A DNA stretch of 64,000 nt from Roseivirga sp. (GTDB lineage: Bacteria; Bacteroidota; Bacteroidia; Cytophagales; Cyclobacteriaceae). Position numbers and translations under genes: made by a program. Below are positions 1 through 64,000 of the stretch, piece after piece. Position 1 is the stretch's first letter, and each line of letters opens with the position of its first letter. The notes below the pieces were generated by a model. It was given only the letters and a program-made list of their open reading frames with translations. It did not search any database and was not told the origin of the DNA. The stretch lies in the NCBI GenBank assembly GCA_029262895.1, contig JAJCYM010000074.1, forward strand, positions 62,001-126,000, given 5' to 3'.

Positions 1-146
1 GCCAAAATCTGGCAGATACCTATCCTGAAGAACTAAATAAATTGGCGCAGATCCTTACAGATTATCTCCTGGAGGTAGATGCGCAAATGCCCATTGACAA
101 ATCAACCGGAGAATTAGTGGAATATCCTGCCGAGATACTGAAATGA
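1..146 (+). CDS. C-terminal end of a sulfatase (partial, runs off the left edge)
   Basis: An open frame (codons starting at position 3) enters from the left edge and ends at the TGA at 144-146. The visible 47 residues begin QNLADTYPEELNKL and continue with a Leu/Asp-rich stretch and a Lys-rich tail. This matches the usual last segment of S1 sulfatases, where a short 'details' region reporting remaining residues is followed by a helical tail. Its stop overlaps the next start as ATGA (143-146), so it is translationally coupled to the sulfatase that follows. The catalytic region is outside the window, so the assignment rests on the C-terminal style and on the neighbour. Confidence 0.6.
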   Translation, partial: QNLADTYPEELNKLAQILTDYLLEVDAQMPIDKSTGELVEYPAEILK

Positions 147-1513
147 GCAAGCGATTGATCATACCACTTTTGCTGATTTTGCTAGCCTGTTCGGGAAATG
201 AAAATGACGAAATCAAACCCAATATCATTGTCATTTTTGCTGATGATGCAGGTTACGCGGACTTTAGCCTAAATGGTAATACATTAATCAGCACACCGAA
301 TATTGATGGCATTGCCGCTAAGGGCGTCAAATTTACCAACGCCTATGTCAGTGGACCGGTGTGTAGCCCATCACGTGCAGGTTTGTTGACTGGTCGCTAT
401 CAACAGCGCTTTGGGCATGAATATAACATCGGTGGCAATTTTGATAATAATGACCCTGACTCAATCGGATTGGCAGTCTCAGAAAAGACGATTGCCGATT
501 ACCTGAAGACAGCGGGATACAAGACCAGCTTGATCGGTAAATGGCACTTGGGAGAACGGCCACAGTTTCATCCAAACCAGCGGGGCTTTGAGGAGTTTTT
601 TGGAATGCTAAAAGGCAGCAGTGCCTATCACATAGGTAAGGCCAAAAACATTGAGCGTAATGGTGTACCAATTGAACCAATGGACTTGCCTTACCTGACT
701 GATGCCTTTGGTGATGAGGCCGTTGATTTTATCCAACGAAATCAGGAAAATCCTTTTTTTCTTTTTCTATCCTTTAATGCTCCCCACACCCCGATGCACG
801 CCAGAGCTGATTATCTCGAGGAGGCAAGAAATAACTTTGAAACCGAGCAAAGAGCCATTAATGCCGCAATGACAAGATCATTGGACGAGAATGTTGGCAA
901 GGTTATGAATCAACTTCGGGCACTCGGCCTGGAAGAAAACACCTTGGTCATTTTCACTAATGACAATGGCGGAGCCATGCCGTACAATGCCTCAAATAAT
1001 GATCCTTTTTCAGGGACAAAAGGTACCTTTTTGGAAGGCGGAATTCATGTGCCCTTTGTAGCCCAATGGCCGGGTAAAATCACGGAAGGTTCAGAATACA
1101 CAAAGCCCATCATCACTTTGGACATTCTGCCAACTGCCCTGGCCGCTGCAAAAGTCGATGATGTTAAAAATCTGGATGGCGAAAATCTATTGCCATATCT
1201 GGCGGGGTCCAATGCAACACCACATCAGGAATTATTTTGGCGTCTCGGACACCATGGGGCAGTTCGCAGAGGAGATTGGAAGCTCATTTGGTTTGATGAC
1301 GCACCACCTCGCTTACATGATTTGTCCAAGGACATCAGCGAAAAGGTAGATGTAAGTGCTCAAAACCCTGAGCTTGTGAAAGACTTACTCAACTCCTTTC
1401 ACCAATGGGAAGAGGGGCTTATCAAGCCGCTATGGCGAACCGACCCGATCTGGAAAGCCCATTCCCGAGATCGATATAATCAGACATTTGTCGAAACACT
1501 TAGGCGCAATTAG
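143..1513 (+). CDS. S1-family sulfatase, lipoprotein
   Basis: A 456-aa sulfatase expected to hydrolyse a sulfate ester on a glycan outside the cytoplasm. The leader ends in a lipobox (ILLAC, Cys16), so it should be lipidated. The N-terminal metal site (FADDAGYAD, about residues 32-40) and the maturation motif CSPSR (Cys74 to Arg78) are intact. Cys74 must be converted to formylglycine, as is known for this family. A second metal motif (FTNDNGG) and the Lys-containing GTKGTF segment follow. Sulfate position and sugar cannot be read from sequence. The ATG overlaps the stop of the upstream sulfatase, and a hairpin terminator follows the stop codon. Confidence 0.93.
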   Translation: MSKRLIIPLLLILLACSGNENDEIKPNIIVIFADDAGYADFSLNGNTLISTPNIDGIAAKGVKFTNAYVSGPVCSPSRAGLLTGRYQQRFGHEYNIGGNFDNNDPDSIGLAVSEKTIADYLKTAGYKTSLIGKWHLGERPQFHPNQRGFEEFFGMLKGSSAYHIGKAKNIERNGVPIEPMDLPYLTDAFGDEAVDFIQRNQENPFFLFLSFNAPHTPMHARADYLEEARNNFETEQRAINAAMTRSLDENVGKVMNQLRALGLEENTLVIFTNDNGGAMPYNASNNDPFSGTKGTFLEGGIHVPFVAQWPGKITEGSEYTKPIITLDILPTALAAAKVDDVKNLDGENLLPYLAGSNATPHQELFWRLGHHGAVRRGDWKLIWFDDAPPRLHDLSKDISEKVDVSAQNPELVKDLLNSFHQWEEGLIKPLWRTDPIWKAHSRDRYNQTFVETLRRN

Positions 1514-1527
1514 GACAGTCATCCGTC

Positions 1528-1557
1528 ATCCCGCATTTATTGCGGGATCTTTTTTTG
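1528..1557 (+). terminator. Rho-independent terminator after the first sulfatase pair
   Basis: A perfect 8-bp stem (ATCCCGCA at 1528-1535, TGCGGGAT at 1541-1548) with a five-base loop is followed by C and a run of T at 1550-1556. It lies 14 bases after the stop of the sulfatase at 143-1513 and separates it from the next operon. A similar GTCATCCCG...GGGATCTTTTT element lies at about 41304. Confidence 0.85.
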
Positions 1558-1717
1558 CAAATTACATTCATAAGAGGTCAATCAGTTGGTTTGTGAGGGC
1601 ATATACGAATGCGTACCAACCTCAGGAACAGAATTTGATAGGGCTTCACAAATAATCAAGAGCAAGTCTGAATTAATTACAGTAAATTAATCCTCCCAAC
1701 ATTCAACCTTAACCAAG

Positions 1718-3268
1718 ATGAAGAGAATCCTTCCACTGATATTACTCGCCTTTGTTCTTTTCGCCTGTGGCGACTCCGAAAAAGAGAACAAAAAACCGAA
1801 TATCATTTACATCATGGCCGATGACCTAGGCTATGGTGAACTAGGTATTTATGGCCAAACCAAAATCCAAACTCCGAACATTGACGCACTTGCCCGTTCC
1901 GGAATGATTTTCACACAACATTATTCCGGAGCCCCGGTCTGTGCACCAGCCCGTTATATGCTTATGACTGGCAAACATCCTGGGAATGCACACATTCGCG
2001 GCAATGATGAATGGGCTTCACGAGGAGAGGTCTGGAATTATGAAAAAGCAGTGAATGACCCAAACCTGGAAGGTCAGCGGCCAATTCCAGATGGGACACT
2101 TACAGTGGGTAATGTGCTACAAAACGTGGGCTACAAAACAGCCATAGTTGGAAAGTGGGGGCTGGGAGCACCCTTGACCGAAGGGATTCCAAACAACCGA
2201 GGCTTTGACTTCTTTTATGGCTACAATTGTCAGAGGCAGGCACACCAACTCTATCCGAAACATCTGTGGAAGAATGAGGAAAAGGTATGGACCGATAATG
2301 ACCTTGTAGCGCCAAGGCAAAAGCTGCCAGAAGGTGCGGATCCCTATGATCCTTCTAGCTATGATATGTTCAACAAGCAGCCTGATTATGCCCCTGCATT
2401 AATGCAGACAGAAGCCTTGAACTTCATCGAAGAAAATAAAGATGATCCCTTCTTCCTCTATTACGCCACGCCAATCCCTCATCTTCCGATACAAGTTCCT
2501 CAAGAATATACCGATCGGTATATTAAGCTTTGGGGAGAAGAAGAGCCTTACATAGGGAATAGAGGCTACTTTCCCCATCGTTATCCGAAAGCAGCCTATG
2601 CGGGTATGATTACCTATCTCGATGATCAGGTAGGAGAGCTTGTGGCTAAGTTGAAAGAACTCGACCTCTATGATAACACATTGATCATATTCACAAGTGA
2701 CAATGGCCCCACTTATACCGGAGGAGTAGATGCTCCTTATTTTGAAAGTGCAGCACCTTTCGAAACTGCGTATGGCAGAACCAAAGGTTTCACTTATGAA
2801 GGAGGTATTCGCGTACCAATGATTGCCGCATGGCCAGGCAAGATAAAGGCCGGTTCAAAAACAGATCATATCTCCGTGTTCTGGGATTTTATGGCCACTG
2901 CAGGGGAACTGGCCAATTCCGAAATTCCTGAAAACACTGATGGTGTGAGCTACCTACCTACGCTTCTGGCAAACGGAAAACAGGAAGACAGGGAATATCT
3001 CTACTGGGAATTTCCTGAATACCAGGGACAGCAGGCCATACGCATGGGAGATTGGAAAGGCATTCGAAAGGAGATCAAAAAGGGCAATATGACTCTGGAA
3101 CTCTATAACCTTAAAGATGATCCTGCTGAGCAAAATGACATTGCAGCTGATCACCCGGATATTATCAAGAAAATGGAAGACATTATGGTCAAAGAGCACA
3201 CCTCTGCCACTCTTGACCGATTTAAAATGACACAGTTAGGTGATGTGATGACAGGAGGGGACCAATAG
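1718..3268 (+). CDS. S1-family arylsulfatase, lipoprotein
   Basis: A 516-aa exported sulfatase, first gene of a likely five-gene operon running to 10525. Lipobox is LFAC (Cys17). The metal-binding ADDLGYGELGIYG motif lies near residues 34-46. The formylglycine motif is CAPAR (Cys75), where Ala replaces the more common Ser before Arg; this variant is accepted by the family pattern C-x-P-x-R. TSDNGPTYTGG supplies the second metal-binding Asp/Asn pair, and the C-terminus has the typical ELYNLKDDPAEQNDIA signature. It resembles the broad 'arylsulfatase A-like' group with the PHLPIQVP segment. Substrate is not determinable from sequence alone. Confidence 0.93.
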   Translation: MKRILPLILLAFVLFACGDSEKENKKPNIIYIMADDLGYGELGIYGQTKIQTPNIDALARSGMIFTQHYSGAPVCAPARYMLMTGKHPGNAHIRGNDEWASRGEVWNYEKAVNDPNLEGQRPIPDGTLTVGNVLQNVGYKTAIVGKWGLGAPLTEGIPNNRGFDFFYGYNCQRQAHQLYPKHLWKNEEKVWTDNDLVAPRQKLPEGADPYDPSSYDMFNKQPDYAPALMQTEALNFIEENKDDPFFLYYATPIPHLPIQVPQEYTDRYIKLWGEEEPYIGNRGYFPHRYPKAAYAGMITYLDDQVGELVAKLKELDLYDNTLIIFTSDNGPTYTGGVDAPYFESAAPFETAYGRTKGFTYEGGIRVPMIAAWPGKIKAGSKTDHISVFWDFMATAGELANSEIPENTDGVSYLPTLLANGKQEDREYLYWEFPEYQGQQAIRMGDWKGIRKEIKKGNMTLELYNLKDDPAEQNDIAADHPDIIKKMEDIMVKEHTSATLDRFKMTQLGDVMTGGDQ

Positions 3269-3290
3269 ACCGTTGATTTTGGGTTCCAAC

Positions 3291-4439
3291 TTGAGCAAAA
3301 CTTCATTTATAAAGTGCCTGGGAATTCTTGGGCTCTTATTGCTTTATGCATGTAAAGGTGCTCCTATACACGATAATTCACCGGTATTGCTTCGACAGCA
3401 TAATGATGACGGAGTGCATACCTATCGCATTCCAGGCCTTGTCACTTCAAAGAAAGGCACCTTATTGGCAGTCTATGATATAAGAAGAAATGGCGCAGTT
3501 GACCTTCAGGAAGATGTGGACATTGGCTTAAGTCGTAGTACTGATGGCGGTGCAACATGGGAACCCATGAAAGTGATTATGGACATGGGAGAATGGGGCG
3601 GTTTACCAAATGAACAAAATGGTATTGGAGATCCTTCTGTTCTGGTGGATGAAGAAACGGGGACAATCTGGGTAGCAGCGGTGTGGGCACATGGTCATCC
3701 GGGTGAACGTAATTGGTGGGCATCAAAACCAGGAATGACCCCGCTGGAGACCAGCCAGTTTATGCTAACGAAAAGCGAGGATGATGGTCTGACCTGGTCT
3801 AAGCCAATCAATATTACCAGCCAAATCAAAGATCCAAAATGGCATTTGGTGCTTCAGGGGCCGGGGAAAGGGATTACGATGAAGGATGGCACATTGGTGT
3901 TTCCTGCTCAGTTTAAAGACGAAGCGGAAATGCCACATTCTACTGTCATTTACAGCCGGGATCACGGCATCACTTGGCAAATTGGTGCGGGCGCCAAGCC
4001 CAATACAACAGAATCTCAAGTAGTCGAACTAGAAGATGGAGTACTGATGCTCAATATGCGTGATAATCGTGGAGGGTCGAGATCGGTGTACACCACCTCC
4101 GATATGGGACGGACCTGGAAAGAGCACCGGACTTCACGAAAGGCCCTTCAAGAACCAGTATGTATGGCGAGTTTAATCAAACATCGATATAAAGGAAAAG
4201 ACTACTTGCTATTTTCCAATCCAAATTCTATCGAGAAAAGAGAGAAGATGACCATTAAATTGAGCAAGGATCAGGGCGATACCTGGCCCGAGCTGAATCA
4301 ACTTTTGATAGATGAAGGTGTTGGTCGTGGCTATTCCTGTATGACTTCAATTGATGAAGAAACCATTGGTATATTGTATGAGGGTAGCCAGGCAGATCTG
4401 GTATTCCAAAGAATTAAGATTAAGGATTTACTCAGGTGA
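3291..4439 (+). CDS. Exo-alpha-sialidase-like protein (GH33 fold), lipoprotein
   Basis: A six-bladed propeller sialidase-like enzyme of about 382 aa. The FRIP-type motif is present as YRIPGL (about residues 45-50) and five Asp-box repeats of the S-x-D-x-G-x-T-W type are visible: STDGGATW, SEDDGLTW, SRDHGITW, TSDMGRTW and SKDQGDTW. Family knowledge says such enzymes release terminal sialic acids or related nonulosonates. No ATG is available at the 5' end. I chose TTG at 3291 because it gives a compact lipoprotein leader (LLYAC); another TTG lies at 3273. It sits 22 bases after the sulfatase stop and 9 bases before the next gene, so is operonic. Confidence 0.87.
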   Translation: MSKTSFIKCLGILGLLLLYACKGAPIHDNSPVLLRQHNDDGVHTYRIPGLVTSKKGTLLAVYDIRRNGAVDLQEDVDIGLSRSTDGGATWEPMKVIMDMGEWGGLPNEQNGIGDPSVLVDEETGTIWVAAVWAHGHPGERNWWASKPGMTPLETSQFMLTKSEDDGLTWSKPINITSQIKDPKWHLVLQGPGKGITMKDGTLVFPAQFKDEAEMPHSTVIYSRDHGITWQIGAGAKPNTTESQVVELEDGVLMLNMRDNRGGSRSVYTTSDMGRTWKEHRTSRKALQEPVCMASLIKHRYKGKDYLLFSNPNSIEKREKMTIKLSKDQGDTWPELNQLLIDEGVGRGYSCMTSIDEETIGILYEGSQADLVFQRIKIKDLLR

Positions 4440-4448
4440 ACCAATTAT

Positions 4449-7097
4449 ATGCACATGATTAAAACAAGAATCCAATTTTTTTTATCAACCATCGCGATGA
4501 TTGTCCTTTTGGGCTCATGTGATGAAAAAAGGCTTTTCCTGGCTGAATTTTCTGATGCGAATCGCTCATGGGCTGGTCCCGAATTTTGGGCGAATCGCCT
4601 TCAGGATTGGAAACTTGAAGATGGAAAGTTGGTTTGCTTAAACGAAACCAACCCCATGCGTACCGTTCACATCCTAACTCGAAATCTGGCAGACAGAAAT
4701 GGGGCTTTTGTTTCCTCTGTTATGATCAACATGGTTGAAATGCAGGAAAACAATGCCAGCGCAGGTCTGCTTTTTGGGGCAGGGGCCGGTCAGGATTATC
4801 GGCAGGCGGCTCTGATTCATCATAGCTATGGAAAAAATGGCGGTTTGTATGTCGGAATTAGTGCCAAAGGAAAAATATTCCTCAGAGATTTTGAAACCGA
4901 AAACACCATTTTGGCCTCGTCAGATTTAATTCAGGCACCTTCAGGTACAGTGCTACTCAGCGTCAAAGCCCGGGAAGAAGGTGATCATTATCTGTTGATG
5001 GCCGAAGCTTTAGTAGGCAATCAACTGATCGGGCGATTGGATCCCGTTGTTATCCCTTCAGAAAGATTAATAGGTAGCCTTGCCTTGGTTTCCAACCCTG
5101 ATCCTGAAACCAAGAAGGGACGATTTGCTTTCGACAAATGGAGTATCGGTGGCTCAAGAATCGAGATCAATAGTGACCGTAATGCTGGCCCGATAATCGG
5201 AACGCAGCACACACTGCACAAGAACAAGCTGAAACTTACCGCCCAGTTAATGCCTTTGGGCTTTGAAAGTGATGATAACAATCAGGCTTGGATGGAGGTG
5301 AAGAAAGAAGGAAGATGGGAGAAAATTCAAGAAACCAAAATTGTAAGACCTGGATACACTGCCCATTTTAAGGTGGAAGATTGGGATGATACCCATGATC
5401 AGGAGTATCGAATAGGGTATAGGCTTAAATCACACAATGCTGAAAAGGACTATTACTCCACAGGAATGATCAGGAAGAATCCTCGGGATAAGGAAGAGTT
5501 GGTTGTGGCGGCTTTTACCGGTAATCACAACAACGTCCGTCCGAACCCAAATCGCTGGGGCGGCCTTGATACCGGAAAGTTTCCTTGGGATTGGGGCATC
5601 TGGTTTCCTCATAATGACATGATTGCAAACCTAAAGCAGCATCAACCAGATGTGCTCTTCTTTAGTGGAGATCAGGTCTATGAAGGAGCAAGTCCCACTT
5701 GGGCCGACAGGCAAAATGCAACATTAGATTATCTCTACAAGTGGTACCTCTGGTATTGGGCGTTTGGAGAAATGACCGCTGAAATTCCAACAATCCCCAT
5801 TCCTGACGATCATGATGTTTACCATGGCAATATTTGGGGTGCTGGCGGTAGAAAAGCATCACCAAGCCAATTTGGTGGAACCCCACAGGATGGGGGAGGA
5901 TATAAAATGCCAGCCGAATGGGTCAAAATGGTTGAACGAACGCAAACGGCTCATTTACCAGATCCTTTTGATTCTGAGCCTGTTGAACAAGGCATTGGTA
6001 CCTACTTCACTGATATGACTTATGGGGGGGTGAGCTTTGCTATTTTGGAGGACAGGAAATTTAAATCTGCTCCAAAAGGCCTGTTACCTAAGGCGAATGT
6101 CAGGAACGGTTGGGCTTTGAATAAAGACTTCAATGCCAAAAAGGAGGCCGATGCCAAAGGCGCTATACTTCTTGGCGAGCGCCAATTGAATTTCCTGGAA
6201 AGATGGGCTGGTGATTGGAGTGAAGATACTAAGATGAAGGCTGTCCTATCACAAACCATCTTTGCTGATGTGGTGACTTTGCCATCTACTGAAATCAACG
6301 ATTCCAACTTTCCAAGACTAGAAATCTATGAAAAGGATGGCTATGCCCCGGATGACGTTCCGGCTGCTGATATGGACTCCAACGGCTGGCCACAGGCCGG
6401 AAGAGATAAGGCGGTAAAGAAACTAAGAAAGGCATTTGCAGTACATATTGCCGGAGACCAGCATTTGGGCAGTACTATTCAGTATGGTGTAGATAGTCAC
6501 AACGATGCCGGCTTCGCACTTTGTGTACCCTCTATAGCCAATTTCTATCCGAGACGGTGGTTCCCGAAAGAAGAAGGCAAAAACAGAAAACCTGGAGCTC
6601 CGAGAAACACTGGTGAATTTGAAGATGGCTTTGGTAATAAGATGACAGTTCATGCAGTGTCGAATCCATATATCACGGGCAAGGTGCCAGCAGAATTGCA
6701 CGACCGGGCAGCAGGTTATGGTATAGTTCGATTTAACAAGGAGAGTCGGGATATCACCATGGAGAATTGGCCAAGATGGTCAAATCCGGGTGAAGGTGGT
6801 TTGCCTTATGAGGGTTGGCCTGTTAGGCTCAATCAAATGGATAATTATGGGAAGGCCACAGGAAACCTGCCTGAATTACAGATATCAGGGCTAGAAAATC
6901 CGGTGGTTCAGGTTTATGATGAAACCGCAAAAGAAATTCTTTACACAGTTCGGATCAGCGGCACCTCTTTTAGCCCTAAGGTATTTGATAACTCTCATTC
7001 CTACTCACTGAAGGTTGGACCTTCTTCAGATAAACTAAGAGACGGGTGGCAAGGCTTAACGGTTACTGCAAAAGGTCCTTTAAATGTTTCATTCTAA
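4449..7097 (+). CDS. PhoD-like metallophosphoesterase with N-terminal lectin-like domain, lipoprotein
   Basis: An 882-aa lipoprotein (lipobox LLGSC, Cys24). Residues about 30-235 look like a concanavalin-type beta-sandwich, similar to the 3-keto-disaccharide-hydrolase/DUF1080 style domain. A linker beta domain follows, then a PhoD-like metallophosphoesterase core from about residue 350. Its metal-ligand motifs are visible: FSGDQVYEG (Asp408), PDDHDVYHG (Asp453-Asp456 around His455) and HIAGDQHLG (His666, Asp670, His672). PhoD enzymes are Ca/Fe-dependent phosphodiesterases or phosphomonoesterases. An ATG at 4455 is an alternative start. Its place between a sialidase and sulfatases suggests glycan-linked phosphate as substrate, which is inference. 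Confidence 0.85.
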   Translation: MHMIKTRIQFFLSTIAMIVLLGSCDEKRLFLAEFSDANRSWAGPEFWANRLQDWKLEDGKLVCLNETNPMRTVHILTRNLADRNGAFVSSVMINMVEMQENNASAGLLFGAGAGQDYRQAALIHHSYGKNGGLYVGISAKGKIFLRDFETENTILASSDLIQAPSGTVLLSVKAREEGDHYLLMAEALVGNQLIGRLDPVVIPSERLIGSLALVSNPDPETKKGRFAFDKWSIGGSRIEINSDRNAGPIIGTQHTLHKNKLKLTAQLMPLGFESDDNNQAWMEVKKEGRWEKIQETKIVRPGYTAHFKVEDWDDTHDQEYRIGYRLKSHNAEKDYYSTGMIRKNPRDKEELVVAAFTGNHNNVRPNPNRWGGLDTGKFPWDWGIWFPHNDMIANLKQHQPDVLFFSGDQVYEGASPTWADRQNATLDYLYKWYLWYWAFGEMTAEIPTIPIPDDHDVYHGNIWGAGGRKASPSQFGGTPQDGGGYKMPAEWVKMVERTQTAHLPDPFDSEPVEQGIGTYFTDMTYGGVSFAILEDRKFKSAPKGLLPKANVRNGWALNKDFNAKKEADAKGAILLGERQLNFLERWAGDWSEDTKMKAVLSQTIFADVVTLPSTEINDSNFPRLEIYEKDGYAPDDVPAADMDSNGWPQAGRDKAVKKLRKAFAVHIAGDQHLGSTIQYGVDSHNDAGFALCVPSIANFYPRRWFPKEEGKNRKPGAPRNTGEFEDGFGNKMTVHAVSNPYITGKVPAELHDRAAGYGIVRFNKESRDITMENWPRWSNPGEGGLPYEGWPVRLNQMDNYGKATGNLPELQISGLENPVVQVYDETAKEILYTVRISGTSFSPKVFDNSHSYSLKVGPSSDKLRDGWQGLTVTAKGPLNVSF

Positions 7098-7113
7098 CAA
7101 GTATTGGTGAGCA

Positions 7114-8943
7114 ATGGGAAAGCGTAATTTAATCGGTCTGATACTGCTGGTCATCTGCACCGCGGTCTATGGGCAGGAGCGACCCAATGTCATCATTATA
7201 CTTACAGATGATCAGGGTTCTATGGATTTGAATTCCTATGGAGCCAAAGACCTTCATACACCAAATATTGATCAGCTGGCTAAGGAAGGAGTTAAGTTTA
7301 CACAATTTTATGCAGCGGCCCCTTTGTGCTCACCTTCCAGAGCGGCATTGCTCACCGGCTTAAACCCTCACGCTGCCGGTCTACCCAATAATGCCTCATC
7401 TATGAAGGGCGTAGCCGGAATGCCAACTGACCGAGTGACAATTGCCGAATCGCTAAAAGAGGCTGGATATGCCACCGGACATGTAGGCAAATGGCATATG
7501 GGCTTTACCCCTGAAACCATGCCCAACGGACAGGGCTTTGACTATTCCTTCGGTCACATGGGAGGCTGTATTGATAATTACTCACACTTTTTTTACTGGA
7601 ATGGCCCCAACAGGCATGATCTATACGAAAATGGAAAGGAAATCTGGGAAGATGGCAAATACTTTCCTGACCTCATGGCTCAAAAGGCAGACCAGTTTGT
7701 TTTAGAAAATAAAGACAAGCCTTTTTTCCTTTATTATGCCATTAACCTGCCCCATTATCCTTTACAACCCACCTCACTTTGGCGCGAATACTACAAAGAC
7801 TTACCACAGCCAAGAAGTGACTATGCTGCCTTCGTCTCGACTATTGACGAACGTGTAGGTCGGTTGATGAAAACACTCGAAGCCCAGGGGCTTCGAGAGA
7901 ACACCATCGTCATCTTTCAATCGGATCATGGACATTCGGTGGAAAGTCGTGCCTTCGGTGGTGGTGGAAGTGCCGGCCCCTTTCGTGGTGCAAAAATGAG
8001 CTTGTTTGAAGGAGGTATCAGAGTGCCTGCTATCGTCAGTCAGCCCGGCAAGATTCCCCAGAATGAAGAACGAAATCAAATGGCGCTGAATATCGATTGG
8101 TTTGCAACCATAATGGATTACGCAGGGATAGAGAAAGCCGGCCTTGAGGGAAAGAGCCTCAAACCCTTGATTGAGAACAAGTCTACAAGCACCGCTCATA
8201 AAGTCTTCAGGTGGAAACAAGGGGTAAGCTGGGCCATTCGAAAAGGAGACTGGAAGCTGATAGGTTTCCCGCGTGATCCGGTCAATAAATCTCCACTTGA
8301 CCCTGATCGGGATGCTCTATTTTTGTCCAACCTTAAGACGGATTCTACGGAAATGAATAATCTGGCTCAACAGTTTCCTGAAAAGGTGGAAGAGCTTTTA
8401 AATGAATATATGAAATGGGAATTCGCCAAAGATGAGGACATCCCAGTGAAAAGGGAACAGCTCACTTCGATAGCCAAAGAGGCTCCTATCAATCTCAAAA
8501 TTCCACCAAACAAACGGTATTCCGGAAATGGTGGAGCAAGCTTAACCGATGAGAAATTAGGGGGACGTCAGTTTAACGATGGTTCCTGGCTTGGCTTTGA
8601 AGAAAATGACCTTGTGGCCACTATCGACCTTGGTGAGGTTAGACAGATCGAACGTGTTATGGTCGGGGCGATGCAAAATGCAGAGTCCTGGATTTTCTTC
8701 CCGAAATATATGGAAGTGTCATGGTCGGTGGACGGAAAGTCCTTTTCTAAACCTATACGTGTGGAGGTTGATGAGTTGAAAGATCCTGGCAGAAAGACAG
8801 TGAAAAGAATCACCATGGAAGAAGAAAATATTCATGGGCGGTTTGTTAAAGTAACGGTCAAAAACATAGAGAAATGTCCTAAGTGGCATGTGGCAGCCGG
8901 CCAAAAGGCCTGGCTATTTGTGGATGAGATTACAATTCAATGA
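7114..8943 (+). CDS. S1-family sulfatase with C-terminal discoidin-like domain
   Basis: A 609-aa sulfatase with a type I signal peptide (cleavage near AVYG|Q, residue 20) rather than a lipobox. The core has [13 protein letters not shown] near residue 31, the formylglycine motif CSPSR (Cys72 to Arg76), the VGKWHMG motif and FQSDHGHS with the second metal pair. After the usual sulfatase end at about residue 455 there is an extra segment of roughly 150 residues with a galactose-binding/discoidin-like pattern ([20 protein letters not shown] and an ending in [12 protein letters not shown]). This tail closely resembles the C-terminus of the GH20 enzyme at 46962-49286. It lies 16 bases after the PhoD-like gene, in the same operon. 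Confidence 0.92.
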
Positions 8944-8959
8944 GCTTAAAGTTTTGATT

Positions 8960-10525
8960 ATGAAAAAAGTACTAACACTGGTTTTGACCCTCCTTTTAGT
9001 CAGTGCCACTTTTCAATGTCAGCAGGCAGATGAAGAAACCAAGCGACCCAATATCATTTTTATCATGACCGATGACCATACTGCTCAGGCCATGAGTGCC
9101 TATGGCAGCGTGATCAACCAAACCCCCAATATGGATCGCATTGCTAGGAATGGTATGCTTTTCAAAAACGCTTTTGTCACCAATTCTATCTGTGCACCCA
9201 GCCGGGCAGTGATTCTAACAGGAAAATTCAGCCACCTTAATAGTGTGCTGGATAACAGGCAACGATTCGATAGCTCTCAGGTGACCGTGCCCAAACTCAT
9301 GCAAGCCGCAGGTTACCAAACAGCCATGGTAGGTAAATGGCACCTGAAATCAGAACCCACTGGTTTTGACTATTGGAATGTGCTGCCGGGGCAAGGCGTT
9401 TATTATAATCCGGCCTTTATTGAAATGGGAGAGAGAAGTGTCCGGGAAGGTTATGTCACTGATCTAACCACCGATTATGCCCTGAACTGGTTGGGTCAAA
9501 GAGACGAGGAAAAGCCCTTCTACCTTATGCTCCACCATAAGGCACCGCATCGCAATTGGATGCCCGGGCCTAATCACCTCAACATGTATGATGATGTTGA
9601 TATTCCGATTCCTGATAATTTTCATGATGACTATGAAGGCAGAGGTTCTGCTGCCAAAACCCAGGAAATGTCCATTTCTGAAATTATGTTTCCGGTCTAT
9701 GATTTAAAGCTGCTGGACGATGAACCCACCAATGGTAGCGATCGATTTATACTAAGAAGGTTGGAGGCCATGACCCCTGAACAGCGAGAAGCTTTTGTGG
9801 CAGCCTACAAAGACGAAAACGAAGCCTTTCATGAAGCGAACCTCACCGGCAAAGCCCTGGCAGAGTGGAAGTACCAACGCTATATCAAAGACTACCTGCG
9901 ATGTGTCGCCTCGGTCGATGACAATATTGGTCGGGTGCTGGATTTTCTGGAGGCCAATGAATTGGATGAAAACACCATTGTGATCTATACCTCCGATCAG
10001 GGTTTTTACCTTGGAGAGCATGGCTGGTTTGACAAGCGCTTTATGTATGAAGAGTCCTATCGAACACCACTATTGGTTAGCTACCCAAAGGGTGTCAAAG
10101 CCGGAACTACCAGCGAAGCCATGACCATGAACCTGGATTTCGGCCCAACGATGCTCGATTTGGCTGGTATAGAAGTACCGGATGAAATGCAGGGAGAGTC
10201 TCTAAAGGGGATTCTGACCGCAGGAGGTACTGAGCCTGGAGATTGGCGGCAATCCACTTACTATCATTATTTTGAATATCCCGGAGTACATGCTGTCAAG
10301 CGTCACTATGGTGTTAGAACAAAGCGTTATAAGCTGATCCACTTTTATAATGATATAGATGAATGGGAGCTATTTGACTTGGAAGCCGACCCCAAAGAAA
10401 TGAAAAGTGTTTATGGTGATCCGGCCTATACGGAAATCCAGAACGATCTCCATGAAGAACTCAAGCGCCTCCAGAAGCAGTACAAAGACGAACCCGAAAC
10501 TGATATTGATTTAGAGAATAATTAG
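8960..10525 (+). CDS. S1-family sulfatase (N-acetylglucosamine-6-sulfatase-like style)
   Basis: A 521-aa exported sulfatase, last gene of the operon. I start it at ATG 8960, 16 bases after the previous stop, because this gives a clean leader ([15 protein letters not shown]). An in-frame GTG at 8924 and the frame upstream to 8888 lie inside the previous gene. Cys20 may be lipidated, although the TFQC sequence is a weak lipobox. Motifs are [18 protein letters not shown] (Cys78 to Arg82), VGKWHLKS and [17 protein letters not shown]. The TDDH start and the GEHGWFDKR element resemble the heparan/GlcNAc-6-sulfatase group, but this subfamily call is tentative. Confidence 0.92.
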
Positions 10526-10552
10526 CGGTTAGTGGATTCGTAGATTAGTTGA

Positions 10553-10600
10553 TTTGTGAATTGGGTTTATTGGCAAAAACAAATTTCACCAATTCACAAA
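10553..10600. repeat. Perfect 12-bp inverted repeat after the sulfatase operon
   Basis: TTTGTGAATTGG (10553-10564) and CCAATTCACAAA (10589-10600) are exact reverse complements separated by 24 bases. The stem lies 27 bases after the stop at 10525. It has no T-run after it, so it may be an RNA-stabilising 3' hairpin or a terminator of non-classical type. Confidence 0.65.
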
Positions 10601-10627
10601 CGCAAGACAACAACCAAACCCAATTCA

Positions 10628-10719
10628 AAACTGTCTTTGCGAGGCACGAAGCAATCTGTCATAGTACCTTCCAAACCCAATTTGAGGCTGTCATTATGAG
10701 CATAGTAAGGTAATCTGTT
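10628..10719 (+). repeat. Interspersed intergenic repeat, copy 1
   Basis: The segment reads CTGTCTTTGCGAGGCACGAA followed by GCAATCTGTC and, about 45 bases later, a diverged second unit with GCTGTCATTATGAGCATAG and GGTAATCTGTTAG. The same family occurs inverted at 11706-11783 and again at 55201-55303. Each copy combines a CTTTGCGA-type unit with a GTCATT-type unit and ends in AATCTG. The remaining bases of 10526-10786 hold the inverted repeat described separately and no gene. Confidence 0.6.
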
Positions 10720-10786
10720 AGTTTAATCCAACATTCCTCTCGCAATTCTTAGAATCTGTGACTGAGGTTAGGTGATCGTGTTTTTT

Positions 10787-11515
10787 CTATTTTTTCAAAG
10801 CATCCTGAAATCTCTTCTCGGAAACTGTAATTAGGATTATTCCATTTGTTAGCCTATGTGGGAATAGCTCCGAGACCTGATTACTGTTCAAGACAGAAAT
10901 ATCTATAAGCTCAACCAGACGAAAATATGTCAACAGCTTTTTGTCAGGTAGGACAACTCCATTTAGAATAATCAAAGGATCAGGGGATTCTCTTTCTTCA
11001 TCCGGCTTGTAATTCAAAACCCTGTAGATTAGTGAATCCACATGCTTTAAAAGCTCTTCATCTCTCAATTTATCAAAGCGCAATAAAGACAAGCTTGTTA
11101 TTTCATCTTTCTCTGAATCAGTGCTAGTTTTTTTCAAATTCAAGACTTTGAACCGGTCAATTTCTTTCTTATTCGATATCCAGGTTAGGACCTGACCGTA
11201 GTCCGTTTTGTGAATTTTTATTTTTTCACTACCCAAGAAATTCGCAACCATTTTAGGCTCTTCACATATGTCACTCAGTCGTGTAGTCAGGTCGTTCCTC
11301 TCGATATCCCATGTCAGTACACTACAGTTTTCTGAAGTACTAAAAATATTATCTCCCTGATAAAAAGTGATGGAATCGGACTTGTAAAAAAGACTGTCCC
11401 GATTGTTTGCCACCCAAAAACCAGTTAAGTCTCTTTTTGAGATCTGCCCTAATGCCACATTTGGGATCAAACCGAGGAATCCCAAGGATAAAAAACAAAC
11501 TAGCCAATTCTTCAT
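10787..11515 (-). CDS. Secreted protein with a SusC/TonB-receptor plug-like C-terminus
   Basis: A 242-aa protein not assignable to a named family. It has a signal peptide (cleavage near NVALG|Q, residue 23). Residues about 28-130 alternate short beta-like strands in a lipocalin-like style (DLTGFWVANNRDSLFY onward). Residues about 180-235 resemble the plug of SusC-type TonB-dependent receptors: PLIILNGVVLPDKKL, then ELIDISVLN and NGIILITVSEKR. The barrel is absent. Stand-alone plug-like domains are known in Bacteroidota, but their role is not settled. It is a single gene bracketed by inverted copies of the same intergenic repeat. Confidence 0.6.
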   Translation of the reverse strand: MKNWLVCFLSLGFLGLIPNVALGQISKRDLTGFWVANNRDSLFYKSDSITFYQGDNIFSTSENCSVLTWDIERNDLTTRLSDICEEPKMVANFLGSEKIKIHKTDYGQVLTWISNKKEIDRFKVLNLKKTSTDSEKDEITSLSLLRFDKLRDEELLKHVDSLIYRVLNYKPDEERESPDPLIILNGVVLPDKKLLTYFRLVELIDISVLNSNQVSELFPHRLTNGIILITVSEKRFQDALKK

Positions 11516-11705
11516 ATCATCTTTATAAACGTTGACATAGCACCAAACTTAAAGGTGCTATGATTAAAAGATGCGTGACTATACCATTTTCCATAAAAGG
11601 AATATTTGGGTATTACTTAAGCAGTAAGTGAAATCTGTAAAAATCTCAATCTGCAAAGATTGTTTTGAAGGTGAGGAGGAGGTTGAATTAGGTTAATTCT
11701 TTAAA

Positions 11706-11783
11706 CAGACAGATTGCCACAGTCGTGCCTCCTTCGCAAAGACAGTTGCGTGGTGTCATTAGGAGCATCGCGAAGTAATCTGC
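11706..11783 (-). repeat. Interspersed intergenic repeat, copy 2 (inverted relative to copy 1)
   Basis: On the minus strand this reads through a GTCATT-type unit, then AACTGTCTTTGCGAAGGAGG, CACGACTG and GCAATCTGTCTG, matching copy 1 at 10628 in its key words. It occupies the 314-base gap between the plug-like gene and the kelch gene. No gene or other signal was seen in the rest of that gap (11516-11829). Confidence 0.6.
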
Positions 11784-11829
11784 CATTACACCAGCCGAAC
11801 CAAAACAGGCCAATAGCAATGCGCTCGCA

Positions 11830-12888
11830 CTAGTCCTCCTTCCACTCCAACCTAAAGATCTTATTGGTCACGGTTTGATTGGCCACCATTCCACCCATGA
11901 GGTACTTTACGGTTTCGCTTACCGAAGCTATGCCTCTTAAATCCATAGGGACTTGAATAGCAGGGCTTTCTTTTAATGTGCCATCGCTGGAAGAGAGATA
12001 CAAGTCTCGATGGGTTGGAGGAACACCGCCCGAGCCATTATAAGCAATGCCATTGTAATTGTAGGTAACCGCACTACCACCAATCCAATGCACCTGATCA
12101 TTCACGGTGGTGGCCGCCATTCGATAACCAACAATTTCACTATCAGGAACACTGATTGACCAAGTGATTTCGGTAGGGTCATTCGGATTGATAATTCCTT
12201 TTCTTAGAAAATTTTGAATGGGATAGGTTCGAGCATAGGTAGCACCACCAAAATAATAAATGCTATTTCCTACAATTGCTCCCGATGCTCCAAAGGACTT
12301 GTACTCGTGGTTATCTGGTGTAGAGGTACCGACCTGCCAGCTATTGGTTGCGGGATCATAGATTTGCACATTGGGCACATTCGTTTTATCACTCCATCCG
12401 GTGACTACATAGATCAGCCGGTCTTGCCAAACGGCCTGAACATGATCATCAATGGCCACAGGAATCGGTGCTGCATCCGGGAGGAACTTGTTAGACTTGA
12501 TGTCGTAGCGATGGACTTTATTGGATGACAATTCCTTGCCATCGCTAAATACATGATAGCCGCCAATGATGTAAATAATATCTCCAATCCTGCTTGCTCC
12601 TGCAGCCACTTTTCCTAAGGTATCGGGCAAATCCGGGAGGGTGGTGACCTCACCTGTCACGGTATTATAGCGATAGGAGTTTAAATGAATTCCTGAATAT
12701 TTCTTGCTCTCATCCAGACCCCCGAACGAAAAGACATAAGGTGTATCTCCAATAAATCCCTCACAAACCGCATTGTTCGACACTGCTTTAGGCAGGGTTG
12801 CTACTTCGCTGACTTGCCATTGCTGGGCCACTATTGGATTTATAATCAGGATTGAAGTGAGAAATATAAAGGGCAGGAATCTAAACAT
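11830..12888 (-). CDS. Secreted kelch-repeat beta-propeller protein
   Basis: A 352-aa exported protein with a signal peptide (cleavage near NPIVAQ|Q, about residue 21). The mature part carries repeated kelch signatures: a Gly-Gly pair preceded by hydrophobic strands and followed by Tyr and Trp-containing strands, for example SFGGLDES, IIGGYHVF, NSIYYFGGATY, WIGGSAVTY and LMGGMV. Five or six blades can be counted, enough for one propeller. Kelch propellers mostly bind proteins or sugars; some bacterial ones are N-acetylneuraminate epimerases (NanM), which have a similar length and layout. NanM activity would fit the sialidase at 3291, but this is unproven. Confidence 0.75.
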   Translation of the reverse strand: MFRFLPFIFLTSILIINPIVAQQWQVSEVATLPKAVSNNAVCEGFIGDTPYVFSFGGLDESKKYSGIHLNSYRYNTVTGEVTTLPDLPDTLGKVAAGASRIGDIIYIIGGYHVFSDGKELSSNKVHRYDIKSNKFLPDAAPIPVAIDDHVQAVWQDRLIYVVTGWSDKTNVPNVQIYDPATNSWQVGTSTPDNHEYKSFGASGAIVGNSIYYFGGATYARTYPIQNFLRKGIINPNDPTEITWSISVPDSEIVGYRMAATTVNDQVHWIGGSAVTYNYNGIAYNGSGGVPPTHRDLYLSSSDGTLKESPAIQVPMDLRGIASVSETVKYLMGGMVANQTVTNKIFRLEWKED

Positions 12889-13013
12889 CTAGCGTAGTTT
12901 GAGACTAACGAATTAAATGAAATTCTGGCTAACCAGTAAGAATATTTCAGATGACTGTAAGAATTAGAGTCTTTTGAACAACCTATAGGGAAAGAAACAC
13001 AAAACACAGTCTT

Positions 13014-13370
13014 ATGATTTTGCTTAATAAAGTCTGCTATCTGTTCTTAGCCCTCACTTTAGGTATAAGTATGACCACTTCATCTTCTGAAGTCACGGAA
13101 CCTGTACGGCAGACCACTTTCGACTTAAAGAAGTATAGCGGTAACTTCATCTCGGAAAACAGGGAAATGAAACTGAGAATAGAGCACAAAGACAGCTTGC
13201 TTTTCGCGCGGGCTTCTGGAAATCCAGCTTTCCGAATTTTCCCTAAACAAGGACATGAATTCTATGGAAAGAAAATCGAAATATCCTTGAAGTTTTTGGT
13301 TCGGGCAGACACTGTTTATGGTGTATCTGCTGAGCGGAAGGGCCAGAAATTTGAATTCAAGAAGCAATAG
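13014..13370 (+). CDS. Small secreted DUF3471-like protein
   Basis: A 118-aa protein with an N-terminal signal segment (LNKVCYLFLALTLGISM). The mature part (DLKKYSGNF, then LRIEHKDSLLFAR and KGQKFEFKK) follows the pattern of the small beta domain often appended to serine beta-lactamase-like hydrolases (DUF3471 style): an opening 'Y-x-G-x-Y/F' strand and a closing 'F-x-x-x' strand. It is 3 bases upstream of an ECF sigma factor and the spacing implies co-transcription. The gene also diverges from the kelch gene, so the 125-base gap 12889-13013 must contain promoters in both directions. Function unknown. Confidence 0.6.
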   Translation: MILLNKVCYLFLALTLGISMTTSSSEVTEPVRQTTFDLKKYSGNFISENREMKLRIEHKDSLLFARASGNPAFRIFPKQGHEFYGKKIEISLKFLVRADTVYGVSAERKGQKFEFKKQ

Positions 13371-13373
13371 TGT

Positions 13374-13847
13374 ATGGAAGAAGCTTTCCTCCAAATCGTT
13401 GATGAAAATCAGAACATCATCCACAAGATCAGCCGGATGTATAGGGATACCTCCGAGGATCAGGAGGACTTGTTTCAGGAAATCATCTTCCACCTCTGGA
13501 AAGGGTATCCGGGCTTTCGGGGCGATTCAAAGGTCAGTAGTTGGATATATCGAATTGCATTGAATACTGCTATCAGCACCTTCCGAAGAAAAAGGCCTGA
13601 TGTAGAATACCAAGCCGGTATCAGGGAAGAATTTCATCCCAGGCAAACCCAGGAAGTTTCTGAAAATGAGGAACGCATGTATGCGGTACTCAGGCAATTG
13701 AATAGCGGAGAGAAGGCATTAATTTCTCTGTATTTGGAGGACTATTCCTATAAGGAGATTGCCTCGATAATTGGAATTAATGAAAACAATGTGGGAGTCC
13801 GAATCAACAGGATCAAAAACAAATTAAAGACAATTTTAAACAGGTAA
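13374..13847 (+). CDS. ECF-type RNA polymerase sigma factor
   Basis: A 157-aa sigma-70 family protein of ECF size. Region 2 (about residues 10-70) includes the DLFQEIIFHLWKGYPGF helix and the DSKVSSWIYRIALNTAIS core, followed by a basic stretch RRKRP. Region 4 (about residues 103-155) has the recognisable helix-turn-helix YKEIASIIGINENNVGVRINR. It is followed four bases later by a four-helix membrane protein, an arrangement seen for sigma/anti-sigma pairs. Its regulon cannot be read here, although an inverted-repeat-rich stretch lies upstream of the serine hydrolase at 14597. Confidence 0.9.
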   Translation: MEEAFLQIVDENQNIIHKISRMYRDTSEDQEDLFQEIIFHLWKGYPGFRGDSKVSSWIYRIALNTAISTFRRKRPDVEYQAGIREEFHPRQTQEVSENEERMYAVLRQLNSGEKALISLYLEDYSYKEIASIIGINENNVGVRINRIKNKLKTILNR

Positions 13848-13851
13848 GGAA

Positions 13852-14400
13852 ATGGAGTTAGACGAGTTGAAATCAAGCTGGAAACAATCTGCCAGTAACC
13901 CAAAGAGCAGGTCGGAGCTGGAAGCCATGACTGAAATAAAGAATCACCCAAAGCTAAAGAGGATCAGGACTAAGCTGGTCATTGAAGTGATCTTGTTAAC
14001 AGTCTTGCTAGTGGTTTATCGCGATATATTCGATGGCGTTGAGAAACCGCTTTGGGCGAATGTTTTACTAGTAACTGGAGCAGTTCTGTTTGTCCTCAAT
14101 GACATTGGTGGTTATATGTTGACTAAGAGCCCGTTGGTGGGAGCGAGTATAATCGAGTCAATAGATAAGATGAGCACAAAGCTCAGACGATTGTCCCGAT
14201 TTTCCATTTTCAGTATGGCGATTTTTGGAGCCTCTGTTATCCTGTTTTTCATTTCCTCTATTGACATGAGCCCGGAGAAATACTGGATAGTTGGAGGTAT
14301 GGGCTTAACCTTGATTGTGATGACTTATATGGCTTATCGAAATTGGTCAATGAGGATTGCACATTTTGAGCAGACTAAAAGAGAGTTCGAAGAAATTTAA
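13852..14400 (+). CDS. Four-helix membrane protein, candidate partner of the ECF sigma factor
   Basis: A 182-aa protein with a charged cytoplasmic N-terminus (MELDELKSSWKQ) and four hydrophobic stretches, at about residues 43-58, 69-86, 120-138 and 145-162, then a charged C-terminal helix. The opening LDELKSSWKQ is commonly seen in Bacteroidota membrane proteins encoded after ECF sigma factors, which often act as anti-sigma factors or sensors. No ZAS zinc motif is visible. Spacing to the sigma gene is four bases, so co-expression is very likely, while the anti-sigma role is inference. Confidence 0.7.
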   Translation: MELDELKSSWKQSASNPKSRSELEAMTEIKNHPKLKRIRTKLVIEVILLTVLLVVYRDIFDGVEKPLWANVLLVTGAVLFVLNDIGGYMLTKSPLVGASIIESIDKMSTKLRRLSRFSIFSMAIFGASVILFFISSIDMSPEKYWIVGGMGLTLIVMTYMAYRNWSMRIAHFEQTKREFEEI

Positions 14401-14539
14401 ATTACCTCCTTCGTCTTGATTCCACTTGGAATGATACTGAAGATAAGGGGTGGATCGAAGGCTTCAATTTTTTCGAATTCCTGAAAAGCTGTACATGCCT
14501 GGCTTTAATCTCCATCAAAAGTAGTTGCCCGTTATTTTT

Positions 14540-14574
14540 CACCCTTTTGGGTAACCTTTTAGGAAATTAAAGGT
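14540..14574 (+). promoter_or_regulatory. Inverted-repeat-rich candidate promoter or operator upstream of the serine hydrolase
   Basis: CACCCTTTTGGGTAACC (14540-14556) contains the inverted pair ACCC/GGGT, and ACCTTT (14554-14559) pairs with AAAGGT (14569-14574). The element ends 22 bases before the ATG at 14597. It may be an ECF-dependent promoter given the sigma gene just upstream, or an operator. Nothing else was seen in 14401-14539. Confidence 0.35.
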
Positions 14575-14596
14575 GTGTTTTGCTAAACACAACCTT

Positions 14597-15745
14597 ATGA
14601 AAAAACTTCCCTACTCTCTTTTATTCTCGATTTTGGTGTTGTTGGTGAATGCCATTCAGGCCCAGCAAACAGATAGAATTTTTACAAATCCATTTGACGG
14701 GTATTCAACTTATTTGGACAGACAGCTCGACAGTCGGATGGACGAAATGTTTGACCCCGGAATTGGAGTGTCCATAATTAAGGAAGGGCAGGTAAGAATC
14801 AGGAACATAAAGGGAGTCAACGAGCTATCCAAGGAATCGCAACTGCTTACTGCCAGCACCTCTTTCTATTTGGCTTCTGTTACCAAACCAATGACCAGCC
14901 AAATTATTCAGAAATTGACGGAAACTGGCAAATTAGATCTACATAGCCCAATAAACACGATCCTTAATGAACTGCCTGAATATATGAAAAACGTGACGGT
15001 CGAAGATTTGATCAATCATAAATCAGGGATAAAGAACTTCTACGAATATATTACCTGGCGAGAACCTCTTATAGACAATAACTATGTCTTAAGCCTTTTG
15101 AAGGACAAAACTGATAGCTTGGAATTTACCCCGGGTACTCGGCACAGTTATAGCAATTCAAACTATGTTCTTTTAGCCGAGATTATTGAGCAGGTTTCTG
15201 GTAAGACTTATTTTGAAATGCTGGAATCGGTTGTATTAAAACCTGCTCGAATGCGTGAGTCATCATTGAATGCGCCCCTTTCAGGACTGAATAAAGCTGT
15301 GGGATATAATTTCAAAGATGATCAGTTTCTTCTAAATGACTACGAAAGGATTGAGTTTGCCGGTGGCTTTATTGGGAAATTTAACAAGAAGACCTACGGG
15401 TCGAGTGGCGTGTTTTCTACACAACCGGATTTGGAGAGGTGGATTCTTCAATTAAATGAGATGAATTATTTCGATAAGCTTCCCTCAGAAAAACTTCCCG
15501 TTGAAGGCTATCAGGAAAGCAATGTAAAAGGAGTTCATTATTCCTTCGGTTGGTACCAAGGAAAGATTCTGGGGCATGAAATTTTTTGGCATTCGGGAGA
15601 GTTTGGCGGATATAGGAATCTGGTGTTGTCCATTCCCGAGCTTAATTTTGCCATTGTTGCACTCTCCAACAACGCGTCTTTAGAAGTCGAAAAGCTAGGT
15701 CTTAATTGGGCTGAAGAGTACATATCTAGAGTAATTGGCCAGTAA
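14597..15745 (+). CDS. Secreted serine hydrolase of the beta-lactamase/penicillin-binding class C fold
   Basis: A 382-aa exported hydrolase. Start ATG 14597 gives a proper signal peptide (KKLPYSLLFSILVLLVNAIQAQ, shown only in outline, cleavage near residue 23). The active-site SxxK motif is SVTK (Ser94, Lys97). The second motif YxN appears as YSNSNY and the third region as HSGEFGG. The family includes class C beta-lactamases, D-Ala-D-Ala carboxypeptidases and esterases, and the true substrate cannot be told from sequence. It follows the sigma/membrane pair on the same strand but after a 196-base gap. Confidence 0.88.
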   Translation: MKKLPYSLLFSILVLLVNAIQAQQTDRIFTNPFDGYSTYLDRQLDSRMDEMFDPGIGVSIIKEGQVRIRNIKGVNELSKESQLLTASTSFYLASVTKPMTSQIIQKLTETGKLDLHSPINTILNELPEYMKNVTVEDLINHKSGIKNFYEYITWREPLIDNNYVLSLLKDKTDSLEFTPGTRHSYSNSNYVLLAEIIEQVSGKTYFEMLESVVLKPARMRESSLNAPLSGLNKAVGYNFKDDQFLLNDYERIEFAGGFIGKFNKKTYGSSGVFSTQPDLERWILQLNEMNYFDKLPSEKLPVEGYQESNVKGVHYSFGWYQGKILGHEIFWHSGEFGGYRNLVLSIPELNFAIVALSNNASLEVEKLGLNWAEEYISRVIGQ

Positions 15746-15973
15746 TTTCAATTTTCATTGTCTGTTGTTCTTCAAAGGTGCGGGCCCGACCATTCTGTAT
15801 TTTCCGAATAGTTCTAACTCAATAAAAACAGTAGTATAAGATGTTATTATAGGACTATTGTGGAATAAATGCAGCTTCAGGATATTAAGTCCTATATTGC
15901 GGGATATATCTACTTGAGTATCCGATATGGCTTGGTCGTTCTTGGTGAAACTCATTAACAGAATGAGCCACCT

Positions 15974-17116
15974 ATGACTCTAAACGCTGAAGCGCAGACA
16001 CTGAATTCAACGAAAAAACCACGCCAGAAAGTAACTTTTGATAAATTCACTCAAGAGGGCTTTCAGAAAGATGTCAACCGCAGGGTTGAGGAATTTTTTC
16101 GTTCGAAGGACATTTCAAAAAATGCCAATTCCCAAATGATCTTTAAGACTGTTTGGATTTTGATTGGATGGGTTGCCACATATCTCTTGATTATTTCAAA
16201 CTTGATCAGCCCAATAGGCATGCTTTTACTGGCTTTGGGTCATGGATTTTTTACCGCGATGATCGGCTTGAATATCGCCCACGATGCGATACACGGCTCA
16301 TATACCAAATCTCCGGTTAAAAATAAAAAGTTGGGATTGTCATTCAATTTTATTGGAGTGAACGATTATGTGTGGAACATCAGTCATAACCTGGTTCATC
16401 ACACTTATACCAACATCCCTAATCATGACGAAGATATTGAGCAAGTAAGTGTTCTTAGGCTTCAGCCCAATCAGGAACTGAAAAAGATTCACAGATTTCA
16501 ATATATCTATGCCTTCTTTTTATACAGTCTGTCAACTTTTTTCTGGGTACTGATTAAGGACTACAAAAAATTCTTTCAACATCAGTTGGGAGGGCATTAC
16601 CGAAAGACCTTCCCCAAGAAGGAGATGTTCCGTCTATTCTTCTATAAAGCGCTTTACTATACTCTATTTTTAGTAGTTCCAATCCTTGTTATTGACATTG
16701 CCTGGTATTGGGTAATTGTGGGTTTCGTAGCGAGTCATTTACTGGAAGGATTTTTGGTATCAATCATTTTCATGTTGGCACATATCATTGAAGGCACAGA
16801 ATTTCCTGAACCATGCCCTGAGGGAAAAATGGATATGCCCTGGGCAGATTTGCAGTTACACACCACTTCTAATTTTGCGATTAGAAATAGGGTGGTGAAT
16901 TATTTATTTGGTGGACTTAACTTTCAGGTGGAGCATCATCTGTTTCCAAAGGTCTGTCATGTACATTATCCGAAGATCGCGCAGATTGTTAAACAAACTG
17001 CCAAGGACCATAACCTGCCATACCTGGAGCAGGAAACTTTCTTTGGAGCTGTCGCATCACATATCCGATTTCTTAAGAAATACGGTAGACCCGAGCCGGC
17101 CTATGCCGCAAGTTAG
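15974..17116 (+). CDS. Membrane fatty-acid (acyl-CoA/acyl-lipid) desaturase
   Basis: A 380-aa integral-membrane diiron desaturase. The three histidine boxes are present: HDAIH (His103, His107), HNLVHH (His138, His142, His143) and QVEHH (His321, His322). Hydrophobic pairs flank them at about residues 57-100 and 220-260. The third box with Gln in place of the first His is typical of front-end desaturases such as linoleoyl-CoA (delta-6 type) enzymes, yet there is no fused cytochrome b5 domain. It would introduce a double bond into membrane acyl chains, using ferredoxin or a similar donor. The 228-base gap upstream (15746-15973) shows no convincing gene. Confidence 0.92.
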   Translation: MTLNAEAQTLNSTKKPRQKVTFDKFTQEGFQKDVNRRVEEFFRSKDISKNANSQMIFKTVWILIGWVATYLLIISNLISPIGMLLLALGHGFFTAMIGLNIAHDAIHGSYTKSPVKNKKLGLSFNFIGVNDYVWNISHNLVHHTYTNIPNHDEDIEQVSVLRLQPNQELKKIHRFQYIYAFFLYSLSTFFWVLIKDYKKFFQHQLGGHYRKTFPKKEMFRLFFYKALYYTLFLVVPILVIDIAWYWVIVGFVASHLLEGFLVSIIFMLAHIIEGTEFPEPCPEGKMDMPWADLQLHTTSNFAIRNRVVNYLFGGLNFQVEHHLFPKVCHVHYPKIAQIVKQTAKDHNLPYLEQETFFGAVASHIRFLKKYGRPEPAYAAS

Positions 17117-17137
17117 AGGCGGTACTTCCGGATTTGT

Positions 17138-17566
17138 TTAGATTATTTCCCAATCCTCAATTTCTCCGTCTATAATGTTAAACAGTGGATGGGGTTCAAA
17201 ATTTTCTATTTGTTCGAGGCCTTTGTATCGTTCCGTATCCCGAATCTGGAGCTTCTTTAGCAGATGTTCTCTCTCATAGCTCAGTTGTCTATCAGTTACG
17301 TTTAAGACCGTTGGCCTAAATGTCCAGTTGATCTTGTCTTTGTTGAAATTATAACCTCGCTGATTTGCCTCTTCATAGACTGCTACCAAATATTGGTTGA
17401 TCCTCTCCGCTGGCTTTGTGCATTTTTTAAAACGGTCGAGCTGAGGATGATTTTTATACCCCTTGGTTTTACCTTCAAGTACATGTTTTGCCAAAAGCGT
17501 CTCTCGCCATAATGCCACGAGTCCTTTGGCGTCAAGATATTTCGGATGTATCGACCAGATTCTCAT
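17138..17566 (-). CDS. Pyrimidine-dimer DNA glycosylase-like protein
   Basis: A 142-aa protein beginning MRIWSIHPKYLDAKGLVALW, the recognisable opening of the bacterial family related to phage T4 endonuclease V. HPQLDRFK lies near residue 40 and a conserved Arg/Tyr-rich helix follows. The T4 enzyme cleaves the glycosyl bond at UV-induced cyclobutane dimers using its N-terminal amine. Here the second residue is Arg, so Met removal is not expected and the same chemistry may not apply. An in-frame ATG three codons upstream (17575) is possible, but family members start at MRIW/MRLW. It is convergent with the desaturase. Confidence 0.8.
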   Translation of the reverse strand: MRIWSIHPKYLDAKGLVALWRETLLAKHVLEGKTKGYKNHPQLDRFKKCTKPAERINQYLVAVYEEANQRGYNFNKDKINWTFRPTVLNVTDRQLSYEREHLLKKLQIRDTERYKGLEQIENFEPHPLFNIIDGEIEDWEII

Positions 17567-17640
17567 TTGGTTCAAATGCTTTTAATAGGTAACCTGAAAT
17601 TAGGAAAATGTATTGGATGAGTCAGTCTCTATTGTTTAAG

Positions 17641-19350
17641 TTAATTCACCTGAAAGACCTCACGGACTTTCTCAAAGCCTTTTAAATCCAGTTTACCTAA
17701 GGATTTCAAAATAACCTTTCCAGGATTGACTTTGTCATGCACATCCTTCGAAATAAGGAACTGCGATTGATATTGTTTGTTTAATTGCTCCAATCTGGCC
17801 GCCATGATAACCGTATCACCGGCAATCGAAAACTGCTTCCTGATCTCGTTACCAATATTTCCTGAAGTCACTTCTCCGGTGTGTAGGCCGATGCCAACCT
17901 TTGTCGGTGGAATGCGACCTTCATCTGCCAATTCCTTCATACGCTTAATAATGTCGAGTCCGGCATCAAAGGCATTCTGGCAGTGGTCTTTTTCAAACAT
18001 AGGAATCCCGAATGAGGCCATAAAACCATCTCCCAGAATTTGATTAATAATGCCATGATGTTGAGTAATAATGTCAATCAATGGACTAAAGACATTATTC
18101 TGAAACCTGATAACCTCAGTTGGGTCTTTGCCTCTGGCGAACACCGTGAAGTTCCGAATATCCAGAAACATGATAGTAGCCTGGCTGCGTTTTACATCAT
18201 CATTATCTTCTTTATCAAGCAGGGCTTGCACTACCTCAGATGATACTTGCTGGCCAAATAGCATCTCGATGCGCTGTTTCTGACGTTCCTTTTTCTCTTC
18301 ATTCAGCAAGGCTTCCATACTTTGTATCCTTGATTCTGCATCTTGGGAAAGAAGCTCAGTATTCACAACGGAATAAGCCTTGTGATGCTTAAGAGCTTCC
18401 CAAGGTTGATCAAGAGCTTCATAAATGGCAATTAGCAATTGTTTGATCTTGATTAGCTTGGCTTTGGCATCGATCTCTGTCGCTAGTGCTTCAGCCTCTT
18501 CCAAATACTCCAGTGCCCTTTGATGTGCTTTCTGGCGAAAGTGAACATCACCCAAAGCTGTAAGCGTGGTAATCACGGCTTGCTTGTTTTTTGCTACCCT
18601 TCTGATTGAGAGGCTTTTACTTAAATGCTCTGCCGCTTCTGGGTATCGCTCAAGCTTGGTATTGATGCTGCCAATGTCATTATAGGAGCGAGCTAGGCCC
18701 ATTTGGTAATTGGCCTGTTGATGAATCTTAAGAGCTTCCAATCCAAAATCAAGCGCCTTTTCATTTTCCCCAAGCTTGTCGTAAACTGCACTAAGTCCAT
18801 TTAAGGTTCTACCTATGCCATGTTCATAGTCCAGCGGTCTGAAGACCTCAAGCGCCTTGTTCAGATAGTCCTTAGATAGTGGATAGTTCTTCATATCGCT
18901 GTAGAATACACCAATGACAAACAATGCCCAACCTTCAATTACCGTATTGGTGCCTTCGTTGAGTTTTAGCCCGTTGAACATTAGCTTCAACGCCTTGTTC
19001 ATTTCTCCAAGCCCCCAGTAATACCAACAGAGATACTTGTAAGCATAGCCCATGGCTTCTTTGTCATCGAGGGCCTCAAACAAGGTCAGGGCCTTTTCTA
19101 GCAAGGGAAGAGCCTCTTCTTTTTGGCCTTGAAAATCTTTGAGATAACCAATATTCAACGTGCTATAAGCGATTCCTCTTTTATAGTCCAATTGAGTGGC
19201 TAGGTCAAGAGCCTCTTCGCTCATGGCCAGTGAGGTTGTAGAATCATTGTCTCGAGACTCGATCACAAGCTGATTCATCAAATCAACTCTGGCCTTGCCA
19301 TCCCGAGTTACTTTCAGCTGGTCTTGAATATCGCGGATAACTTTGCTCAT
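17641..19350 (-). CDS. TPR-repeat protein with C-terminal class III adenylate/guanylate cyclase domain
   Basis: A 569-aa protein with about seven to nine tetratricopeptide repeats (roughly residues 20-350), a short coiled-coil linker (about 350-390), and a nucleotide cyclase domain. The two metal-binding Asp sites are in FLDIRNFT and ILGDGFMASFG, and the later GIGLHTGEVTSGNIG and QFSIAGDTVIMAARLE segments complete the fold. It would make cAMP or cGMP. I chose ATG 19350 (MSKVIRDIQ). A longer reading to 19482 adds 44 residues without family character. No signal peptide or membrane helix is evident. The gap 19351-19636 shows nothing recognisable. Confidence 0.85.
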   Translation of the reverse strand: MSKVIRDIQDQLKVTRDGKARVDLMNQLVIESRDNDSTTSLAMSEEALDLATQLDYKRGIAYSTLNIGYLKDFQGQKEEALPLLEKALTLFEALDDKEAMGYAYKYLCWYYWGLGEMNKALKLMFNGLKLNEGTNTVIEGWALFVIGVFYSDMKNYPLSKDYLNKALEVFRPLDYEHGIGRTLNGLSAVYDKLGENEKALDFGLEALKIHQQANYQMGLARSYNDIGSINTKLERYPEAAEHLSKSLSIRRVAKNKQAVITTLTALGDVHFRQKAHQRALEYLEEAEALATEIDAKAKLIKIKQLLIAIYEALDQPWEALKHHKAYSVVNTELLSQDAESRIQSMEALLNEEKKERQKQRIEMLFGQQVSSEVVQALLDKEDNDDVKRSQATIMFLDIRNFTVFARGKDPTEVIRFQNNVFSPLIDIITQHHGIINQILGDGFMASFGIPMFEKDHCQNAFDAGLDIIKRMKELADEGRIPPTKVGIGLHTGEVTSGNIGNEIRKQFSIAGDTVIMAARLEQLNKQYQSQFLISKDVHDKVNPGKVILKSLGKLDLKGFEKVREVFQVN

Positions 19351-19636
19351 GATTACTGAAGTACAATTCATGTCAAAGTAGTAAAAAGAGCTATGAATCA
19401 AGAGAGATATTTGAATGACGGCAGTGGAAGTTTGATGGTACTCTTCTCGCAGATTCTCAGAACCTGTTAGTATTATGGGCATTAGAACTTTGTTCGATTT
19501 TAGGTGCGGGTTCTTTTAAATGTGGTATAAGCAGCATAGAGTCTAACCCGCTCATTTAAGGCCATAGGTTCGGAGAGGTGTTCAAGACTTATAAAACAAC
19601 CAAACGCAGCGTAAATTACCAGATCAGCTTAGGCCA

Positions 19637-21331
19637 TCAACTACCAGTAATATTTGCCGGCTGCATAAACTTTCCTTGAAAGAATGTAGGAGCCATTTCC
19701 ACTACCGGTGCATTGAAATTCTGATTGTCAATATTTCCCAGGGCGATGTTGGTGACAATGCCCAGCTGATTCACCATGCTAGTACCATCTTCTGATGGCC
19801 GATAAAATCCTGCTCTTCCCAGGGAAGTGTTCTCGACAAATCCGCAACGGTAGGCGTCCTTTCCGTTGGGAGCAATAAAATCTCCATTCTGTAATAGAGT
19901 AACCTGGAGTGGGGTGTTGCTGTCTGGGTTTTCAACCGGAGTCAGGTCAATCTCTCCATATTGTACTGCCACTACCAGGTCCCATCCACTCGAAGCATTG
20001 GGCGCTTGAATTAACTGGAATTGAAATCCAGTGACCACTACCAGGTGGTTTTCGGAGGAAGCAGCTGGAGGTGTGGGGAACTCACACTTGTATGTGTCGA
20101 TTTGTGCACTTGGATCCGTTACGTAGCACCCAAGTCCAAGTCCTAACCTGCGATCATACTCAACGTAATGCCACCATTCGGGTTGGTTGGAGTAGTAGTC
20201 ATTCGAGGGATAATCTGTCTGCAAGTCGCAAACTTCCATGTATTGATTGAGGTAGCCAACACGACCTACAAGACCTAACATTGGATTGTGGCCATCTAAA
20301 TCTTGAGATTCCACTTTCGGGGTGTTATAATCGGTATACTTGTCTGGCAGAGTAAATCCAATGTCAAGGAAAAAACAATCTTGATGGTCATAGATTAAGC
20401 TAACGGGTTTACCGGTTGCGAAATAGATGCCACCACCACCTTTTTCTGTCAACTTAGCGGTTGCTGTTGGCCATGGGTTTGAGACCGCATTATATGGCTG
20501 AACCGTATAAGCGCTCTTGTTGAGCACTGACATTGGGTCCTTATCGGGTTGCTTGAAGGGGGAAAAAAGTCCAGGAAGCAAGTTCCAGAGAGAGGAGCTA
20601 TACGTGCTGTCGTTGCTGATTTTCCCAAACATTTTGAAGAAATCCTCGTTTTGCAGACTTGAATATCCATGCTTGTGATGCCCTAGTGCTTGTAGCAATT
20701 GCAACGCAGACTGATAAACGTAGTAAGAGGTTGTAATAATCCGATATAGACCATCGACAAAATTGGACATGGAGTGCCAGGCCAGATCAGTTCCCAAGTT
20801 GCCTACTGCAGGATTGGTAGGATCTGCTTGTGCAGCATTGATAATTTGCGGGTATAGGTTGATCCCGGAATTTGTATCTCCATTTACAGGGTTCAGCTGA
20901 TTGTACAAATTTTCTAGTTTAGACTGCAAACCATCCAGAATTCCGGAATTATAAGTACCGTCAGACCCAAAACACCAGTGCGTAAATGATAACTTATGGC
21001 CGACAATGGGGTTTATCTTTGGGTCATCACCGGCATTTATGCTGGTGGGGAGGGTATTAAGCTCGATTAGCCGATTGTTGGCATAGTCAAATGCATCCTT
21101 GATCGCTACTCGCGCGGGCTTCCACTCGCTAGCCAAGGTCTCCGTGCCAACTGCATTGACCACATTCTTAAACCCTGTTTGCAGATCGGTATCAATTTTT
21201 TGGAGCGCTTCCTGAATTTCATCAGCTGAAGGGCTAAGAAGGGATGCTAGCGACTCCAGGTTCTCACCAGCGTCCGCCAGTTTGTTGAAGTCGTCCGCCA
21301 TTTTTAGGATACTGTCAAAATTGAGGCTCAT
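19637..21331 (-). CDS. Unknown 564-aa protein, helical N-terminus and beta-rich C-terminus
   Basis: I do not recognise this protein. No signal peptide or lipobox is visible. Residues about 1-100 form amphipathic helices (for example ADEIQEALQKIDTDLQTGF). Residues 190-245 contain another helical stretch rich in Tyr (DGLYRIITTSYYVYQSALQL). From about residue 290 the sequence is strand-like, Gly/Pro/Asp-rich and has several Trp/Tyr clusters (PEWWHYVEYDRR). A helical half followed by a beta half is reminiscent of pore-forming toxins and delta-endotoxin-like proteins, but no diagnostic motif was found. Base composition resembles its neighbours. It stands alone with gaps of more than 200 bases on both sides. 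Confidence 0.7.
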   Translation of the reverse strand: MSLNFDSILKMADDFNKLADAGENLESLASLLSPSADEIQEALQKIDTDLQTGFKNVVNAVGTETLASEWKPARVAIKDAFDYANNRLIELNTLPTSINAGDDPKINPIVGHKLSFTHWCFGSDGTYNSGILDGLQSKLENLYNQLNPVNGDTNSGINLYPQIINAAQADPTNPAVGNLGTDLAWHSMSNFVDGLYRIITTSYYVYQSALQLLQALGHHKHGYSSLQNEDFFKMFGKISNDSTYSSSLWNLLPGLFSPFKQPDKDPMSVLNKSAYTVQPYNAVSNPWPTATAKLTEKGGGGIYFATGKPVSLIYDHQDCFFLDIGFTLPDKYTDYNTPKVESQDLDGHNPMLGLVGRVGYLNQYMEVCDLQTDYPSNDYYSNQPEWWHYVEYDRRLGLGLGCYVTDPSAQIDTYKCEFPTPPAASSENHLVVVTGFQFQLIQAPNASSGWDLVVAVQYGEIDLTPVENPDSNTPLQVTLLQNGDFIAPNGKDAYRCGFVENTSLGRAGFYRPSEDGTSMVNQLGIVTNIALGNIDNQNFNAPVVEMAPTFFQGKFMQPANITGS

Positions 21332-21552
21332 AATTTAATTGGGTTTTGAAGTGAATAAATTGATTTACTGCATCGTGACTCAACTTAATACTGATATTCA
21401 ATGAATTAGAAAATCTGTTGTGGACTACGGAATTTTGTAGTGAGTGAGCACTTTAGGTGGAAATTCTATTATAAAAGTGGTTTTGATCAATTCCTGATCG
21501 GTAAGCTGTTGGATTGAAGAAACTTGCAAGAATAGCCGGATCACTACGAAAA

Positions 21553-22029
21553 TCACAGATTCAGAATGTCTTTCCACAGCTCCGACTCTGCGTATTCCTT
21601 AATTACTTGATTTCTCACCCTTAGAAACCTCCGCATATAGCGCTTGAGTATTAGAAAGTCGAAAATGTCACCTAGCCACCCGAATGGCGATGTATAATCA
21701 AAAATATCGATCATCGATGTGCCATTTTCAACCTTTTTAAAACGATGTTCATGCCTAAACCTTTTGAAAGTGCCTTTAACCATTTCGTCCACAAAGTAAT
21801 TGGGTCGATCAAATGCTGTGATCTCTACGGTCAAAGATTGTCGCATGCCAAAATGATTGGCTCGCCAGGTCACAGATTCCCCCTTCCTGATTAACCCGTA
21901 GGTCACTCCTGCAACGGCCTTTTCTCTGGTTTTTGAAGTTGAAATCTGATGCAGGTCAATACTTCTGGCCAAATCAAAGCATCGCTCGATTGGAGCCTTG
22001 ATATGGAGTTTGGTTTCAATTATCGGCAC
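21553..22029 (-). CDS. SRPBCC (START-like) ligand-binding family protein
   Basis: A 158-aa soluble protein of the SRPBCC helix-grip fold. It starts MPIIETKLHIKAPIERCFDL, the typical first strand and helix. A central FRHEHRFKKVENGTSMIDI strand pair and a long C-terminal helix (LKRYMRRFLRVRNQVIKEYA) follow. Members bind hydrophobic ligands or act in cell-wall and lipid processes. Its start lies 26 bases after the AraC-type gene on the same strand, so the two are probably co-transcribed. The gap 21332-21552 upstream of the unknown protein shows no gene. Confidence 0.8.
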   Translation of the reverse strand: MPIIETKLHIKAPIERCFDLARSIDLHQISTSKTREKAVAGVTYGLIRKGESVTWRANHFGMRQSLTVEITAFDRPNYFVDEMVKGTFKRFRHEHRFKKVENGTSMIDIFDYTSPFGWLGDIFDFLILKRYMRRFLRVRNQVIKEYAESELWKDILNL

Positions 22030-22055
22030 TGTTTACTGGCTTAAACCTGCTTAAA

Positions 22056-22925
22056 TTAAACACGCTGTCGACTATACTCGGTAGGTGACATATGCGTCTT
22101 TTTTCTAAACTGACGATTGAAATGAGAGATGTTATTATATCCGCAGTAATAGCTCACTTCCAATACACCCATTTGTTTTTCCATCAACATTTTGCAGGCG
22201 AAACCTATGCGCACTTCGTTCAAAAATTCTGTGAAGGTTTTTTGAGTGGTTCGTTTAAAGTAGCGGCAAAATGAGGATTTGTTCATACTTACTAAATCAG
22301 CAATCTGATCCACTTGAATGTCTTCACGAAAATGATTCATCACATGATCGTATACCTTATCTAATTTGGAATCTCCAGCCTGATCGAAATGATTGACAAA
22401 TCCAGGGCTCGCAATGGTTTGTGCGTTCGACTCTTTTGATAGCACGGCCAATATTTCCAGAAAAGACAGCATACGCTCTATATCATTGGCGCTACTGAGC
22501 CCGATGATCTTTGGAGCAACTTTGCGAACAACCTGCTTTGAGAATATGAGACCCAGTTTCGCGCGTTCAACTAGCATATGAATCTGTCGAAATTCGGGAA
22601 TATCTGAGAGGCGGGTTTTGAGAAAGCCAGGATCGAAGTGAATTACATGGGCTTTTGCTCTCAGTTTAGAATCGGGAAAAAAATAGGCTTCATCATTTTG
22701 ATACATATGAGGAAGGTTACTGCCAATAAGTACAAGGTCACCAGCTTGAAATCGATCTATATTGTCCCCAATAAATCTGGTGCCCTCACTTTTAACCATA
22801 TAAATAAGCTCAAGTTCGGGATGATAGTGCCAGACTTTTAAAAAGTAGGCGAAATCGTGTTCAGCTACTGAAAATGAGTGGTCGGGTGTTGCCCCTCTCT
22901 TTAATAATGTTGCTTTCACTGACAT
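22056..22925 (-). CDS. AraC-family regulator, likely controls fucose utilisation
   Basis: A 289-aa regulator with an N-terminal cupin-like sugar-binding domain (HYHPELELIYMVKSEGTRFI, GDLVLIGSNLPH, residues about 25-110) and a C-terminal double helix-turn-helix (about residues 190-287). The second half carries the family signature YYCGYNNISHFNRQFRKKTH followed by MSPTEYS. It diverges from the fucose operon at 23031, separated by 105 bases containing a 13-bp motif also found before the fucosidase at 43084. L-fucose or a pathway intermediate as inducer is inference from location. Confidence 0.9.
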   Translation of the reverse strand: MSVKATLLKRGATPDHSFSVAEHDFAYFLKVWHYHPELELIYMVKSEGTRFIGDNIDRFQAGDLVLIGSNLPHMYQNDEAYFFPDSKLRAKAHVIHFDPGFLKTRLSDIPEFRQIHMLVERAKLGLIFSKQVVRKVAPKIIGLSSANDIERMLSFLEILAVLSKESNAQTIASPGFVNHFDQAGDSKLDKVYDHVMNHFREDIQVDQIADLVSMNKSSFCRYFKRTTQKTFTEFLNEVRIGFACKMLMEKQMGVLEVSYYCGYNNISHFNRQFRKKTHMSPTEYSRQRV

Positions 22926-22956
22926 TAATTTAGCAATGAATTGACAAAAAATAAGA

Positions 22957-22969
22957 TTTGACGCAAAAA
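22957..22969 (+). promoter_or_regulatory. Candidate regulator-binding motif in the AraC/fucD intergenic region
   Basis: TTTGACGCAAAAA lies between the divergent AraC-type gene and the fuconate dehydratase gene, 61 bases before the latter's ATG. Its exact reverse complement TTTTTGCGTCAAA occurs at 42962-42974 upstream of a second fucosidase operon. A partial direct copy, TTGACAAAAAATA, begins 17 bases upstream at 22941. This fits a target for the adjacent AraC-type protein. Confidence 0.5.
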
Positions 22970-23030
22970 TAGTGTAAGCTCTGGCACACGCGAACGTAGC
23001 AAAAGCAGTAGAGAATAAGGAGATTGCTTT

Positions 23031-24377
23031 ATGTTCAAAAATGCCTTTGCATCAGACTGTGAGATTACCGGATATGAGGTGAAGGATATTCGCTTTCCAA
23101 CAAGCAAAACATTAGACGGCTCTGATGCTATGAATCCGGACCCGGACTATTCAGCAGCCTACCTTATTCTCAAAACCAATATTCCTACGCTTGAGGGTCA
23201 CGGTTTGACTTTCACTATTGGAAGAGGGAATGACATTTGTGTGGCAGCTATTAAAGCATTCATGCCAATGGTGATTGGGCAGAAACTCAACAACATCACC
23301 AGTGATATGGGTGGATTTTGGAGAAAGCTGAATGGTGATAGCCAACTCCGCTGGCTAGGTCCGGAAAAGGGCGTTATACACATTTCAATGGGGGCTGTGG
23401 TCAATGCTGTTTGGGACCTTTATGCTAAATGGGAGGGTAAGCCGCTTTGGAGACTTATTGCAGAAATGAGTCCTGAGGAATTGGTGTCATGCGTTGATTT
23501 TACTTACATCACAGATGCGATTACACCCGAGAAAGCGCTCAAGAATTTACAGTTATTTCAACCCTCCAAGGAAGATCGCATTGAATTCCTGGAGGAGTTT
23601 GGTTATCCAGCCTATACCACCTCTGCCGGCTGGTTGGGTTACTCTGATGAGAAGATTCGAAGATTATGCAGGGAAGCCGTTGCCGAGGGTTGGATGTATG
23701 TGAAAATGAAGGTAGGCAGCAACCTGGAGGACGATGTCAGGAGAGCCACTATTATTCGTGAAGAAATTGGGCCAAATCGTTTTCTGATGATGGATGCCAA
23801 TCAAAAATGGGATGTGCAGGAGGCGATAAGCAATATGGAGGTATTAAGTCGATTCAATCCGCTTTGGATAGAAGAACCAACTAATCCCGATGATATTTTA
23901 GGACATAAAGCCATTGCCGAGGCCGTTCATCCAGTAAAAGTAGCCACTGGAGAGCACTGCCAAAACAGGGTTATGTTCAAGCAGTTCATGACCCATGGAG
24001 CGCTTGATTATTGTCAGATCGATAGTTGCAGATTGGGTGGTGTAAACGAGGTGTTGGCTGTGCTTTTGATGGCCCAGGAACTAGATATTCCGGTTTGTCC
24101 GCATGCCGGAGGAGTCGGTTTATGCGAATATGTTCAACATCTTGCCATGATTGACTATGTCTGCATCAGTGGTACCTTACACGGAAGAGTGGTGGAGTAT
24201 GTTGACCATCTACACGAGCACTTTGAAGCTCCCGTCAAAATCGAGAACGCGGCCTATGTGGTGCCAACAGTTCCAGGTTACAGTATTACCATGAAAAATG
24301 AGTCAATCGCGACCTACAGTTATCCAAACGGAGACTACTGGTCGGAAGAAAAAAGCGTTGTTAATGAGCAAGTTTAG
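23031..24377 (+). CDS. L-fuconate dehydratase (enolase superfamily)
   Basis: A 448-aa enolase-superfamily enzyme that dehydrates L-fuconate to 2-keto-3-deoxy-L-fuconate. The barrel motifs are visible: the KMK pair (Lys225, Lys227), metal ligands in DANQKWD, WIEEPTNPDD and ATGEHCQNR, and the C-terminal base in CPHAGGVGL (His358). The Lys227-His358 spacing equals that of Lys220-His351 in the characterised Xanthomonas campestris enzyme. The length and the N-terminal Phe/Pro-rich loop also agree with this subgroup (FucD/ENOSF1). It is the first gene of the fucose operon and its last 14 bases overlap the next gene. Confidence 0.93.
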   Translation: MFKNAFASDCEITGYEVKDIRFPTSKTLDGSDAMNPDPDYSAAYLILKTNIPTLEGHGLTFTIGRGNDICVAAIKAFMPMVIGQKLNNITSDMGGFWRKLNGDSQLRWLGPEKGVIHISMGAVVNAVWDLYAKWEGKPLWRLIAEMSPEELVSCVDFTYITDAITPEKALKNLQLFQPSKEDRIEFLEEFGYPAYTTSAGWLGYSDEKIRRLCREAVAEGWMYVKMKVGSNLEDDVRRATIIREEIGPNRFLMMDANQKWDVQEAISNMEVLSRFNPLWIEEPTNPDDILGHKAIAEAVHPVKVATGEHCQNRVMFKQFMTHGALDYCQIDSCRLGGVNEVLAVLLMAQELDIPVCPHAGGVGLCEYVQHLAMIDYVCISGTLHGRVVEYVDHLHEHFEAPVKIENAAYVVPTVPGYSITMKNESIATYSYPNGDYWSEEKSVVNEQV

Positions 24378-25137
24378 TTTGAAAGGAAAAAGTGCCATTG
24401 TCACAGGCGCAGGCAGCGGCATTGGTAAAGCAATCGCCCTGGCCTTCGCCCAGGCGGGAGCTTTTGTGCATGTGCTCGAATTAAATGAGCAAGCGGGAAA
24501 TACAGTTGCTGATGAAATCAGAAAGACCGGGGGTGCCGCCAAAGCACATACTTGTGATGTTACTGATCAAGCAGCTATGAAAACCTTGGCCGATAACCTC
24601 GCCATTGAGGGCATCGACATCTTGGTAAACAATGCGGGAATTGCGCACATAGGCAACCTGGAAGGCACCAGCGAAGAAGACATGGACAGAATCTTTGCCG
24701 TGAATGTGAAAGGCGTTTACAATGGAATGTTTGCCTGTATTCCCTATATGAAAGAAAAAGGGGGAGTTATTTTAAACCTCGCTTCAGTAGCTTCTTCTGT
24801 GGGTATTTCTGATCGTTTTGCTTATTCCATGAGCAAGGGTGCTGTGTTGACTATGACACTTTCAGTGGCCAAAGACTATGTGAAGCACAATATTCGCTGT
24901 AATTGTATTTCTCCGGGACGAGTTCATACCCCTTTTGTTGATGGGTTTATAGCTCAAAATTATCCGGGGAAAGAAGAAGAAATGTTTGAAAAGCTATCCG
25001 CCACCCAGCCAATTGGCCGAATGGGTAAGCCTGAAGAAATTGCTGACCTGGCCATATTCTTATGCTCAGATGAGGCTTCATTCATCACAGGAACAGACTA
25101 TCCGATTGATGGAGGTTTTATAAAACTCAATACTTAG
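24364..25137 (+). CDS. SDR dehydrogenase, likely 2-keto-3-deoxy-L-fuconate dehydrogenase
   Basis: A 257-aa short-chain dehydrogenase. The nucleotide motif TGAGSGIGKAIA begins near residue 13, NNAG is near residue 87, and the catalytic YSMSK gives Tyr154 and Lys158. It would oxidise 2-keto-3-deoxy-L-fuconate at C4 to the 2,4-diketo compound with NAD. The start at ATG 24364 overlaps the dehydratase by 14 bases. An upstream reading to 24298 would add 22 residues of no SDR character, so I reject it. The pathway step is inferred from gene order, which matches the known non-phosphorylating fucose route. Confidence 0.87.
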   Translation: MSKFSLKGKSAIVTGAGSGIGKAIALAFAQAGAFVHVLELNEQAGNTVADEIRKTGGAAKAHTCDVTDQAAMKTLADNLAIEGIDILVNNAGIAHIGNLEGTSEEDMDRIFAVNVKGVYNGMFACIPYMKEKGGVILNLASVASSVGISDRFAYSMSKGAVLTMTLSVAKDYVKHNIRCNCISPGRVHTPFVDGFIAQNYPGKEEEMFEKLSATQPIGRMGKPEEIADLAIFLCSDEASFITGTDYPIDGGFIKLNT

Positions 25138-25236
25138 ATGAAATCGACATGATTGAGAGAATTATTAAACTCACAAGGCAATGATTATCATAATCATCAA
25201 AGATTCCATGTGCCCTTTAAAAATAAATGTAAACAC

Positions 25237-26088
25237 ATGAAACTAATTCGATTCGGACCTGTGGGTAACGAAAAACCGGGAATAATAAACAAGAGAGGTG
25301 TCAAATTGGACGTCAGTGGTTTTGGCCAAGATTATAATGAGCATTTTTTTGAGAACGATGGCATAAAACGGTTGATCACCTGGCTGTCTAAAAACATCGA
25401 TAGTTGCCCAACTGCGTCAGATGCTGAAAGGTTAGGGCCGCCCATCTGTAGGCCGTCTAAGATTGTTTGTATTGGCCTGAACTACACCCAACATGCCCTG
25501 GAAAGCGGCATGCAATTGCCAAAAGAACCCGTACTTTTCTTTAAATCTACCACGGCCATTTGTGGGCCCAACGATCCTGTGATTATTCCAAAAGGAAGTC
25601 AAAAAACAGATTGGGAAGTAGAACTGGCAGTGGTTATTGGTAAAAAGACATCCTATGTTTCTGAAGAGGAAGCAATGGCTTATGTGGCTGGATATACAGT
25701 GCACAATGATGTAAGCGAAAGGGCTTTTCAATTGGAGCATGAAGGCCAATGGGTAAAAGGGAAAAGCAGCGATACTTTTGCCCCACTGGGTCCATGGCTG
25801 GTGACCTCTGATGAAATTGATGATCCAAATAATCTCGACCTATGGTTGAAACTCAACGGAGAGACAATGCAAAACAGCAATACGGCTGATATGGTATTTA
25901 AAATACCTCACCTCATCAGTTACACCAGCCAGTTTATGACCTTACTGCCGGGTGATGTGATTTCAACCGGAACTCCATTTGGAGTAGGTATGGGACTGGA
26001 TCCCCAAAGATATTTGAAGGCAGGAGACGAAATGGAACTGGGAATTGACGGGCTGGGTGTGGCAAAACAACTGGTTAAGAATTATTAA
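25237..26088 (+). CDS. FAH-family hydrolase, likely 2,4-diketo-3-deoxy-L-fuconate hydrolase
   Basis: A 283-aa fumarylacetoacetate-hydrolase family enzyme. It starts MKLIRFGPVGNEKPGI, a common opening in this family. The core contains IVCIGLNYTQHA, the metal ligands in DWEVELAVVIG, and VHNDVSERAFQ, and ends with the GDVISTGTPFGVGMG loop. It would split 2,4-diketo-3-deoxy-L-fuconate into pyruvate and L-lactate. I chose ATG 25237. A TTG at 25153 gives a non-homologous 28-residue extension. The 99-base gap before it is the largest within this part of the operon. Its stop shares one base with the next start. Confidence 0.9.
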   Translation: MKLIRFGPVGNEKPGIINKRGVKLDVSGFGQDYNEHFFENDGIKRLITWLSKNIDSCPTASDAERLGPPICRPSKIVCIGLNYTQHALESGMQLPKEPVLFFKSTTAICGPNDPVIIPKGSQKTDWEVELAVVIGKKTSYVSEEEAMAYVAGYTVHNDVSERAFQLEHEGQWVKGKSSDTFAPLGPWLVTSDEIDDPNNLDLWLKLNGETMQNSNTADMVFKIPHLISYTSQFMTLLPGDVISTGTPFGVGMGLDPQRYLKAGDEMELGIDGLGVAKQLVKNY

Positions 26089-26918
26089 TGAAAATAGACG
26101 CTCATCAGCATTTTTGGAATTATGATCCGGTCAGAGATGATTGGATAGATGATACCATGAGCGTGCTTAAAGATGATTTTCTTCCCGATGGGCTAAAAAA
26201 AGAGATGGACAGTTGTGGCATCGAAGGCTGCGTAGCGGTTCAAGCAGATCAGTCTGAAAAAGAAACCACCTTTTTACTTGATCTGGCTGCCCAAAACCCA
26301 TTTATCAAAGGAGTTGTTGGTTGGGTTGATTTGGCCTCGCTCGAAGTGGAGTCCTGGTTGGCTTTTTTCTCAAAGTCTAAGCTCTTCAAAGGCGTGAGGC
26401 ATATTGTTCAAGCGGAACCAGATGTGCAATTTATGCTAAGGGAGGATTTCAAAAGAGGTATTGACGCACTTTCCGAGTTTAACTTCACTTACGATATTCT
26501 CATTTATCCTAAGCATCTGGATGTTGCCTTAGAACTGGTCTCTCAGTTTCCTGAACAACCCTTTGTAATTGATCACATGGCAAAACCTGAGATCAAGGCA
26601 AAGGTTATTTCTCCCTGGAAAGAACAAATGGAAGAGTTGGCAACGGCACCCAATGTGTATTGCAAAGTTTCAGGACTGGTTACTGAGGCGGATTGGCACA
26701 ATTGGAAAGAGGATGATCTAAAGCCCTATTTGGATGTTGTATTCGGAGCTTTTGGAACCAATCGTTTAATGTTTGGTTCGGATTGGCCGGTTTGTAATGT
26801 GGCTGGAAGCTATGCTTCGGTCTATTCCCTTGTAGAAGAATACCTCAAAGGCTTTGACAAGGAAGATCGTGAGAAAATCTGGGGACAAAATGCATCTGAT
26901 TTTTATGCACTAACTTGA
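26088..26918 (+). CDS. Amidohydrolase, likely L-fuconolactonase
   Basis: A 276-aa metal-dependent hydrolase of the amidohydrolase-2 (COG3618) type. The metal motif HQH is at residues 6-8 (MKIDAHQHFWNY), later ligands include the VIDHMAKP His, and the catalytic Asp lies in MFGSDWPVC. Proteins with this opening hydrolyse sugar lactones such as L-rhamnono- and L-fuconolactone. In this operon the product of L-fucose dehydrogenase would be opened to L-fuconate. No signal peptide, so cytoplasmic. The ATG overlaps the TAA of the previous gene by one base. Confidence 0.9.
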   Translation: MKIDAHQHFWNYDPVRDDWIDDTMSVLKDDFLPDGLKKEMDSCGIEGCVAVQADQSEKETTFLLDLAAQNPFIKGVVGWVDLASLEVESWLAFFSKSKLFKGVRHIVQAEPDVQFMLREDFKRGIDALSEFNFTYDILIYPKHLDVALELVSQFPEQPFVIDHMAKPEIKAKVISPWKEQMEELATAPNVYCKVSGLVTEADWHNWKEDDLKPYLDVVFGAFGTNRLMFGSDWPVCNVAGSYASVYSLVEEYLKGFDKEDREKIWGQNASDFYALT

Positions 26919-26939
26919 TTTGAATAAGTGACAGACCTC

Positions 26940-29900
26940 ATGATCAAGACATCCCATAAAATTTTAACTAATCGTCAGAAACTGCTTTCGTTTGCAATTG
27001 CCCTTTCCATGTTTTTGGTATTGTCTGGTTGTGGTTCCTCGGGGGAAAAGAAAGTACTCGTCTTCTCCAAGACTGCCGGTTACCAACATCAATCAATTCC
27101 TACCGGTATAGTGGCTGTTCAGCAACTTGGAAAAGAAAATGGGTTTGTGGTCGATACTACATCCGATGCCTCACTATTCACGGAAGAGATATTGGCTCAG
27201 TATAGTGCTGTCATCTTTATGAGTACCACAGGCGATGTGCTCGATCATAACCAACAAGCGGATTTTGAAAGATATATTCAGGCTGGAGGTGGATATGTAG
27301 GAGTGCATGCTGCTGCAGATACAGAGTATCAATGGCCATGGTATAATCAGCTTGTGGGGGCGTACTTTTTGAGTCACCCGGCACAGCAAAATGCCACAGT
27401 GAAGGTGTTGGATAGAGCGCATATGGCAACGGATCATCTTCCCGAAGAATGGACCCATTTTGACGAATGGTACAATTACAAAAGCATAGTCGAAGGACTT
27501 AATGTTTTACTGAACCTTGATGAATCCAGCTACGAGGGCGGAACCAATGGCCCAAACCATCCCATTTCCTGGTATCGTGAATTCGATGGAGGCAGAATTT
27601 TTTATACAGGACTCGGACACACCAACGAGACTTATTCGGATGAGCTCTTCCTTCAACACTTGTTAGGAGGTATAAACTACGCAATAGGTGATAATTCGAG
27701 AGATTATGCGAAGGCCATTTCCCAAAGAGTACCCCTGGAAAATAGATTTCAAAGAGAGGTTTTGGCTAACAACCTCAATGAACCCATGGAATTGGATTAC
27801 CTGCCTGATGATCAAATTCTTTTTATCGAAAGGGCTGGTGATTTGAAGCTTTATGATCTCAAAACAAACATCCTGTCGAACGTGGCTCATATCAATGTTG
27901 ATTATGTGTCAGAAGATGGATTATTAGGGTTGGCAGTTGACCCGAACTATGAGACCAACCATTGGATCTACATTTTTTATACTCCAAAAAATGCCGATAA
28001 ACTTCAACGGCTTTCAAGGTTCGATTTGAGGGAAGGTGTGCTGGATTTTGATTCAGAAAAATACTTACTCGAATTCCCCAGTACTCGGGAATGCTGCCAT
28101 TCAGGTGGTTCCTTGGAGTTTGACCGTCAAGGAAATCTGTATATCTCAACAGGGGACAACACCAATCCCTTCGAGTCGGATGGATATTCACCAAGTGATG
28201 AAAGGCCGGGAAGATCGGTTTGGGATGCGCAGAAATCAAGTGCGAATACCAACGATTTGAGGGGTAAGATAATCCGAATTAAACCGGAAGATGCTGGCAC
28301 TTATTCTATCCCGGAAGGCAATCTCTTTGAAGATGACGACCCAAAGACACGACCCGAGATTTATGTAATGGGTGTACGTAATGCCTTTAGAATTTCTATC
28401 GATCAGAAAAATGGAAATTTATATTGGGGAGACATTGGGCCAGACGCTGGAAATAATGATTCCTTGAGAGGCCCTCATGGCATTGACGAAATCAATCAAG
28501 CCAGGCAACCAGGCAATTGGGGGTGGCCGTATACCCGAGGAAATAATATATCCTACTGGGACTATGACTTTGCCAACAAGAAATCCAGAACACCATTCGA
28601 CCCAAATAACCTTGTAAACAATTCACCCAATAATACCGGGATTCAGAATTTGCCACCCGCTCAACCCTCATTTATTTGGTACCCCTATGATGCGACAGGC
28701 GAATTTCCATGGGTAGGCTCTGGAGGGCGAACGGCTATGGCTGGTCCGGTTTTTTACAAGGACCAATTCGATGGAGCCGAGAACAGATTCCCCGACTATT
28801 ATGATGGCAAACTATTCGTTTATGAGTGGATGCGTGACTGGATATTTGTGGTCACCATGAATGAAAATGACGAATATGTTAAAGCCGAACCCTTCATGGC
28901 TAATTCGGAGTTTCACAATCCAATTGATATGGCTTTTGGCAAAGACGGCAGCCTCTACATACTGGAATATGGTGAAAGCTGGAATACTCGAAACTTGGAC
29001 GCACAGCTAAATAAGATCAGTTATGTTGAAGGTAATCGGGCTCCAATTGCGCGAATAAGTTCAGACAAGACTATTGGTGCTACTCCTCTGAAGGTTCAAT
29101 TTAATGGCGAGGGTTCGGAAGATTTGGAAGGAAGTCTATTAAGCTATAGATGGGTCTTTGGTGATGGGCTGGGAGAAAGCACTGAAGCAAACCCAACATT
29201 CACCTTTGACCAAAAGGGAAATTTTGACGTCAGACTAACAGTCACTGATCCGGAAGGCCTTCAGGCCGAAACAGTCTATACCATTGCTGCTGGAAATAAC
29301 CCACCAGAAATTTCTATTCAGTTCGATTCGGAGAACAGATTTTACAATCGTAATGGAAGGTTTGGCTATCAAATTGGAGTAGAAGATTTGGAAGACGGTA
29401 ACCTTGGTTCAGGGGGCGTCTTGTCCAAAGACGTTAAAGTCAGCCTGGCATTTTTACCAAATGGTAGAAAAGAAATTGTTGAAACAGGTCATAAGATCGA
29501 AATAATCTCTCCGGGCAAAAAACTGATAGATAATTCGGATTGCAGTGCCTGCCATGCTGTGGATCGAAAGATTAATGGGCCCTCATACCAGGAAATTTCC
29601 AACAAGTACTCAAAAGACCAAATGCCAATGTTGGTGGGTAAAATTAAAAATGGAGGAGCAGGTGTCTGGGGTGAAACACCAATGGCAGCCCATCCCCAAC
29701 TGAGTGACACAGAAATTCTGGAGATGGTCAAATACATTATGTCATTTAAAGAGGACGGCACAATGCTTACAACTTCAGGGAGTTTGGCATTTAATCAACA
29801 CGAAAAATCGAACCTCAAGGGAGTGTATGTTTTGACGGCCACTTACACAGATAAAGGCAGTGAGGGAGTAGCAGCTGTCACCTCAACGGAACAATATGTA

Positions 29901-30308
29901 TTCAAGTCGTCCATGTTGGAAGCCGAAGAAGCTGACGCAATGCATGAGAATAATAGTTTTTGGAATGCACTGGGTGCCGACATTGTAGGAAACATTAAGA
30001 GTGGCAGCTATCTCATGTTTGACGAGGTGCTTTTTGACGAGCTTCAATCGGTCACATTTAGAGGAGTATATAATGACAAATACAATTATCAGGGAACAAT
30101 CGAACTAAGGAGGGGAGCGATAGATGGAGGGTTACTTGGACAGGCTAAACTGAATTATGACGAACAAAAACAGTCTTTCAGAGACGATAGAATAATTCTA
30201 AAATCTGGGACAGGAAAGGATAAGTTGTTTGTCGTATTCAAAAACTCTGATGACCCTGAGAAATTCATCACCAATCCCGATTACGTTTTGCTTAATTATA
30301 AGAAATGA
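26940..30308 (+). CDS. Five-domain lipoprotein: ThuA, PQQ-type sugar dehydrogenase, PKD, cytochrome c, CBM6-like
   Basis: A 1122-aa lipoprotein (VLSGC lipobox near residue 30). In order: a ThuA-like domain (about 38-250; KVLVFSKTAGYQH, VGVHAAADTEY), a six-bladed soluble PQQ sugar-dehydrogenase domain (about 265-690; EDGLLGLAVDP, DNTNPF, RGKIIRI), a PKD domain (about 695-785), a c-type cytochrome with CSACH (Cys868, Cys871, His872) and likely axial Met915, and a CBM6-like end. PQQ-domain enzymes of CAZy family AA12 oxidise sugars including L-fucose and pass electrons to a fused haem. I start at ATG 26940; a GTG at 26928 adds four residues. Its stop overlaps the next start (ATGA). Confidence 0.88.
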   Translation: MIKTSHKILTNRQKLLSFAIALSMFLVLSGCGSSGEKKVLVFSKTAGYQHQSIPTGIVAVQQLGKENGFVVDTTSDASLFTEEILAQYSAVIFMSTTGDVLDHNQQADFERYIQAGGGYVGVHAAADTEYQWPWYNQLVGAYFLSHPAQQNATVKVLDRAHMATDHLPEEWTHFDEWYNYKSIVEGLNVLLNLDESSYEGGTNGPNHPISWYREFDGGRIFYTGLGHTNETYSDELFLQHLLGGINYAIGDNSRDYAKAISQRVPLENRFQREVLANNLNEPMELDYLPDDQILFIERAGDLKLYDLKTNILSNVAHINVDYVSEDGLLGLAVDPNYETNHWIYIFYTPKNADKLQRLSRFDLREGVLDFDSEKYLLEFPSTRECCHSGGSLEFDRQGNLYISTGDNTNPFESDGYSPSDERPGRSVWDAQKSSANTNDLRGKIIRIKPEDAGTYSIPEGNLFEDDDPKTRPEIYVMGVRNAFRISIDQKNGNLYWGDIGPDAGNNDSLRGPHGIDEINQARQPGNWGWPYTRGNNISYWDYDFANKKSRTPFDPNNLVNNSPNNTGIQNLPPAQPSFIWYPYDATGEFPWVGSGGRTAMAGPVFYKDQFDGAENRFPDYYDGKLFVYEWMRDWIFVVTMNENDEYVKAEPFMANSEFHNPIDMAFGKDGSLYILEYGESWNTRNLDAQLNKISYVEGNRAPIARISSDKTIGATPLKVQFNGEGSEDLEGSLLSYRWVFGDGLGESTEANPTFTFDQKGNFDVRLTVTDPEGLQAETVYTIAAGNNPPEISIQFDSENRFYNRNGRFGYQIGVEDLEDGNLGSGGVLSKDVKVSLAFLPNGRKEIVETGHKIEIISPGKKLIDNSDCSACHAVDRKINGPSYQEISNKYSKDQMPMLVGKIKNGGAGVWGETPMAAHPQLSDTEILEMVKYIMSFKEDGTMLTTSGSLAFNQHEKSNLKGVYVLTATYTDKGSEGVAAVTSTEQYVFKSSMLEAEEADAMHENNSFWNALGADIVGNIKSGSYLMFDEVLFDELQSVTFRGVYNDKYNYQGTIELRRGAIDGGLLGQAKLNYDEQKQSFRDDRIILKSGTGKDKLFVVFKNSDDPEKFITNPDYVLLNYKK

Positions 30309-31765
30309 AAGGTTTAAGAAATCTAGGATGCGCTTTGATGGTTTGTTTTCTATCCATCCCATCCATAAACGCCCAAGAAGAAAAACAAAAATACTATCCT
30401 GAAACTGATCCTTTGGTGCTGGAAAAGTTAGAGCATTGGCAGGATATCAAGTTCGGCTTGTTAATGCATTGGGGTGCCTATAGCCAATGGGGTATTGTAG
30501 AGTCCTGGTCCATTTGTGCAGAAGATGAACCATGGTGCCGTAGGCCACATGACAATTATGAATTGTATAAAAAGGAATATGAAAACCTTCAAACCACCTT
30601 CAATCCGGTCAACTTTGATCCCGATAAATGGGCAGCAGCGGCCAAACGGGCTGGGATGAAGTATATGGTGGTTACCACCAAACACCACGATGGCTTCACC
30701 ATGTTTGATTCGAAGTATACGGATTATAAAATCACAGATCCCAAAACACCTTTTCATACCAACCCCAAAGCCAATGTGACCAAAGAGATATTCAACGCTT
30801 TTCGAAAAGAGGAATTTATGATTGGAGCTTACTTCTCCAAACCCGATTGGCATTCTCCCTATTACTGGTGGCCCAATTTTGCCACGCCAGATCGAAATGT
30901 GAATTACAATGTAGAGACCTACCCTGATCGTTGGGAGAAATTCAAGGAGTTTACCCATGGTCAGATTGATGAGTTGATGACCGACTATGGCAAAGTAGAC
31001 ATCCTTTGGTTTGATGGTGGCTGGGTGCAGCCTTATTCGGACGAGGAGATTCTGGCGTACAAAGTCAAGAAGGGTTTCAAGCAGGTTAACCTTCAAAATC
31101 AGGATATTGATATGCCTGGCCTGGTAAAAAAAGTGAGAGCTAAACAGCCAGGAACTATCATTGTTGACCGTGCAGTTGAAGGGCCTTACCAGAACTATAT
31201 CACACCTGAAAATCGCATTCCGGATAAAATGGTACCTCATCCATGGGAATCACCTATGATTGCAGGAGGCAGTTGGTCATGGATCAAAAACCCTCGCTAT
31301 ATCCCCACTAGAAGAGCGGTGCATATGTTGGTAGATATAGTCTCAAAGGGAGGTAATCTTTTATTGAATATTGCCCCTTCGCCTCTTGGTGAATTCGATA
31401 AGGGAGCCTATGAATTATTAGAAGGCATAGGACAATGGATGGATGTAAACAGCGAAGCGATTTACAATACCAGAGTAATTGCCCCTTATAAGGAAGGCAA
31501 GGTGGCCCTCACACAAAATCGACATAATAAAGCTGTTTACGCCATTTATTTGGCCGGAGAAGGTGAAACAACGCTACCTTCTCGAATTTGGCTGACCTCA
31601 ATACAACCGATTAAAGGAAGTCAGTTGACTTTATTAGGATCAAAGGCCAAGTTGAAATGGGAGGCCGTGGCTGATGGCTTTGTGGTCAATATTCCCGAGA
31701 GTGTTAGAAAAAACCCACCTGCCCAGGATGCCTGGGTGATTAAAATTGACAAAGTAAAAGACTGA
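30305..31765 (+). CDS. GH29 alpha-L-fucosidase, secreted
   Basis: A 486-aa glycoside hydrolase with a cleavable signal peptide (near SINA|Q, residue 23). GH29 marks are FGLLMHWGAYSQWG, the TTKHHDGFTMFDSKYTDY block and the nucleophile in ILWFDGGW (Asp237), followed by the conserved SKGGNLLLNIAPSPLGEFD segment. It releases terminal L-fucose with retention of configuration. A short C-terminal beta domain follows and no binding module is attached. The ATG overlaps the preceding stop, which couples it to the PQQ/cytochrome protein. Linkage preference cannot be told. Confidence 0.95.
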   Translation: MKGLRNLGCALMVCFLSIPSINAQEEKQKYYPETDPLVLEKLEHWQDIKFGLLMHWGAYSQWGIVESWSICAEDEPWCRRPHDNYELYKKEYENLQTTFNPVNFDPDKWAAAAKRAGMKYMVVTTKHHDGFTMFDSKYTDYKITDPKTPFHTNPKANVTKEIFNAFRKEEFMIGAYFSKPDWHSPYYWWPNFATPDRNVNYNVETYPDRWEKFKEFTHGQIDELMTDYGKVDILWFDGGWVQPYSDEEILAYKVKKGFKQVNLQNQDIDMPGLVKKVRAKQPGTIIVDRAVEGPYQNYITPENRIPDKMVPHPWESPMIAGGSWSWIKNPRYIPTRRAVHMLVDIVSKGGNLLLNIAPSPLGEFDKGAYELLEGIGQWMDVNSEAIYNTRVIAPYKEGKVALTQNRHNKAVYAIYLAGEGETTLPSRIWLTSIQPIKGSQLTLLGSKAKLKWEAVADGFVVNIPESVRKNPPAQDAWVIKIDKVKD

Positions 31766-31784
31766 TAGCCAAATTCAACAACCG

Positions 31785-34214
31785 ATGAAAAAACTTGTCC
31801 TTAGTATCGCTGTTTTGACCTGCCTGATAATTGCTGGTTGCTCGGGAGATAAGAACATCACGCTAAATGCCGGCTCATTAAAGATTGTCCTGGATCAAAG
31901 TGGGAATGTTGTTGGTTTTGAAGATTTATCCGGGCAGGATTTTCATTTCAAAGATACGCTCTCACCATTGATGTCGGTTTGGATTGGGGATGAGGTGCTT
32001 TTACCTACTGAGGCAATATTGGAAGAAGAAAACCTGACATTGAAATACAAAGATGATCTGTTTGCTCGAATAAATGTTGCGGAAAAGGAAAGTCATCTAA
32101 CCTTGGAATTAGTAGCACTTGAAGGAAATGAAGAAGTTGATTTAGTTGTGTGGGGGCCTTATCCAACCACGATTAACGGAGTGATCGGAGAAACTGTGGG
32201 CGTGGTGAGAAATGACAATTATGCTATTGGTATACAATCCCTCAATCCCAAAACATTAGGCGGCTACCCATGGAATGACAATGATGAGATGCCCCAAATC
32301 GATATTTTCGAAGATGGTGATTTCTCCAACCTAAGTCGCGAAGGAAGGCGTTATGTGCTGTACAGAGTGGAGGCCGCTAAGCCTACCGATTTTGGAAGCA
32401 CCTTGCAGGCCTATGCACGAAACCGAAATAAGGACAGAACTATAAAGAATTGGGGCATGGATCAATATGTTGCTCCAGCCCTTGCTGATGGTGGAGTAAT
32501 TGGTTCTAAGATAGCATTGTTCGGATCATCCGAAGCTGCCGCATTAGAGACGCTCGGAAAAATTGAATTGGCAGAAGGTTTACCACATCCAACCATTGAT
32601 GGGCAGTGGGGCAAACAAGCACGATCGGCCGCGGCTGCCTATATGATCATGGGTTTTAGTGAAAAGAACGTAGACAGAGCCATTGAATACACCAAACAGG
32701 CTGGGTTAAAATATCTCTATCACGATGGACCATTTAAGAATTGGGGTCATTTTGAGTTGAAAGAGGAGAGTTTTCCAAATGGCTGGAATGGCATGATGCG
32801 AGCGGTAGAGAAGGCTGAGGCCAATGGCTTGTCGGTGGGAGTACATACACTTTCCAACTTCATCACCACCAATGACCCTTACGTGACCCCCGTTCCTGAC
32901 GAGCGTCTGGCAAAAGTCGGTTCGAGTAGAATCTCAGGAGATATTACTGCACGGCAAAAAGAGATTCCTGTAGAATCACCTGACTTTTTCAGACAGCTTA
33001 AGAGTAACAGCCTTAAAACTGTTATGGTCGGTTCGGAACTGATTCGATATGGATCTGTCTCTGAGCAAGCACCCTGGAAATTACTCGATTGCCAGAGGGG
33101 CGCCTATGGCACCGAGGCGGGCGTACATCAAAATGGAGATCAAATCAGTCTTTTAGCGGATCATGCCTACAACGTTTTTCTAACCTCCCCTGAATTGGGT
33201 AAAGAAATGTCTGAGAACATTGCGGACTTGTTTAATGAAACAGGCTTGCGCCAAATCTCTTTTGATGGAGTAGAAGGCAGTCGTTCAACGGCTCTGGGAA
33301 ATTATGGAGAGATCTTATTCACAAAGGCCTGGTACGACCGTCTTTCCGATGATATCAAAAGCCATCTGATTATTGACGCCAGCAGAACTACCCATTTCTT
33401 CTGGCATATGTATTCACGCATGAATTGGGGAGAGCCGTGGTATGCGGGTTTCAGGGAAAGTCAAACCGAATACCGACTGAAGAATCAGAAATACTTTGAG
33501 CGCAATTATATGCCAAACATGCTGGGTTGGTTCAAAATGTGGCCTATCACAAGCATTGAAGATATAGAATGGATGTTGGCAAGATCGGCAGCCTTCAATG
33601 CAGGATATGCCTTCGTTGCCAACTTTGATGCTCTAGAGAAAAATGGTTATTCGGATGAAATTCTAAGTGCCATTGGTCAATGGGAAAAAGCGAGAATGGC
33701 AGATGTATTTTCAGAGGAACAACGCCAGAGAATGGAAGACATTAGCAATGAATTTCATTTGGAGGCCACTGGTGATAATCAATGGAACCTTCATCAGATA
33801 CACTCTTATAAATTCAAACATGAAAAGAAAGTAAGACAGCCCGGAGAGCCCTTATACTCCACCTTCGATTTTGAAAACCCCACAGGGAACAACACCCTTC
33901 AGTTTATCCTTACGGCCGTAGATGCGGACCTTTCTCAGGTCACATTGGAACTGGACAATTATAAAAAGATCACTGTCCCCATTTCTCTCAAGACTGGACA
34001 AACGCTAAAATACACGGGTGGTGGAACAGCAACGCTCTATTTGGAGAACTGGCAAAAAATCAGAGATGTCAAATTGGACGAAACACTCTTGGCGATTAAT
34101 GATGGTGCGCACACGGTTAATTTCGACTGCACATTCTCGCGAGAGGGAAAAGAACCAACCGCTAAATTGGAGCTGAGAATTTACGGAGCTGCTGAACCCC
34201 TGAAACAACAATAA
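31785..34214 (+). CDS. Candidate new glycoside hydrolase, TIM-barrel-like lipoprotein
   Basis: An 809-aa lipoprotein (IIAGC, Cys19) not assignable to a named GH family by eye. Residues about 25-225 look like an N-terminal beta-sandwich as in GH36 and GH101-type enzymes. Residues about 270-640 look like a beta/alpha barrel with strand-end acidic motifs LKYLYHDGPF (Asp314) and RQISFDGVEGSR (Asp494, Glu497), then a MNWGEPWY strand, and a beta-rich C-terminus. Asp494 in a 'F-D-G' strand end is a credible catalytic residue. It lies between GH29 and GH95 fucosidases, one base overlapping the latter, so it probably acts on the same glycan. Confidence 0.75.
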   Translation: MKKLVLSIAVLTCLIIAGCSGDKNITLNAGSLKIVLDQSGNVVGFEDLSGQDFHFKDTLSPLMSVWIGDEVLLPTEAILEEENLTLKYKDDLFARINVAEKESHLTLELVALEGNEEVDLVVWGPYPTTINGVIGETVGVVRNDNYAIGIQSLNPKTLGGYPWNDNDEMPQIDIFEDGDFSNLSREGRRYVLYRVEAAKPTDFGSTLQAYARNRNKDRTIKNWGMDQYVAPALADGGVIGSKIALFGSSEAAALETLGKIELAEGLPHPTIDGQWGKQARSAAAAYMIMGFSEKNVDRAIEYTKQAGLKYLYHDGPFKNWGHFELKEESFPNGWNGMMRAVEKAEANGLSVGVHTLSNFITTNDPYVTPVPDERLAKVGSSRISGDITARQKEIPVESPDFFRQLKSNSLKTVMVGSELIRYGSVSEQAPWKLLDCQRGAYGTEAGVHQNGDQISLLADHAYNVFLTSPELGKEMSENIADLFNETGLRQISFDGVEGSRSTALGNYGEILFTKAWYDRLSDDIKSHLIIDASRTTHFFWHMYSRMNWGEPWYAGFRESQTEYRLKNQKYFERNYMPNMLGWFKMWPITSIEDIEWMLARSAAFNAGYAFVANFDALEKNGYSDEILSAIGQWEKARMADVFSEEQRQRMEDISNEFHLEATGDNQWNLHQIHSYKFKHEKKVRQPGEPLYSTFDFENPTGNNTLQFILTAVDADLSQVTLELDNYKKITVPISLKTGQTLKYTGGGTATLYLENWQKIRDVKLDETLLAINDGAHTVNFDCTFSREGKEPTAKLELRIYGAAEPLKQQ

Positions 34215-36583
34215 TGAGCAAAACCTGGCTTCTTGCTTTTGCCTTAATTTTTGTTGGTGCCTGCCAGACAAAGGAACCTGAGGCTACTCAAAGGCTAGTG
34301 CTTTGGTATGACGCTCCGGCTAAAGATTGGTCTACCGAGGCTTTACCCATTGGGAATGGCCGGCTGGGTGCTATGGTATTTGGTGACACGAAAACTGAGC
34401 GCATTCAGTTGAATGAGGATTCCATGTGGCCCGGAGGCCCGGACTGGGGTGACGCACAGGGAACACCCGAAGACTTGCAAAAGGTGAGAGATTTATTGGT
34501 AGCCGGTAAGGTACATGAAGCAGATAAGGAATGGGTGGGTCGCTTCTCTCACAAGAGCATTGTCAGGTCGCACCAAACCATGGGCGATCTCTTTATCGAT
34601 TTCGAGGATCGAGAAGTCACTAATTATAAACGCCAGCTGGACCTTGACTCATCGCTGGTAACCGTCAGCTATGATACCGATTCAGGGCATTTTACAGAAC
34701 GGGTATTTGCCAGCAATCCACACAATGCATTGGTGGTAGAATTAAAAACCACTAGTCCGGATGGCCTGAATCTATCACTGCGTTTGGATCGACCCAAGGA
34801 TGATGGAAAACAGACGGTTGAAGTTTTGGCTCACAACGGCAATGAGCTATGGATGCATGGAGAGGTAACGCAATTGAAAGGCAAGCACTTCTCAAAAGAC
34901 ACCCCGATCTATAGCGGTGTGGAATTTCAAACCCAATTGAGGGTTGAAAACGAGGGCGGTGATGTGACCGCTGAAGAAAATGAGTTAAACTTAAATGGGG
35001 TCAAGAGAGCCGTTATATATATCACCGCTGCCAGCTCCTATTACCATGGTGAATACTTCAATACAGTGGTAGCCGAAGAGCAGACAGCTTTGACAAAAAC
35101 CTTTTTTGAGAATATTCTAAAGGAACATGTTGCTGACTATCAAAGCCTTTTTAAGCGTGTGGGTTTGGATTTGGGTGGCCAGGAGCTGGATAGCTTGCCG
35201 ATCAATACCAGACTTGAAAGGATCAAGGCTGGTGGGCAGGATCCTGATTTTGTAGCCAAACAATTCCAATTCGGCAGATATTTATTGATTTCCAGCTCAA
35301 GACCAGGCACCAACGCAGCCAACCTTCAGGGTATTTGGAATGAATATCTTCAAGCACCCTGGAATGCCGATTATCATTTGAACATTAATGTCCAGATGAA
35401 TTATTGGCCGGCTGAGGTTACCAACCTCAGCGAAACCCATCAACCGCTTTTCGACTTTACCGAAAGACTAATCGAACGCGGTAAAATCACAGCCAAACAA
35501 CAATATGGCATGCGTGGTTTTGTAGCCCACCAAGCCACCGATTTTTGGGCTCCGGCATGGATGCGGGCAGAACGTCCATACTGGGGTGCCTGGGTAGGAG
35601 GTGGAGGCTGGTTGATGCAACATTTTTGGGATCACTATCAATTTACAAAAGACGAAGAGTTTCTAAGGCACCGTGCCTATCCTGCCATTAAAGAATCAGC
35701 CCTCTTTTATCTGGATTGGCTGATGAAAGACCCGAGAGATGGTAAATGGATCTCTGCACCATCCACCTCTCCTGAAAACTCCTACACTGCCCCTGATGGA
35801 AAGTCGGCCGCGACAGTATTAGGTACAGCGATCGACCAGCAAATTATTGAAGAAGTTTTTCAGAATGCTCTGACCGCAGCCGGAGTTTTAGGAATTGAGG
35901 ACGATTTCACCAAAGAAGTAAGGCAAAAGTTGACTGACCTGAGACCGGGGGTAGTGATCGGACCCGATGGTAGAATATTGGAATGGGACCGGCCCTATGA
36001 TGAACCTGAAAAAGGACATCGACACATGTCTCACCTCTATGCAATTTATCCGGGCAATACCATCACAAAAGAAGGCACACCGGATTGGTTTGCTGCTGCC
36101 AAAAAATCAACAGAATATCGTCTGGCGAATGGTGGGGCCGGCACAGGCTGGAGTAGGGCCTGGCTGATCAATCTTTCTGCTAGGCTCCAGGAAGGAGAAG
36201 AAGTGGATAAGCATGTCAATTTGCATTTGCAAAAATCGATTGTTCCCAACCTGTTTGATATGCATCCTCCATTCCAAATTGATGGCAATTTTGGATTTAC
36301 TGCTGGCGTTGCGGAAGCCCTGCTACAATCACATACGGACGAAATTCACTTACTTCCAGCCCTTCCGGATACTTGGTCTGAAGGAGAAATAAAAGGCCTG
36401 AAAGCCAGAGGCAATCTCACCATTGATATGCATTGGAAAAGCGGATTGCTGAAAAAAGCTGTGGTAACACCAGAATTTTCCGGGGCCTATGATTTCAGGT
36501 ATCAAAATATCACCAAGACCCTTCAAATGGAGGCGGGAAAAACTTATTCACTTGATGAACAACTGGGTATTCAAAAAAAATGA
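34214..36583 (+). CDS. GH95 alpha-L-fucosidase, lipoprotein
   Basis: A 789-aa inverting fucosidase of family GH95 with a lipobox (VGAC, Cys17). The N-terminal signature ALPIGNGRLGAMVFGD and the RIQLNEDSMWPGG block match the family. Catalytic elements are visible: NINVQMNYWPAE (Asn390, Asn392), SPENSY (Glu521) and QIDGNFGFT (Asp690), corresponding to Asn421/Asn423, Glu566 and Asp766 of the Bifidobacterium AfcA enzyme. The family acts mainly on alpha-1,2-linked fucose; some members act on L-galactose. Its first base overlaps the preceding stop and only one base separates it from the following gene. Confidence 0.95.
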   Translation: MSKTWLLAFALIFVGACQTKEPEATQRLVLWYDAPAKDWSTEALPIGNGRLGAMVFGDTKTERIQLNEDSMWPGGPDWGDAQGTPEDLQKVRDLLVAGKVHEADKEWVGRFSHKSIVRSHQTMGDLFIDFEDREVTNYKRQLDLDSSLVTVSYDTDSGHFTERVFASNPHNALVVELKTTSPDGLNLSLRLDRPKDDGKQTVEVLAHNGNELWMHGEVTQLKGKHFSKDTPIYSGVEFQTQLRVENEGGDVTAEENELNLNGVKRAVIYITAASSYYHGEYFNTVVAEEQTALTKTFFENILKEHVADYQSLFKRVGLDLGGQELDSLPINTRLERIKAGGQDPDFVAKQFQFGRYLLISSSRPGTNAANLQGIWNEYLQAPWNADYHLNINVQMNYWPAEVTNLSETHQPLFDFTERLIERGKITAKQQYGMRGFVAHQATDFWAPAWMRAERPYWGAWVGGGGWLMQHFWDHYQFTKDEEFLRHRAYPAIKESALFYLDWLMKDPRDGKWISAPSTSPENSYTAPDGKSAATVLGTAIDQQIIEEVFQNALTAAGVLGIEDDFTKEVRQKLTDLRPGVVIGPDGRILEWDRPYDEPEKGHRHMSHLYAIYPGNTITKEGTPDWFAAAKKSTEYRLANGGAGTGWSRAWLINLSARLQEGEEVDKHVNLHLQKSIVPNLFDMHPPFQIDGNFGFTAGVAEALLQSHTDEIHLLPALPDTWSEGEIKGLKARGNLTIDMHWKSGLLKKAVVTPEFSGAYDFRYQNITKTLQMEAGKTYSLDEQLGIQKK

Positions 36584-36584
36584 A

Positions 36585-37547
36585 ATGGAGATAAATTCAA
36601 CTCATAAAAGAAATCAAAAGTGGTTGTTACCAATATTGGTGGTAACCTTACTTACCCTATTTAGTTGGTCTTGTCAAAGTGCAAAGGAATCAGCGGATGA
36701 AAGAAAGCGGCTGGTGAAACATGTCATCCTCATTGGTTCCGATGGGCTTGGAGCTTATGCTTTCGAAAAGGCCAAAGTGCCTAACATGAGAAAGATGATG
36801 GAGGGCGGGGCATATTCCCTTGAAGCCAGAGCTGTGTTACCTTCATCAAGTGCGGTAAATTGGGCTTCAATGATTATGGGCTCCGGCCCGGAATTGCATG
36901 GATATACAGAATGGGGAAGCAAAACCCCTGAATTACCTTCCAAAGTAATTGGGCCGGAAGGAATTTATCCATCAATTTTCAGTTTGATCGACAAGCAATT
37001 GCCTGATGAAAAAATGGGGGCTATCTACACTTGGGGAGGCATTGGTTATCTGTTCGAAAAACCTTTGGTAGATATTGACCATCATGGCAAATCAGATGAA
37101 GAAACCACACAAACAGCGATTGACTTTATTACCACACAGAAACCAGCCTTCACCTTTATTCACTTCGATCAACCAGATGGTGCCGGTCATGGTATTGGGC
37201 ATGATACTCCGGAGTATTACGAAGCAGTAGAAATGATCGATGGCCTCGTAGGCCGGGTATTGGAGGCCTTGGAAGAAAACGGCATGATGGATGACACCGT
37301 CATAATCCTAAGCTCAGACCATGGAGGCGTTGACAAGGGACATGGAGGTAAATCTCTGCTTGAGGTTGAAATTCCCTGGATAATTTATGGGCATGGTATC
37401 CCCCATATTGGATCAGCACAGCGTAGCATTGTCACCTATGATACCGGAGCTACAATTGCTTATTTGCTGGGCCTCGAAACTCCCCAGGTATGGACGGGTA
37501 GACCAGTACTGGAAATAATAAATGCTAATTTGAATGACAAAGATTAG
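36585..37547 (+). CDS. Type I phosphodiesterase/nucleotide-pyrophosphatase family lipoprotein
   Basis: A 320-aa alkaline-phosphatase-superfamily hydrolase. Start ATG 36585 gives a leader (LLPILVVTLLTLFSWSC) with a Cys for lipidation. LIGSDGLGAYA supplies the first metal Asp, LPSSSAVNWASMIMG the nucleophile region (a Ser in the position where Thr is common), and SSDHGGVDKGHGG the second Asp-His pair. The family hydrolyses phosphodiesters or pyrophosphates. It is one base behind the GH95 gene and seven before the dehydrogenase gene. A second paralogue lies at 49350-50342. Reading from 36489 would overlap the GH95 gene by 95 bases and is unlikely. Confidence 0.83.
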   Translation: MEINSTHKRNQKWLLPILVVTLLTLFSWSCQSAKESADERKRLVKHVILIGSDGLGAYAFEKAKVPNMRKMMEGGAYSLEARAVLPSSSAVNWASMIMGSGPELHGYTEWGSKTPELPSKVIGPEGIYPSIFSLIDKQLPDEKMGAIYTWGGIGYLFEKPLVDIDHHGKSDEETTQTAIDFITTQKPAFTFIHFDQPDGAGHGIGHDTPEYYEAVEMIDGLVGRVLEALEENGMMDDTVIILSSDHGGVDKGHGGKSLLEVEIPWIIYGHGIPHIGSAQRSIVTYDTGATIAYLLGLETPQVWTGRPVLEIINANLNDKD

Positions 37548-37554
37548 CTGAAAT

Positions 37555-38334
37555 ATGGACCTGAAACTCAAAGACAAAGTATTTATCGTAACCGGGGGTG
37601 CGAAAGGCATCGGTAGGGCCATTGCCGATCAATTGGTTGATGAAGGCGCTATTGCCGTGATCTTAGATAAGGATGTTGATACGGGACAAGAATTGATTTC
37701 TAAAATCGAAAATGGAGGTAATAAAGCCTCTTTTATCGAAACTGATTTATGTGATTCGAATCAATGTGAAGAGGCCATTCAAAAAACCATTGATACCTAT
37801 GGTCAACTCAATGGGCTGGTCAATAATGCTGGAATTAATGATGGGATTGGACTTGAAAACGGGTCGCCACGGGGATTCAGAGAGTCCCTTGAAAAGAACC
37901 TGTCCCATTTCTATGATATGGCACACTTCTGTTTGCCCCACCTGAAAGATTCAAAAGGATCCATACTCAATATTGCCTCCAAAACAGCCGTCACTGGTCA
38001 GGGTCATACCTCCGGCTATGCCGCTGCTAAAGGAGGCGTTTTGGCATTAACTAGGGAATGGGCTGTGGAATTACTTGAGAGTGGAATTCGGGTGAATGCC
38101 GTTGTTCCTGCTGAGGTGATGACCCCGCTTTATGAAAACTGGTTAAAGACCTTTGACAACCCGGAAGCCAAACAAAAATCCATTGAGGACAAAGTGCCTT
38201 TAGGAAAACGCATGACAACTCCTGAAGAAATTGCCAATACCGCAGTATTCCTATTGTCCGAAAAAGCTAACCATATCACCGGTCAGCACATCTTTGTTGA
38301 CGGTGGCTATACACACTTAGACAGAATAATTTAA
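37555..38334 (+). CDS. SDR dehydrogenase, likely L-fucose dehydrogenase
   Basis: A 259-aa short-chain dehydrogenase. The coenzyme motif is TGGAKGIGRAIA (from about residue 14), followed by NNAG near residue 90 and the catalytic YAAAK (Tyr155, Lys159). FVDGGYTH closes the fold. It resembles SDR L-fucose dehydrogenases (HSD17B14-like group), which oxidise L-fucose to L-fucono-lactone. Its place next to the fucose permease and mutarotase supports that role; the separate SDR at 24364 fits the later deoxyfuconate step. The assignments could be swapped, since motifs alone do not fix the substrate. Confidence 0.83.
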   Translation: MDLKLKDKVFIVTGGAKGIGRAIADQLVDEGAIAVILDKDVDTGQELISKIENGGNKASFIETDLCDSNQCEEAIQKTIDTYGQLNGLVNNAGINDGIGLENGSPRGFRESLEKNLSHFYDMAHFCLPHLKDSKGSILNIASKTAVTGQGHTSGYAAAKGGVLALTREWAVELLESGIRVNAVVPAEVMTPLYENWLKTFDNPEAKQKSIEDKVPLGKRMTTPEEIANTAVFLLSEKANHITGQHIFVDGGYTHLDRII

Positions 38335-38336
38335 GA

Positions 38337-39662
38337 ATGAACTCCATACCACAGCAAAAGCCCAAACTAGTCGATCGGAAGGTGTTGATTCCTTTCATTC
38401 TGATCACCTCCCTTTTCGCACTATGGGGTTTTGCAAATGCGGTGACGGACCCAATGGTTCAGGCATTCAAGAAAGTATTGGAGCTCACCAATTCGCAGGC
38501 GGCATGGGTACAAATGGCATTTTATGGTGGTTATTTCTGCATGGCCTTACCGGCTGCACTATTTGTTCGCAAATACTCCTATAAGGTAGGTGTGCTTATT
38601 GGACTTGCACTTTATGCCTTGGGAGCGCTGTTGTTTTTCCCGGCAGCAATTACAGAGCAATTCTGGTTTTTTTGTCTTGGACTGTATATTCTAACCTTTG
38701 GCTTAGCTTTTTTAGAAACCACAGCCAATCCCTACATCCTGGCGATGGGAGCCAGAGAAACCGCCACCCAGCGCCTCAACCTTGCACAGGCATTTAATCC
38801 GGTGGGCTCCATTGGGGGATTACTTATTGCTCAGCAATTTGTACTCAAAAACTTGAAATCAGATGATGTTGCGGATTACGCCTCACTGGATCTCGCTGAG
38901 AAGACATTGATAAAGACGGCTGATCTTCTGGTCATTCGAAACCCCTATGTGATATTGGGTTTGGTTTTGATTGGAGTATTTATTCTTATTGCTGTCAATA
39001 AAATGCCACAAGCCAGGGACGAAGGCAAAAAGCCCAGCCTTAAAGCGACATTTGATTCACTGAGAAGAAATAAGAAGTATGTCTTGGGGGTGCTGGCACA
39101 GGTCTTCTATGTGGGAGCACAAATTATGTGCTGGACCTACATCTATCAATATGCAGAAGCCATTGGCATATCGAGTACCATTGCCGCCAATTATCAACTG
39201 GCCGCCTTCGTTTTATTTCTTGTCGGTAGGGCAGTTGGTACCTATCTGCTAAGATTTATCAATTCAGGAAAACTGCTTGCCTATTTTGCTGTTCTGGCCG
39301 GTATTTGTACGGTTTTCGCTATTTATATGGAGGGGACAACTGGCTTGTACGCTCTGGTAGCTACTTCATTTTTTATGTCGGTAATGTTCCCAACTATCTA
39401 TGGAATAGCCTTGAACGGGCTTGATGAAGAGCAATCAAAAATTGGCGCAGCAGGACTCGTAATGGCAATTGTCGGTGGAGCGTTGATGCCTAAATGGCAA
39501 GGAATGATTATTGACCTTGGAGGGAATGGTGTAAGTGACACCCAAATAATCGGGGTCTCAGAGGTGAATTTCTCCTTCGTTCTACCGCTTCTTTGTTTTG
39601 TTTATATCGCCTGGTATGGTCGACAGGTATTTCGAAGGTATCAACCGGTAAAAGCGCTATAA
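38337..39662 (+). CDS. fucP: L-fucose:H+ symporter FucP (major facilitator superfamily)
   Basis: A 441-aa inner-membrane transporter with twelve hydrophobic segments. The opening FILITSLFALWGFANAVTDP contains the first-helix motif typical of FucP, including an Asp in the position known to matter for fucose/proton coupling in E. coli. The GYFCMALPAALFVRKYSYK loop, the FLETTANPY segment in helix 4-5 and the MFPTIYGIALNGL segment are also characteristic. It brings free L-fucose into the cytoplasm. It starts two bases after the dehydrogenase stop. Closely related carriers for glucose/galactose (GluP) exist, but operon context favours fucose. Confidence 0.93.
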   Translation: MNSIPQQKPKLVDRKVLIPFILITSLFALWGFANAVTDPMVQAFKKVLELTNSQAAWVQMAFYGGYFCMALPAALFVRKYSYKVGVLIGLALYALGALLFFPAAITEQFWFFCLGLYILTFGLAFLETTANPYILAMGARETATQRLNLAQAFNPVGSIGGLLIAQQFVLKNLKSDDVADYASLDLAEKTLIKTADLLVIRNPYVILGLVLIGVFILIAVNKMPQARDEGKKPSLKATFDSLRRNKKYVLGVLAQVFYVGAQIMCWTYIYQYAEAIGISSTIAANYQLAAFVLFLVGRAVGTYLLRFINSGKLLAYFAVLAGICTVFAIYMEGTTGLYALVATSFFMSVMFPTIYGIALNGLDEEQSKIGAAGLVMAIVGGALMPKWQGMIIDLGGNGVSDTQIIGVSEVNFSFVLPLLCFVYIAWYGRQVFRRYQPVKAL

Positions 39663-39667
39663 TCTTT

Positions 39668-40012
39668 ATGAACAAGTATTGCCTGACACTGGACCTAAAA
39701 GATGATCCTCAACTGATTGAGGAATACAAAACCCATCATCAAAATGTATGGCCGGAAATTATTCAGAGCATAGAGGACTCAGGCATTCACCAAATGGAAA
39801 TCTACCTCTTAGGCAATCGACTTACCATGATGATGGAGGTGGATGATACTTTCTCCTTAGAGAAGAAAGCTGCCGCTGATTCCAACAATGACAAGGTTCA
39901 GGAGTGGGAAACACTTATGTGGAAATACCAGCAGGCACTCCCTTTAGCTAAACCAGGTGAAAAATGGCTCCTTATGGAAAAGATTTTTCAGCATAAAGCC
40001 AACAAGGAATGA
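39668..40012 (+). CDS. L-fucose mutarotase of the RhaM-like family
   Basis: A 114-aa protein starting MNKYCLTLDLKDDPQLIEEY, the recognisable opening of the L-rhamnose mutarotase fold (dimeric alpha/beta barrel). HHQNVWPEIIQSIEDSGI and the EIYLLGNRLTMMMEV strand follow. Such proteins interconvert sugar anomers, presenting the beta-anomer to the dehydrogenase. It is unrelated to FucU of E. coli, and RhaM-like proteins in fucose clusters are taken as fucose mutarotases. It starts five bases after fucP; a reading from 39593 would overlap fucP and lacks family character. Its stop overlaps the next start (ATGA). Confidence 0.87.
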   Translation: MNKYCLTLDLKDDPQLIEEYKTHHQNVWPEIIQSIEDSGIHQMEIYLLGNRLTMMMEVDDTFSLEKKAAADSNNDKVQEWETLMWKYQQALPLAKPGEKWLLMEKIFQHKANKE

Positions 40013-41154
40013 GCTGGGACTATAACAGACGATATCCCTCAATGGATGACCTGCGTGCAAGGGCTAAAAGGAAAATGCCCAGGTTCGCTTTTGAATATCT
40101 GGATGGCGGCTGCAATGAAGACATAAACCTCCACCGAAATACTTCCGAAATCAGAGAGGTGAATCTGATTCCAAAATATCTTGAACCGTATAAGTCGAGC
40201 ACGCTGAAAACGGAATTGTTTGGCCATACCTACGATGCGCCATTTGGTGTTGCCCCAGTTGGACTCCAAGGCCTGATGTGGCCCAACGCCTCAGAGATTC
40301 TGGCCAAGGCTGCTCTTAAGCATAATGTTCCTTTTATTCTCAGCACGGTTACCACGAGCAGTATCGAGCGGATTTCAGAACTTACTGAAGGGCGGGCTTG
40401 GTTTCAACTTTACCATCCAACGAAGGAAGAATACCGAGACGATATTTTGGTGCGTGCGGAAGCTGCCCATTGTCCGGTGCTTGTATTACTTTGTGATGTA
40501 CCCACATTTGGTTTTCGTCCACGAGACATAAGGAATGGCCTTTCCATGCCTCCAAGAATGACCTTAAAAAATATATTTCAAATCCTGACTCACCCTAATT
40601 GGGCAATGCAAACCCTGAAGCATGGTCAACCCAACTTTGCAACATTAAAGCCCTATATGCCCAAAGGGCTCGATCTGAAAGGGCTTGGCTCCTTTATGGA
40701 TCAGATATTCTCAGGCAGATTGGATGATGACAAAATCGGCCGCATCCGTGACAAGTGGAAAGGCAAAATTGTGCTGAAGGGAGTGGCCAGTGAAGCGGAT
40801 ACGGAGAAAGCCATAGCTCTTGGACTGGACGGCATCATTGTCTCCAATCATGGAGGTAGACAGCTTGATGCAGGCGAATCTACCATCAAGCCACTCAGCC
40901 GAATTGCTGCCAAATATGGTGATCAGATTAAGGTCATGATGGATGGAGGCATGCGTTCCGGGCCTGATATCGCAAGATGCATTGCCAGCGGAGCCGACTT
41001 TACTTTTATGGGCCGAAGCTTTATGTATGGAGTAGGTGCCTTGGGTAAAAAAGGAGGTGAGCATACAATGGGACTCCTTAAGACCCAGCTACAGCAGGTG
41101 ATGGAGCAGGTCTGCTGTGAAAAAATCACAGACCTGCCAAAGCATTTGGCCTAA
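40009..41154 (+). CDS. FMN-dependent alpha-hydroxy-acid dehydrogenase, likely L-lactate dehydrogenase (LldD-like)
   Basis: A 381-aa flavoenzyme of the lactate/glycolate oxidase family. Signatures are FEYLDGGCNED, the APVGLQGLMWP loop, GIIVSNHGGRQLD with the catalytic His-Gly-Gly-Arg, and the FMN-phosphate motif MMDGGMRSGPDIARCI. It would oxidise L-lactate to pyruvate. That is the by-product of cleaving 2,4-diketo-3-deoxyfuconate, so it logically completes the pathway. It has no signal sequence. Electrons would go to quinone (dehydrogenase) or oxygen (oxidase), which the sequence does not settle. It ends the fucose operon. Confidence 0.9.
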   Translation: MSWDYNRRYPSMDDLRARAKRKMPRFAFEYLDGGCNEDINLHRNTSEIREVNLIPKYLEPYKSSTLKTELFGHTYDAPFGVAPVGLQGLMWPNASEILAKAALKHNVPFILSTVTTSSIERISELTEGRAWFQLYHPTKEEYRDDILVRAEAAHCPVLVLLCDVPTFGFRPRDIRNGLSMPPRMTLKNIFQILTHPNWAMQTLKHGQPNFATLKPYMPKGLDLKGLGSFMDQIFSGRLDDDKIGRIRDKWKGKIVLKGVASEADTEKAIALGLDGIIVSNHGGRQLDAGESTIKPLSRIAAKYGDQIKVMMDGGMRSGPDIARCIASGADFTFMGRSFMYGVGALGKKGGEHTMGLLKTQLQQVMEQVCCEKITDLPKHLA

Positions 41155-41159
41155 GTCGC

Positions 41160-41252
41160 GTTCGACATAAGACGGTCGTCATGCCGGAAAACTGTCCTTA
41201 AATTTTCATAAGGACAATTTTATCCGGTATCTCAAAGCTTTGATTGTCGAAC
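41160..41252 (+). repeat. Palindromic intergenic repeat, copy A
   Basis: The element is bounded by GTTCGACA (41160-41167) and TGTCGAAC (41245-41252), an exact inverted pair. Inside, TGTCCTTA (41193-41200) pairs perfectly with TAAGGACA (41209-41216) across the loop AATTTTCA, nested within GCCGGAAAA and TTTTATCCGG. A second copy with a different but still pairing stem lies at 42768-42870, in the same orientation. The two flank the DEAD-box helicase. Confidence 0.75.
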
Positions 41253-41303
41253 TGGTGTGAGCTTCAAGGGTTAAGACTAATCGTATATTAACAATTATCG
41301 GTC

Positions 41304-41353
41304 ATCCCGTCTTGCTTTCGCGAAGCTTCAGCGAAGCAAAGAGGGATCTTTTT
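41304..41353 (+). terminator. Hairpin terminator downstream of the fucose operon
   Basis: ATCCC (41304-41308) pairs with GGGAT (41343-41347), with an imperfect inner stem (CTTGCTTTCGC against GCGAAGCAAAG), followed by CTTTTTC. It lies about 150 bases after the LldD-like stop and could end transcription of the operon. It resembles the terminator at 1528-1557. The rest of 41253-41485 holds no gene. Confidence 0.55.
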
Positions 41354-41485
41354 CAGCAGTGAAAGTCAGATTTACTCATTAAAGGTGAAAAGATTTCTCT
41401 GTCCCTAAAACTCGGGACTACGAAATGACCACAGGATGGAGGTTTTTTAAAGTAAGGGAGATTTCTTATCCCGAACTCATCTTAA

Positions 41486-42724
41486 CTATCGCCTGGATTT
41501 CTTCTTTCTTCGATTTTTCTTCCCCGCTTCAGCCTCCTTCATAAGTGACTTCCAATCGTCTGATTTGTCTTCAGTCAGGTCTAAAATGGTTTGGTAATCA
41601 TCTTTCGAAAGCTCAATTCTACCGATGGGTTTGCCAAGATTTTCTTCTATTTCAGCCAGTGTTTCTTTTTCTTCTGTACTACAAAATGAAATGGCTAACC
41701 CTTTTTGGTTTCCCCTACCTGTTCTGCCTACTCGATGCACGTAGTTTTCAGTAGTCTCAGGCAGGTCATAGTTCACCACATATTCCACATCGGGTATATC
41801 AATTCCTCTGGCACTCACATCAGTGGCGATCAATACTTTCAGGGTGCCTTTGCGGAATTTGTTCATAACATCTTCCCGTTCCTCCTGCAATCTATCACTG
41901 TGAATCGTGTCAGCATCAATATCTACCCTTTCCAGTGCCTTTTTTACCCGCTCTGCCCGTACTTTAGTTCTGACAAAAACCAATATTTTCTTTTCAGAAT
42001 TACCATTGATTAAATTCTCCAGAAAGAAACGCTTGTCATCCATTTCTACCTTGGCAACCCCGTGATCAATATTTTTGGCTACGGGGTTTTTAGGGGAAAT
42101 CTGAATGCGAATGGCATTGGTGACCAATGAGTAAGCGAGTTTCTTGATTTTGTCATTGATGGTGGCAGAAAAGAAAAGTGTTTGCCTTTTCTTGGGCAGG
42201 TTGCTCGTGAGTTGACGGATATCATGAATAAAGCCAAGGTCAAGCATATGATCCGCCTCGTCAAGCACCAGTATTTCCACCCGATTCAAACGAATTGCAC
42301 CCTGACTTACCAAATCAAACATCCTTCCGGGTGTGGCAATTAAGACATCCACTCCCTTTTCAAGTTGCTTGATTTGAGGAGCCTGATCTACCCCTCCATG
42401 AACACAGAAGCAATTGACTTTGGTGTGTTTACCCAACGTATTAAAGACACTTTCAATTTGGAGTGCCAACTCATGCGTTGGTGCCATGACCAAACACTTT
42501 ATGCCATCTGGCCTAATGGCGGATTTGCGCTCTTGTAAAACATGCAGAATGGGTATGGCAAATGCAGCGGTTTTTCCAGTACCTGTTTGTGCAATTGCCA
42601 AAACATCTTCGCCTTTTAGAATAGCGGGGATGGATTTGAATTGAATGTCAGTAGGCTTTTTATAATCCAGCTTTGCAATGCTGATTTTGATCCCTTCGTC
42701 AATGCGGTACTCGTCAAATTTCAT
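41486..42724 (-). CDS. DEAD-box RNA helicase
   Basis: A 412-aa ATP-dependent RNA helicase of minimal DEAD-box length. Motifs in order: the Q-motif region (YKKPTDIQFKSIPAIL), motif I AQTGTGKT (about residues 44-51), APTHELA, ATPGR, DEAD, SAT, then FVRTK, TDVSARGIDIPDV and HRVGRTGR. It ends in a short basic tail (KKNRRKKKSRR) as in RhlE-like proteins, which help RNA unfolding and ribosome assembly. It stands alone on the minus strand between the two fucosidase operons. Confidence 0.95.
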   Translation of the reverse strand: MKFDEYRIDEGIKISIAKLDYKKPTDIQFKSIPAILKGEDVLAIAQTGTGKTAAFAIPILHVLQERKSAIRPDGIKCLVMAPTHELALQIESVFNTLGKHTKVNCFCVHGGVDQAPQIKQLEKGVDVLIATPGRMFDLVSQGAIRLNRVEILVLDEADHMLDLGFIHDIRQLTSNLPKKRQTLFFSATINDKIKKLAYSLVTNAIRIQISPKNPVAKNIDHGVAKVEMDDKRFFLENLINGNSEKKILVFVRTKVRAERVKKALERVDIDADTIHSDRLQEEREDVMNKFRKGTLKVLIATDVSARGIDIPDVEYVVNYDLPETTENYVHRVGRTGRGNQKGLAISFCSTEEKETLAEIEENLGKPIGRIELSKDDYQTILDLTEDKSDDWKSLMKEAEAGKKNRRKKKSRR

Positions 42725-42767
42725 GTATCAAGAATATGAAGCAAAGATACCTTTATAACATGAGTTT

Positions 42768-42870
42768 GACATAAGAAGGTCGTCATGCCGGAAAAATAGT
42801 CCATAAATTTTAATATGGGCTATTTTATCCGGTATCTCAAAGCTTCGAATTGGCGAGATTCCGGATATTT
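42768..42870 (+). repeat. Palindromic intergenic repeat, copy B
   Basis: This copy matches copy A at GACATAAGAAGGTCGTCATG, CCGGAAAA, the 8-base loop (AATTTTAA) and TTTTATCCGGTATCTCAAAG. Its inner stem is ATAGTCCATA (42796-42805) with TATGGGCTAT (42814-42823). Compared with copy A, stem bases differ on both arms so that pairing is kept, with one G-T wobble. It begins 44 bases upstream of the helicase start codon. The rest of 42725-43083 holds the 13-bp motif noted separately and no gene. Confidence 0.75.
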
Positions 42871-42961
42871 TACTTCTTTTTTTATTATATGGAATCACGC
42901 ACCTTCTTGAGCTACTCAATAGGTTATTCACATTAAACAAGAACCCCAATTAGACATACTT

Positions 42962-42974
42962 TTTTTGCGTCAAA
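42962..42974 (+). promoter_or_regulatory. Copy of the fucose-operon motif upstream of the second fucosidase operon
   Basis: TTTTTGCGTCAAA is the exact reverse complement of the motif at 22957-22969. It lies 110 bases before the ATG at 43084 and would place the GH29/GH29/GH20/phosphodiesterase operon under the same AraC-type regulator. Confidence 0.5.
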
Positions 42975-43083
42975 ATTTAATTACTGAAATAATCAGTATA
43001 TATAGTGTTGGTCTCAGCGAACGGATGCTTAGAAAAGAAAGACAATTCGGGCTAAATTAGCTGTGCTATCAACCTCCATTCTT

Positions 43084-45135
43084 ATGTGCCGAAAAGCAAT
43101 CCTTTCCCACTTTTTGATCCTATTTTTCTTGATCTGTTTAGGAGCATGCAAAGAAAGCAGCCAATCAAAATCTGAAGAATCAGAGGACACCAGGATGGAA
43201 TGGTGGCGAGATGCCCGTTTTGGCATGTTTATACATTGGGGGCTCTATGCTATTCCTGCGGGCGCATGGGATGGAACCACCAATCATGCGGAATGGATAC
43301 GAACCACTGCCGAAATTCCATTGGAGGAATACGACCAATTCCTTGATGAATTTAATCCAGTAAAATTTGATGCTGATGCTTGGGTGAAAATGGCCAAAGA
43401 TGCTGGTATGAAATACATCACCATCACCAGTAAACACCATGACGGTTTTGGTTTGTTCGATTCCGAAACTTCTGATTATGATGTGATGGCTAGCCCATTT
43501 CAAAGAGACATTCTCAAGGAATTGGCTGAGGCTTGTCGCAGAGAAGGGATCAAACTATGCTTCTACCACTCCATAATGGATTGGCATCACCCTGATTATT
43601 TACCCCGAAGGAATTGGGAAAAAAATCGTTCTGTTGAAGGTGCTCAATTTCCCCGCTATGTTGATTATATGAAGGCGCAGTTGAAAGAGCTTTTGACCAA
43701 TTACGGTGACATTGGTGTACTATGGTTTGATGGAGAATGGGAAGATACCTGGACCCATGAGCAAGGAGTGGAGTTATACGATTATGTAAGAAGCTTCCAA
43801 TCCGATATTATCATCAACAATCGCGTGGATAAGGGACGTCAGGGAATGCAAGGGCTAACGGCTGAAGGTGATTTTCGCGGAGACTTTGGTACGCCTGAAC
43901 AGGAAATTCCGGATACCGGTCTACCCGGCATCGACTGGGAAAGCTGCATGACCATGAATGATCATTGGGGTTATAATGCAAATGATTCGAATTGGAAGTC
44001 CTCGGAAGATTTGATTAGAAAATTGGCAGACATTGCCTCGAAGGGTGGCAACTTCCTTCTCAATATCGGACCAAAGGCCGATGGGACTTTCCCACAAGAA
44101 AGCATCGATCGACTCAAAGCCATTGGTGATTGGATGAAGGTAAATGGTGAGTCTATTTATGGAACTGAAGCCAGCCCTTTTGAGCACCTTTCCTGGGGGC
44201 GAGTGACCCAGAAGGAAATCCAGGGAGGTACACGGCTTTATTTGCATGTTTTTGATTGGCCCGAAGATGGGAAGTTGCGTTTGAGCGGTCTCAAAAATGA
44301 TGGAATAAAAGCGAGATTATTGGCTAACCATTCACTTAAAGTGAATGTTCAGAGAAAAGAAGATGAGCTCGTGATCGAATTATCAGGGCAATCACCAGAC
44401 CCCATCAACACGGTGCTGGTATTAGATATTGAGGGAGAACCTGAAGTGGTATCGCCACCGCTGATTTTGGCAGAAGAAGATCGTTTTGTAGATGACATGA
44501 AAGTCAGTTTGCAAGCGGGCAAATTTGAAATACGCTATACAATTGATGGTACCACGCCAACTTCTGCCTCCGACTTATATTCTTCTGAAATTCTCATAAC
44601 CGATAACACTGTGTTGAAGGCCCGATTTTTTGATGATCAACGTCCGGTAAGTGGAATCAGAACACAAACATTTACCAAAGTCAGTATGCAGTCAGCTCAA
44701 AAGCTATCAAACCTCCAATCCGGTCTTAATTACCAATACTATGAAGGAGATTGGAATGAGTTGCCGGATTTCAATAATCTTCGAAGCAAAAAGTCTGGCA
44801 CTGCGTCTCAATTCGGGGTTGACGGCAAAGTTCAGGAAGAACATTTTGGCTTTGATTTTACGGGCTATGTCAATGTCCCTGAGAATGGTGCCTATCGCTT
44901 TTACACCAGTTCAGATGATGGAAGCAGGTTATACATCAATGATCAGTTGGCAGTGGATAATGACGGTTTGCATGGCATGGTAGAAAAGGAAGGTTTGGTT
45001 GCCTTGGAAAAGGGTTATCATAAAATCCGTGTAACTTTCTTTGAGCAGGGAGGTGGAGATGACTTAATTGTAAGTTGGAAGGGTCCGGGAATCGCAAAAT
45101 CTGAAATGCCTGCATCAGCCCTTTATCGACAGTAA
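43084..45135 (+). CDS. GH29 alpha-L-fucosidase with chitobiase-C-like and PA14 domains, lipoprotein
   Basis: A 683-aa lipoprotein (CLGAC lipobox, about residue 22). The GH29 catalytic domain (about 35-350) has FGMFIHWGLYAIPAG, TSKHHDGFGLFDSET and the nucleophile in VLWFDGEW (Asp216). A beta-sandwich follows to about 455, then a chitobiase/hexosaminidase C-terminal-like domain (about 470-540; FEIRYTIDGTTPTSASDLY) and a PA14 domain (about 550-683; YRFYTSSDDGSRLYIND). PA14 modules bind sugars in several enzymes. I start at ATG 43084; a GTG at 43063 adds seven residues. Four bases separate it from the next gene. Confidence 0.94.
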   Translation: MCRKAILSHFLILFFLICLGACKESSQSKSEESEDTRMEWWRDARFGMFIHWGLYAIPAGAWDGTTNHAEWIRTTAEIPLEEYDQFLDEFNPVKFDADAWVKMAKDAGMKYITITSKHHDGFGLFDSETSDYDVMASPFQRDILKELAEACRREGIKLCFYHSIMDWHHPDYLPRRNWEKNRSVEGAQFPRYVDYMKAQLKELLTNYGDIGVLWFDGEWEDTWTHEQGVELYDYVRSFQSDIIINNRVDKGRQGMQGLTAEGDFRGDFGTPEQEIPDTGLPGIDWESCMTMNDHWGYNANDSNWKSSEDLIRKLADIASKGGNFLLNIGPKADGTFPQESIDRLKAIGDWMKVNGESIYGTEASPFEHLSWGRVTQKEIQGGTRLYLHVFDWPEDGKLRLSGLKNDGIKARLLANHSLKVNVQRKEDELVIELSGQSPDPINTVLVLDIEGEPEVVSPPLILAEEDRFVDDMKVSLQAGKFEIRYTIDGTTPTSASDLYSSEILITDNTVLKARFFDDQRPVSGIRTQTFTKVSMQSAQKLSNLQSGLNYQYYEGDWNELPDFNNLRSKKSGTASQFGVDGKVQEEHFGFDFTGYVNVPENGAYRFYTSSDDGSRLYINDQLAVDNDGLHGMVEKEGLVALEKGYHKIRVTFFEQGGGDDLIVSWKGPGIAKSEMPASALYRQ

Positions 45136-45139
45136 TAGA

Positions 45140-46948
45140 ATGAGCAAAATTTTACAAAAGATAGTCCTTACATGTTGTATACTCTTTGCAGCAACGCAAC
45201 TCAATGCACAGAAGAAATATGATGCCGATTGGGAGTCATTAAAAGCCAGGCCTTATCCTCAGTGGTTCAAAGACGCCAAGCTTGGCATCTTCATTCATTG
45301 GGGTGTTTATTCGGTGCCCGCTTACAGCAACAAAGAAGATTATGGAGAATGGTATCTGCGCGGCTTGATGCTGAATGATTCACTGCGAACGACATACATG
45401 CGAACGCACTTTGGCGAAGATTTTACTTACAGAGATTTTGCCCCAATGTTCAAAACAAGACTCTTTTATCCCGATGAATGGGCAGATATTTTCAAACGTG
45501 CAGGAGCAAAGTATGTGGTTATGGTGTCCAAACACCATGATGGATATGCTCTTTGGCCCAGCAAGTATGCACCCAATTGGAATAGCATGGATGTAGGCCC
45601 TAAACGGGACCTTGTTGGCGAATTGACAACTTCAGTGCGGAAGGCGGGTCTGCGAATGGGCTTGTATTACTCCTTGCCTGAGTGGAACAATCCCTTACAC
45701 CGCTGGGACACAGATCCACATCGCAATATTGGCCCCTATGTAGAGAAGCATATGATTCCCCAATTCAAGGAGGTCATGTCAACCTACAAACCGGACCTTA
45801 TTTTTTCAGATGGAGAGTGGTTCAACTCTGCCGAGGAATGGCATTCTGCTGAGCTCATTTCCTGGTACTTCAATCTGGTAGGTGATGATGCGGTAGTGAA
45901 TAACAGATGGGGTGGCGGAAGTAAGGGCATGGGTTTCATGACTCCAGAGTACAGCGATGGCTTTCGGGAAACCGAACGACCCTGGGCTGAAGTCCGGGGC
46001 TTGGGACGTTCATTCGGCTTAAACCGTTTTGAAAAACTGGATGCGTATATGACCGGGCAGGAACTAATTCACTTTTTTGTGAAAGCCGTGGCCAATGGTG
46101 GAGGCATCATTATCAATGTTGGACCCAAGTCGGATGGGCAAATTCCGCTGCTGCAGCAAGACCGATTGATTCAATTAGGGGATTGGCTTAAAATTAATGG
46201 GGAAGCTATTTATGGTTCTACAGCAGGTAAAAGCACTGGTGAAGAAAGGCTGGTAACTACAAATCGAATTGACCCAAACATCGATTTCAATTGGGTTAGG
46301 AATGGGCCTGGACGACCTATCAGGGAAGATAATTTCACCGCCACCTGGGCGGGCTTTATTGAGCCTGAGTTTTCGGAAGAGTACCAATTTGAGGTTCAGG
46401 CCGATGACGGCATGCGCATGTGGATTGACGATCAACTCCTGATCAGCAAGTGGGAAGGCGCGCCCGAAGGAGCGAATGGCTTTGTAATGGGAAATGTCAA
46501 TACCACTAACGAGACCGGAAGCATCAAATTAGAAGCCGGGAAGAAGTATAAAATTCGAGTAGAGTACTTCGAGAAAAGCCAAAATGCCAGTGCCCGATTG
46601 TTTTGGTCAAGCAAAAGTAAGGAAAGAGAAATTGTACCCCCCTCACATTTGTATACTACAGCAAATGAAGATGAGCACGGATTGAACGTTACTTTTCGAT
46701 CGATAGAACACCACATAGTTTACACCGAAAACAATGGCTTTACCTATGCCATAAGCATGGACTGGCCAGATGATGAACTGGTTTTGTCCATCGAAAATCC
46801 TGGTGAAAATACCAAAGTGAGCATGCTGGGTTACGAAGGTAATCTGCCATGGAAACACACAGATGGTAAAATGAAAGTCGATACATCAACTATCAAGTTC
46901 AGCAAGATAAAGGGCGGGCAGGCCTGGGTATTTAAAATTGAAAAGTAG
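45140..46948 (+). CDS. GH29 alpha-L-fucosidase with an internal PA14 domain
   Basis: A 602-aa enzyme with a cleavable signal peptide (near QLNA|Q, residue 24). The catalytic domain has LGIFIHWGVYSVPAYS, VSKHHDGYALWPSKY and the nucleophile in LIFSDGEW (Asp224). The usual GH29 C-terminal beta-sandwich is split: a PA14 domain (about residues 375-510; ATWAGFIEPEFSEEYQFEV, DDGMRMWIDDQLL) is inserted right after the GEAIYGST junction, and the sandwich resumes with TYAISMDWPDDELVL to the end. It is operonic with both neighbours, and the next gene begins 13 bases on. Confidence 0.94.
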   Translation: MSKILQKIVLTCCILFAATQLNAQKKYDADWESLKARPYPQWFKDAKLGIFIHWGVYSVPAYSNKEDYGEWYLRGLMLNDSLRTTYMRTHFGEDFTYRDFAPMFKTRLFYPDEWADIFKRAGAKYVVMVSKHHDGYALWPSKYAPNWNSMDVGPKRDLVGELTTSVRKAGLRMGLYYSLPEWNNPLHRWDTDPHRNIGPYVEKHMIPQFKEVMSTYKPDLIFSDGEWFNSAEEWHSAELISWYFNLVGDDAVVNNRWGGGSKGMGFMTPEYSDGFRETERPWAEVRGLGRSFGLNRFEKLDAYMTGQELIHFFVKAVANGGGIIINVGPKSDGQIPLLQQDRLIQLGDWLKINGEAIYGSTAGKSTGEERLVTTNRIDPNIDFNWVRNGPGRPIREDNFTATWAGFIEPEFSEEYQFEVQADDGMRMWIDDQLLISKWEGAPEGANGFVMGNVNTTNETGSIKLEAGKKYKIRVEYFEKSQNASARLFWSSKSKEREIVPPSHLYTTANEDEHGLNVTFRSIEHHIVYTENNGFTYAISMDWPDDELVLSIENPGENTKVSMLGYEGNLPWKHTDGKMKVDTSTIKFSKIKGGQAWVFKIEK

Positions 46949-46961
46949 GAATTCACTCAAT

Positions 46962-49286
46962 ATGAATAAGACAAAGTTAGTTTTACTGTCTTCTGTAATT
47001 GCTGCGTTAATCACAGCATGTGGACAAAAAAGCCAGTTGGTAGCACCCATCAATTTGATTCCCGCTCCGGCAAGTATGGAAGTCAAGTCTGGGCATTTTG
47101 AATTGGATTCAGAAACGACCCTGGCAGTTGTCAACGGAAATGAAGAGGCGAATTGGGTAGCTGGCTATTTCACTGATGTGATTTATGGGGCGAGTGAGAT
47201 TGAGTTGAGCACTTCGCCTGATGAAACTGAAAATACTATTACTCTGGAATTGAGTGACAACGTGACCAGCGATGAAGGCTATGAGCTAACTGTCGATAAG
47301 AAAGGCGTAAATCTAAAAGCAAAAAATGCCATTGGCCTGTTTTATGGCATCCAGACTTTAAGGCAACTGCTGCCCCTGGAGCTGGATGCGAAATCTGCCA
47401 CTAAAAACATCAGATGGACTATCCCTGCAGTAGATATAAAAGACGAACCGCGTTTTGGATGGCGAGGCCTACATTTAGACGTAAGCCGTCATTTTTTCCC
47501 AAAGGAATTTATCAAGAAGTACCTTGACCACATGGCCAGGTATAAGCTCAATGTCTTTCATTGGCATCTGGTAGATGGACCAGGTTGGCGCATAGAAATC
47601 GACCAGTATCCCAAGTTAACAGAATTAGGCGCCTGGCGTGTGGACAAGAGAAAAGAAGCCTGGAGCTGGCCCGCTACTGAAATAGGAAAACCAACCGATG
47701 GACGTCCGGCTTATGGTGGGTTCTACACCAAAGACGACATCCGTGAGATCGTAGCTTATGCCAAGGAACGCTTTATCGAAATTATTCCAGAAATCGAAAT
47801 GCCCGGACATTCCTATGCGGCTCTGGCGGCCTATCCTGAACTATTGTGCGTCAATAATGATGTGATTGGTAACATTCAATTTGGCACAGATGCCTTTTGT
47901 GCCGGAAATGAAAAGAGCTATGAATTCCTGGAAAATGTGATCGATGAAGTGATCGAGCTTTTCCCATCAAAACTGATCCATATAGGAGGAGATGAAGTGG
48001 TCAAAACAGCCTGGCACAATTGCTCGCGTTGCCAAAACCTGATGAAAAGAGAAAACCTAGAAAATGAAGAAGAGCTGCAAAGCCACTTTATAAGTAGAAT
48101 GGCAAACTATATTGAAAGCAAGGGGAAAGAAATCATAGGTTGGGACGAAATCCTTGAAGGCGGCCTGGCCGAGAATGCCAAGGTAATGTCATGGCGCGGG
48201 ATGCAGGGAGGCATCAAGTCGGCCAATATGGGCCATGATGTGATTATGGCACCCAACTCCTATACATACTTTGATCTGTATCAGGGAGACCAGGAACTCG
48301 AACCACCGGCTTATTCTCAATTGTTACTTACTCAGGTTTATAAATTTGATCCGGTACCGGAAGATATAGCCGAGGATAAAAAACATCACATCCTGGGTGG
48401 ACACGCCTGTTTGTGGACCGAAACAGTGCAAACACCAGAGCATGCAGAGTATATGCTCTTTCCCAGGCTATTTGCCTTGGCAGAGACGGTTTGGTCTCCC
48501 AAAGCAAATCTGGATTGGGATTCGTTCAAAAACCGAATGGAGTTTAACTTTCAAAGACTTGATCATGCGGGTATCAACTACGCCCGAAGTGCCTACAATG
48601 TTAAAATTGATGGTATTTTGGACACTACCAATTACCACCTTCAGGTAGTGATGGACAACGAGTTGGATCGATACGAGATTCGATACACGCTTGATGGTTC
48701 TGAACCTGGTAGGAATGCTAAGGTTTATTCCGAGCCATTTACCCTAACCGAGAAAGCTGATATTCGAGCCGCCACTTTTCGGGATGGTGAACTTTTCGGA
48801 AAGATTTCTTCCAAAGAATTTAACCTTCATTTGGCAACAGGTAAAAAGGTTGAGTATACGACTATCTGGAATCCCCGATACCCTGGTAGTGGCAAGGGCA
48901 CTCTGGTCAATGGACTTAATGGAACGGCCAACTATCGTGATGGTCAGTGGTTGGGGTTTCAAGAAGATGATATAGAGGTAGTAATTGATCTTGAAGAGAT
49001 TCAGGAGATCAATTCTGTCCGAATGAATTTTAATCATCGACCAGCGTCCTGGGTTTATCTGCCGGAATATGTGAGGGTTGAGGTGTCATTAGACGGAGAA
49101 AATTTCTCCCAGGTTACGCGTTTTGGAGACAAGCCCGAAAAGAAAACGGGTGTAAACGAATACAGCAAATCCTTCAGTCCCACACAGGTACGTTATATCA
49201 AAGTCTTCGCAAAAAATATTGAGCACCGGCCTCATAATGTTGATCAAAAGGCCTGGGTGTTTATCGATGAGATTATAATAAAATGA
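46962..49286 (+). CDS. GH20 beta-N-acetylhexosaminidase with chitobiase-C-like and discoidin-like tail
   Basis: A 774-aa lipoprotein (LITAC lipobox near residue 20). A GH20 N-terminal alpha/beta domain (about 25-150) is followed by the barrel. GLHLDVSRHFFPKEF and FHWHLVDGPGWRIEI lead to the catalytic pair in HIGGDEV (Asp344, Glu345), and then the substrate-assisted WDEILEGG strand. After about residue 545 comes a chitobiase-C-like domain (YEIRYTLDGSEPGRNAKVYS), then a discoidin-like module (DGQWLGFQEDDIEVVIDL to QKAWVFIDEI). It releases terminal GlcNAc or GalNAc. I start at ATG 46962, rejecting a TTG at 46938 that overlaps the previous gene. Confidence 0.95.
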   Translation: MNKTKLVLLSSVIAALITACGQKSQLVAPINLIPAPASMEVKSGHFELDSETTLAVVNGNEEANWVAGYFTDVIYGASEIELSTSPDETENTITLELSDNVTSDEGYELTVDKKGVNLKAKNAIGLFYGIQTLRQLLPLELDAKSATKNIRWTIPAVDIKDEPRFGWRGLHLDVSRHFFPKEFIKKYLDHMARYKLNVFHWHLVDGPGWRIEIDQYPKLTELGAWRVDKRKEAWSWPATEIGKPTDGRPAYGGFYTKDDIREIVAYAKERFIEIIPEIEMPGHSYAALAAYPELLCVNNDVIGNIQFGTDAFCAGNEKSYEFLENVIDEVIELFPSKLIHIGGDEVVKTAWHNCSRCQNLMKRENLENEEELQSHFISRMANYIESKGKEIIGWDEILEGGLAENAKVMSWRGMQGGIKSANMGHDVIMAPNSYTYFDLYQGDQELEPPAYSQLLLTQVYKFDPVPEDIAEDKKHHILGGHACLWTETVQTPEHAEYMLFPRLFALAETVWSPKANLDWDSFKNRMEFNFQRLDHAGINYARSAYNVKIDGILDTTNYHLQVVMDNELDRYEIRYTLDGSEPGRNAKVYSEPFTLTEKADIRAATFRDGELFGKISSKEFNLHLATGKKVEYTTIWNPRYPGSGKGTLVNGLNGTANYRDGQWLGFQEDDIEVVIDLEEIQEINSVRMNFNHRPASWVYLPEYVRVEVSLDGENFSQVTRFGDKPEKKTGVNEYSKSFSPTQVRYIKVFAKNIEHRPHNVDQKAWVFIDEIIIK

Positions 49287-49349
49287 CGCATTACCGGTAC
49301 GACTGCTTCAAGCGGTCAGACCGATAGCCAAGAAAAAAATGAAGTTCGG

Positions 49350-50342
49350 ATGACCAGCATGAAATCAGTTATACATTTGGGATTTGTTTTTGTAATGGGT
49401 TTAGTACTCATTTCTGGCTGTGCAAATGAGCGTGATCAACCTGCACGTAAAGCCATTTTTATTCTCCTCGATGGTATTCCTGCAGATGTATTGGAAAGCG
49501 TTGAAACTCCGGTGCTGGATGAAATCGCCAGGGTTGGAGGATACACGCGCGCCTATGTTGGAGGTGAAAAGGGAGGAACTTCAGAGTCACCCACCATTTC
49601 TGCGGTGAGCTATAACTGCATGCTCACAGGTACCTGGGCCAATAAACATAACGTCTGGGGCAACAGCATCAAGGCACCCAATTACGACTATTGGAGTATC
49701 TTTCAAGTGGCCGAAAACTTTAATCCTGAACTCAAAACTGCTATTTTCTCTACCTGGGAAGACAATCGCACCAAACTCCTTGGGGAAGGTCTGGAGGCCA
49801 CGAATAATCTTCAACTGGACTATTCTTTTGATGGTTTTGAGCTGGATACTATTCGATTTCCCCATGATGACAACAGAAAATACTTGTTAGATATTGATGA
49901 GTTGGTTTCCGCAAGAGCGGGAGAATACCTGGAAGAAAAGGCACCAGACTTGTCCTGGGTTTACCTGGAATATACCGATGCGATGGGGCATCGCTATGGA
50001 GACAGTGATGAGATGATTAATGCTGTGAAGTTGGCAGACAACCAGGTGGGTAGAATTTGGAAAACCATTCAAGAAAGGGAGCAATCACACAATGAAGAAT
50101 GGATGATTGTGATTACAACCGACCATGGCCGGACGGCTGATACAGGCAAAGGACATGGTGGCCAATCGGATCGTGAACGTACCACCTGGATAGTGACAAA
50201 TCGAAACGAATTGTCACCTGCATTTCATCAACAACCAGGCATTGTGGACATTATGCCTTCCATCTGTGCTTTTATGGGAATTGAAATGCCAGAGGCCGTT
50301 CGAGCATCCCTGGACGGGAGATCTTTTCTGGAGCTCGACTGA
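49350..50342 (+). CDS. Type I phosphodiesterase/nucleotide-pyrophosphatase family lipoprotein, paralogue 2
   Basis: A 330-aa lipoprotein (LISGC lipobox, about residue 24; ATG at 49359 is another possible start). FILLDGIPADVL carries the first metal Asp, SPTISAVSYNCMLTG the nucleophile region, and TTDHGRTADTGKGHGGQS the Asp-His and distal His ligands. It is the same family as 36585-37547 although not closely identical. In both cases it follows exo-glycosidases that act on fucose or HexNAc. A phosphodiester-bearing glycan or a nucleotide-sugar-like substrate is possible but unproven. The upstream gap to the GH20 gene is 63 bases. Confidence 0.83.
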   Translation: MTSMKSVIHLGFVFVMGLVLISGCANERDQPARKAIFILLDGIPADVLESVETPVLDEIARVGGYTRAYVGGEKGGTSESPTISAVSYNCMLTGTWANKHNVWGNSIKAPNYDYWSIFQVAENFNPELKTAIFSTWEDNRTKLLGEGLEATNNLQLDYSFDGFELDTIRFPHDDNRKYLLDIDELVSARAGEYLEEKAPDLSWVYLEYTDAMGHRYGDSDEMINAVKLADNQVGRIWKTIQEREQSHNEEWMIVITTDHGRTADTGKGHGGQSDRERTTWIVTNRNELSPAFHQQPGIVDIMPSICAFMGIEMPEAVRASLDGRSFLELD

Positions 50343-50483
50343 TGTATTGGTTTTGAGTACGTTATAAAGTTGCTCAAAGGTCTTGACTATCCATCGGCTA
50401 ATTGCAAGCAGGGTATATACAACACCAAAGAAATTGCTATATTTCTTCTAGATTGATTTTACACTATTACCGACACAAGGATT

Positions 50484-52253
50484 TTGAAGCCAACTGACAT
50501 CAATGACCCGGAGTATTTCCACAAGGTGGTGGATTGCCAGCATGCATGTCCTGCACATACTCCAGTACCAGAATACATTCGCATGATAGCGGCAGAACGC
50601 TACACGGAAGCCTATATGATTAACTGGGAGTCGAATGTTTTTCCGGGAATTCTCGGACGAACATGCGACCGACCCTGTGAACCGGCATGCCGAAGAGGGA
50701 GAGTAGAGGAAGAACCTGTGGCCATTTGCCGACTCAAACGAGTAGCAGCGGATAACAAGGGTGAGGTAAAATCGCTGATGCCAGATGCACCTGCAGAAAA
50801 AAATGGAAAGAAGGTCGCACTTATTGGTGGTGGCCCGGCCTCATTGACTGTCGCCCGTGATTTAGCACCACTGGGCTACGAAATTCATTTATATGACGAG
50901 TGGCACAAAGGGGGTGGTATGATGCGTACACAAATCCCTGCATTCCGACTACCAGAGGAAGTGCTTGATGAGGAAGTGAATTATATACTGGATATGGGTA
51001 TTCATACACACTTCAATACCTATGTAGACAGTCTGAAAGAAATTATAGATAAAGGTTACGATGCCATTTTTATTGGTACCGGTGCACCAAGAGGTCGTGA
51101 CTTGAACTTGCCTGGTAGGGAAGAAGCTGATGCCAATGTTCATATCGGAATCGAATTTTTGGCCAATGTGGCTTTTGAACATGTAGATAAGATAGGTGAG
51201 AAAGTAATTGTCTTAGGAGGTGGAAACACGGCCATGGATTGCTGTCGAACCTCCAGGCGAATCGGTGGTAAGGAAGTCAATGTTGTGGTGCGAAGTGCTT
51301 TTGAAACGATGAAAGCCTCGCCTTGGGAAATTGAAGATGCCCAGCGAGAGGACATCCCAATCTTAAACAATATGCCTCCTAAAGAGTTTGTGGTAGAAAA
51401 CGGTAAGCTTAAGGGCGTCAAGTTCGGCAAGGTAAAAGCCGAGTATGATGAAACAGGCCGTAGAAAACTGGTGCCTACCGGAGAGCCCGATGTTTTCATT
51501 GAAGCTGATGATGTGATCATTGCCATTGGTCAGGATAATTACTGCCCATGGATTGAGCGAGACCTAGGTATAGAATTTGGAGATTGGGACTTACCCATCT
51601 TAGACAAAGAAACCTTTCAATCAACATTACCTTCCGTATTCTTTGGTGGCGACTCAGCTTTCGGACCAGAGAATGTGATCACGGCCGTGGCCCACGGACA
51701 TCAGGCGGCCATTTCAATGCATCATTACTGTGAAGGAAAAGACGTCAAGGAACGCCTTGCCCCAATGACCAATCTGGTTAGCCAGAAAATGGGTATCCAT
51801 GAATGGACCTATGATAGCTTTATTGCAGACGACCTTAGATACAAGGTGCCACATGAGGACAAAGCAATTTCTCTAAAGGAACGAAAAGTCGAAGTAGAAC
51901 TTGGTTTCTCAGAGTCAACGGGTTTTAAAGAAGCGCAACGCTGCCTCAATTGTGATGTGCAAACCGTATTCACTACCGATAGCTGTATAGAGTGCGATGC
52001 CTGTATGGACATTTGCCCTACTTCTTGCATTACTTTCACAAATAACGGGGAAGAGGAAGACTTAAGGACGCGGCTCAGTGCTCCTGCAGAAAATTTGACC
52101 CAAGACCTGTACGTGTCAGAAGTGCTGCCAACAAAACGGGTAATGGTAAAAGATGAAGATGTCTGTCTTCATTGCGGGTTGTGCGCAGAAAAGTGCCCAA
52201 CCACTGCATGGGACATGCAGAAATTCTTGTACAACGTAACAAAGGCGCACTAG
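50484..52253 (+). CDS. GltD-like FAD/NAD(P) oxidoreductase fused to a 2x[4Fe-4S] ferredoxin domain
   Basis: A 589-aa iron-sulfur flavoprotein. The N-terminal Fe-S region (CQHACPAHTPVPEYI, CDRPCEPACRRG, about residues 14-75) matches glutamate-synthase small-subunit-like proteins. FAD- and NADP-binding motifs follow (VALIGGGPASLTVA, GGGNTAMDC). The last 90 residues carry two ferredoxin clusters, CIECDACMDICPTSC and CLHCGLCAEKCPT. It probably moves electrons between NAD(P)H and the oxidoreductase encoded next. No ATG is available: an in-frame stop lies at 50454 and the first usable codon is TTG at 50484. It precedes the alpha-subunit gene by three bases. Confidence 0.87.
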   Translation: MKPTDINDPEYFHKVVDCQHACPAHTPVPEYIRMIAAERYTEAYMINWESNVFPGILGRTCDRPCEPACRRGRVEEEPVAICRLKRVAADNKGEVKSLMPDAPAEKNGKKVALIGGGPASLTVARDLAPLGYEIHLYDEWHKGGGMMRTQIPAFRLPEEVLDEEVNYILDMGIHTHFNTYVDSLKEIIDKGYDAIFIGTGAPRGRDLNLPGREEADANVHIGIEFLANVAFEHVDKIGEKVIVLGGGNTAMDCCRTSRRIGGKEVNVVVRSAFETMKASPWEIEDAQREDIPILNNMPPKEFVVENGKLKGVKFGKVKAEYDETGRRKLVPTGEPDVFIEADDVIIAIGQDNYCPWIERDLGIEFGDWDLPILDKETFQSTLPSVFFGGDSAFGPENVITAVAHGHQAAISMHHYCEGKDVKERLAPMTNLVSQKMGIHEWTYDSFIADDLRYKVPHEDKAISLKERKVEVELGFSESTGFKEAQRCLNCDVQTVFTTDSCIECDACMDICPTSCITFTNNGEEEDLRTRLSAPAENLTQDLYVSEVLPTKRVMVKDEDVCLHCGLCAEKCPTTAWDMQKFLYNVTKAH

Positions 52254-52256
52254 GAT

Positions 52257-54095
52257 ATGCAGAAATTAAGCGCTGTAAATGACTTTGTAATCAGATTTGC
52301 AAACGTCAATGGCTCAGGTTCTTCTAGTGCCAATGAGATATTCGCCAAGGCTATTTTCAGGATGGGAATACCCATGTCTCCAAAAAATGTCTTCCCTTCC
52401 AATATTCAGGGTTTACCTACCTGGTACGAGGTAAGGGTGAGTGAGAAAGGCTATATGGGCCGAAGAGAAGGAGTTGATATTATGGTAAGCCTGAATCCCC
52501 AAAGCATGACAAGGGATGTGGAGGATGTAGCCCCTGGTGGTTACTTCGTTTATGATAACTCCAAGCCCTTACTTAAGGAATTCATTCGGGAGGATGTGAC
52601 GTATATCGGTATTCCGATGATTCAAATGTCCATTGCCAACTACACCAATCCCCGTCAGCAACAGCTTTTCAAGAACATCATTTATGTAGGTGCCCTGGTG
52701 GAATTGCTGGGCATAGAAATGGCTGTGATGAAAGGAATCATTGCTGATCAATTCGCAAAAAAACCAAAGTTGATTCCTCCAAATGACTTGGCCCTTGATT
52801 TAGGAGCCAACTACGTAAAGGAGCATTATACCTGCCCACTTCCGCTCCACGTAAAGCGGCTTGATGCCAATGGAGATAGCATCCTGATGGATGGCAACAC
52901 CGCTACCGGTATTGGAGGTATTTATGGTGGCGCTACCGTAGTGTCTTGGTATCCGATCACACCATCCACCTCCGTGGTTAATGCTTTTGAGTCTTATGCA
53001 CATAAGCTAAGGGTTGATCCCGAAACCGGAAAAAGAAATTTTGCTGTTGTGCAATCTGAAGATGAATTGGCAGCTATTGGAATAGTAGTTGGTGCCACTT
53101 GGAATGGTGCCAGAGCTTTCACCGCTACCAGCGGACCCGGCATTTCATTAATGAGTGAATTTCTGGGCCTAGCCTATTTTGCCGAACTCCCGGTGACGTT
53201 GGTTAATGTTCAAAGAGCAGGGCCTTCGACTGGAATGCCCACAAGAACCCAGCAAGCAGATATTTTGGCATCAGCCTATGCATCACATGGCGATACGCGA
53301 CATATTTTACTTTTCCCAAGTACCCCGGAGGAGTGCTTTCAATTTGCCGCCAAGGCACTTGATTTGGCAGACCGATTTCAGACACCAGTAATCATAATGT
53401 CTGACCTTGATTTGGGAATGAACAAGCACATGTCTCCTCCTTTAAAATGGGATGAGACCCGAAAATATGATTTAGGGAAGGTATTGGATGCAGAAGCCCT
53501 GGAAAATACGGAAGAATACGGTAGATATTTAGATGTAGATGAGGATGGGATCTGCTATCGAACATTACCAGGAGCTCACCCTACTAAAGGAGCCTTTTTT
53601 ACCCGTGGCACCGCTCGGGATGAAATGGCCCGATATACAGAAGATGGAGCGGCTTATAAACGAATTGTTGACCGCCTGATGAAAAAATGGGAAACGGCTA
53701 AGCAACGTGTTCCCGGGCCTGAACTGTATCAATCAGGCAATCAAAGTTCAGCTGGTGTGATTTTCTTTGGAACCACCACGTATTCGGCTATGGAGGCCAG
53801 CGACATGTTAAAGGCCGATGGTTTTGACTTGGATATGATGCGCATTGCGGCATTTCCTTTTAATGATGAAGTTGAAAAATTTGTGGAAAGCCATGATTAC
53901 GTTTTTGTGGTCGAACAAAATAGAGATGCCCAATTTCGAAGTTTACTCATCAATGAACTTGATGTAGCACCTTCAAAGTTGATCCCTGTTTTGAATTATG
54001 ATGGCATGCCCATTACCGCAGACCACATTAGAAATGAAATTGAGAACTCTCCCATATTGTCTCTAGTAAATGGGAAAACCCAAAAAACCTCATGA
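52257..54095 (+). CDS. 2-oxoacid:ferredoxin oxidoreductase, fused gamma-alpha subunit
   Basis: A 612-aa subunit of a 2-oxoacid:ferredoxin oxidoreductase. The first 190 residues are the gamma (CoA-site) domain (GSGSSSANEIFAKAIFRMG), and the rest the alpha domain with WYPITPSTSVVNAFE, QSEDELAAIGIVVGATWNGA and TATSGPGISLMSE. The fused gamma-alpha layout is typical of 2-oxoglutarate-type (KorA) enzymes. It would decarboxylate a 2-oxoacid to acyl-CoA and reduce ferredoxin. It overlaps the beta gene by four bases. The exact substrate (2-oxoglutarate or pyruvate) cannot be fixed by eye. Confidence 0.93.
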   Translation: MQKLSAVNDFVIRFANVNGSGSSSANEIFAKAIFRMGIPMSPKNVFPSNIQGLPTWYEVRVSEKGYMGRREGVDIMVSLNPQSMTRDVEDVAPGGYFVYDNSKPLLKEFIREDVTYIGIPMIQMSIANYTNPRQQQLFKNIIYVGALVELLGIEMAVMKGIIADQFAKKPKLIPPNDLALDLGANYVKEHYTCPLPLHVKRLDANGDSILMDGNTATGIGGIYGGATVVSWYPITPSTSVVNAFESYAHKLRVDPETGKRNFAVVQSEDELAAIGIVVGATWNGARAFTATSGPGISLMSEFLGLAYFAELPVTLVNVQRAGPSTGMPTRTQQADILASAYASHGDTRHILLFPSTPEECFQFAAKALDLADRFQTPVIIMSDLDLGMNKHMSPPLKWDETRKYDLGKVLDAEALENTEEYGRYLDVDEDGICYRTLPGAHPTKGAFFTRGTARDEMARYTEDGAAYKRIVDRLMKKWETAKQRVPGPELYQSGNQSSAGVIFFGTTTYSAMEASDMLKADGFDLDMMRIAAFPFNDEVEKFVESHDYVFVVEQNRDAQFRSLLINELDVAPSKLIPVLNYDGMPITADHIRNEIENSPILSLVNGKTQKTS

Positions 54096-55144
54096 CATAC
54101 CTTAAACCCACTTTCCGGCATCCAAAAATGCCGAAGAACAAAATCGGTTTTGCTAAGGCAGATTATGAAGGCGCTGTATCCACGCTATGTGCTGGATGTG
54201 GACATGATTCCATCAGCGCAGCCATAGTTCAGTCCTGTTATGAAATGTCCATAGAGCCACATCGGTTGGCCAAGGTGTCTGGTATTGGCTGTTCTTCAAA
54301 AGCCCCGACTTATTTTCTAAGCAATTCACATGGGTTTAATTCTGTGCATGGCCGAATGCCTTCTGTGATGACCGGAGCCAATCTGGCCAATCGTGATTTG
54401 ATTTATCTGGGAGTCTCAGGAGATGGTGATACCGCCTCCATTGGTATAGGGCAGTTTGTGCATGCGATCAGGCGAAACCTAAACATGGTTTACATTGTGA
54501 TGAACAATGGCTGCTATGGTCTGACCAAAGGGCAGGATTCTGCCACTGCGGATTACGGCTCTAAAAGCAAATCCGGAACCGAAAATGTCTTCCAGGGCAT
54601 TGACTTGACGGCAATGGCCATGGAGCAGGGAGCAACCTTCGTGGCTCGGAGTTTTTCAGGAGATAAAACGCAATTGGTGCCCTTGATTAAAGCTGCCATG
54701 TCTCATCCAGGTTTTGCGTTTATAGATATTGTTTCCCCTTGCGTGACCTTCAACAACCATGTTGGCTCAACCAAATCATATTCGTTTACTCGGGATCATA
54801 TTGAGGCAACCTCAGCTATTGATTTTGTTCCGAAACGCGATGAAATCACTGTCGATTACCAAGAGGGAGACGGGGTGCGTGTCAAATTACACGATGGCTC
54901 CACCATTGAATTGGAGAAGCTTTCATCTGATTGGGACCCAACCGATAGACAATCATCAATCAAACAGTTGCATGCTGTTAAGGCCAGTGGTCAATTGCTT
55001 ACTGGTTTGCTTTATATAGATCCTGAAAGTCAGGAATTTCATGAATTGCAGCAGACAACAGAACGGCCGTTGAACGAACTGCGAGAAGAAGACCTATGTC
55101 CCGGCAGTGATGCCTTAGAAAAGATTAATCAGTCGTTTCGGTAA
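54092..55144 (+). CDS. 2-oxoacid:ferredoxin oxidoreductase, beta subunit
   Basis: A 350-aa TPP-dependent beta subunit. LCAGCGHDSISAA contributes Fe-S cluster cysteines, and the thiamine-diphosphate motif is GDGDTASIGIGQF, followed by NNGCYGLTKGQ. DIVSPCVTFNNH supplies another conserved Cys. With the preceding gene it forms an alpha2-beta2-type 2-oxoacid:ferredoxin oxidoreductase; with the GltD-like protein a three-gene operon. The start ATG lies inside the last codons of the alpha gene (overlap ATGA). Confidence 0.94.
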   Translation: MTYLKPTFRHPKMPKNKIGFAKADYEGAVSTLCAGCGHDSISAAIVQSCYEMSIEPHRLAKVSGIGCSSKAPTYFLSNSHGFNSVHGRMPSVMTGANLANRDLIYLGVSGDGDTASIGIGQFVHAIRRNLNMVYIVMNNGCYGLTKGQDSATADYGSKSKSGTENVFQGIDLTAMAMEQGATFVARSFSGDKTQLVPLIKAAMSHPGFAFIDIVSPCVTFNNHVGSTKSYSFTRDHIEATSAIDFVPKRDEITVDYQEGDGVRVKLHDGSTIELEKLSSDWDPTDRQSSIKQLHAVKASGQLLTGLLYIDPESQEFHELQQTTERPLNELREEDLCPGSDALEKINQSFR

Positions 55145-55200
55145 TCACAGGGTTGCTCCAAGCGGTTTATAAGTATGTTTGGAATGCGACAGGTAAAACG

Positions 55201-55303
55201 GACAGATTGATTCAGTCGTGCCTCCTTCACAATGACGGTAGGGATTGAGTGAGTCGTGTGACGTCATTCTGAACCTGAGACACGAGGGTGAAGAATCTGC
55301 TGA
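55201..55303 (+). repeat. Interspersed intergenic repeat, copy 3
   Basis: GACAGATTGATTCAGTCGTG followed by CCTCCTTCACAATGACGGTA matches, with small changes, the plus strand of the copy at 11706-11783 (CAGATTGCCACAGTCGTGCC). A second unit, GACGTCATTCTGAACCTGAG ending in GAATCTGC, follows. It fills most of the gap 55145-55363, where no gene is seen. Confidence 0.55.
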
Positions 55304-55363
55304 TTGATGTGACGGGATTAAATATTGTAAGTCTTACTTATCTTGTAACATAATTCCAACCTT

Positions 55364-56824
55364 ATGAAACTCAAATCCCTTCAACTGCTTTTTATTCTTC
55401 CTTTCCTTTGCCTGGCGTGCAGCAAACCTGTACCACCTCCGGAACCAGTAGGTCCATTACCAAGTCCTCAACAATTGGCCTGGCACGAAATGGAATACTA
55501 TGCCTTTGTTCATTTCAATATGAATACGTTTACCGATTTGGAATGGGGTTTAGGGGGAGAATCTCCCGAAATCTTTAACCCCACTGAATTGGATACCCGT
55601 CAATGGGCAAGAGTGGCCAAAGAAGCGGGAATGAAAGCGATTATCCTAACTGCCAAGCACCACGATGGCTTCTGTCTATGGCCTTCTGAGTATACAGAGC
55701 ACTCTGTAAAAAATAGTCCATGGAAGAATGGAGAGGGGGATTTGATTAAAGAATTGGCAGCGGCTTGCAAGGAATATGGCTTGAAAATGGGTCTGTACTT
55801 GTCTCCCTGGGATCGTAATCACGCAGCTTATGGTAGTCCTGAGTATATCACCTATTACCGCAATCAAATGAGAGAACTCCTGACTAATTACGGGGAAGTA
55901 TTTGAGTTTTGGGTTGATGGTGCGAACGGTGGCGATGGCTATTATGGCGGGGCGAATGAAACTCGGAATGTAGATCGCACTACCTACTATGATTGGGACA
56001 GCACTTTTGCATTGGCTCGATCCTATCAACCTAGGATTGTGTCGTTTAGTGATGGCGGTCCGGAAGTACGATGGGTAGGCAACGAACGAGGTATTGCCAG
56101 TGAGACCAATTGGGCAACCCTAAAAAGAGCCGACTTCGCTCCGGGCGTGGCGGACAGCAAGTTGCTGGGCAGCGGTCAAATGGATGGCACACATTGGGTA
56201 CCGGCAGAGGTAGATGTTTCTATCCGACCGGGATGGTACTATCATGAAAGTCAGGACGATAAGGTGAAATCATTGGAGCATTTGCTCGACATTTATTACA
56301 AGTCAGTAGGGCGAAACGGGAACCTGCTTTTAAACCTCCCGGTGGATCGTAGAGGGCTGGTTCATGAAAACGATGTGAAAGCCTTGATGGATCTTAGAAA
56401 GGCGTTGGACGAAACCTTTGCCGACAATCTGGCCCTCAATACAAAAGCCTCCTCTTCAAATTCGAGGGGTAGTGGTTTCGAAGCCCCAAAAGTACTTGAC
56501 CAAGATAAGTCAACCTATTGGGCAGCAGAAGATGGGGTTTTGGAGGCTTTTATTGAGCTGGATTTTGGAAAAGAAATCGACCTCAACCGACTTGTTCTGC
56601 AAGAGCATATTGCTTTGGGTCAGAGGGTAAAAGAATTCAAGGTTGAGGCATTTGTCAATAGCCATTATCAGGAAATTGATCGCCAAACTACTATTGGCTA
56701 TAAGCGTATTCTTAGACTTCCCAATACTAAAACCAGCAAACTCAAAGTAACCATTCTGGATGCTAAGGCCAGTCCGACAATTTCGAATGTGGAGGTATAC
56801 CATTCAGTTGGTGAACCGAATTAA
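55364..56824 (+). CDS. GH29 alpha-L-fucosidase with CBM32-like C-terminus, lipoprotein
   Basis: A 486-aa lipoprotein (CLAC lipobox, Cys19). It is the GH29 subgroup with FVHFNMNTFTDLEWG and TAKHHDGFCLWPSEY. The nucleophile sits in FEFWVDGANGG (Asp185), so the usual W-F-D-G has become W-V-D-G with the Asp kept. After the GNLLLNLPVDRRGL segment, residues about 355-486 form a discoidin/CBM32-like module (STYWAAEDGVLEAFIELDF). This layout is typical of GH29 enzymes acting on alpha-1,3/1,4-linked fucose. It is a single gene after an intergenic repeat. Confidence 0.93.
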   Translation: MKLKSLQLLFILPFLCLACSKPVPPPEPVGPLPSPQQLAWHEMEYYAFVHFNMNTFTDLEWGLGGESPEIFNPTELDTRQWARVAKEAGMKAIILTAKHHDGFCLWPSEYTEHSVKNSPWKNGEGDLIKELAAACKEYGLKMGLYLSPWDRNHAAYGSPEYITYYRNQMRELLTNYGEVFEFWVDGANGGDGYYGGANETRNVDRTTYYDWDSTFALARSYQPRIVSFSDGGPEVRWVGNERGIASETNWATLKRADFAPGVADSKLLGSGQMDGTHWVPAEVDVSIRPGWYYHESQDDKVKSLEHLLDIYYKSVGRNGNLLLNLPVDRRGLVHENDVKALMDLRKALDETFADNLALNTKASSSNSRGSGFEAPKVLDQDKSTYWAAEDGVLEAFIELDFGKEIDLNRLVLQEHIALGQRVKEFKVEAFVNSHYQEIDRQTTIGYKRILRLPNTKTSKLKVTILDAKASPTISNVEVYHSVGEPN

Positions 56825-56958
56825 ACCTGACCCTTTTAAACATGTAGTAGCAACCATTGCCTCTTGAGGGTAGATAGATCAAATTTATAATTGCCCAAGT
56901 ACTATTAAAATTTCATTCGATTAATTACCTTGTTTTTAGCAAATTAAAACTCGATAAA

Positions 56959-57831
56959 ATGCTATTAAAAACAGGATCACAAGGACGAGAAGTTAAGGAC
57001 TGGCAGAACTTTCTGAACGCACAAGGCCATAATGTAGGCACGGCAGACGGGATTTTTGGCCCTGATACTGCGGCTGGTACCAAGGCCTTCCAAGCAGCCC
57101 AAGGCCTTTCTGCAGATGGAATGGCTGGAAACAACACCATTGCGGCTGCCCAGGCCTTAGGCTTTCAGTTTGCGGTAAGTGCTTTTCCTCCCACAGGAAA
57201 TATCAATGCTGTTGTGGACATCTCCCACTTTCAGTCGAATGTTGACTTTGCAGCCGTTAAAGCTGACGGTCTTTTGGGAGTCATTCATAAGGCCACACAG
57301 GGTGCCACATACACCGATCCGGAGTATGCCTCAAAAAGGTCTGCCGCTTTGGATCAAGGACTTTTGTGGGGAGCATATCACTTTGGAACGGCCCAAGATG
57401 TGCCAACCCAGGTAACCCACTTTTTAGATGTTGCGGCTGCTGATAGCAATACGTTGTTGGTCTTGGATTGGGAAGAGAATGGGATTGCTTCACAGGGCAC
57501 TATGAGCTTGGACCAGGCTATAGAATTTGTAGAGCGTGTTAAGGCTGCTGTAGGTCAATATCCTGTCTTGTATGGTGGCAGTCTCATCAAGAATTCAGTG
57601 GGAAGCGGAAATGATATACTGAGCCAATGCCCACTTTGGTTGGCGCAATATGCTTCAAACCCCAGTTTGCCAAATGGTTGGTCTGCCTATCATATGTGGC
57701 AATACACGGATGGTGTACATGGGCCAGAACCACACGCTGTCAATGGTATTGGCAATTGTGATCGAGATGTTTTTGCAGGCACGGCAAGTGACTTGAGTAG
57801 TTTTTGGAAAAGTGGCCTGACAAACGCATAA
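56959..57831 (+). CDS. GH25-type lysozyme with N-terminal peptidoglycan-binding domain
   Basis: A 290-aa muramidase-like protein. Residues 1-65 are a peptidoglycan-binding-1 domain (GSQGREVKDWQNFLNAQG, DGIFGPDTAAGTKAF). Residues about 80-285 are a GH25 barrel: VVDISHFQSNVDF with the catalytic-region Asp, VIHKATQGATYTDP, and LVLDWEENG with the Asp-x-Glu pair. It would cleave the peptidoglycan glycan strand. There is no recognisable signal peptide, which is odd for a wall-degrading enzyme. It may use a non-Sec route, be released by lysis or be a phage/tailocin relic. Confidence 0.9.
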   Translation: MLLKTGSQGREVKDWQNFLNAQGHNVGTADGIFGPDTAAGTKAFQAAQGLSADGMAGNNTIAAAQALGFQFAVSAFPPTGNINAVVDISHFQSNVDFAAVKADGLLGVIHKATQGATYTDPEYASKRSAALDQGLLWGAYHFGTAQDVPTQVTHFLDVAAADSNTLLVLDWEENGIASQGTMSLDQAIEFVERVKAAVGQYPVLYGGSLIKNSVGSGNDILSQCPLWLAQYASNPSLPNGWSAYHMWQYTDGVHGPEPHAVNGIGNCDRDVFAGTASDLSSFWKSGLTNA

Positions 57832-57854
57832 CCTACAATCCGTCTTTATATATC

Positions 57855-60053
57855 TTATTTCTGAGTTTTTGTAGAGCGATAATGTGCCATCGCCAACCTT
57901 ACCTCGCCCCAGGTATATTCATCTCCGAGCTTTGCTTTGACCTCTCCCGAACCCGTGGTGTTTTCGTCAATCAGAGATAATATATTGGTCATTTTTTGCT
58001 TGTCTACAAGCTCAAAAACATCCAGTTCACCAAGTTCAACATATTGGCTTAAGTGAGCTTCAATAGTTCCAGTCACAAAGCCGCGCTCTTGAGCAATTTC
58101 TTCAATAGTCTTTCCATCCTTGAAAAGTTTGAAGCTGATTTCTGCCGTAGGGGTCTTGTCTTTGTTTTTAATCGGCTTTTGTTTCTCCCGTGACTTATGT
58201 AGCGCTGTTTGCTCTAAATCTTTTTTGGTAAGCACCTTGTCTTCCGCTGTGAATTCCAGAAGGAGATTGACCCTGCTCAGGGCCAGAGTTTTGTTGAAGA
58301 TCGACTGCTCCAGCTCTTTCAGTTCTTTGCGATAGGTTTTTATCTTGGTTTTGTCCTTTAAACCTTTGTCATGTTGTTTCAGGTCGTCTGATAGCTTTTT
58401 TAATATTGGTGTAAAGTAAGCCACCGCTTTATCTACCCTCTCGCTGAGGATTGGCAGGTAACTCTTTTCCTCATGCATGATTTTATTGATTTGACGAACA
58501 AAGTTCATGCTGACCTCTTTGATTGGATAAACAGCTGCAAATAGCGTTTTGGTCCATTCATGATATTGCTGTTTGAGCGAGCGATTTTCCTGCTTATCAA
58601 AACTTTGTTCATGAAATTTCATGGCTCCCATAAGTCCTGAAAAATCAAAAGTGCCTGAGCAAAGTTTTAATAAATAGTTTTTTTGGTCGCTCTCCAGAGT
58701 TTCAGAAAGCTGATTCAAGGAAGTCTTTGTATCAGCAAAGGCCTTCATAGACTCACTGAGATCGAAGCCTTCATTTGGAATTCGAGAGGAGAACACAAGC
58801 CCATCCAGCGAGGTCAAACGGGAGAGGGCCACATAAATTTGGCCTTGGGCAAAGGCTCCGGAGAGATCTAAAATTGCCTTTTCGAAGGTCAAGCCCTGGC
58901 TTTTGTGCACAGTTACTGCCCATGCCAGTTTCAAGGGATACTGCTCAAAACTTCCCAGGATTTTCTCATCAATTTCGTTGGTGGTTTTGTTTAGGGAATA
59001 TCGCTTGTTTTCCCATTTGTATTCCGAAACCTGCACCTCGTTCCCATCTTCAAATGTCACCCAGATTCCCTGTTTGCTGAGTTTGGATACTTGCCCGATT
59101 CGGCCATTAAAAAAACGGGCTTCCCCGGTTGGGTCGTTTTTTATGAACATCACTTGAGCATTTAGCTTCAGATCAACTTTCAATCCTGTGGGGTACATGT
59201 TTTCAGGAAAATCTCCCTCAATATTCGCGGGGTAAGAAAATATTTCAGAGTCCAGCTCATCAAGACGCTTGGCGTTGATATCGTCAGCCTTGCGATTATG
59301 CGTGGTCAGGTGGATATATCCATCACTGGCTAAGGCATGGGAGTCTGGTCTATAAAGCGTATTCAGGAACGCAATGTCCTCTTGAGTTTGCTTGTTTTCA
59401 CGAAAGCGGTTGAGAAGGTTGATGAACTTTTCGTCACTCTGGCGATAGATTTTATCGAGCTCTACATGGATCGGTGGGTTGTCCTTAAGTGCTCTTGCTT
59501 CGAAGAAATAGCTGCTTGCGTAATACTGTGACAGGATATTCCACTCATTTTCCTTAACCACTGGTGGTAACTGTAGCAAGTCACCAATAAAGAGCATTTG
59601 CAGTCCACCAAAAGGTTCATTTCGTCTTTTCCTCAAATAGCGAAGCATATGGTCAATACAATCCAATAAGTCGGCACGAAGCATGCTCACCTCATCAATA
59701 ATAAGCAGTTCCAATTCTTGAATCAGATTACGCTTTGAGGCATTAAACCGAAGGTTTGAGAAGAGATTGAATAAGGTAGTGATCTGAGCATTTATATCCG
59801 GAGGTTGAATGCGTTCCGGGATAAAGGCTCCGAATGGCAATTGCAGCAGGGAATGTAATGTCACGCCTTCTGCATTTATAGCTGCAATACCCGTGGGTGC
59901 TGCTACTACTGCCTTTTTATGAGAGTGATTTATAATGTATTTGAGAAAGGTGGTTTTGCCCGTTCCCGCCTTTCCAGTCAGAAAGATATGCCTATCAGTG
60001 GTGTTGATATAATTGGCGGTTGTTTTGGCAATTTCACTCAACTCAAAAGTCAT
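57855..60053 (-). CDS. PIF1/RecD2-like superfamily 1 helicase with C-terminal HTH_40 domain
   Basis: A 732-aa ATP-dependent DNA helicase. Walker A is GKAGTGKTTFL (from residue 27), PTGIAAINAEGVTLHS is motif Ia, IIDEVSMLRADLLD is motif II, FIGDLLQLPPV motif III, and AVTVHKSQGLTF with IYVALSRLTSL motifs V-VI. The C-terminal part has a long charged helical region and ends with a helix-turn-helix domain (FKLFKDGKTIEEIAQERGF, then TGTIEAHL), as in the HTH_40 family found at the end of RecQ/PIF1-like helicases. The probable role is recombination or replication-fork processing. Confidence 0.92.
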   Translation of the reverse strand: MTFELSEIAKTTANYINTTDRHIFLTGKAGTGKTTFLKYIINHSHKKAVVAAPTGIAAINAEGVTLHSLLQLPFGAFIPERIQPPDINAQITTLFNLFSNLRFNASKRNLIQELELLIIDEVSMLRADLLDCIDHMLRYLRKRRNEPFGGLQMLFIGDLLQLPPVVKENEWNILSQYYASSYFFEARALKDNPPIHVELDKIYRQSDEKFINLLNRFRENKQTQEDIAFLNTLYRPDSHALASDGYIHLTTHNRKADDINAKRLDELDSEIFSYPANIEGDFPENMYPTGLKVDLKLNAQVMFIKNDPTGEARFFNGRIGQVSKLSKQGIWVTFEDGNEVQVSEYKWENKRYSLNKTTNEIDEKILGSFEQYPLKLAWAVTVHKSQGLTFEKAILDLSGAFAQGQIYVALSRLTSLDGLVFSSRIPNEGFDLSESMKAFADTKTSLNQLSETLESDQKNYLLKLCSGTFDFSGLMGAMKFHEQSFDKQENRSLKQQYHEWTKTLFAAVYPIKEVSMNFVRQINKIMHEEKSYLPILSERVDKAVAYFTPILKKLSDDLKQHDKGLKDKTKIKTYRKELKELEQSIFNKTLALSRVNLLLEFTAEDKVLTKKDLEQTALHKSREKQKPIKNKDKTPTAEISFKLFKDGKTIEEIAQERGFVTGTIEAHLSQYVELGELDVFELVDKQKMTNILSLIDENTTGSGEVKAKLGDEYTWGEVRLAMAHYRSTKTQK

Positions 60054-60318
60054 ATACGATTATAGGTAAAATTAGCTGGGGTGGTAACTAAAAATGAAGA
60101 AAATCCCAGGAAGATAGTGATCGTCAAACACTCAAAATGACATATTACTTTAACGTTGCCTGGAAGGTGGGCTTTGACCTGTTTAATATTTGAAAAATCG
60201 AAATAAAGAACTGTTATTCAGTCTTTCTTTATTCTGAAACTGGAATTGATAATTTTCTTACTTCCTCAATCAGTTCAAACCCCATACCGAGAGTCCTCTA
60301 GCCTGGGTATGCATTGAA

Positions 60319-60350
60319 AAAGGTCATCTCAGAAAACTGAAATGACCTTT
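60319..60350 (-). terminator. Rho-independent terminator of the DegP-like gene
   Basis: AAGGTCATCTCAG pairs with CTGAAATGACCTT (one G-T wobble) across a four-A loop. Read on the minus strand, the hairpin is followed by TTTTTC, so it ends transcription of the protease gene whose stop is at 60375. The remainder of 60054-60374 shows no gene. Confidence 0.8.
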
Positions 60351-60374
60351 AGGCGGGTTTTAATTTGTTTGTCT

Positions 60375-61847
60375 TTATCTGAAGATGTACCTAATAGTTT
60401 CCGTCCTCCCCTTGTCATCAATTATGTCGATGTAAATTCTTCCCTGATATTGCTCAATGTATTTGGCTACTCCCGCAGGTTCGGCAGCAAATCGTCTGTT
60501 AATAGCCGTGATAATATAGCCTTCCTTTAAGTCTTCCAATTTTCTCAGAAATCCAGAACGAAGATCAATTTTGGTGATCTTGACACCATATTTAATATTA
60601 TGCTTGTCCAGTTCTGCCTGAGTCAACTTCCTCATTTCAGCACCCAGGAAATCGGAGAAATAGATATCATCTTCGCTTAAACCAGAAGTCTCATCTAAAA
60701 TATCAGTATTGCCGAAAACGTTTTCTAAGGTCAATTTTGACTCTAGGGTCCTTTGCCCTCTTTCGTACTGGATATCTACTTGGTCCCCCGGAGAAAAGGC
60801 ACTTAGTAGTTCATCAAATGAGGCTTTACTATTGACCGTTTTATTGTCAACTTTCGTCACCACATCACCAGCTCTGAGGCCAGCATTATCTGCGGCACTG
60901 CCTTTTTTCACAGATTCGACCAGAATTCCTTTCAGATTTTTCAAGCCTTCTCTTTTGGCGGTTTCTTCGCTGATATCGATAAGGTCGGCACCTGTGAATG
61001 CTTTTTGGACAAATCGGTACTTCTTTAAATCTTCTACTGCTTTTACCACCACATCCGATGGAACCGCAAAACCATAACCAGCATAGGAACCCGTTTTGCT
61101 AATGATGGAGGTATTGATGCCAACCAACTCACCATAGACATTGACCAGGGCCCCACCACTGTTACCTGGGTTAATAGCAGCATCAGTTTGGATATAGAGT
61201 TCAATGGGGAAGTTCTCCCGTACAGAATTTGTTTCGCTGCCAATAGCCGAAACAATTCCTGCGGTAACTGTAGAAGTTAGGTTAAAAGGATTGCCTACTG
61301 CCAGCACCCAATCCCCGATTTGCACCTCTGAGCTTTTGCCAACCTCTATGGCCGGAAGATTCTTAGCTTCAATTTTGAGCAGTGCAATGTCCATCGTTGG
61401 ATCTGTGCCAATAAGTTGCGCTTTGTAGCTGCGCTTCTCATGCATCACCTCAATTTGTTCCGCACCGGCAATTACATGGTTGTTAGTAATGATATAACCG
61501 TCCTTAGAGTAAATAACACCAGAGCCTGATCCGGTAACGACATCTTCACTTCCACCTCGTGCTCGATTGAAAAAAAGATCTCTCCAGGAATTGCTTGTTC
61601 GATTGCTTTGTATGTTTTTGATGTAAACTACACTGCTGACTGATTTTGCAGAAGCATCTCTGAAATTTTCAGGTGCCTCAGGAAAATCCGTTCTGGCGAT
61701 CGGTCGGTCATAGCTGGCTTGTTGGAATTGTGCAGGGACTTCCCTGATCACTTCAGTAACCGGTGAACCTATAAACTCCTGAAACACAAATGCACCGGCC
61801 ACTCCGGCAAAGAACGCGACTACAATAATTTTTGCTATACCTTTCAT
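60375..61847 (-). CDS. Do/DegP-type serine protease with two PDZ domains
   Basis: A 490-aa envelope protease/chaperone. A single N-terminal hydrophobic segment (IAKIIVVAFFAGVAGAFVF) anchors or exports it. The trypsin-like triad is visible: His in TNNHVIAGA, Asp in DPTMDIALLKIE and Ser in NPGNSGGALVN. A regulatory-loop stretch and two PDZ domains follow (about residues 285-375 and 400-490). It degrades misfolded periplasmic proteins. ATG 61847 and ATG 61859 both give reasonable leaders; I take 61847, with TAGGAG close before it. A reading to 61958 is unlikely. Confidence 0.93.
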   Translation of the reverse strand: MKGIAKIIVVAFFAGVAGAFVFQEFIGSPVTEVIREVPAQFQQASYDRPIARTDFPEAPENFRDASAKSVSSVVYIKNIQSNRTSNSWRDLFFNRARGGSEDVVTGSGSGVIYSKDGYIITNNHVIAGAEQIEVMHEKRSYKAQLIGTDPTMDIALLKIEAKNLPAIEVGKSSEVQIGDWVLAVGNPFNLTSTVTAGIVSAIGSETNSVRENFPIELYIQTDAAINPGNSGGALVNVYGELVGINTSIISKTGSYAGYGFAVPSDVVVKAVEDLKKYRFVQKAFTGADLIDISEETAKREGLKNLKGILVESVKKGSAADNAGLRAGDVVTKVDNKTVNSKASFDELLSAFSPGDQVDIQYERGQRTLESKLTLENVFGNTDILDETSGLSEDDIYFSDFLGAEMRKLTQAELDKHNIKYGVKITKIDLRSGFLRKLEDLKEGYIITAINRRFAAEPAGVAKYIEQYQGRIYIDIIDDKGRTETIRYIFR

Positions 61848-62069
61848 ACTCCTAATCATTTGTTGACTTCTGATTATCAAAAAACGTGCGAAACTTTTTA
61901 ACAAGCTTAGAACAGAAGAAGACAATCTCTGTCCAATCAAAATTACGAGTAGAAGCACTATATGGTGTCAATTCCATTGTTAATTAAGGTTAAATTTGCA
62001 GTTCGAAGGCCAACACATATTTAGAAATGAAGGCTTTGCAGCAGCCCAAAAAAACTATCTTTGCAGCTT

Positions 62070-63578
62070 ATGGGAGTCCGATCGTTATTGAGCAAGCCTT
62101 TTGCAGCCTATGTGGCGGGCCAGCAAAGAAAATGGTCGCTTAATCCTGGAAAAACACAGCAACAGATTTTCAAATCAATTATAGCGAAGGCAAAAGATAC
62201 CGTCTTTGGAAGGGATCATGGGTTTTCAGGAATTGACCAGCATGATGACTTTAAGAAACTGGTGCCTATCAGGGATTACGAAGGGCTAAAACCCTACGTT
62301 GATAGGGTAGTAAAGGGTGAGCCGAACGTCCTGTGGCCCGGCATGCCAGCTTATTTTGCCAAGACATCTGGTACTACTTCAGGCGTCAAGTATATTCCAA
62401 TAACCAAAGATTCCATACCCAACCATATCAACAGTGCGCGCAATGCACTTTTGAGCTATGTGGCCGAAACGGGTAAGTCACGGTTTTTGGATGGCAAACT
62501 GATTTTTCTTTCTGGTAGTCCTGAAACTTATAAAACGGCTGGTGTTCATACGGGTCGACTTTCAGGTATCGTCAATCATCACGTGCCTTCTTATTTGCGC
62601 GGCAATCAAATGCCCTCTTATGCCACCAATTGCATTGAAGATTGGGAAGAGAAGGTGGATAAGATTGTTGAGGAAACATTGGGCCAGCCCATGAGTCTGA
62701 TTTCCGGCATACCACCCTGGGTGCAGATGTACTTTGATAAAATCAGGGAGAAAACCGGAAAGCAAATCAAAGATGTGTTTCCGGACTTTGAAATGTTCGT
62801 TTTTGGAGGTGTAAATTTTGAGCCTTACAGACAGAAACTATACGAAACCATAGGTAAGAAGGTAGACTCAATAGAGCTCTATCCTGCCTCAGAGGGATTC
62901 ATCGCCTATCAAGATTCTCAGGTCGAAGAAGGGATGCTTCTCCTTTTAGATAGCGGGATCTTTTACGAGTTTGTTCCTGCCGATCAATACTTTGATGAGA
63001 ACCCAACCCGACTTTCTATTGAAGAAGTAGAACTGGGGGTAAATTATGCCTTAATCATCAACAGCAATGCCGGGCTTTGGGGGTATTCGATAGGGGATAC
63101 GGTCAAGTTTGTTTCAAAAGAACCATATCGGCTTTTGGTGACTGGCAGAATTAAACATTTTATTTCGGCATTTGGTGAGCATGTTATCGGAGAAGAAGTC
63201 GAAAGGGCAATGAAGTTTGCCACCGATAAACACCCTGAGGCAGAATTAGTCGAGTTTACTGTTGCCCCGCAAGTCACCCCGAAGCAGGGTTTGCCGTTGC
63301 ACGAATGGTATGTGGAGTTCACAACAGAACCTAATGACTTGCAGGCCTTTGAAAAAGACCTAAATTTGCAGCTTCAAAAATTGAATACGTATTACGATGA
63401 TCTGATTGTTGGTAGCATACTTACCGACCTAAAAGTGGTTTCGTTAAAGCGTGATGCTTTTAGAGATTATATGAAGTCACAAGGAAAATTGGGCGGTCAG
63501 AATAAAGTGCCACGATTATCGAATGATAGAAAAATAGCAGATGCACTGACGCATTTTGCCAAAGAGTTACCCCACTAG
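62070..63578 (+). CDS. GH3-auxin-responsive-promoter family acyl-adenylate/amide synthetase-like protein
   Basis: A 502-aa protein of the family named after plant GH3 acyl-acid amido synthetases. Motifs include AYFAKTSGTTSGVKYIPIT (the ATP-phosphate loop, SGTTSG), the ELYPASEGFIAYQ segment, and GHVI-type C-terminal ISAFGEHVIGEEVERAM. Bacterial members are common in Bacteroidota but have no agreed substrate. Start ATG 62070 gives MGVRSLLSKPF; a TTG at 62061 adds three residues. The stop codon shares its last base with the GTG start of the next gene. Confidence 0.85.
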   Translation: MGVRSLLSKPFAAYVAGQQRKWSLNPGKTQQQIFKSIIAKAKDTVFGRDHGFSGIDQHDDFKKLVPIRDYEGLKPYVDRVVKGEPNVLWPGMPAYFAKTSGTTSGVKYIPITKDSIPNHINSARNALLSYVAETGKSRFLDGKLIFLSGSPETYKTAGVHTGRLSGIVNHHVPSYLRGNQMPSYATNCIEDWEEKVDKIVEETLGQPMSLISGIPPWVQMYFDKIREKTGKQIKDVFPDFEMFVFGGVNFEPYRQKLYETIGKKVDSIELYPASEGFIAYQDSQVEEGMLLLLDSGIFYEFVPADQYFDENPTRLSIEEVELGVNYALIINSNAGLWGYSIGDTVKFVSKEPYRLLVTGRIKHFISAFGEHVIGEEVERAMKFATDKHPEAELVEFTVAPQVTPKQGLPLHEWYVEFTTEPNDLQAFEKDLNLQLQKLNTYYDDLIVGSILTDLKVVSLKRDAFRDYMKSQGKLGGQNKVPRLSNDRKIADALTHFAKELPH

Positions 63579-64000
63579 TGGAGGAATCACAAAAAAAGAA
63601 AATTGCAATTTTAGGTTCAACCGGTTCCATTGGAACTCAGGCACTTGAGGTAATTGCGTCCCATCCGGAGAAGTTTCAGGTGGAGGTGTTGACAGCTCAA
63701 AACAATTATGAGTTGCTCATAAACCAATCAAAGATATTCAAGCCAAATGCCGTGGTGATCTCCAATGATGCTCACTACGACAAGGTTTTTGCTGCTCTCG
63801 ATTCATTAAATGTCAAAGTTTATTCTGGCGAGAACGCCTTAAGTCAGGTGGTCCAAATGGACGATATTGACCTTGTATTGACTGCACTTGTTGGCTATGC
63901 AGGGTTACGACCTACCCTTAGCGCTATAGAGAGCGGTAAGAATATAGCCTTGGCCAATAAAGAGACATTGGTTGTGGCAGGGGAGTTAGTTACGAACCTG
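63578..64000 (+). CDS. dxr: 1-deoxy-D-xylulose 5-phosphate reductoisomerase (5' part, runs off the right edge)
   Basis: The first 141 codons of a MEP-pathway enzyme that makes 2-C-methyl-D-erythritol 4-phosphate for isoprenoid synthesis. The NADPH-binding motif KKIAILGSTGSIGTQALEVI is at residues 7-26. Later DLVLTALVGYAGLRPTL and the IALANKETLVVAG segment, conserved in DXR, are visible. The start is GTG, whose first base is the last base of the upstream TAG. The C-terminal two thirds lie beyond the window. Confidence 0.93.
   Translation, partial: MEESQKKKIAILGSTGSIGTQALEVIASHPEKFQVEVLTAQNNYELLINQSKIFKPNAVVISNDAHYDKVFAALDSLNVKVYSGENALSQVVQMDDIDLVLTALVGYAGLRPTLSAIESGKNIALANKETLVVAGELVTNL

Follow-up and report, generated by a model that had tools for sequence, protein, structure and literature searches.

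The closest described relatives of the protein considered here are the prokaryotic PQQ aldose sugar dehydrogenases (Asd; 3a9g, 2ism, 2g8s, 3das) and sGDH (1cq1), six-bladed propellers with a catalytic His, an Arg-Asn pair, a Gly-Pro calcium loop, and an Arg-x-Arg motif and a Lys that anchor PQQ. Human Hedgehog-interacting protein has a related propeller, solved with heparin and with hedgehog (7pgm), which is non-redox. The AA12 enzymes form another comparison group: fungal CcPDH (6jt5) carries a fused haem (PMC6881789), of the b-type AA8 kind, and a CBM1, while TrAA12 (6h7t) prefers L-fucose, though weakly (PMC6881810). His363 of CcPDH has been equated with His144 of sGDH (PMC6881789), a role has been described for the Arg/Asx dyad, Arg430/Asn431 in CcPDH (PMC6881810), and Arg621 of CcPDH, a PQQ-carboxylate ligand shared with bacterial glucose dehydrogenases, appears to fall in the Arg-x-Arg motif when PMC6881789 is read together with the sGDH alignment.

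The window analysed here, a 64,000-nucleotide stretch of a Roseivirga sp. contig, holds on its forward strand a gene, P0001 (26940..30308), that encodes 1122 amino acids with no internal stop; the mechanical list of open reading frames opens the frame 12 bp upstream, at a GTG. A sequence-only reading had described a single lipoprotein joining a ThuA domain, a GSDH propeller, a PKD domain, a cytochrome c and a carbohydrate-binding domain, and the Pfam matches, all of them over their cut-offs, bear this out. The signal peptide (26940..27032) ends in the lipobox LVLSGC with Cys31 (codon 27030-27032); the LSGC was read by eye, its Cys is common to four further proteins (L202, L203, L204 and L116), and a strict lipobox pattern matched 67 of 100 rows. 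The ThuA domain (residues 38-248; 27051..27683) scores 272 bits with PF06283, over the Pfam cut-off, covers the full profile (1-209 of 209) and belongs with the ThuA-like proteins 4jqs and 4e5v, whose chains are of single-domain length (250 and 281 residues) and for which the searches made found no tested function. The six-bladed propeller (about residues 266-695; 27735..29024) is matched by PF07995 at residues 279-552 (139 bits, cut-off 25) across profile positions 1-241 of 332 only; it is also seen in a structure model with a mean pLDDT of 90.4, and the fold comparison places it nearer the prokaryotic aldose dehydrogenases than AA12. A PKD domain (residues 699-782; 29034..29285; PKD_4 at 699-778, 63 bits) leads to a class I, c551-like cytochrome c domain (857-937; 29508..29750; Cytochrom_C at 857-935, 34 bits) and a CBM6 domain (995-1105; 29922..30254), assigned by score (PF03422, 34.7 bits, cut-off 28.9) and with glycan binding as its predicted role. 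The four domains fused to the propeller set the protein apart from Asd and sGDH. No description of the architecture was found in a search of the open-licence PMC literature, and the passages of PMC11345257 gave nothing on it either.

Neither is the architecture a product of chance: a scan kept 80 relatives, mostly matched across nearly full length, and a match to P0001 at E<=1e-100 is present in 81 of the 148 genomes from the organism's own family (its own included), a count that takes in paralogues lacking ThuA. The 80-locus set was found with six query peptides (EYQWPWYN, NHWIYIFY, YWDYDFAN, YEWMRDWI, NKYSKDQM and MHENNSFW); L002 and L084 both denote the window itself. The 80-row alignment consists of P0001 and 79 relatives, and a 688-aa fragment at a contig end (L081) was left out of it and of the tree, a quick search without bootstrap in which two long branches were flagged. 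Twenty relatives from the own family were taken from a whole-protein search as the best matches of the family scan, and so are not a random sample.

The haem domain carries the motif C868-S-A-C-H872 and a distal Met915, the features of class I cytochromes c551/c552 such as 2d0s (76 bits over 72 residues), of which the domain differs in being one part of a fused protein. C868, C871, H872 and M915 are kept in all 80 aligned rows and in 20 of 20 own-family relatives. In the propeller, alignment to sGDH places a putative catalytic base, His387, at the position of His144, directly after a vicinal pair, Cys385-Cys386 (28092..28100). The three residues stand in 80 of 80 rows; among the 20 own-family relatives the alignment shows the Cys pair in 19 and the His in every one, with a cruder regular-expression count of the full motif reaching 16 of 20. 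Arg480-Asn481 (28377..28382), equivalent to Arg228-Asn229 of sGDH, is likewise found in every row of both sets. The Gly-Pro of the calcium loop (sGDH 247-248) is present as Gly511-Pro512, and the loop Gly is invariant among the relatives; the exact register is uncertain because a second conserved pair, Gly500-Pro501, lies nearby. Full conservation of YEWMRDWI, including Met631, across the 80 rows is partly an artefact because this was a search peptide: residue 631 is Met in 14 and Ile in six of the own-family relatives, and Arg632 is kept in all 20.

These data bear on the view that P0001 is a glycan-binding protein of the surface or periplasm, in which propeller, ThuA, PKD and CBM6 would bind polysaccharide and the haem would have some other or general role. 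The c-type haem, whose two ligands are present in all 80 rows, would be superfluous in a pure binder, and the invariance of the catalytic base, the Arg-Asn pair and the calcium-loop Gly also speaks against it; we consider it unlikely.

Other parts of the pocket are unlike those of known PQQ enzymes. The PQQ-carboxylate anchors (Lys377, Arg406 and Arg408 in sGDH) are replaced in P0001 and nearly all its family, with Asn660-Pro661-Ile662 (28917..28925) in place of the canonical Arg-x-Arg. Both Args are present in 30 of 32 GSDH comparison rows, which are best-scoring and hence canonical by choice (the two others are a wrong reading frame, L162, and a divergent protein, L003), whereas P0001 has Asn and Ile. 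None of the 32 has Cys-Cys ahead of the catalytic His, and 31 have Gln at position 325, where P0001 has Glu. Judged by the alignment to sGDH, P0001 keeps the Gly-Pro calcium loop but not the carboxylate anchors. We also compared 20 GSDH proteins chosen for their long frames, with ThuA and haem scored by pattern and residues by alignment. Cys-Cys-His occurs in 11 of 12 ThuA-bearing rows against none of the eight others, the exception (L175) having ThuA and CxxCH without Cys-Cys, and six of the 11 lack CxxCH. In this sample the motif tracks the ThuA fusion and not the haem, and the idea that the two cysteines act as a gate for electrons on their way to the fused haem is therefore rejected as stated. 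Both anchor Args are found in none of the 12 ThuA-bearing rows (the first Arg only in five) and in two of the eight others.

The protein shares its plan of propeller, haem and CBM with the AA12 enzyme CcPDH. His387 and the Arg480-Asn481 dyad correspond to the AA12 catalytic residues; the counterpart of Arg621, however, is lost, with Asn660 and Ile662 at the bacterial Arg-x-Arg positions. The haem is of the c-type CxxCH kind and not b-type AA8, the binding module is CBM6 in place of CBM1, the AA12 fold match is the weaker one, and the sequence is no closer to AA12 than to bacterial glucose dehydrogenases. We therefore reject AA12 membership.

P0001 lies in a forward-strand cluster that includes an enolase-superfamily sugar-acid dehydratase, probably for L-fuconate (23031..24377; PF13378, 206.8 bits, every NCBIfam match under cut-off), an SDR that is probably the 2-keto-3-deoxy-L-fuconate dehydrogenase (24298..25137; profile matches, its role suggested by the operon), an FAA hydrolase, probably acting on 2,4-diketo-3-deoxy sugar acids (25153..26088; NF053535, 350 bits, cut-off 500), and an L-fucono-1,5-lactonase-like amidohydrolase (26088..26918; NF052480, 279.5 bits, cut-off 400). 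As had been noted earlier, P0001 follows the lactonase (after 21 bp) and overlaps by 4 bp a GH29 alpha-L-fucosidase (30305..31765; PF01120, 309.8 bits), which from its N-terminus is apparently exported, as is a GH95 protein, apparently a lipoprotein (34214..36583; PF22124, 556 bits). Further on lie an SDR-type L-fucose dehydrogenase, FucDH, with no signal peptide visible at its N-terminus (37555..38334; NF052481, 415 bits, cut-off 300), the FucP L-fucose:H+ symporter, also as claimed (38337..39662; TIGR00885, 518 bits, cut-off 280), a RhaM-family sugar mutarotase (39593..40012; PF05336, 109.8 bits) and a member of the FMN-dependent L-lactate dehydrogenase family (40009..41154; PF01070, 386 bits). 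The sequence-only reading proposed a periplasmic L-fucose oxidase whose lactone the neighbouring lactonase would open, giving the operon two ways of using fucose. This is partly supported: the operon position, kept in two congeners, the presence of a distinct branch of the family in fucose-type loci of Flavobacteriaceae, the shared catalytic triad, the retained calcium loop and haem ligands, the weak L-fucose preference of TrAA12 (PMC6881810) and the fused haem of CcPDH (PMC6881789) are consistent with it. The operon, however, already encodes a full cytoplasmic fucose route, the lactonase adjoins P0001 but shows no signal peptide at its N-terminus, and of the eight genomes in the genus that carry FucDH, the organism's own among them, five have no full-length copy of P0001; together with the fold and the replaced anchors this makes the proposal rather improbable.

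What we favour, with an even balance of confidence and doubt, is that P0001 is a carbohydrate dehydrogenase anchored in the envelope, which probably depends on a quinone, has a remodelled pocket and releases electrons through its own haem. The propeller, presumably outside the inner membrane, would oxidise a sugar or oligosaccharide end by passing a hydride to a quinone cofactor, for which scavenged PQQ with Ca2+ is the likeliest candidate; His387 would act as the base and Arg480/Asn481 would activate the quinone. The c551-like haem would take up the electrons and hand them to the respiratory chain, while CBM6, and possibly ThuA too, may hold the glycan and the PKD domain may serve as a spacer. 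For PQQ synthesis, TIGR02111 gave no match in the own genome and 23 weak ones in 296 genomes, and TIGR02109 gave three in the own genome, all below the cut-off; no control exceeded the cut-off for either profile, so these negatives do not establish that PQQ synthesis is missing. It is the context alone that points to fucose: in this operon the substrate would most likely be L-fucose or a fucosylated oligosaccharide, whose oxidation would supplement uptake by FucP and the complete route in the cytoplasm.

Other members of the family probably act on substrates that differ with the genes around them, D-xylose for example. Some relatives adjoin xylose-isomerase genes, and some, unexpectedly, lie within or beside ebo clusters.

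ThuA has been linked to 3-keto disaccharides in rhizobia, which counts for a reading of P0001 as a glycoside 3-dehydrogenase whose propeller forms a 3-keto sugar that ThuA or a nearby 3-keto-disaccharide hydrolase processes. PF06439-type hydrolases, of which one representative was scanned, lie inside 12 of the 80 loci; yet six of these are from Arenibacter and none from the own family, and all six PF06439 genes of the own genome lie off the window's contig. Such hydrolases are proposed partners of periplasmic 3-dehydrogenases (PMC9007349), but the known enzymes, of the LacABC type, are another family (PMC9007349), and sGDHs oxidise C1. We regard this reading as improbable too.

Of the 80 loci, 17 contain homologues of EboD, EboE and EboF, arranged in no fewer than three gene orders, and representative EboC, EboE and EboA-domain proteins exceed NCBIfam cut-offs. 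When scytonemin is made, ebo genes serve the export of a precursor into the periplasm (PMC6282210), and P0001 could descend from a periplasmic oxidase of an ebo export product, later recruited to sugar clusters. Against this, 16 of the 17 loci are from Flavobacteriaceae, judged by record title or lineage, and EboC, EboD and EboE have no match in the window, four loci of the genus or 20 own-family loci. We regard this origin as improbable.

Going beyond the favoured dehydrogenase, we can tentatively imagine, as a doubtful but not negligible prospect, a distinct enzyme class: a ThuA-fused propeller whose rebuilt site binds PQQ in an unprecedented manner or has turned to a different redox cofactor, while the ThuA domain of the same chain processes the oxidised sugar further, spread in Bacteroidota as a plug-in for fucose and xylose operons and ebo export.

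Automatic annotation presumably tends to label such proteins as PQQ-dependent sugar dehydrogenases. The link to ebo genes gives a handle on an export cluster that is widely conserved but poorly understood. P0001-type proteins are common in Bacteroidota, as the sampled genomes of the own family illustrate, and if P0001 does oxidise sugars outside the inner membrane and feed the electrons into respiration, Bacteroidota that live on glycans would draw energy from them ahead of uptake, which to our knowledge is not part of published PUL models.

The protein of 1122 residues is encoded in a single reading frame (26940-30308, forward strand), opposite which the ORF list holds no ORF of at least 120 aa. 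It carries a lipoprotein signal with Cys31, followed by five domains that all score above their Pfam cut-offs: ThuA (residues 38-248), a GSDH propeller (Pfam match at 279-552, modelled to about 695), PKD (699-782), cytochrome c (857-937, with CSACH and Met915) and CBM6 (995-1105), confirming the single multidomain lipoprotein of the sequence-only reading. Structure models of the full-length protein (mean pLDDT 84.7) and of the propeller alone (90.4) are both consistent with this assignment; regions modelled with the lowest confidence include the linker leading into the haem domain (pLDDT 45-54) and that domain itself (pLDDT 59-82). The protein family is real and widespread: screening 84,980 species genomes gave 138 confirmed relatives, 80 of which were kept for locus counts, and within the Cyclobacteriaceae, the window's own family, 81 of 148 genomes match at E<=1e-100 (own genome counted), many of them carrying several copies, some without ThuA.

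The residues of the catalytic site were read by alignment to the reference enzyme sGDH in 80 rows including the window copy. His144 (here His387), Arg228-Asn229 (Arg480-Asn481) and the Gly-Pro calcium loop are kept, whereas Lys377 is lost to Met631 in the family, the place of Arg406 (position 660) holds His in 75/80, Asn in 4/80 and Arg in 1/80, and that of Arg408 (position 662) holds Met in 73/80, Ile in 4/80 and others in 3/80. The window copy has Asn660 and Ile662, and it shares an F-H-N-P motif with the copies of its genus and with the loci L116 and L117. As PQQ ligands, PMC6881789 lists Lys377, the Arg at position 408 and the Arg that corresponds to Arg621 of the AA12 enzyme CcPDH. The proposed AA12 label is not supported.

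The 20 own-family relatives have Cys-Cys in 19, the triad in all 20, Arg at 660 in one and Arg at 662 in none. A comparison set of further GSDHs, taken from the own genome and the phylum as the best-scoring rows and hence canonical by choice, has Arg at both anchor places in 30/32 and Cys-Cys in 0/32. In a further sample of 20 long GSDH proteins picked by hand, the 12 with ThuA have Arg at both places in none, at the first place only in five, and Cys-Cys-His in 11, and the eight without ThuA have Arg at both in two and Cys-Cys-His in none. The site is thus conserved yet rebuilt, a change that goes along with fusion to ThuA, and PQQ dependence is not to be assumed. Six loci (L174, L177, L180, L182, L183 and L189) encode ThuA-GSDH proteins of 1089-1307 aa with Cys-Cys-His but no CxxCH, a predicted haem-free branch. 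In another locus (L011), the ThuA-GSDH-cytochrome gene has in its vicinity a second GSDH gene (8977-10005) that looks canonical and carries an R-x-R motif.

In the window, the lipoprotein gene belongs to a forward-strand run with short gaps or overlaps (23031 to 41154), ordered enolase-type dehydratase, SDR, FAA hydrolase, fuconolactonase, the lipoprotein gene, GH29, an 809-aa lipoprotein, GH95, a phosphodiesterase-like protein, L-fucose dehydrogenase (FucDH), FucP, mutarotase and lactate dehydrogenase. FucDH (415 bits) and FucP (518 bits) lie above their NCBIfam cut-offs, the lactonase (279.5 bits, cut-off 400) and the FAA hydrolase (350 bits, cut-off 500) below. Together these enzymes look like a full non-phosphorylating route from L-fucose to pyruvate and lactate. 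As judged by eye, signal sequences begin GH29, the 809-aa protein, GH95 and the 1122-aa lipoprotein, and the N-termini of the pathway enzymes have none. On this basis the expected course is release of free fucose outside the cell, import by FucP and oxidation in the cytoplasm by an NAD(P) enzyme. A lactone made outside would miss the operon's lactonase, which lacks a signal sequence and is predicted to be cytoplasmic, so the suggested relay from a periplasmic L-fucose oxidase to this neighbour finds no support.

The 809-aa protein (31785-34214, forward strand, apparently exported) has no Pfam, NCBIfam or solid PDB match; it has a partial homologue (69% identity) at the edge of the congener locus L202 and a 50% identical one in a Pricia locus (L051), and may represent a new family of glycan-active proteins in fucose loci. 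The phosphodiesterase-like protein (36489-37547, forward strand), of the type I phosphodiesterase/sulfatase fold, has a 74% identical homologue in the congener locus L203. The reverse strand of the window also encodes a TPR protein bearing an adenylate/guanylate cyclase domain (17641-19482) and a 564-aa protein without Pfam or NCBIfam match (19637-21331).

Among 19 genomes of the genus, four (own included) have a full-length copy, eight have FucDH above cut-off and three have both. Two genomes (G442 and G449) share the window's order of AraC, enolase, SDR, FAA, lactonase, lipoprotein gene and GH29, yet five with FucDH lack a full-length copy, one of them (G439) having a weak ThuA-only match; the gene is therefore a stable yet dispensable member of the fucose operon. 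Conversely, G438 has a full-length copy without FucDH above cut-off, and a partial XylA about 6.8 kb from it. In one congener locus (L205, about 9249-9977, genome G445) all that is present is a fragment of the ThuA domain; it matches the window domain at 65% identity, and a single stop interrupts the matching region.

Neighbourhoods were surveyed in 80 loci, up to 10 kb either side of the relative. Two or more of AraC, enolase, FAA and GH29 have close homologues in 6/80 (L025, L030, L035, L036, L037 and L040); the Pricia locus adds a weak GH95 match (27%), and four Emticicia loci have GH95 at 38% only. None of the 80 has FucP, lactonase or mutarotase at 60% coverage, and FucDH matches only other SDRs (28-33%). 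XylA lies within 4/80 loci and 3/20 own-family loci, and scores above cut-off in L004 (8653-9960) and L010. Loci with a xylose isomerase gene near the copy are L004, L005, L007 and L010, and L126, L131, L132 and L204; in three Flavobacteriaceae loci such genes are 33-37 bp upstream. GH29 is found in one of the 20 own-family loci, L116, with GH92 and a ROK protein. In the 100-row tree, the copy from the window groups with L117 and L116 (SH-aLRT 100), apart from the flavobacterial fucose set, and the label "fucose" (nine rows, L116 and L051 so labelled on thin grounds) requires three changes; for these reasons the fucose linkage appears to have more than one origin, as does the xylose linkage when the tree is judged by eye.

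A different association is that with ebo genes, which adjoin or surround the relative in 17/80 loci and in several gene orders (L011, L012, L014, L016-L018, L020-L022, L024, L029, L033, L062, L066, L079, L081 and L082). In Arenibacter, eboA precedes and eboB follows the relative's gene; the cluster lies at its 3' end in Allomuricauda (L016, L062), L012, L017 and L081, and 1.6-2.6 kb past it in L011 and L082, and in L079 the gene directly precedes eboA. Representative EboC, EboE and EboA-domain proteins score above NCBIfam cut-offs; EboC, EboD and EboE have no match in the 20 own-family loci or in the window. Neither ThuA nor PQQ nor Bacteroidetes is mentioned in the main text of PMC6282210, a paper on ebo genes. 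In 12-13 of the 80 loci (for example L029, 7683-9569, and L079, 5808-7760) a gene pair near the relative encodes a PA14-bearing 3-keto-disaccharide hydrolase and a protein of 651 aa whose sole Pfam match is a C-terminal cytochrome c.

The architecture is common, and the rebuilt pocket is its most unusual point. The family is probably one of respiratory carbohydrate dehydrogenases of the cell envelope, whose link to fucose is genuine in the window's genus but is not a trait of the family as a whole.
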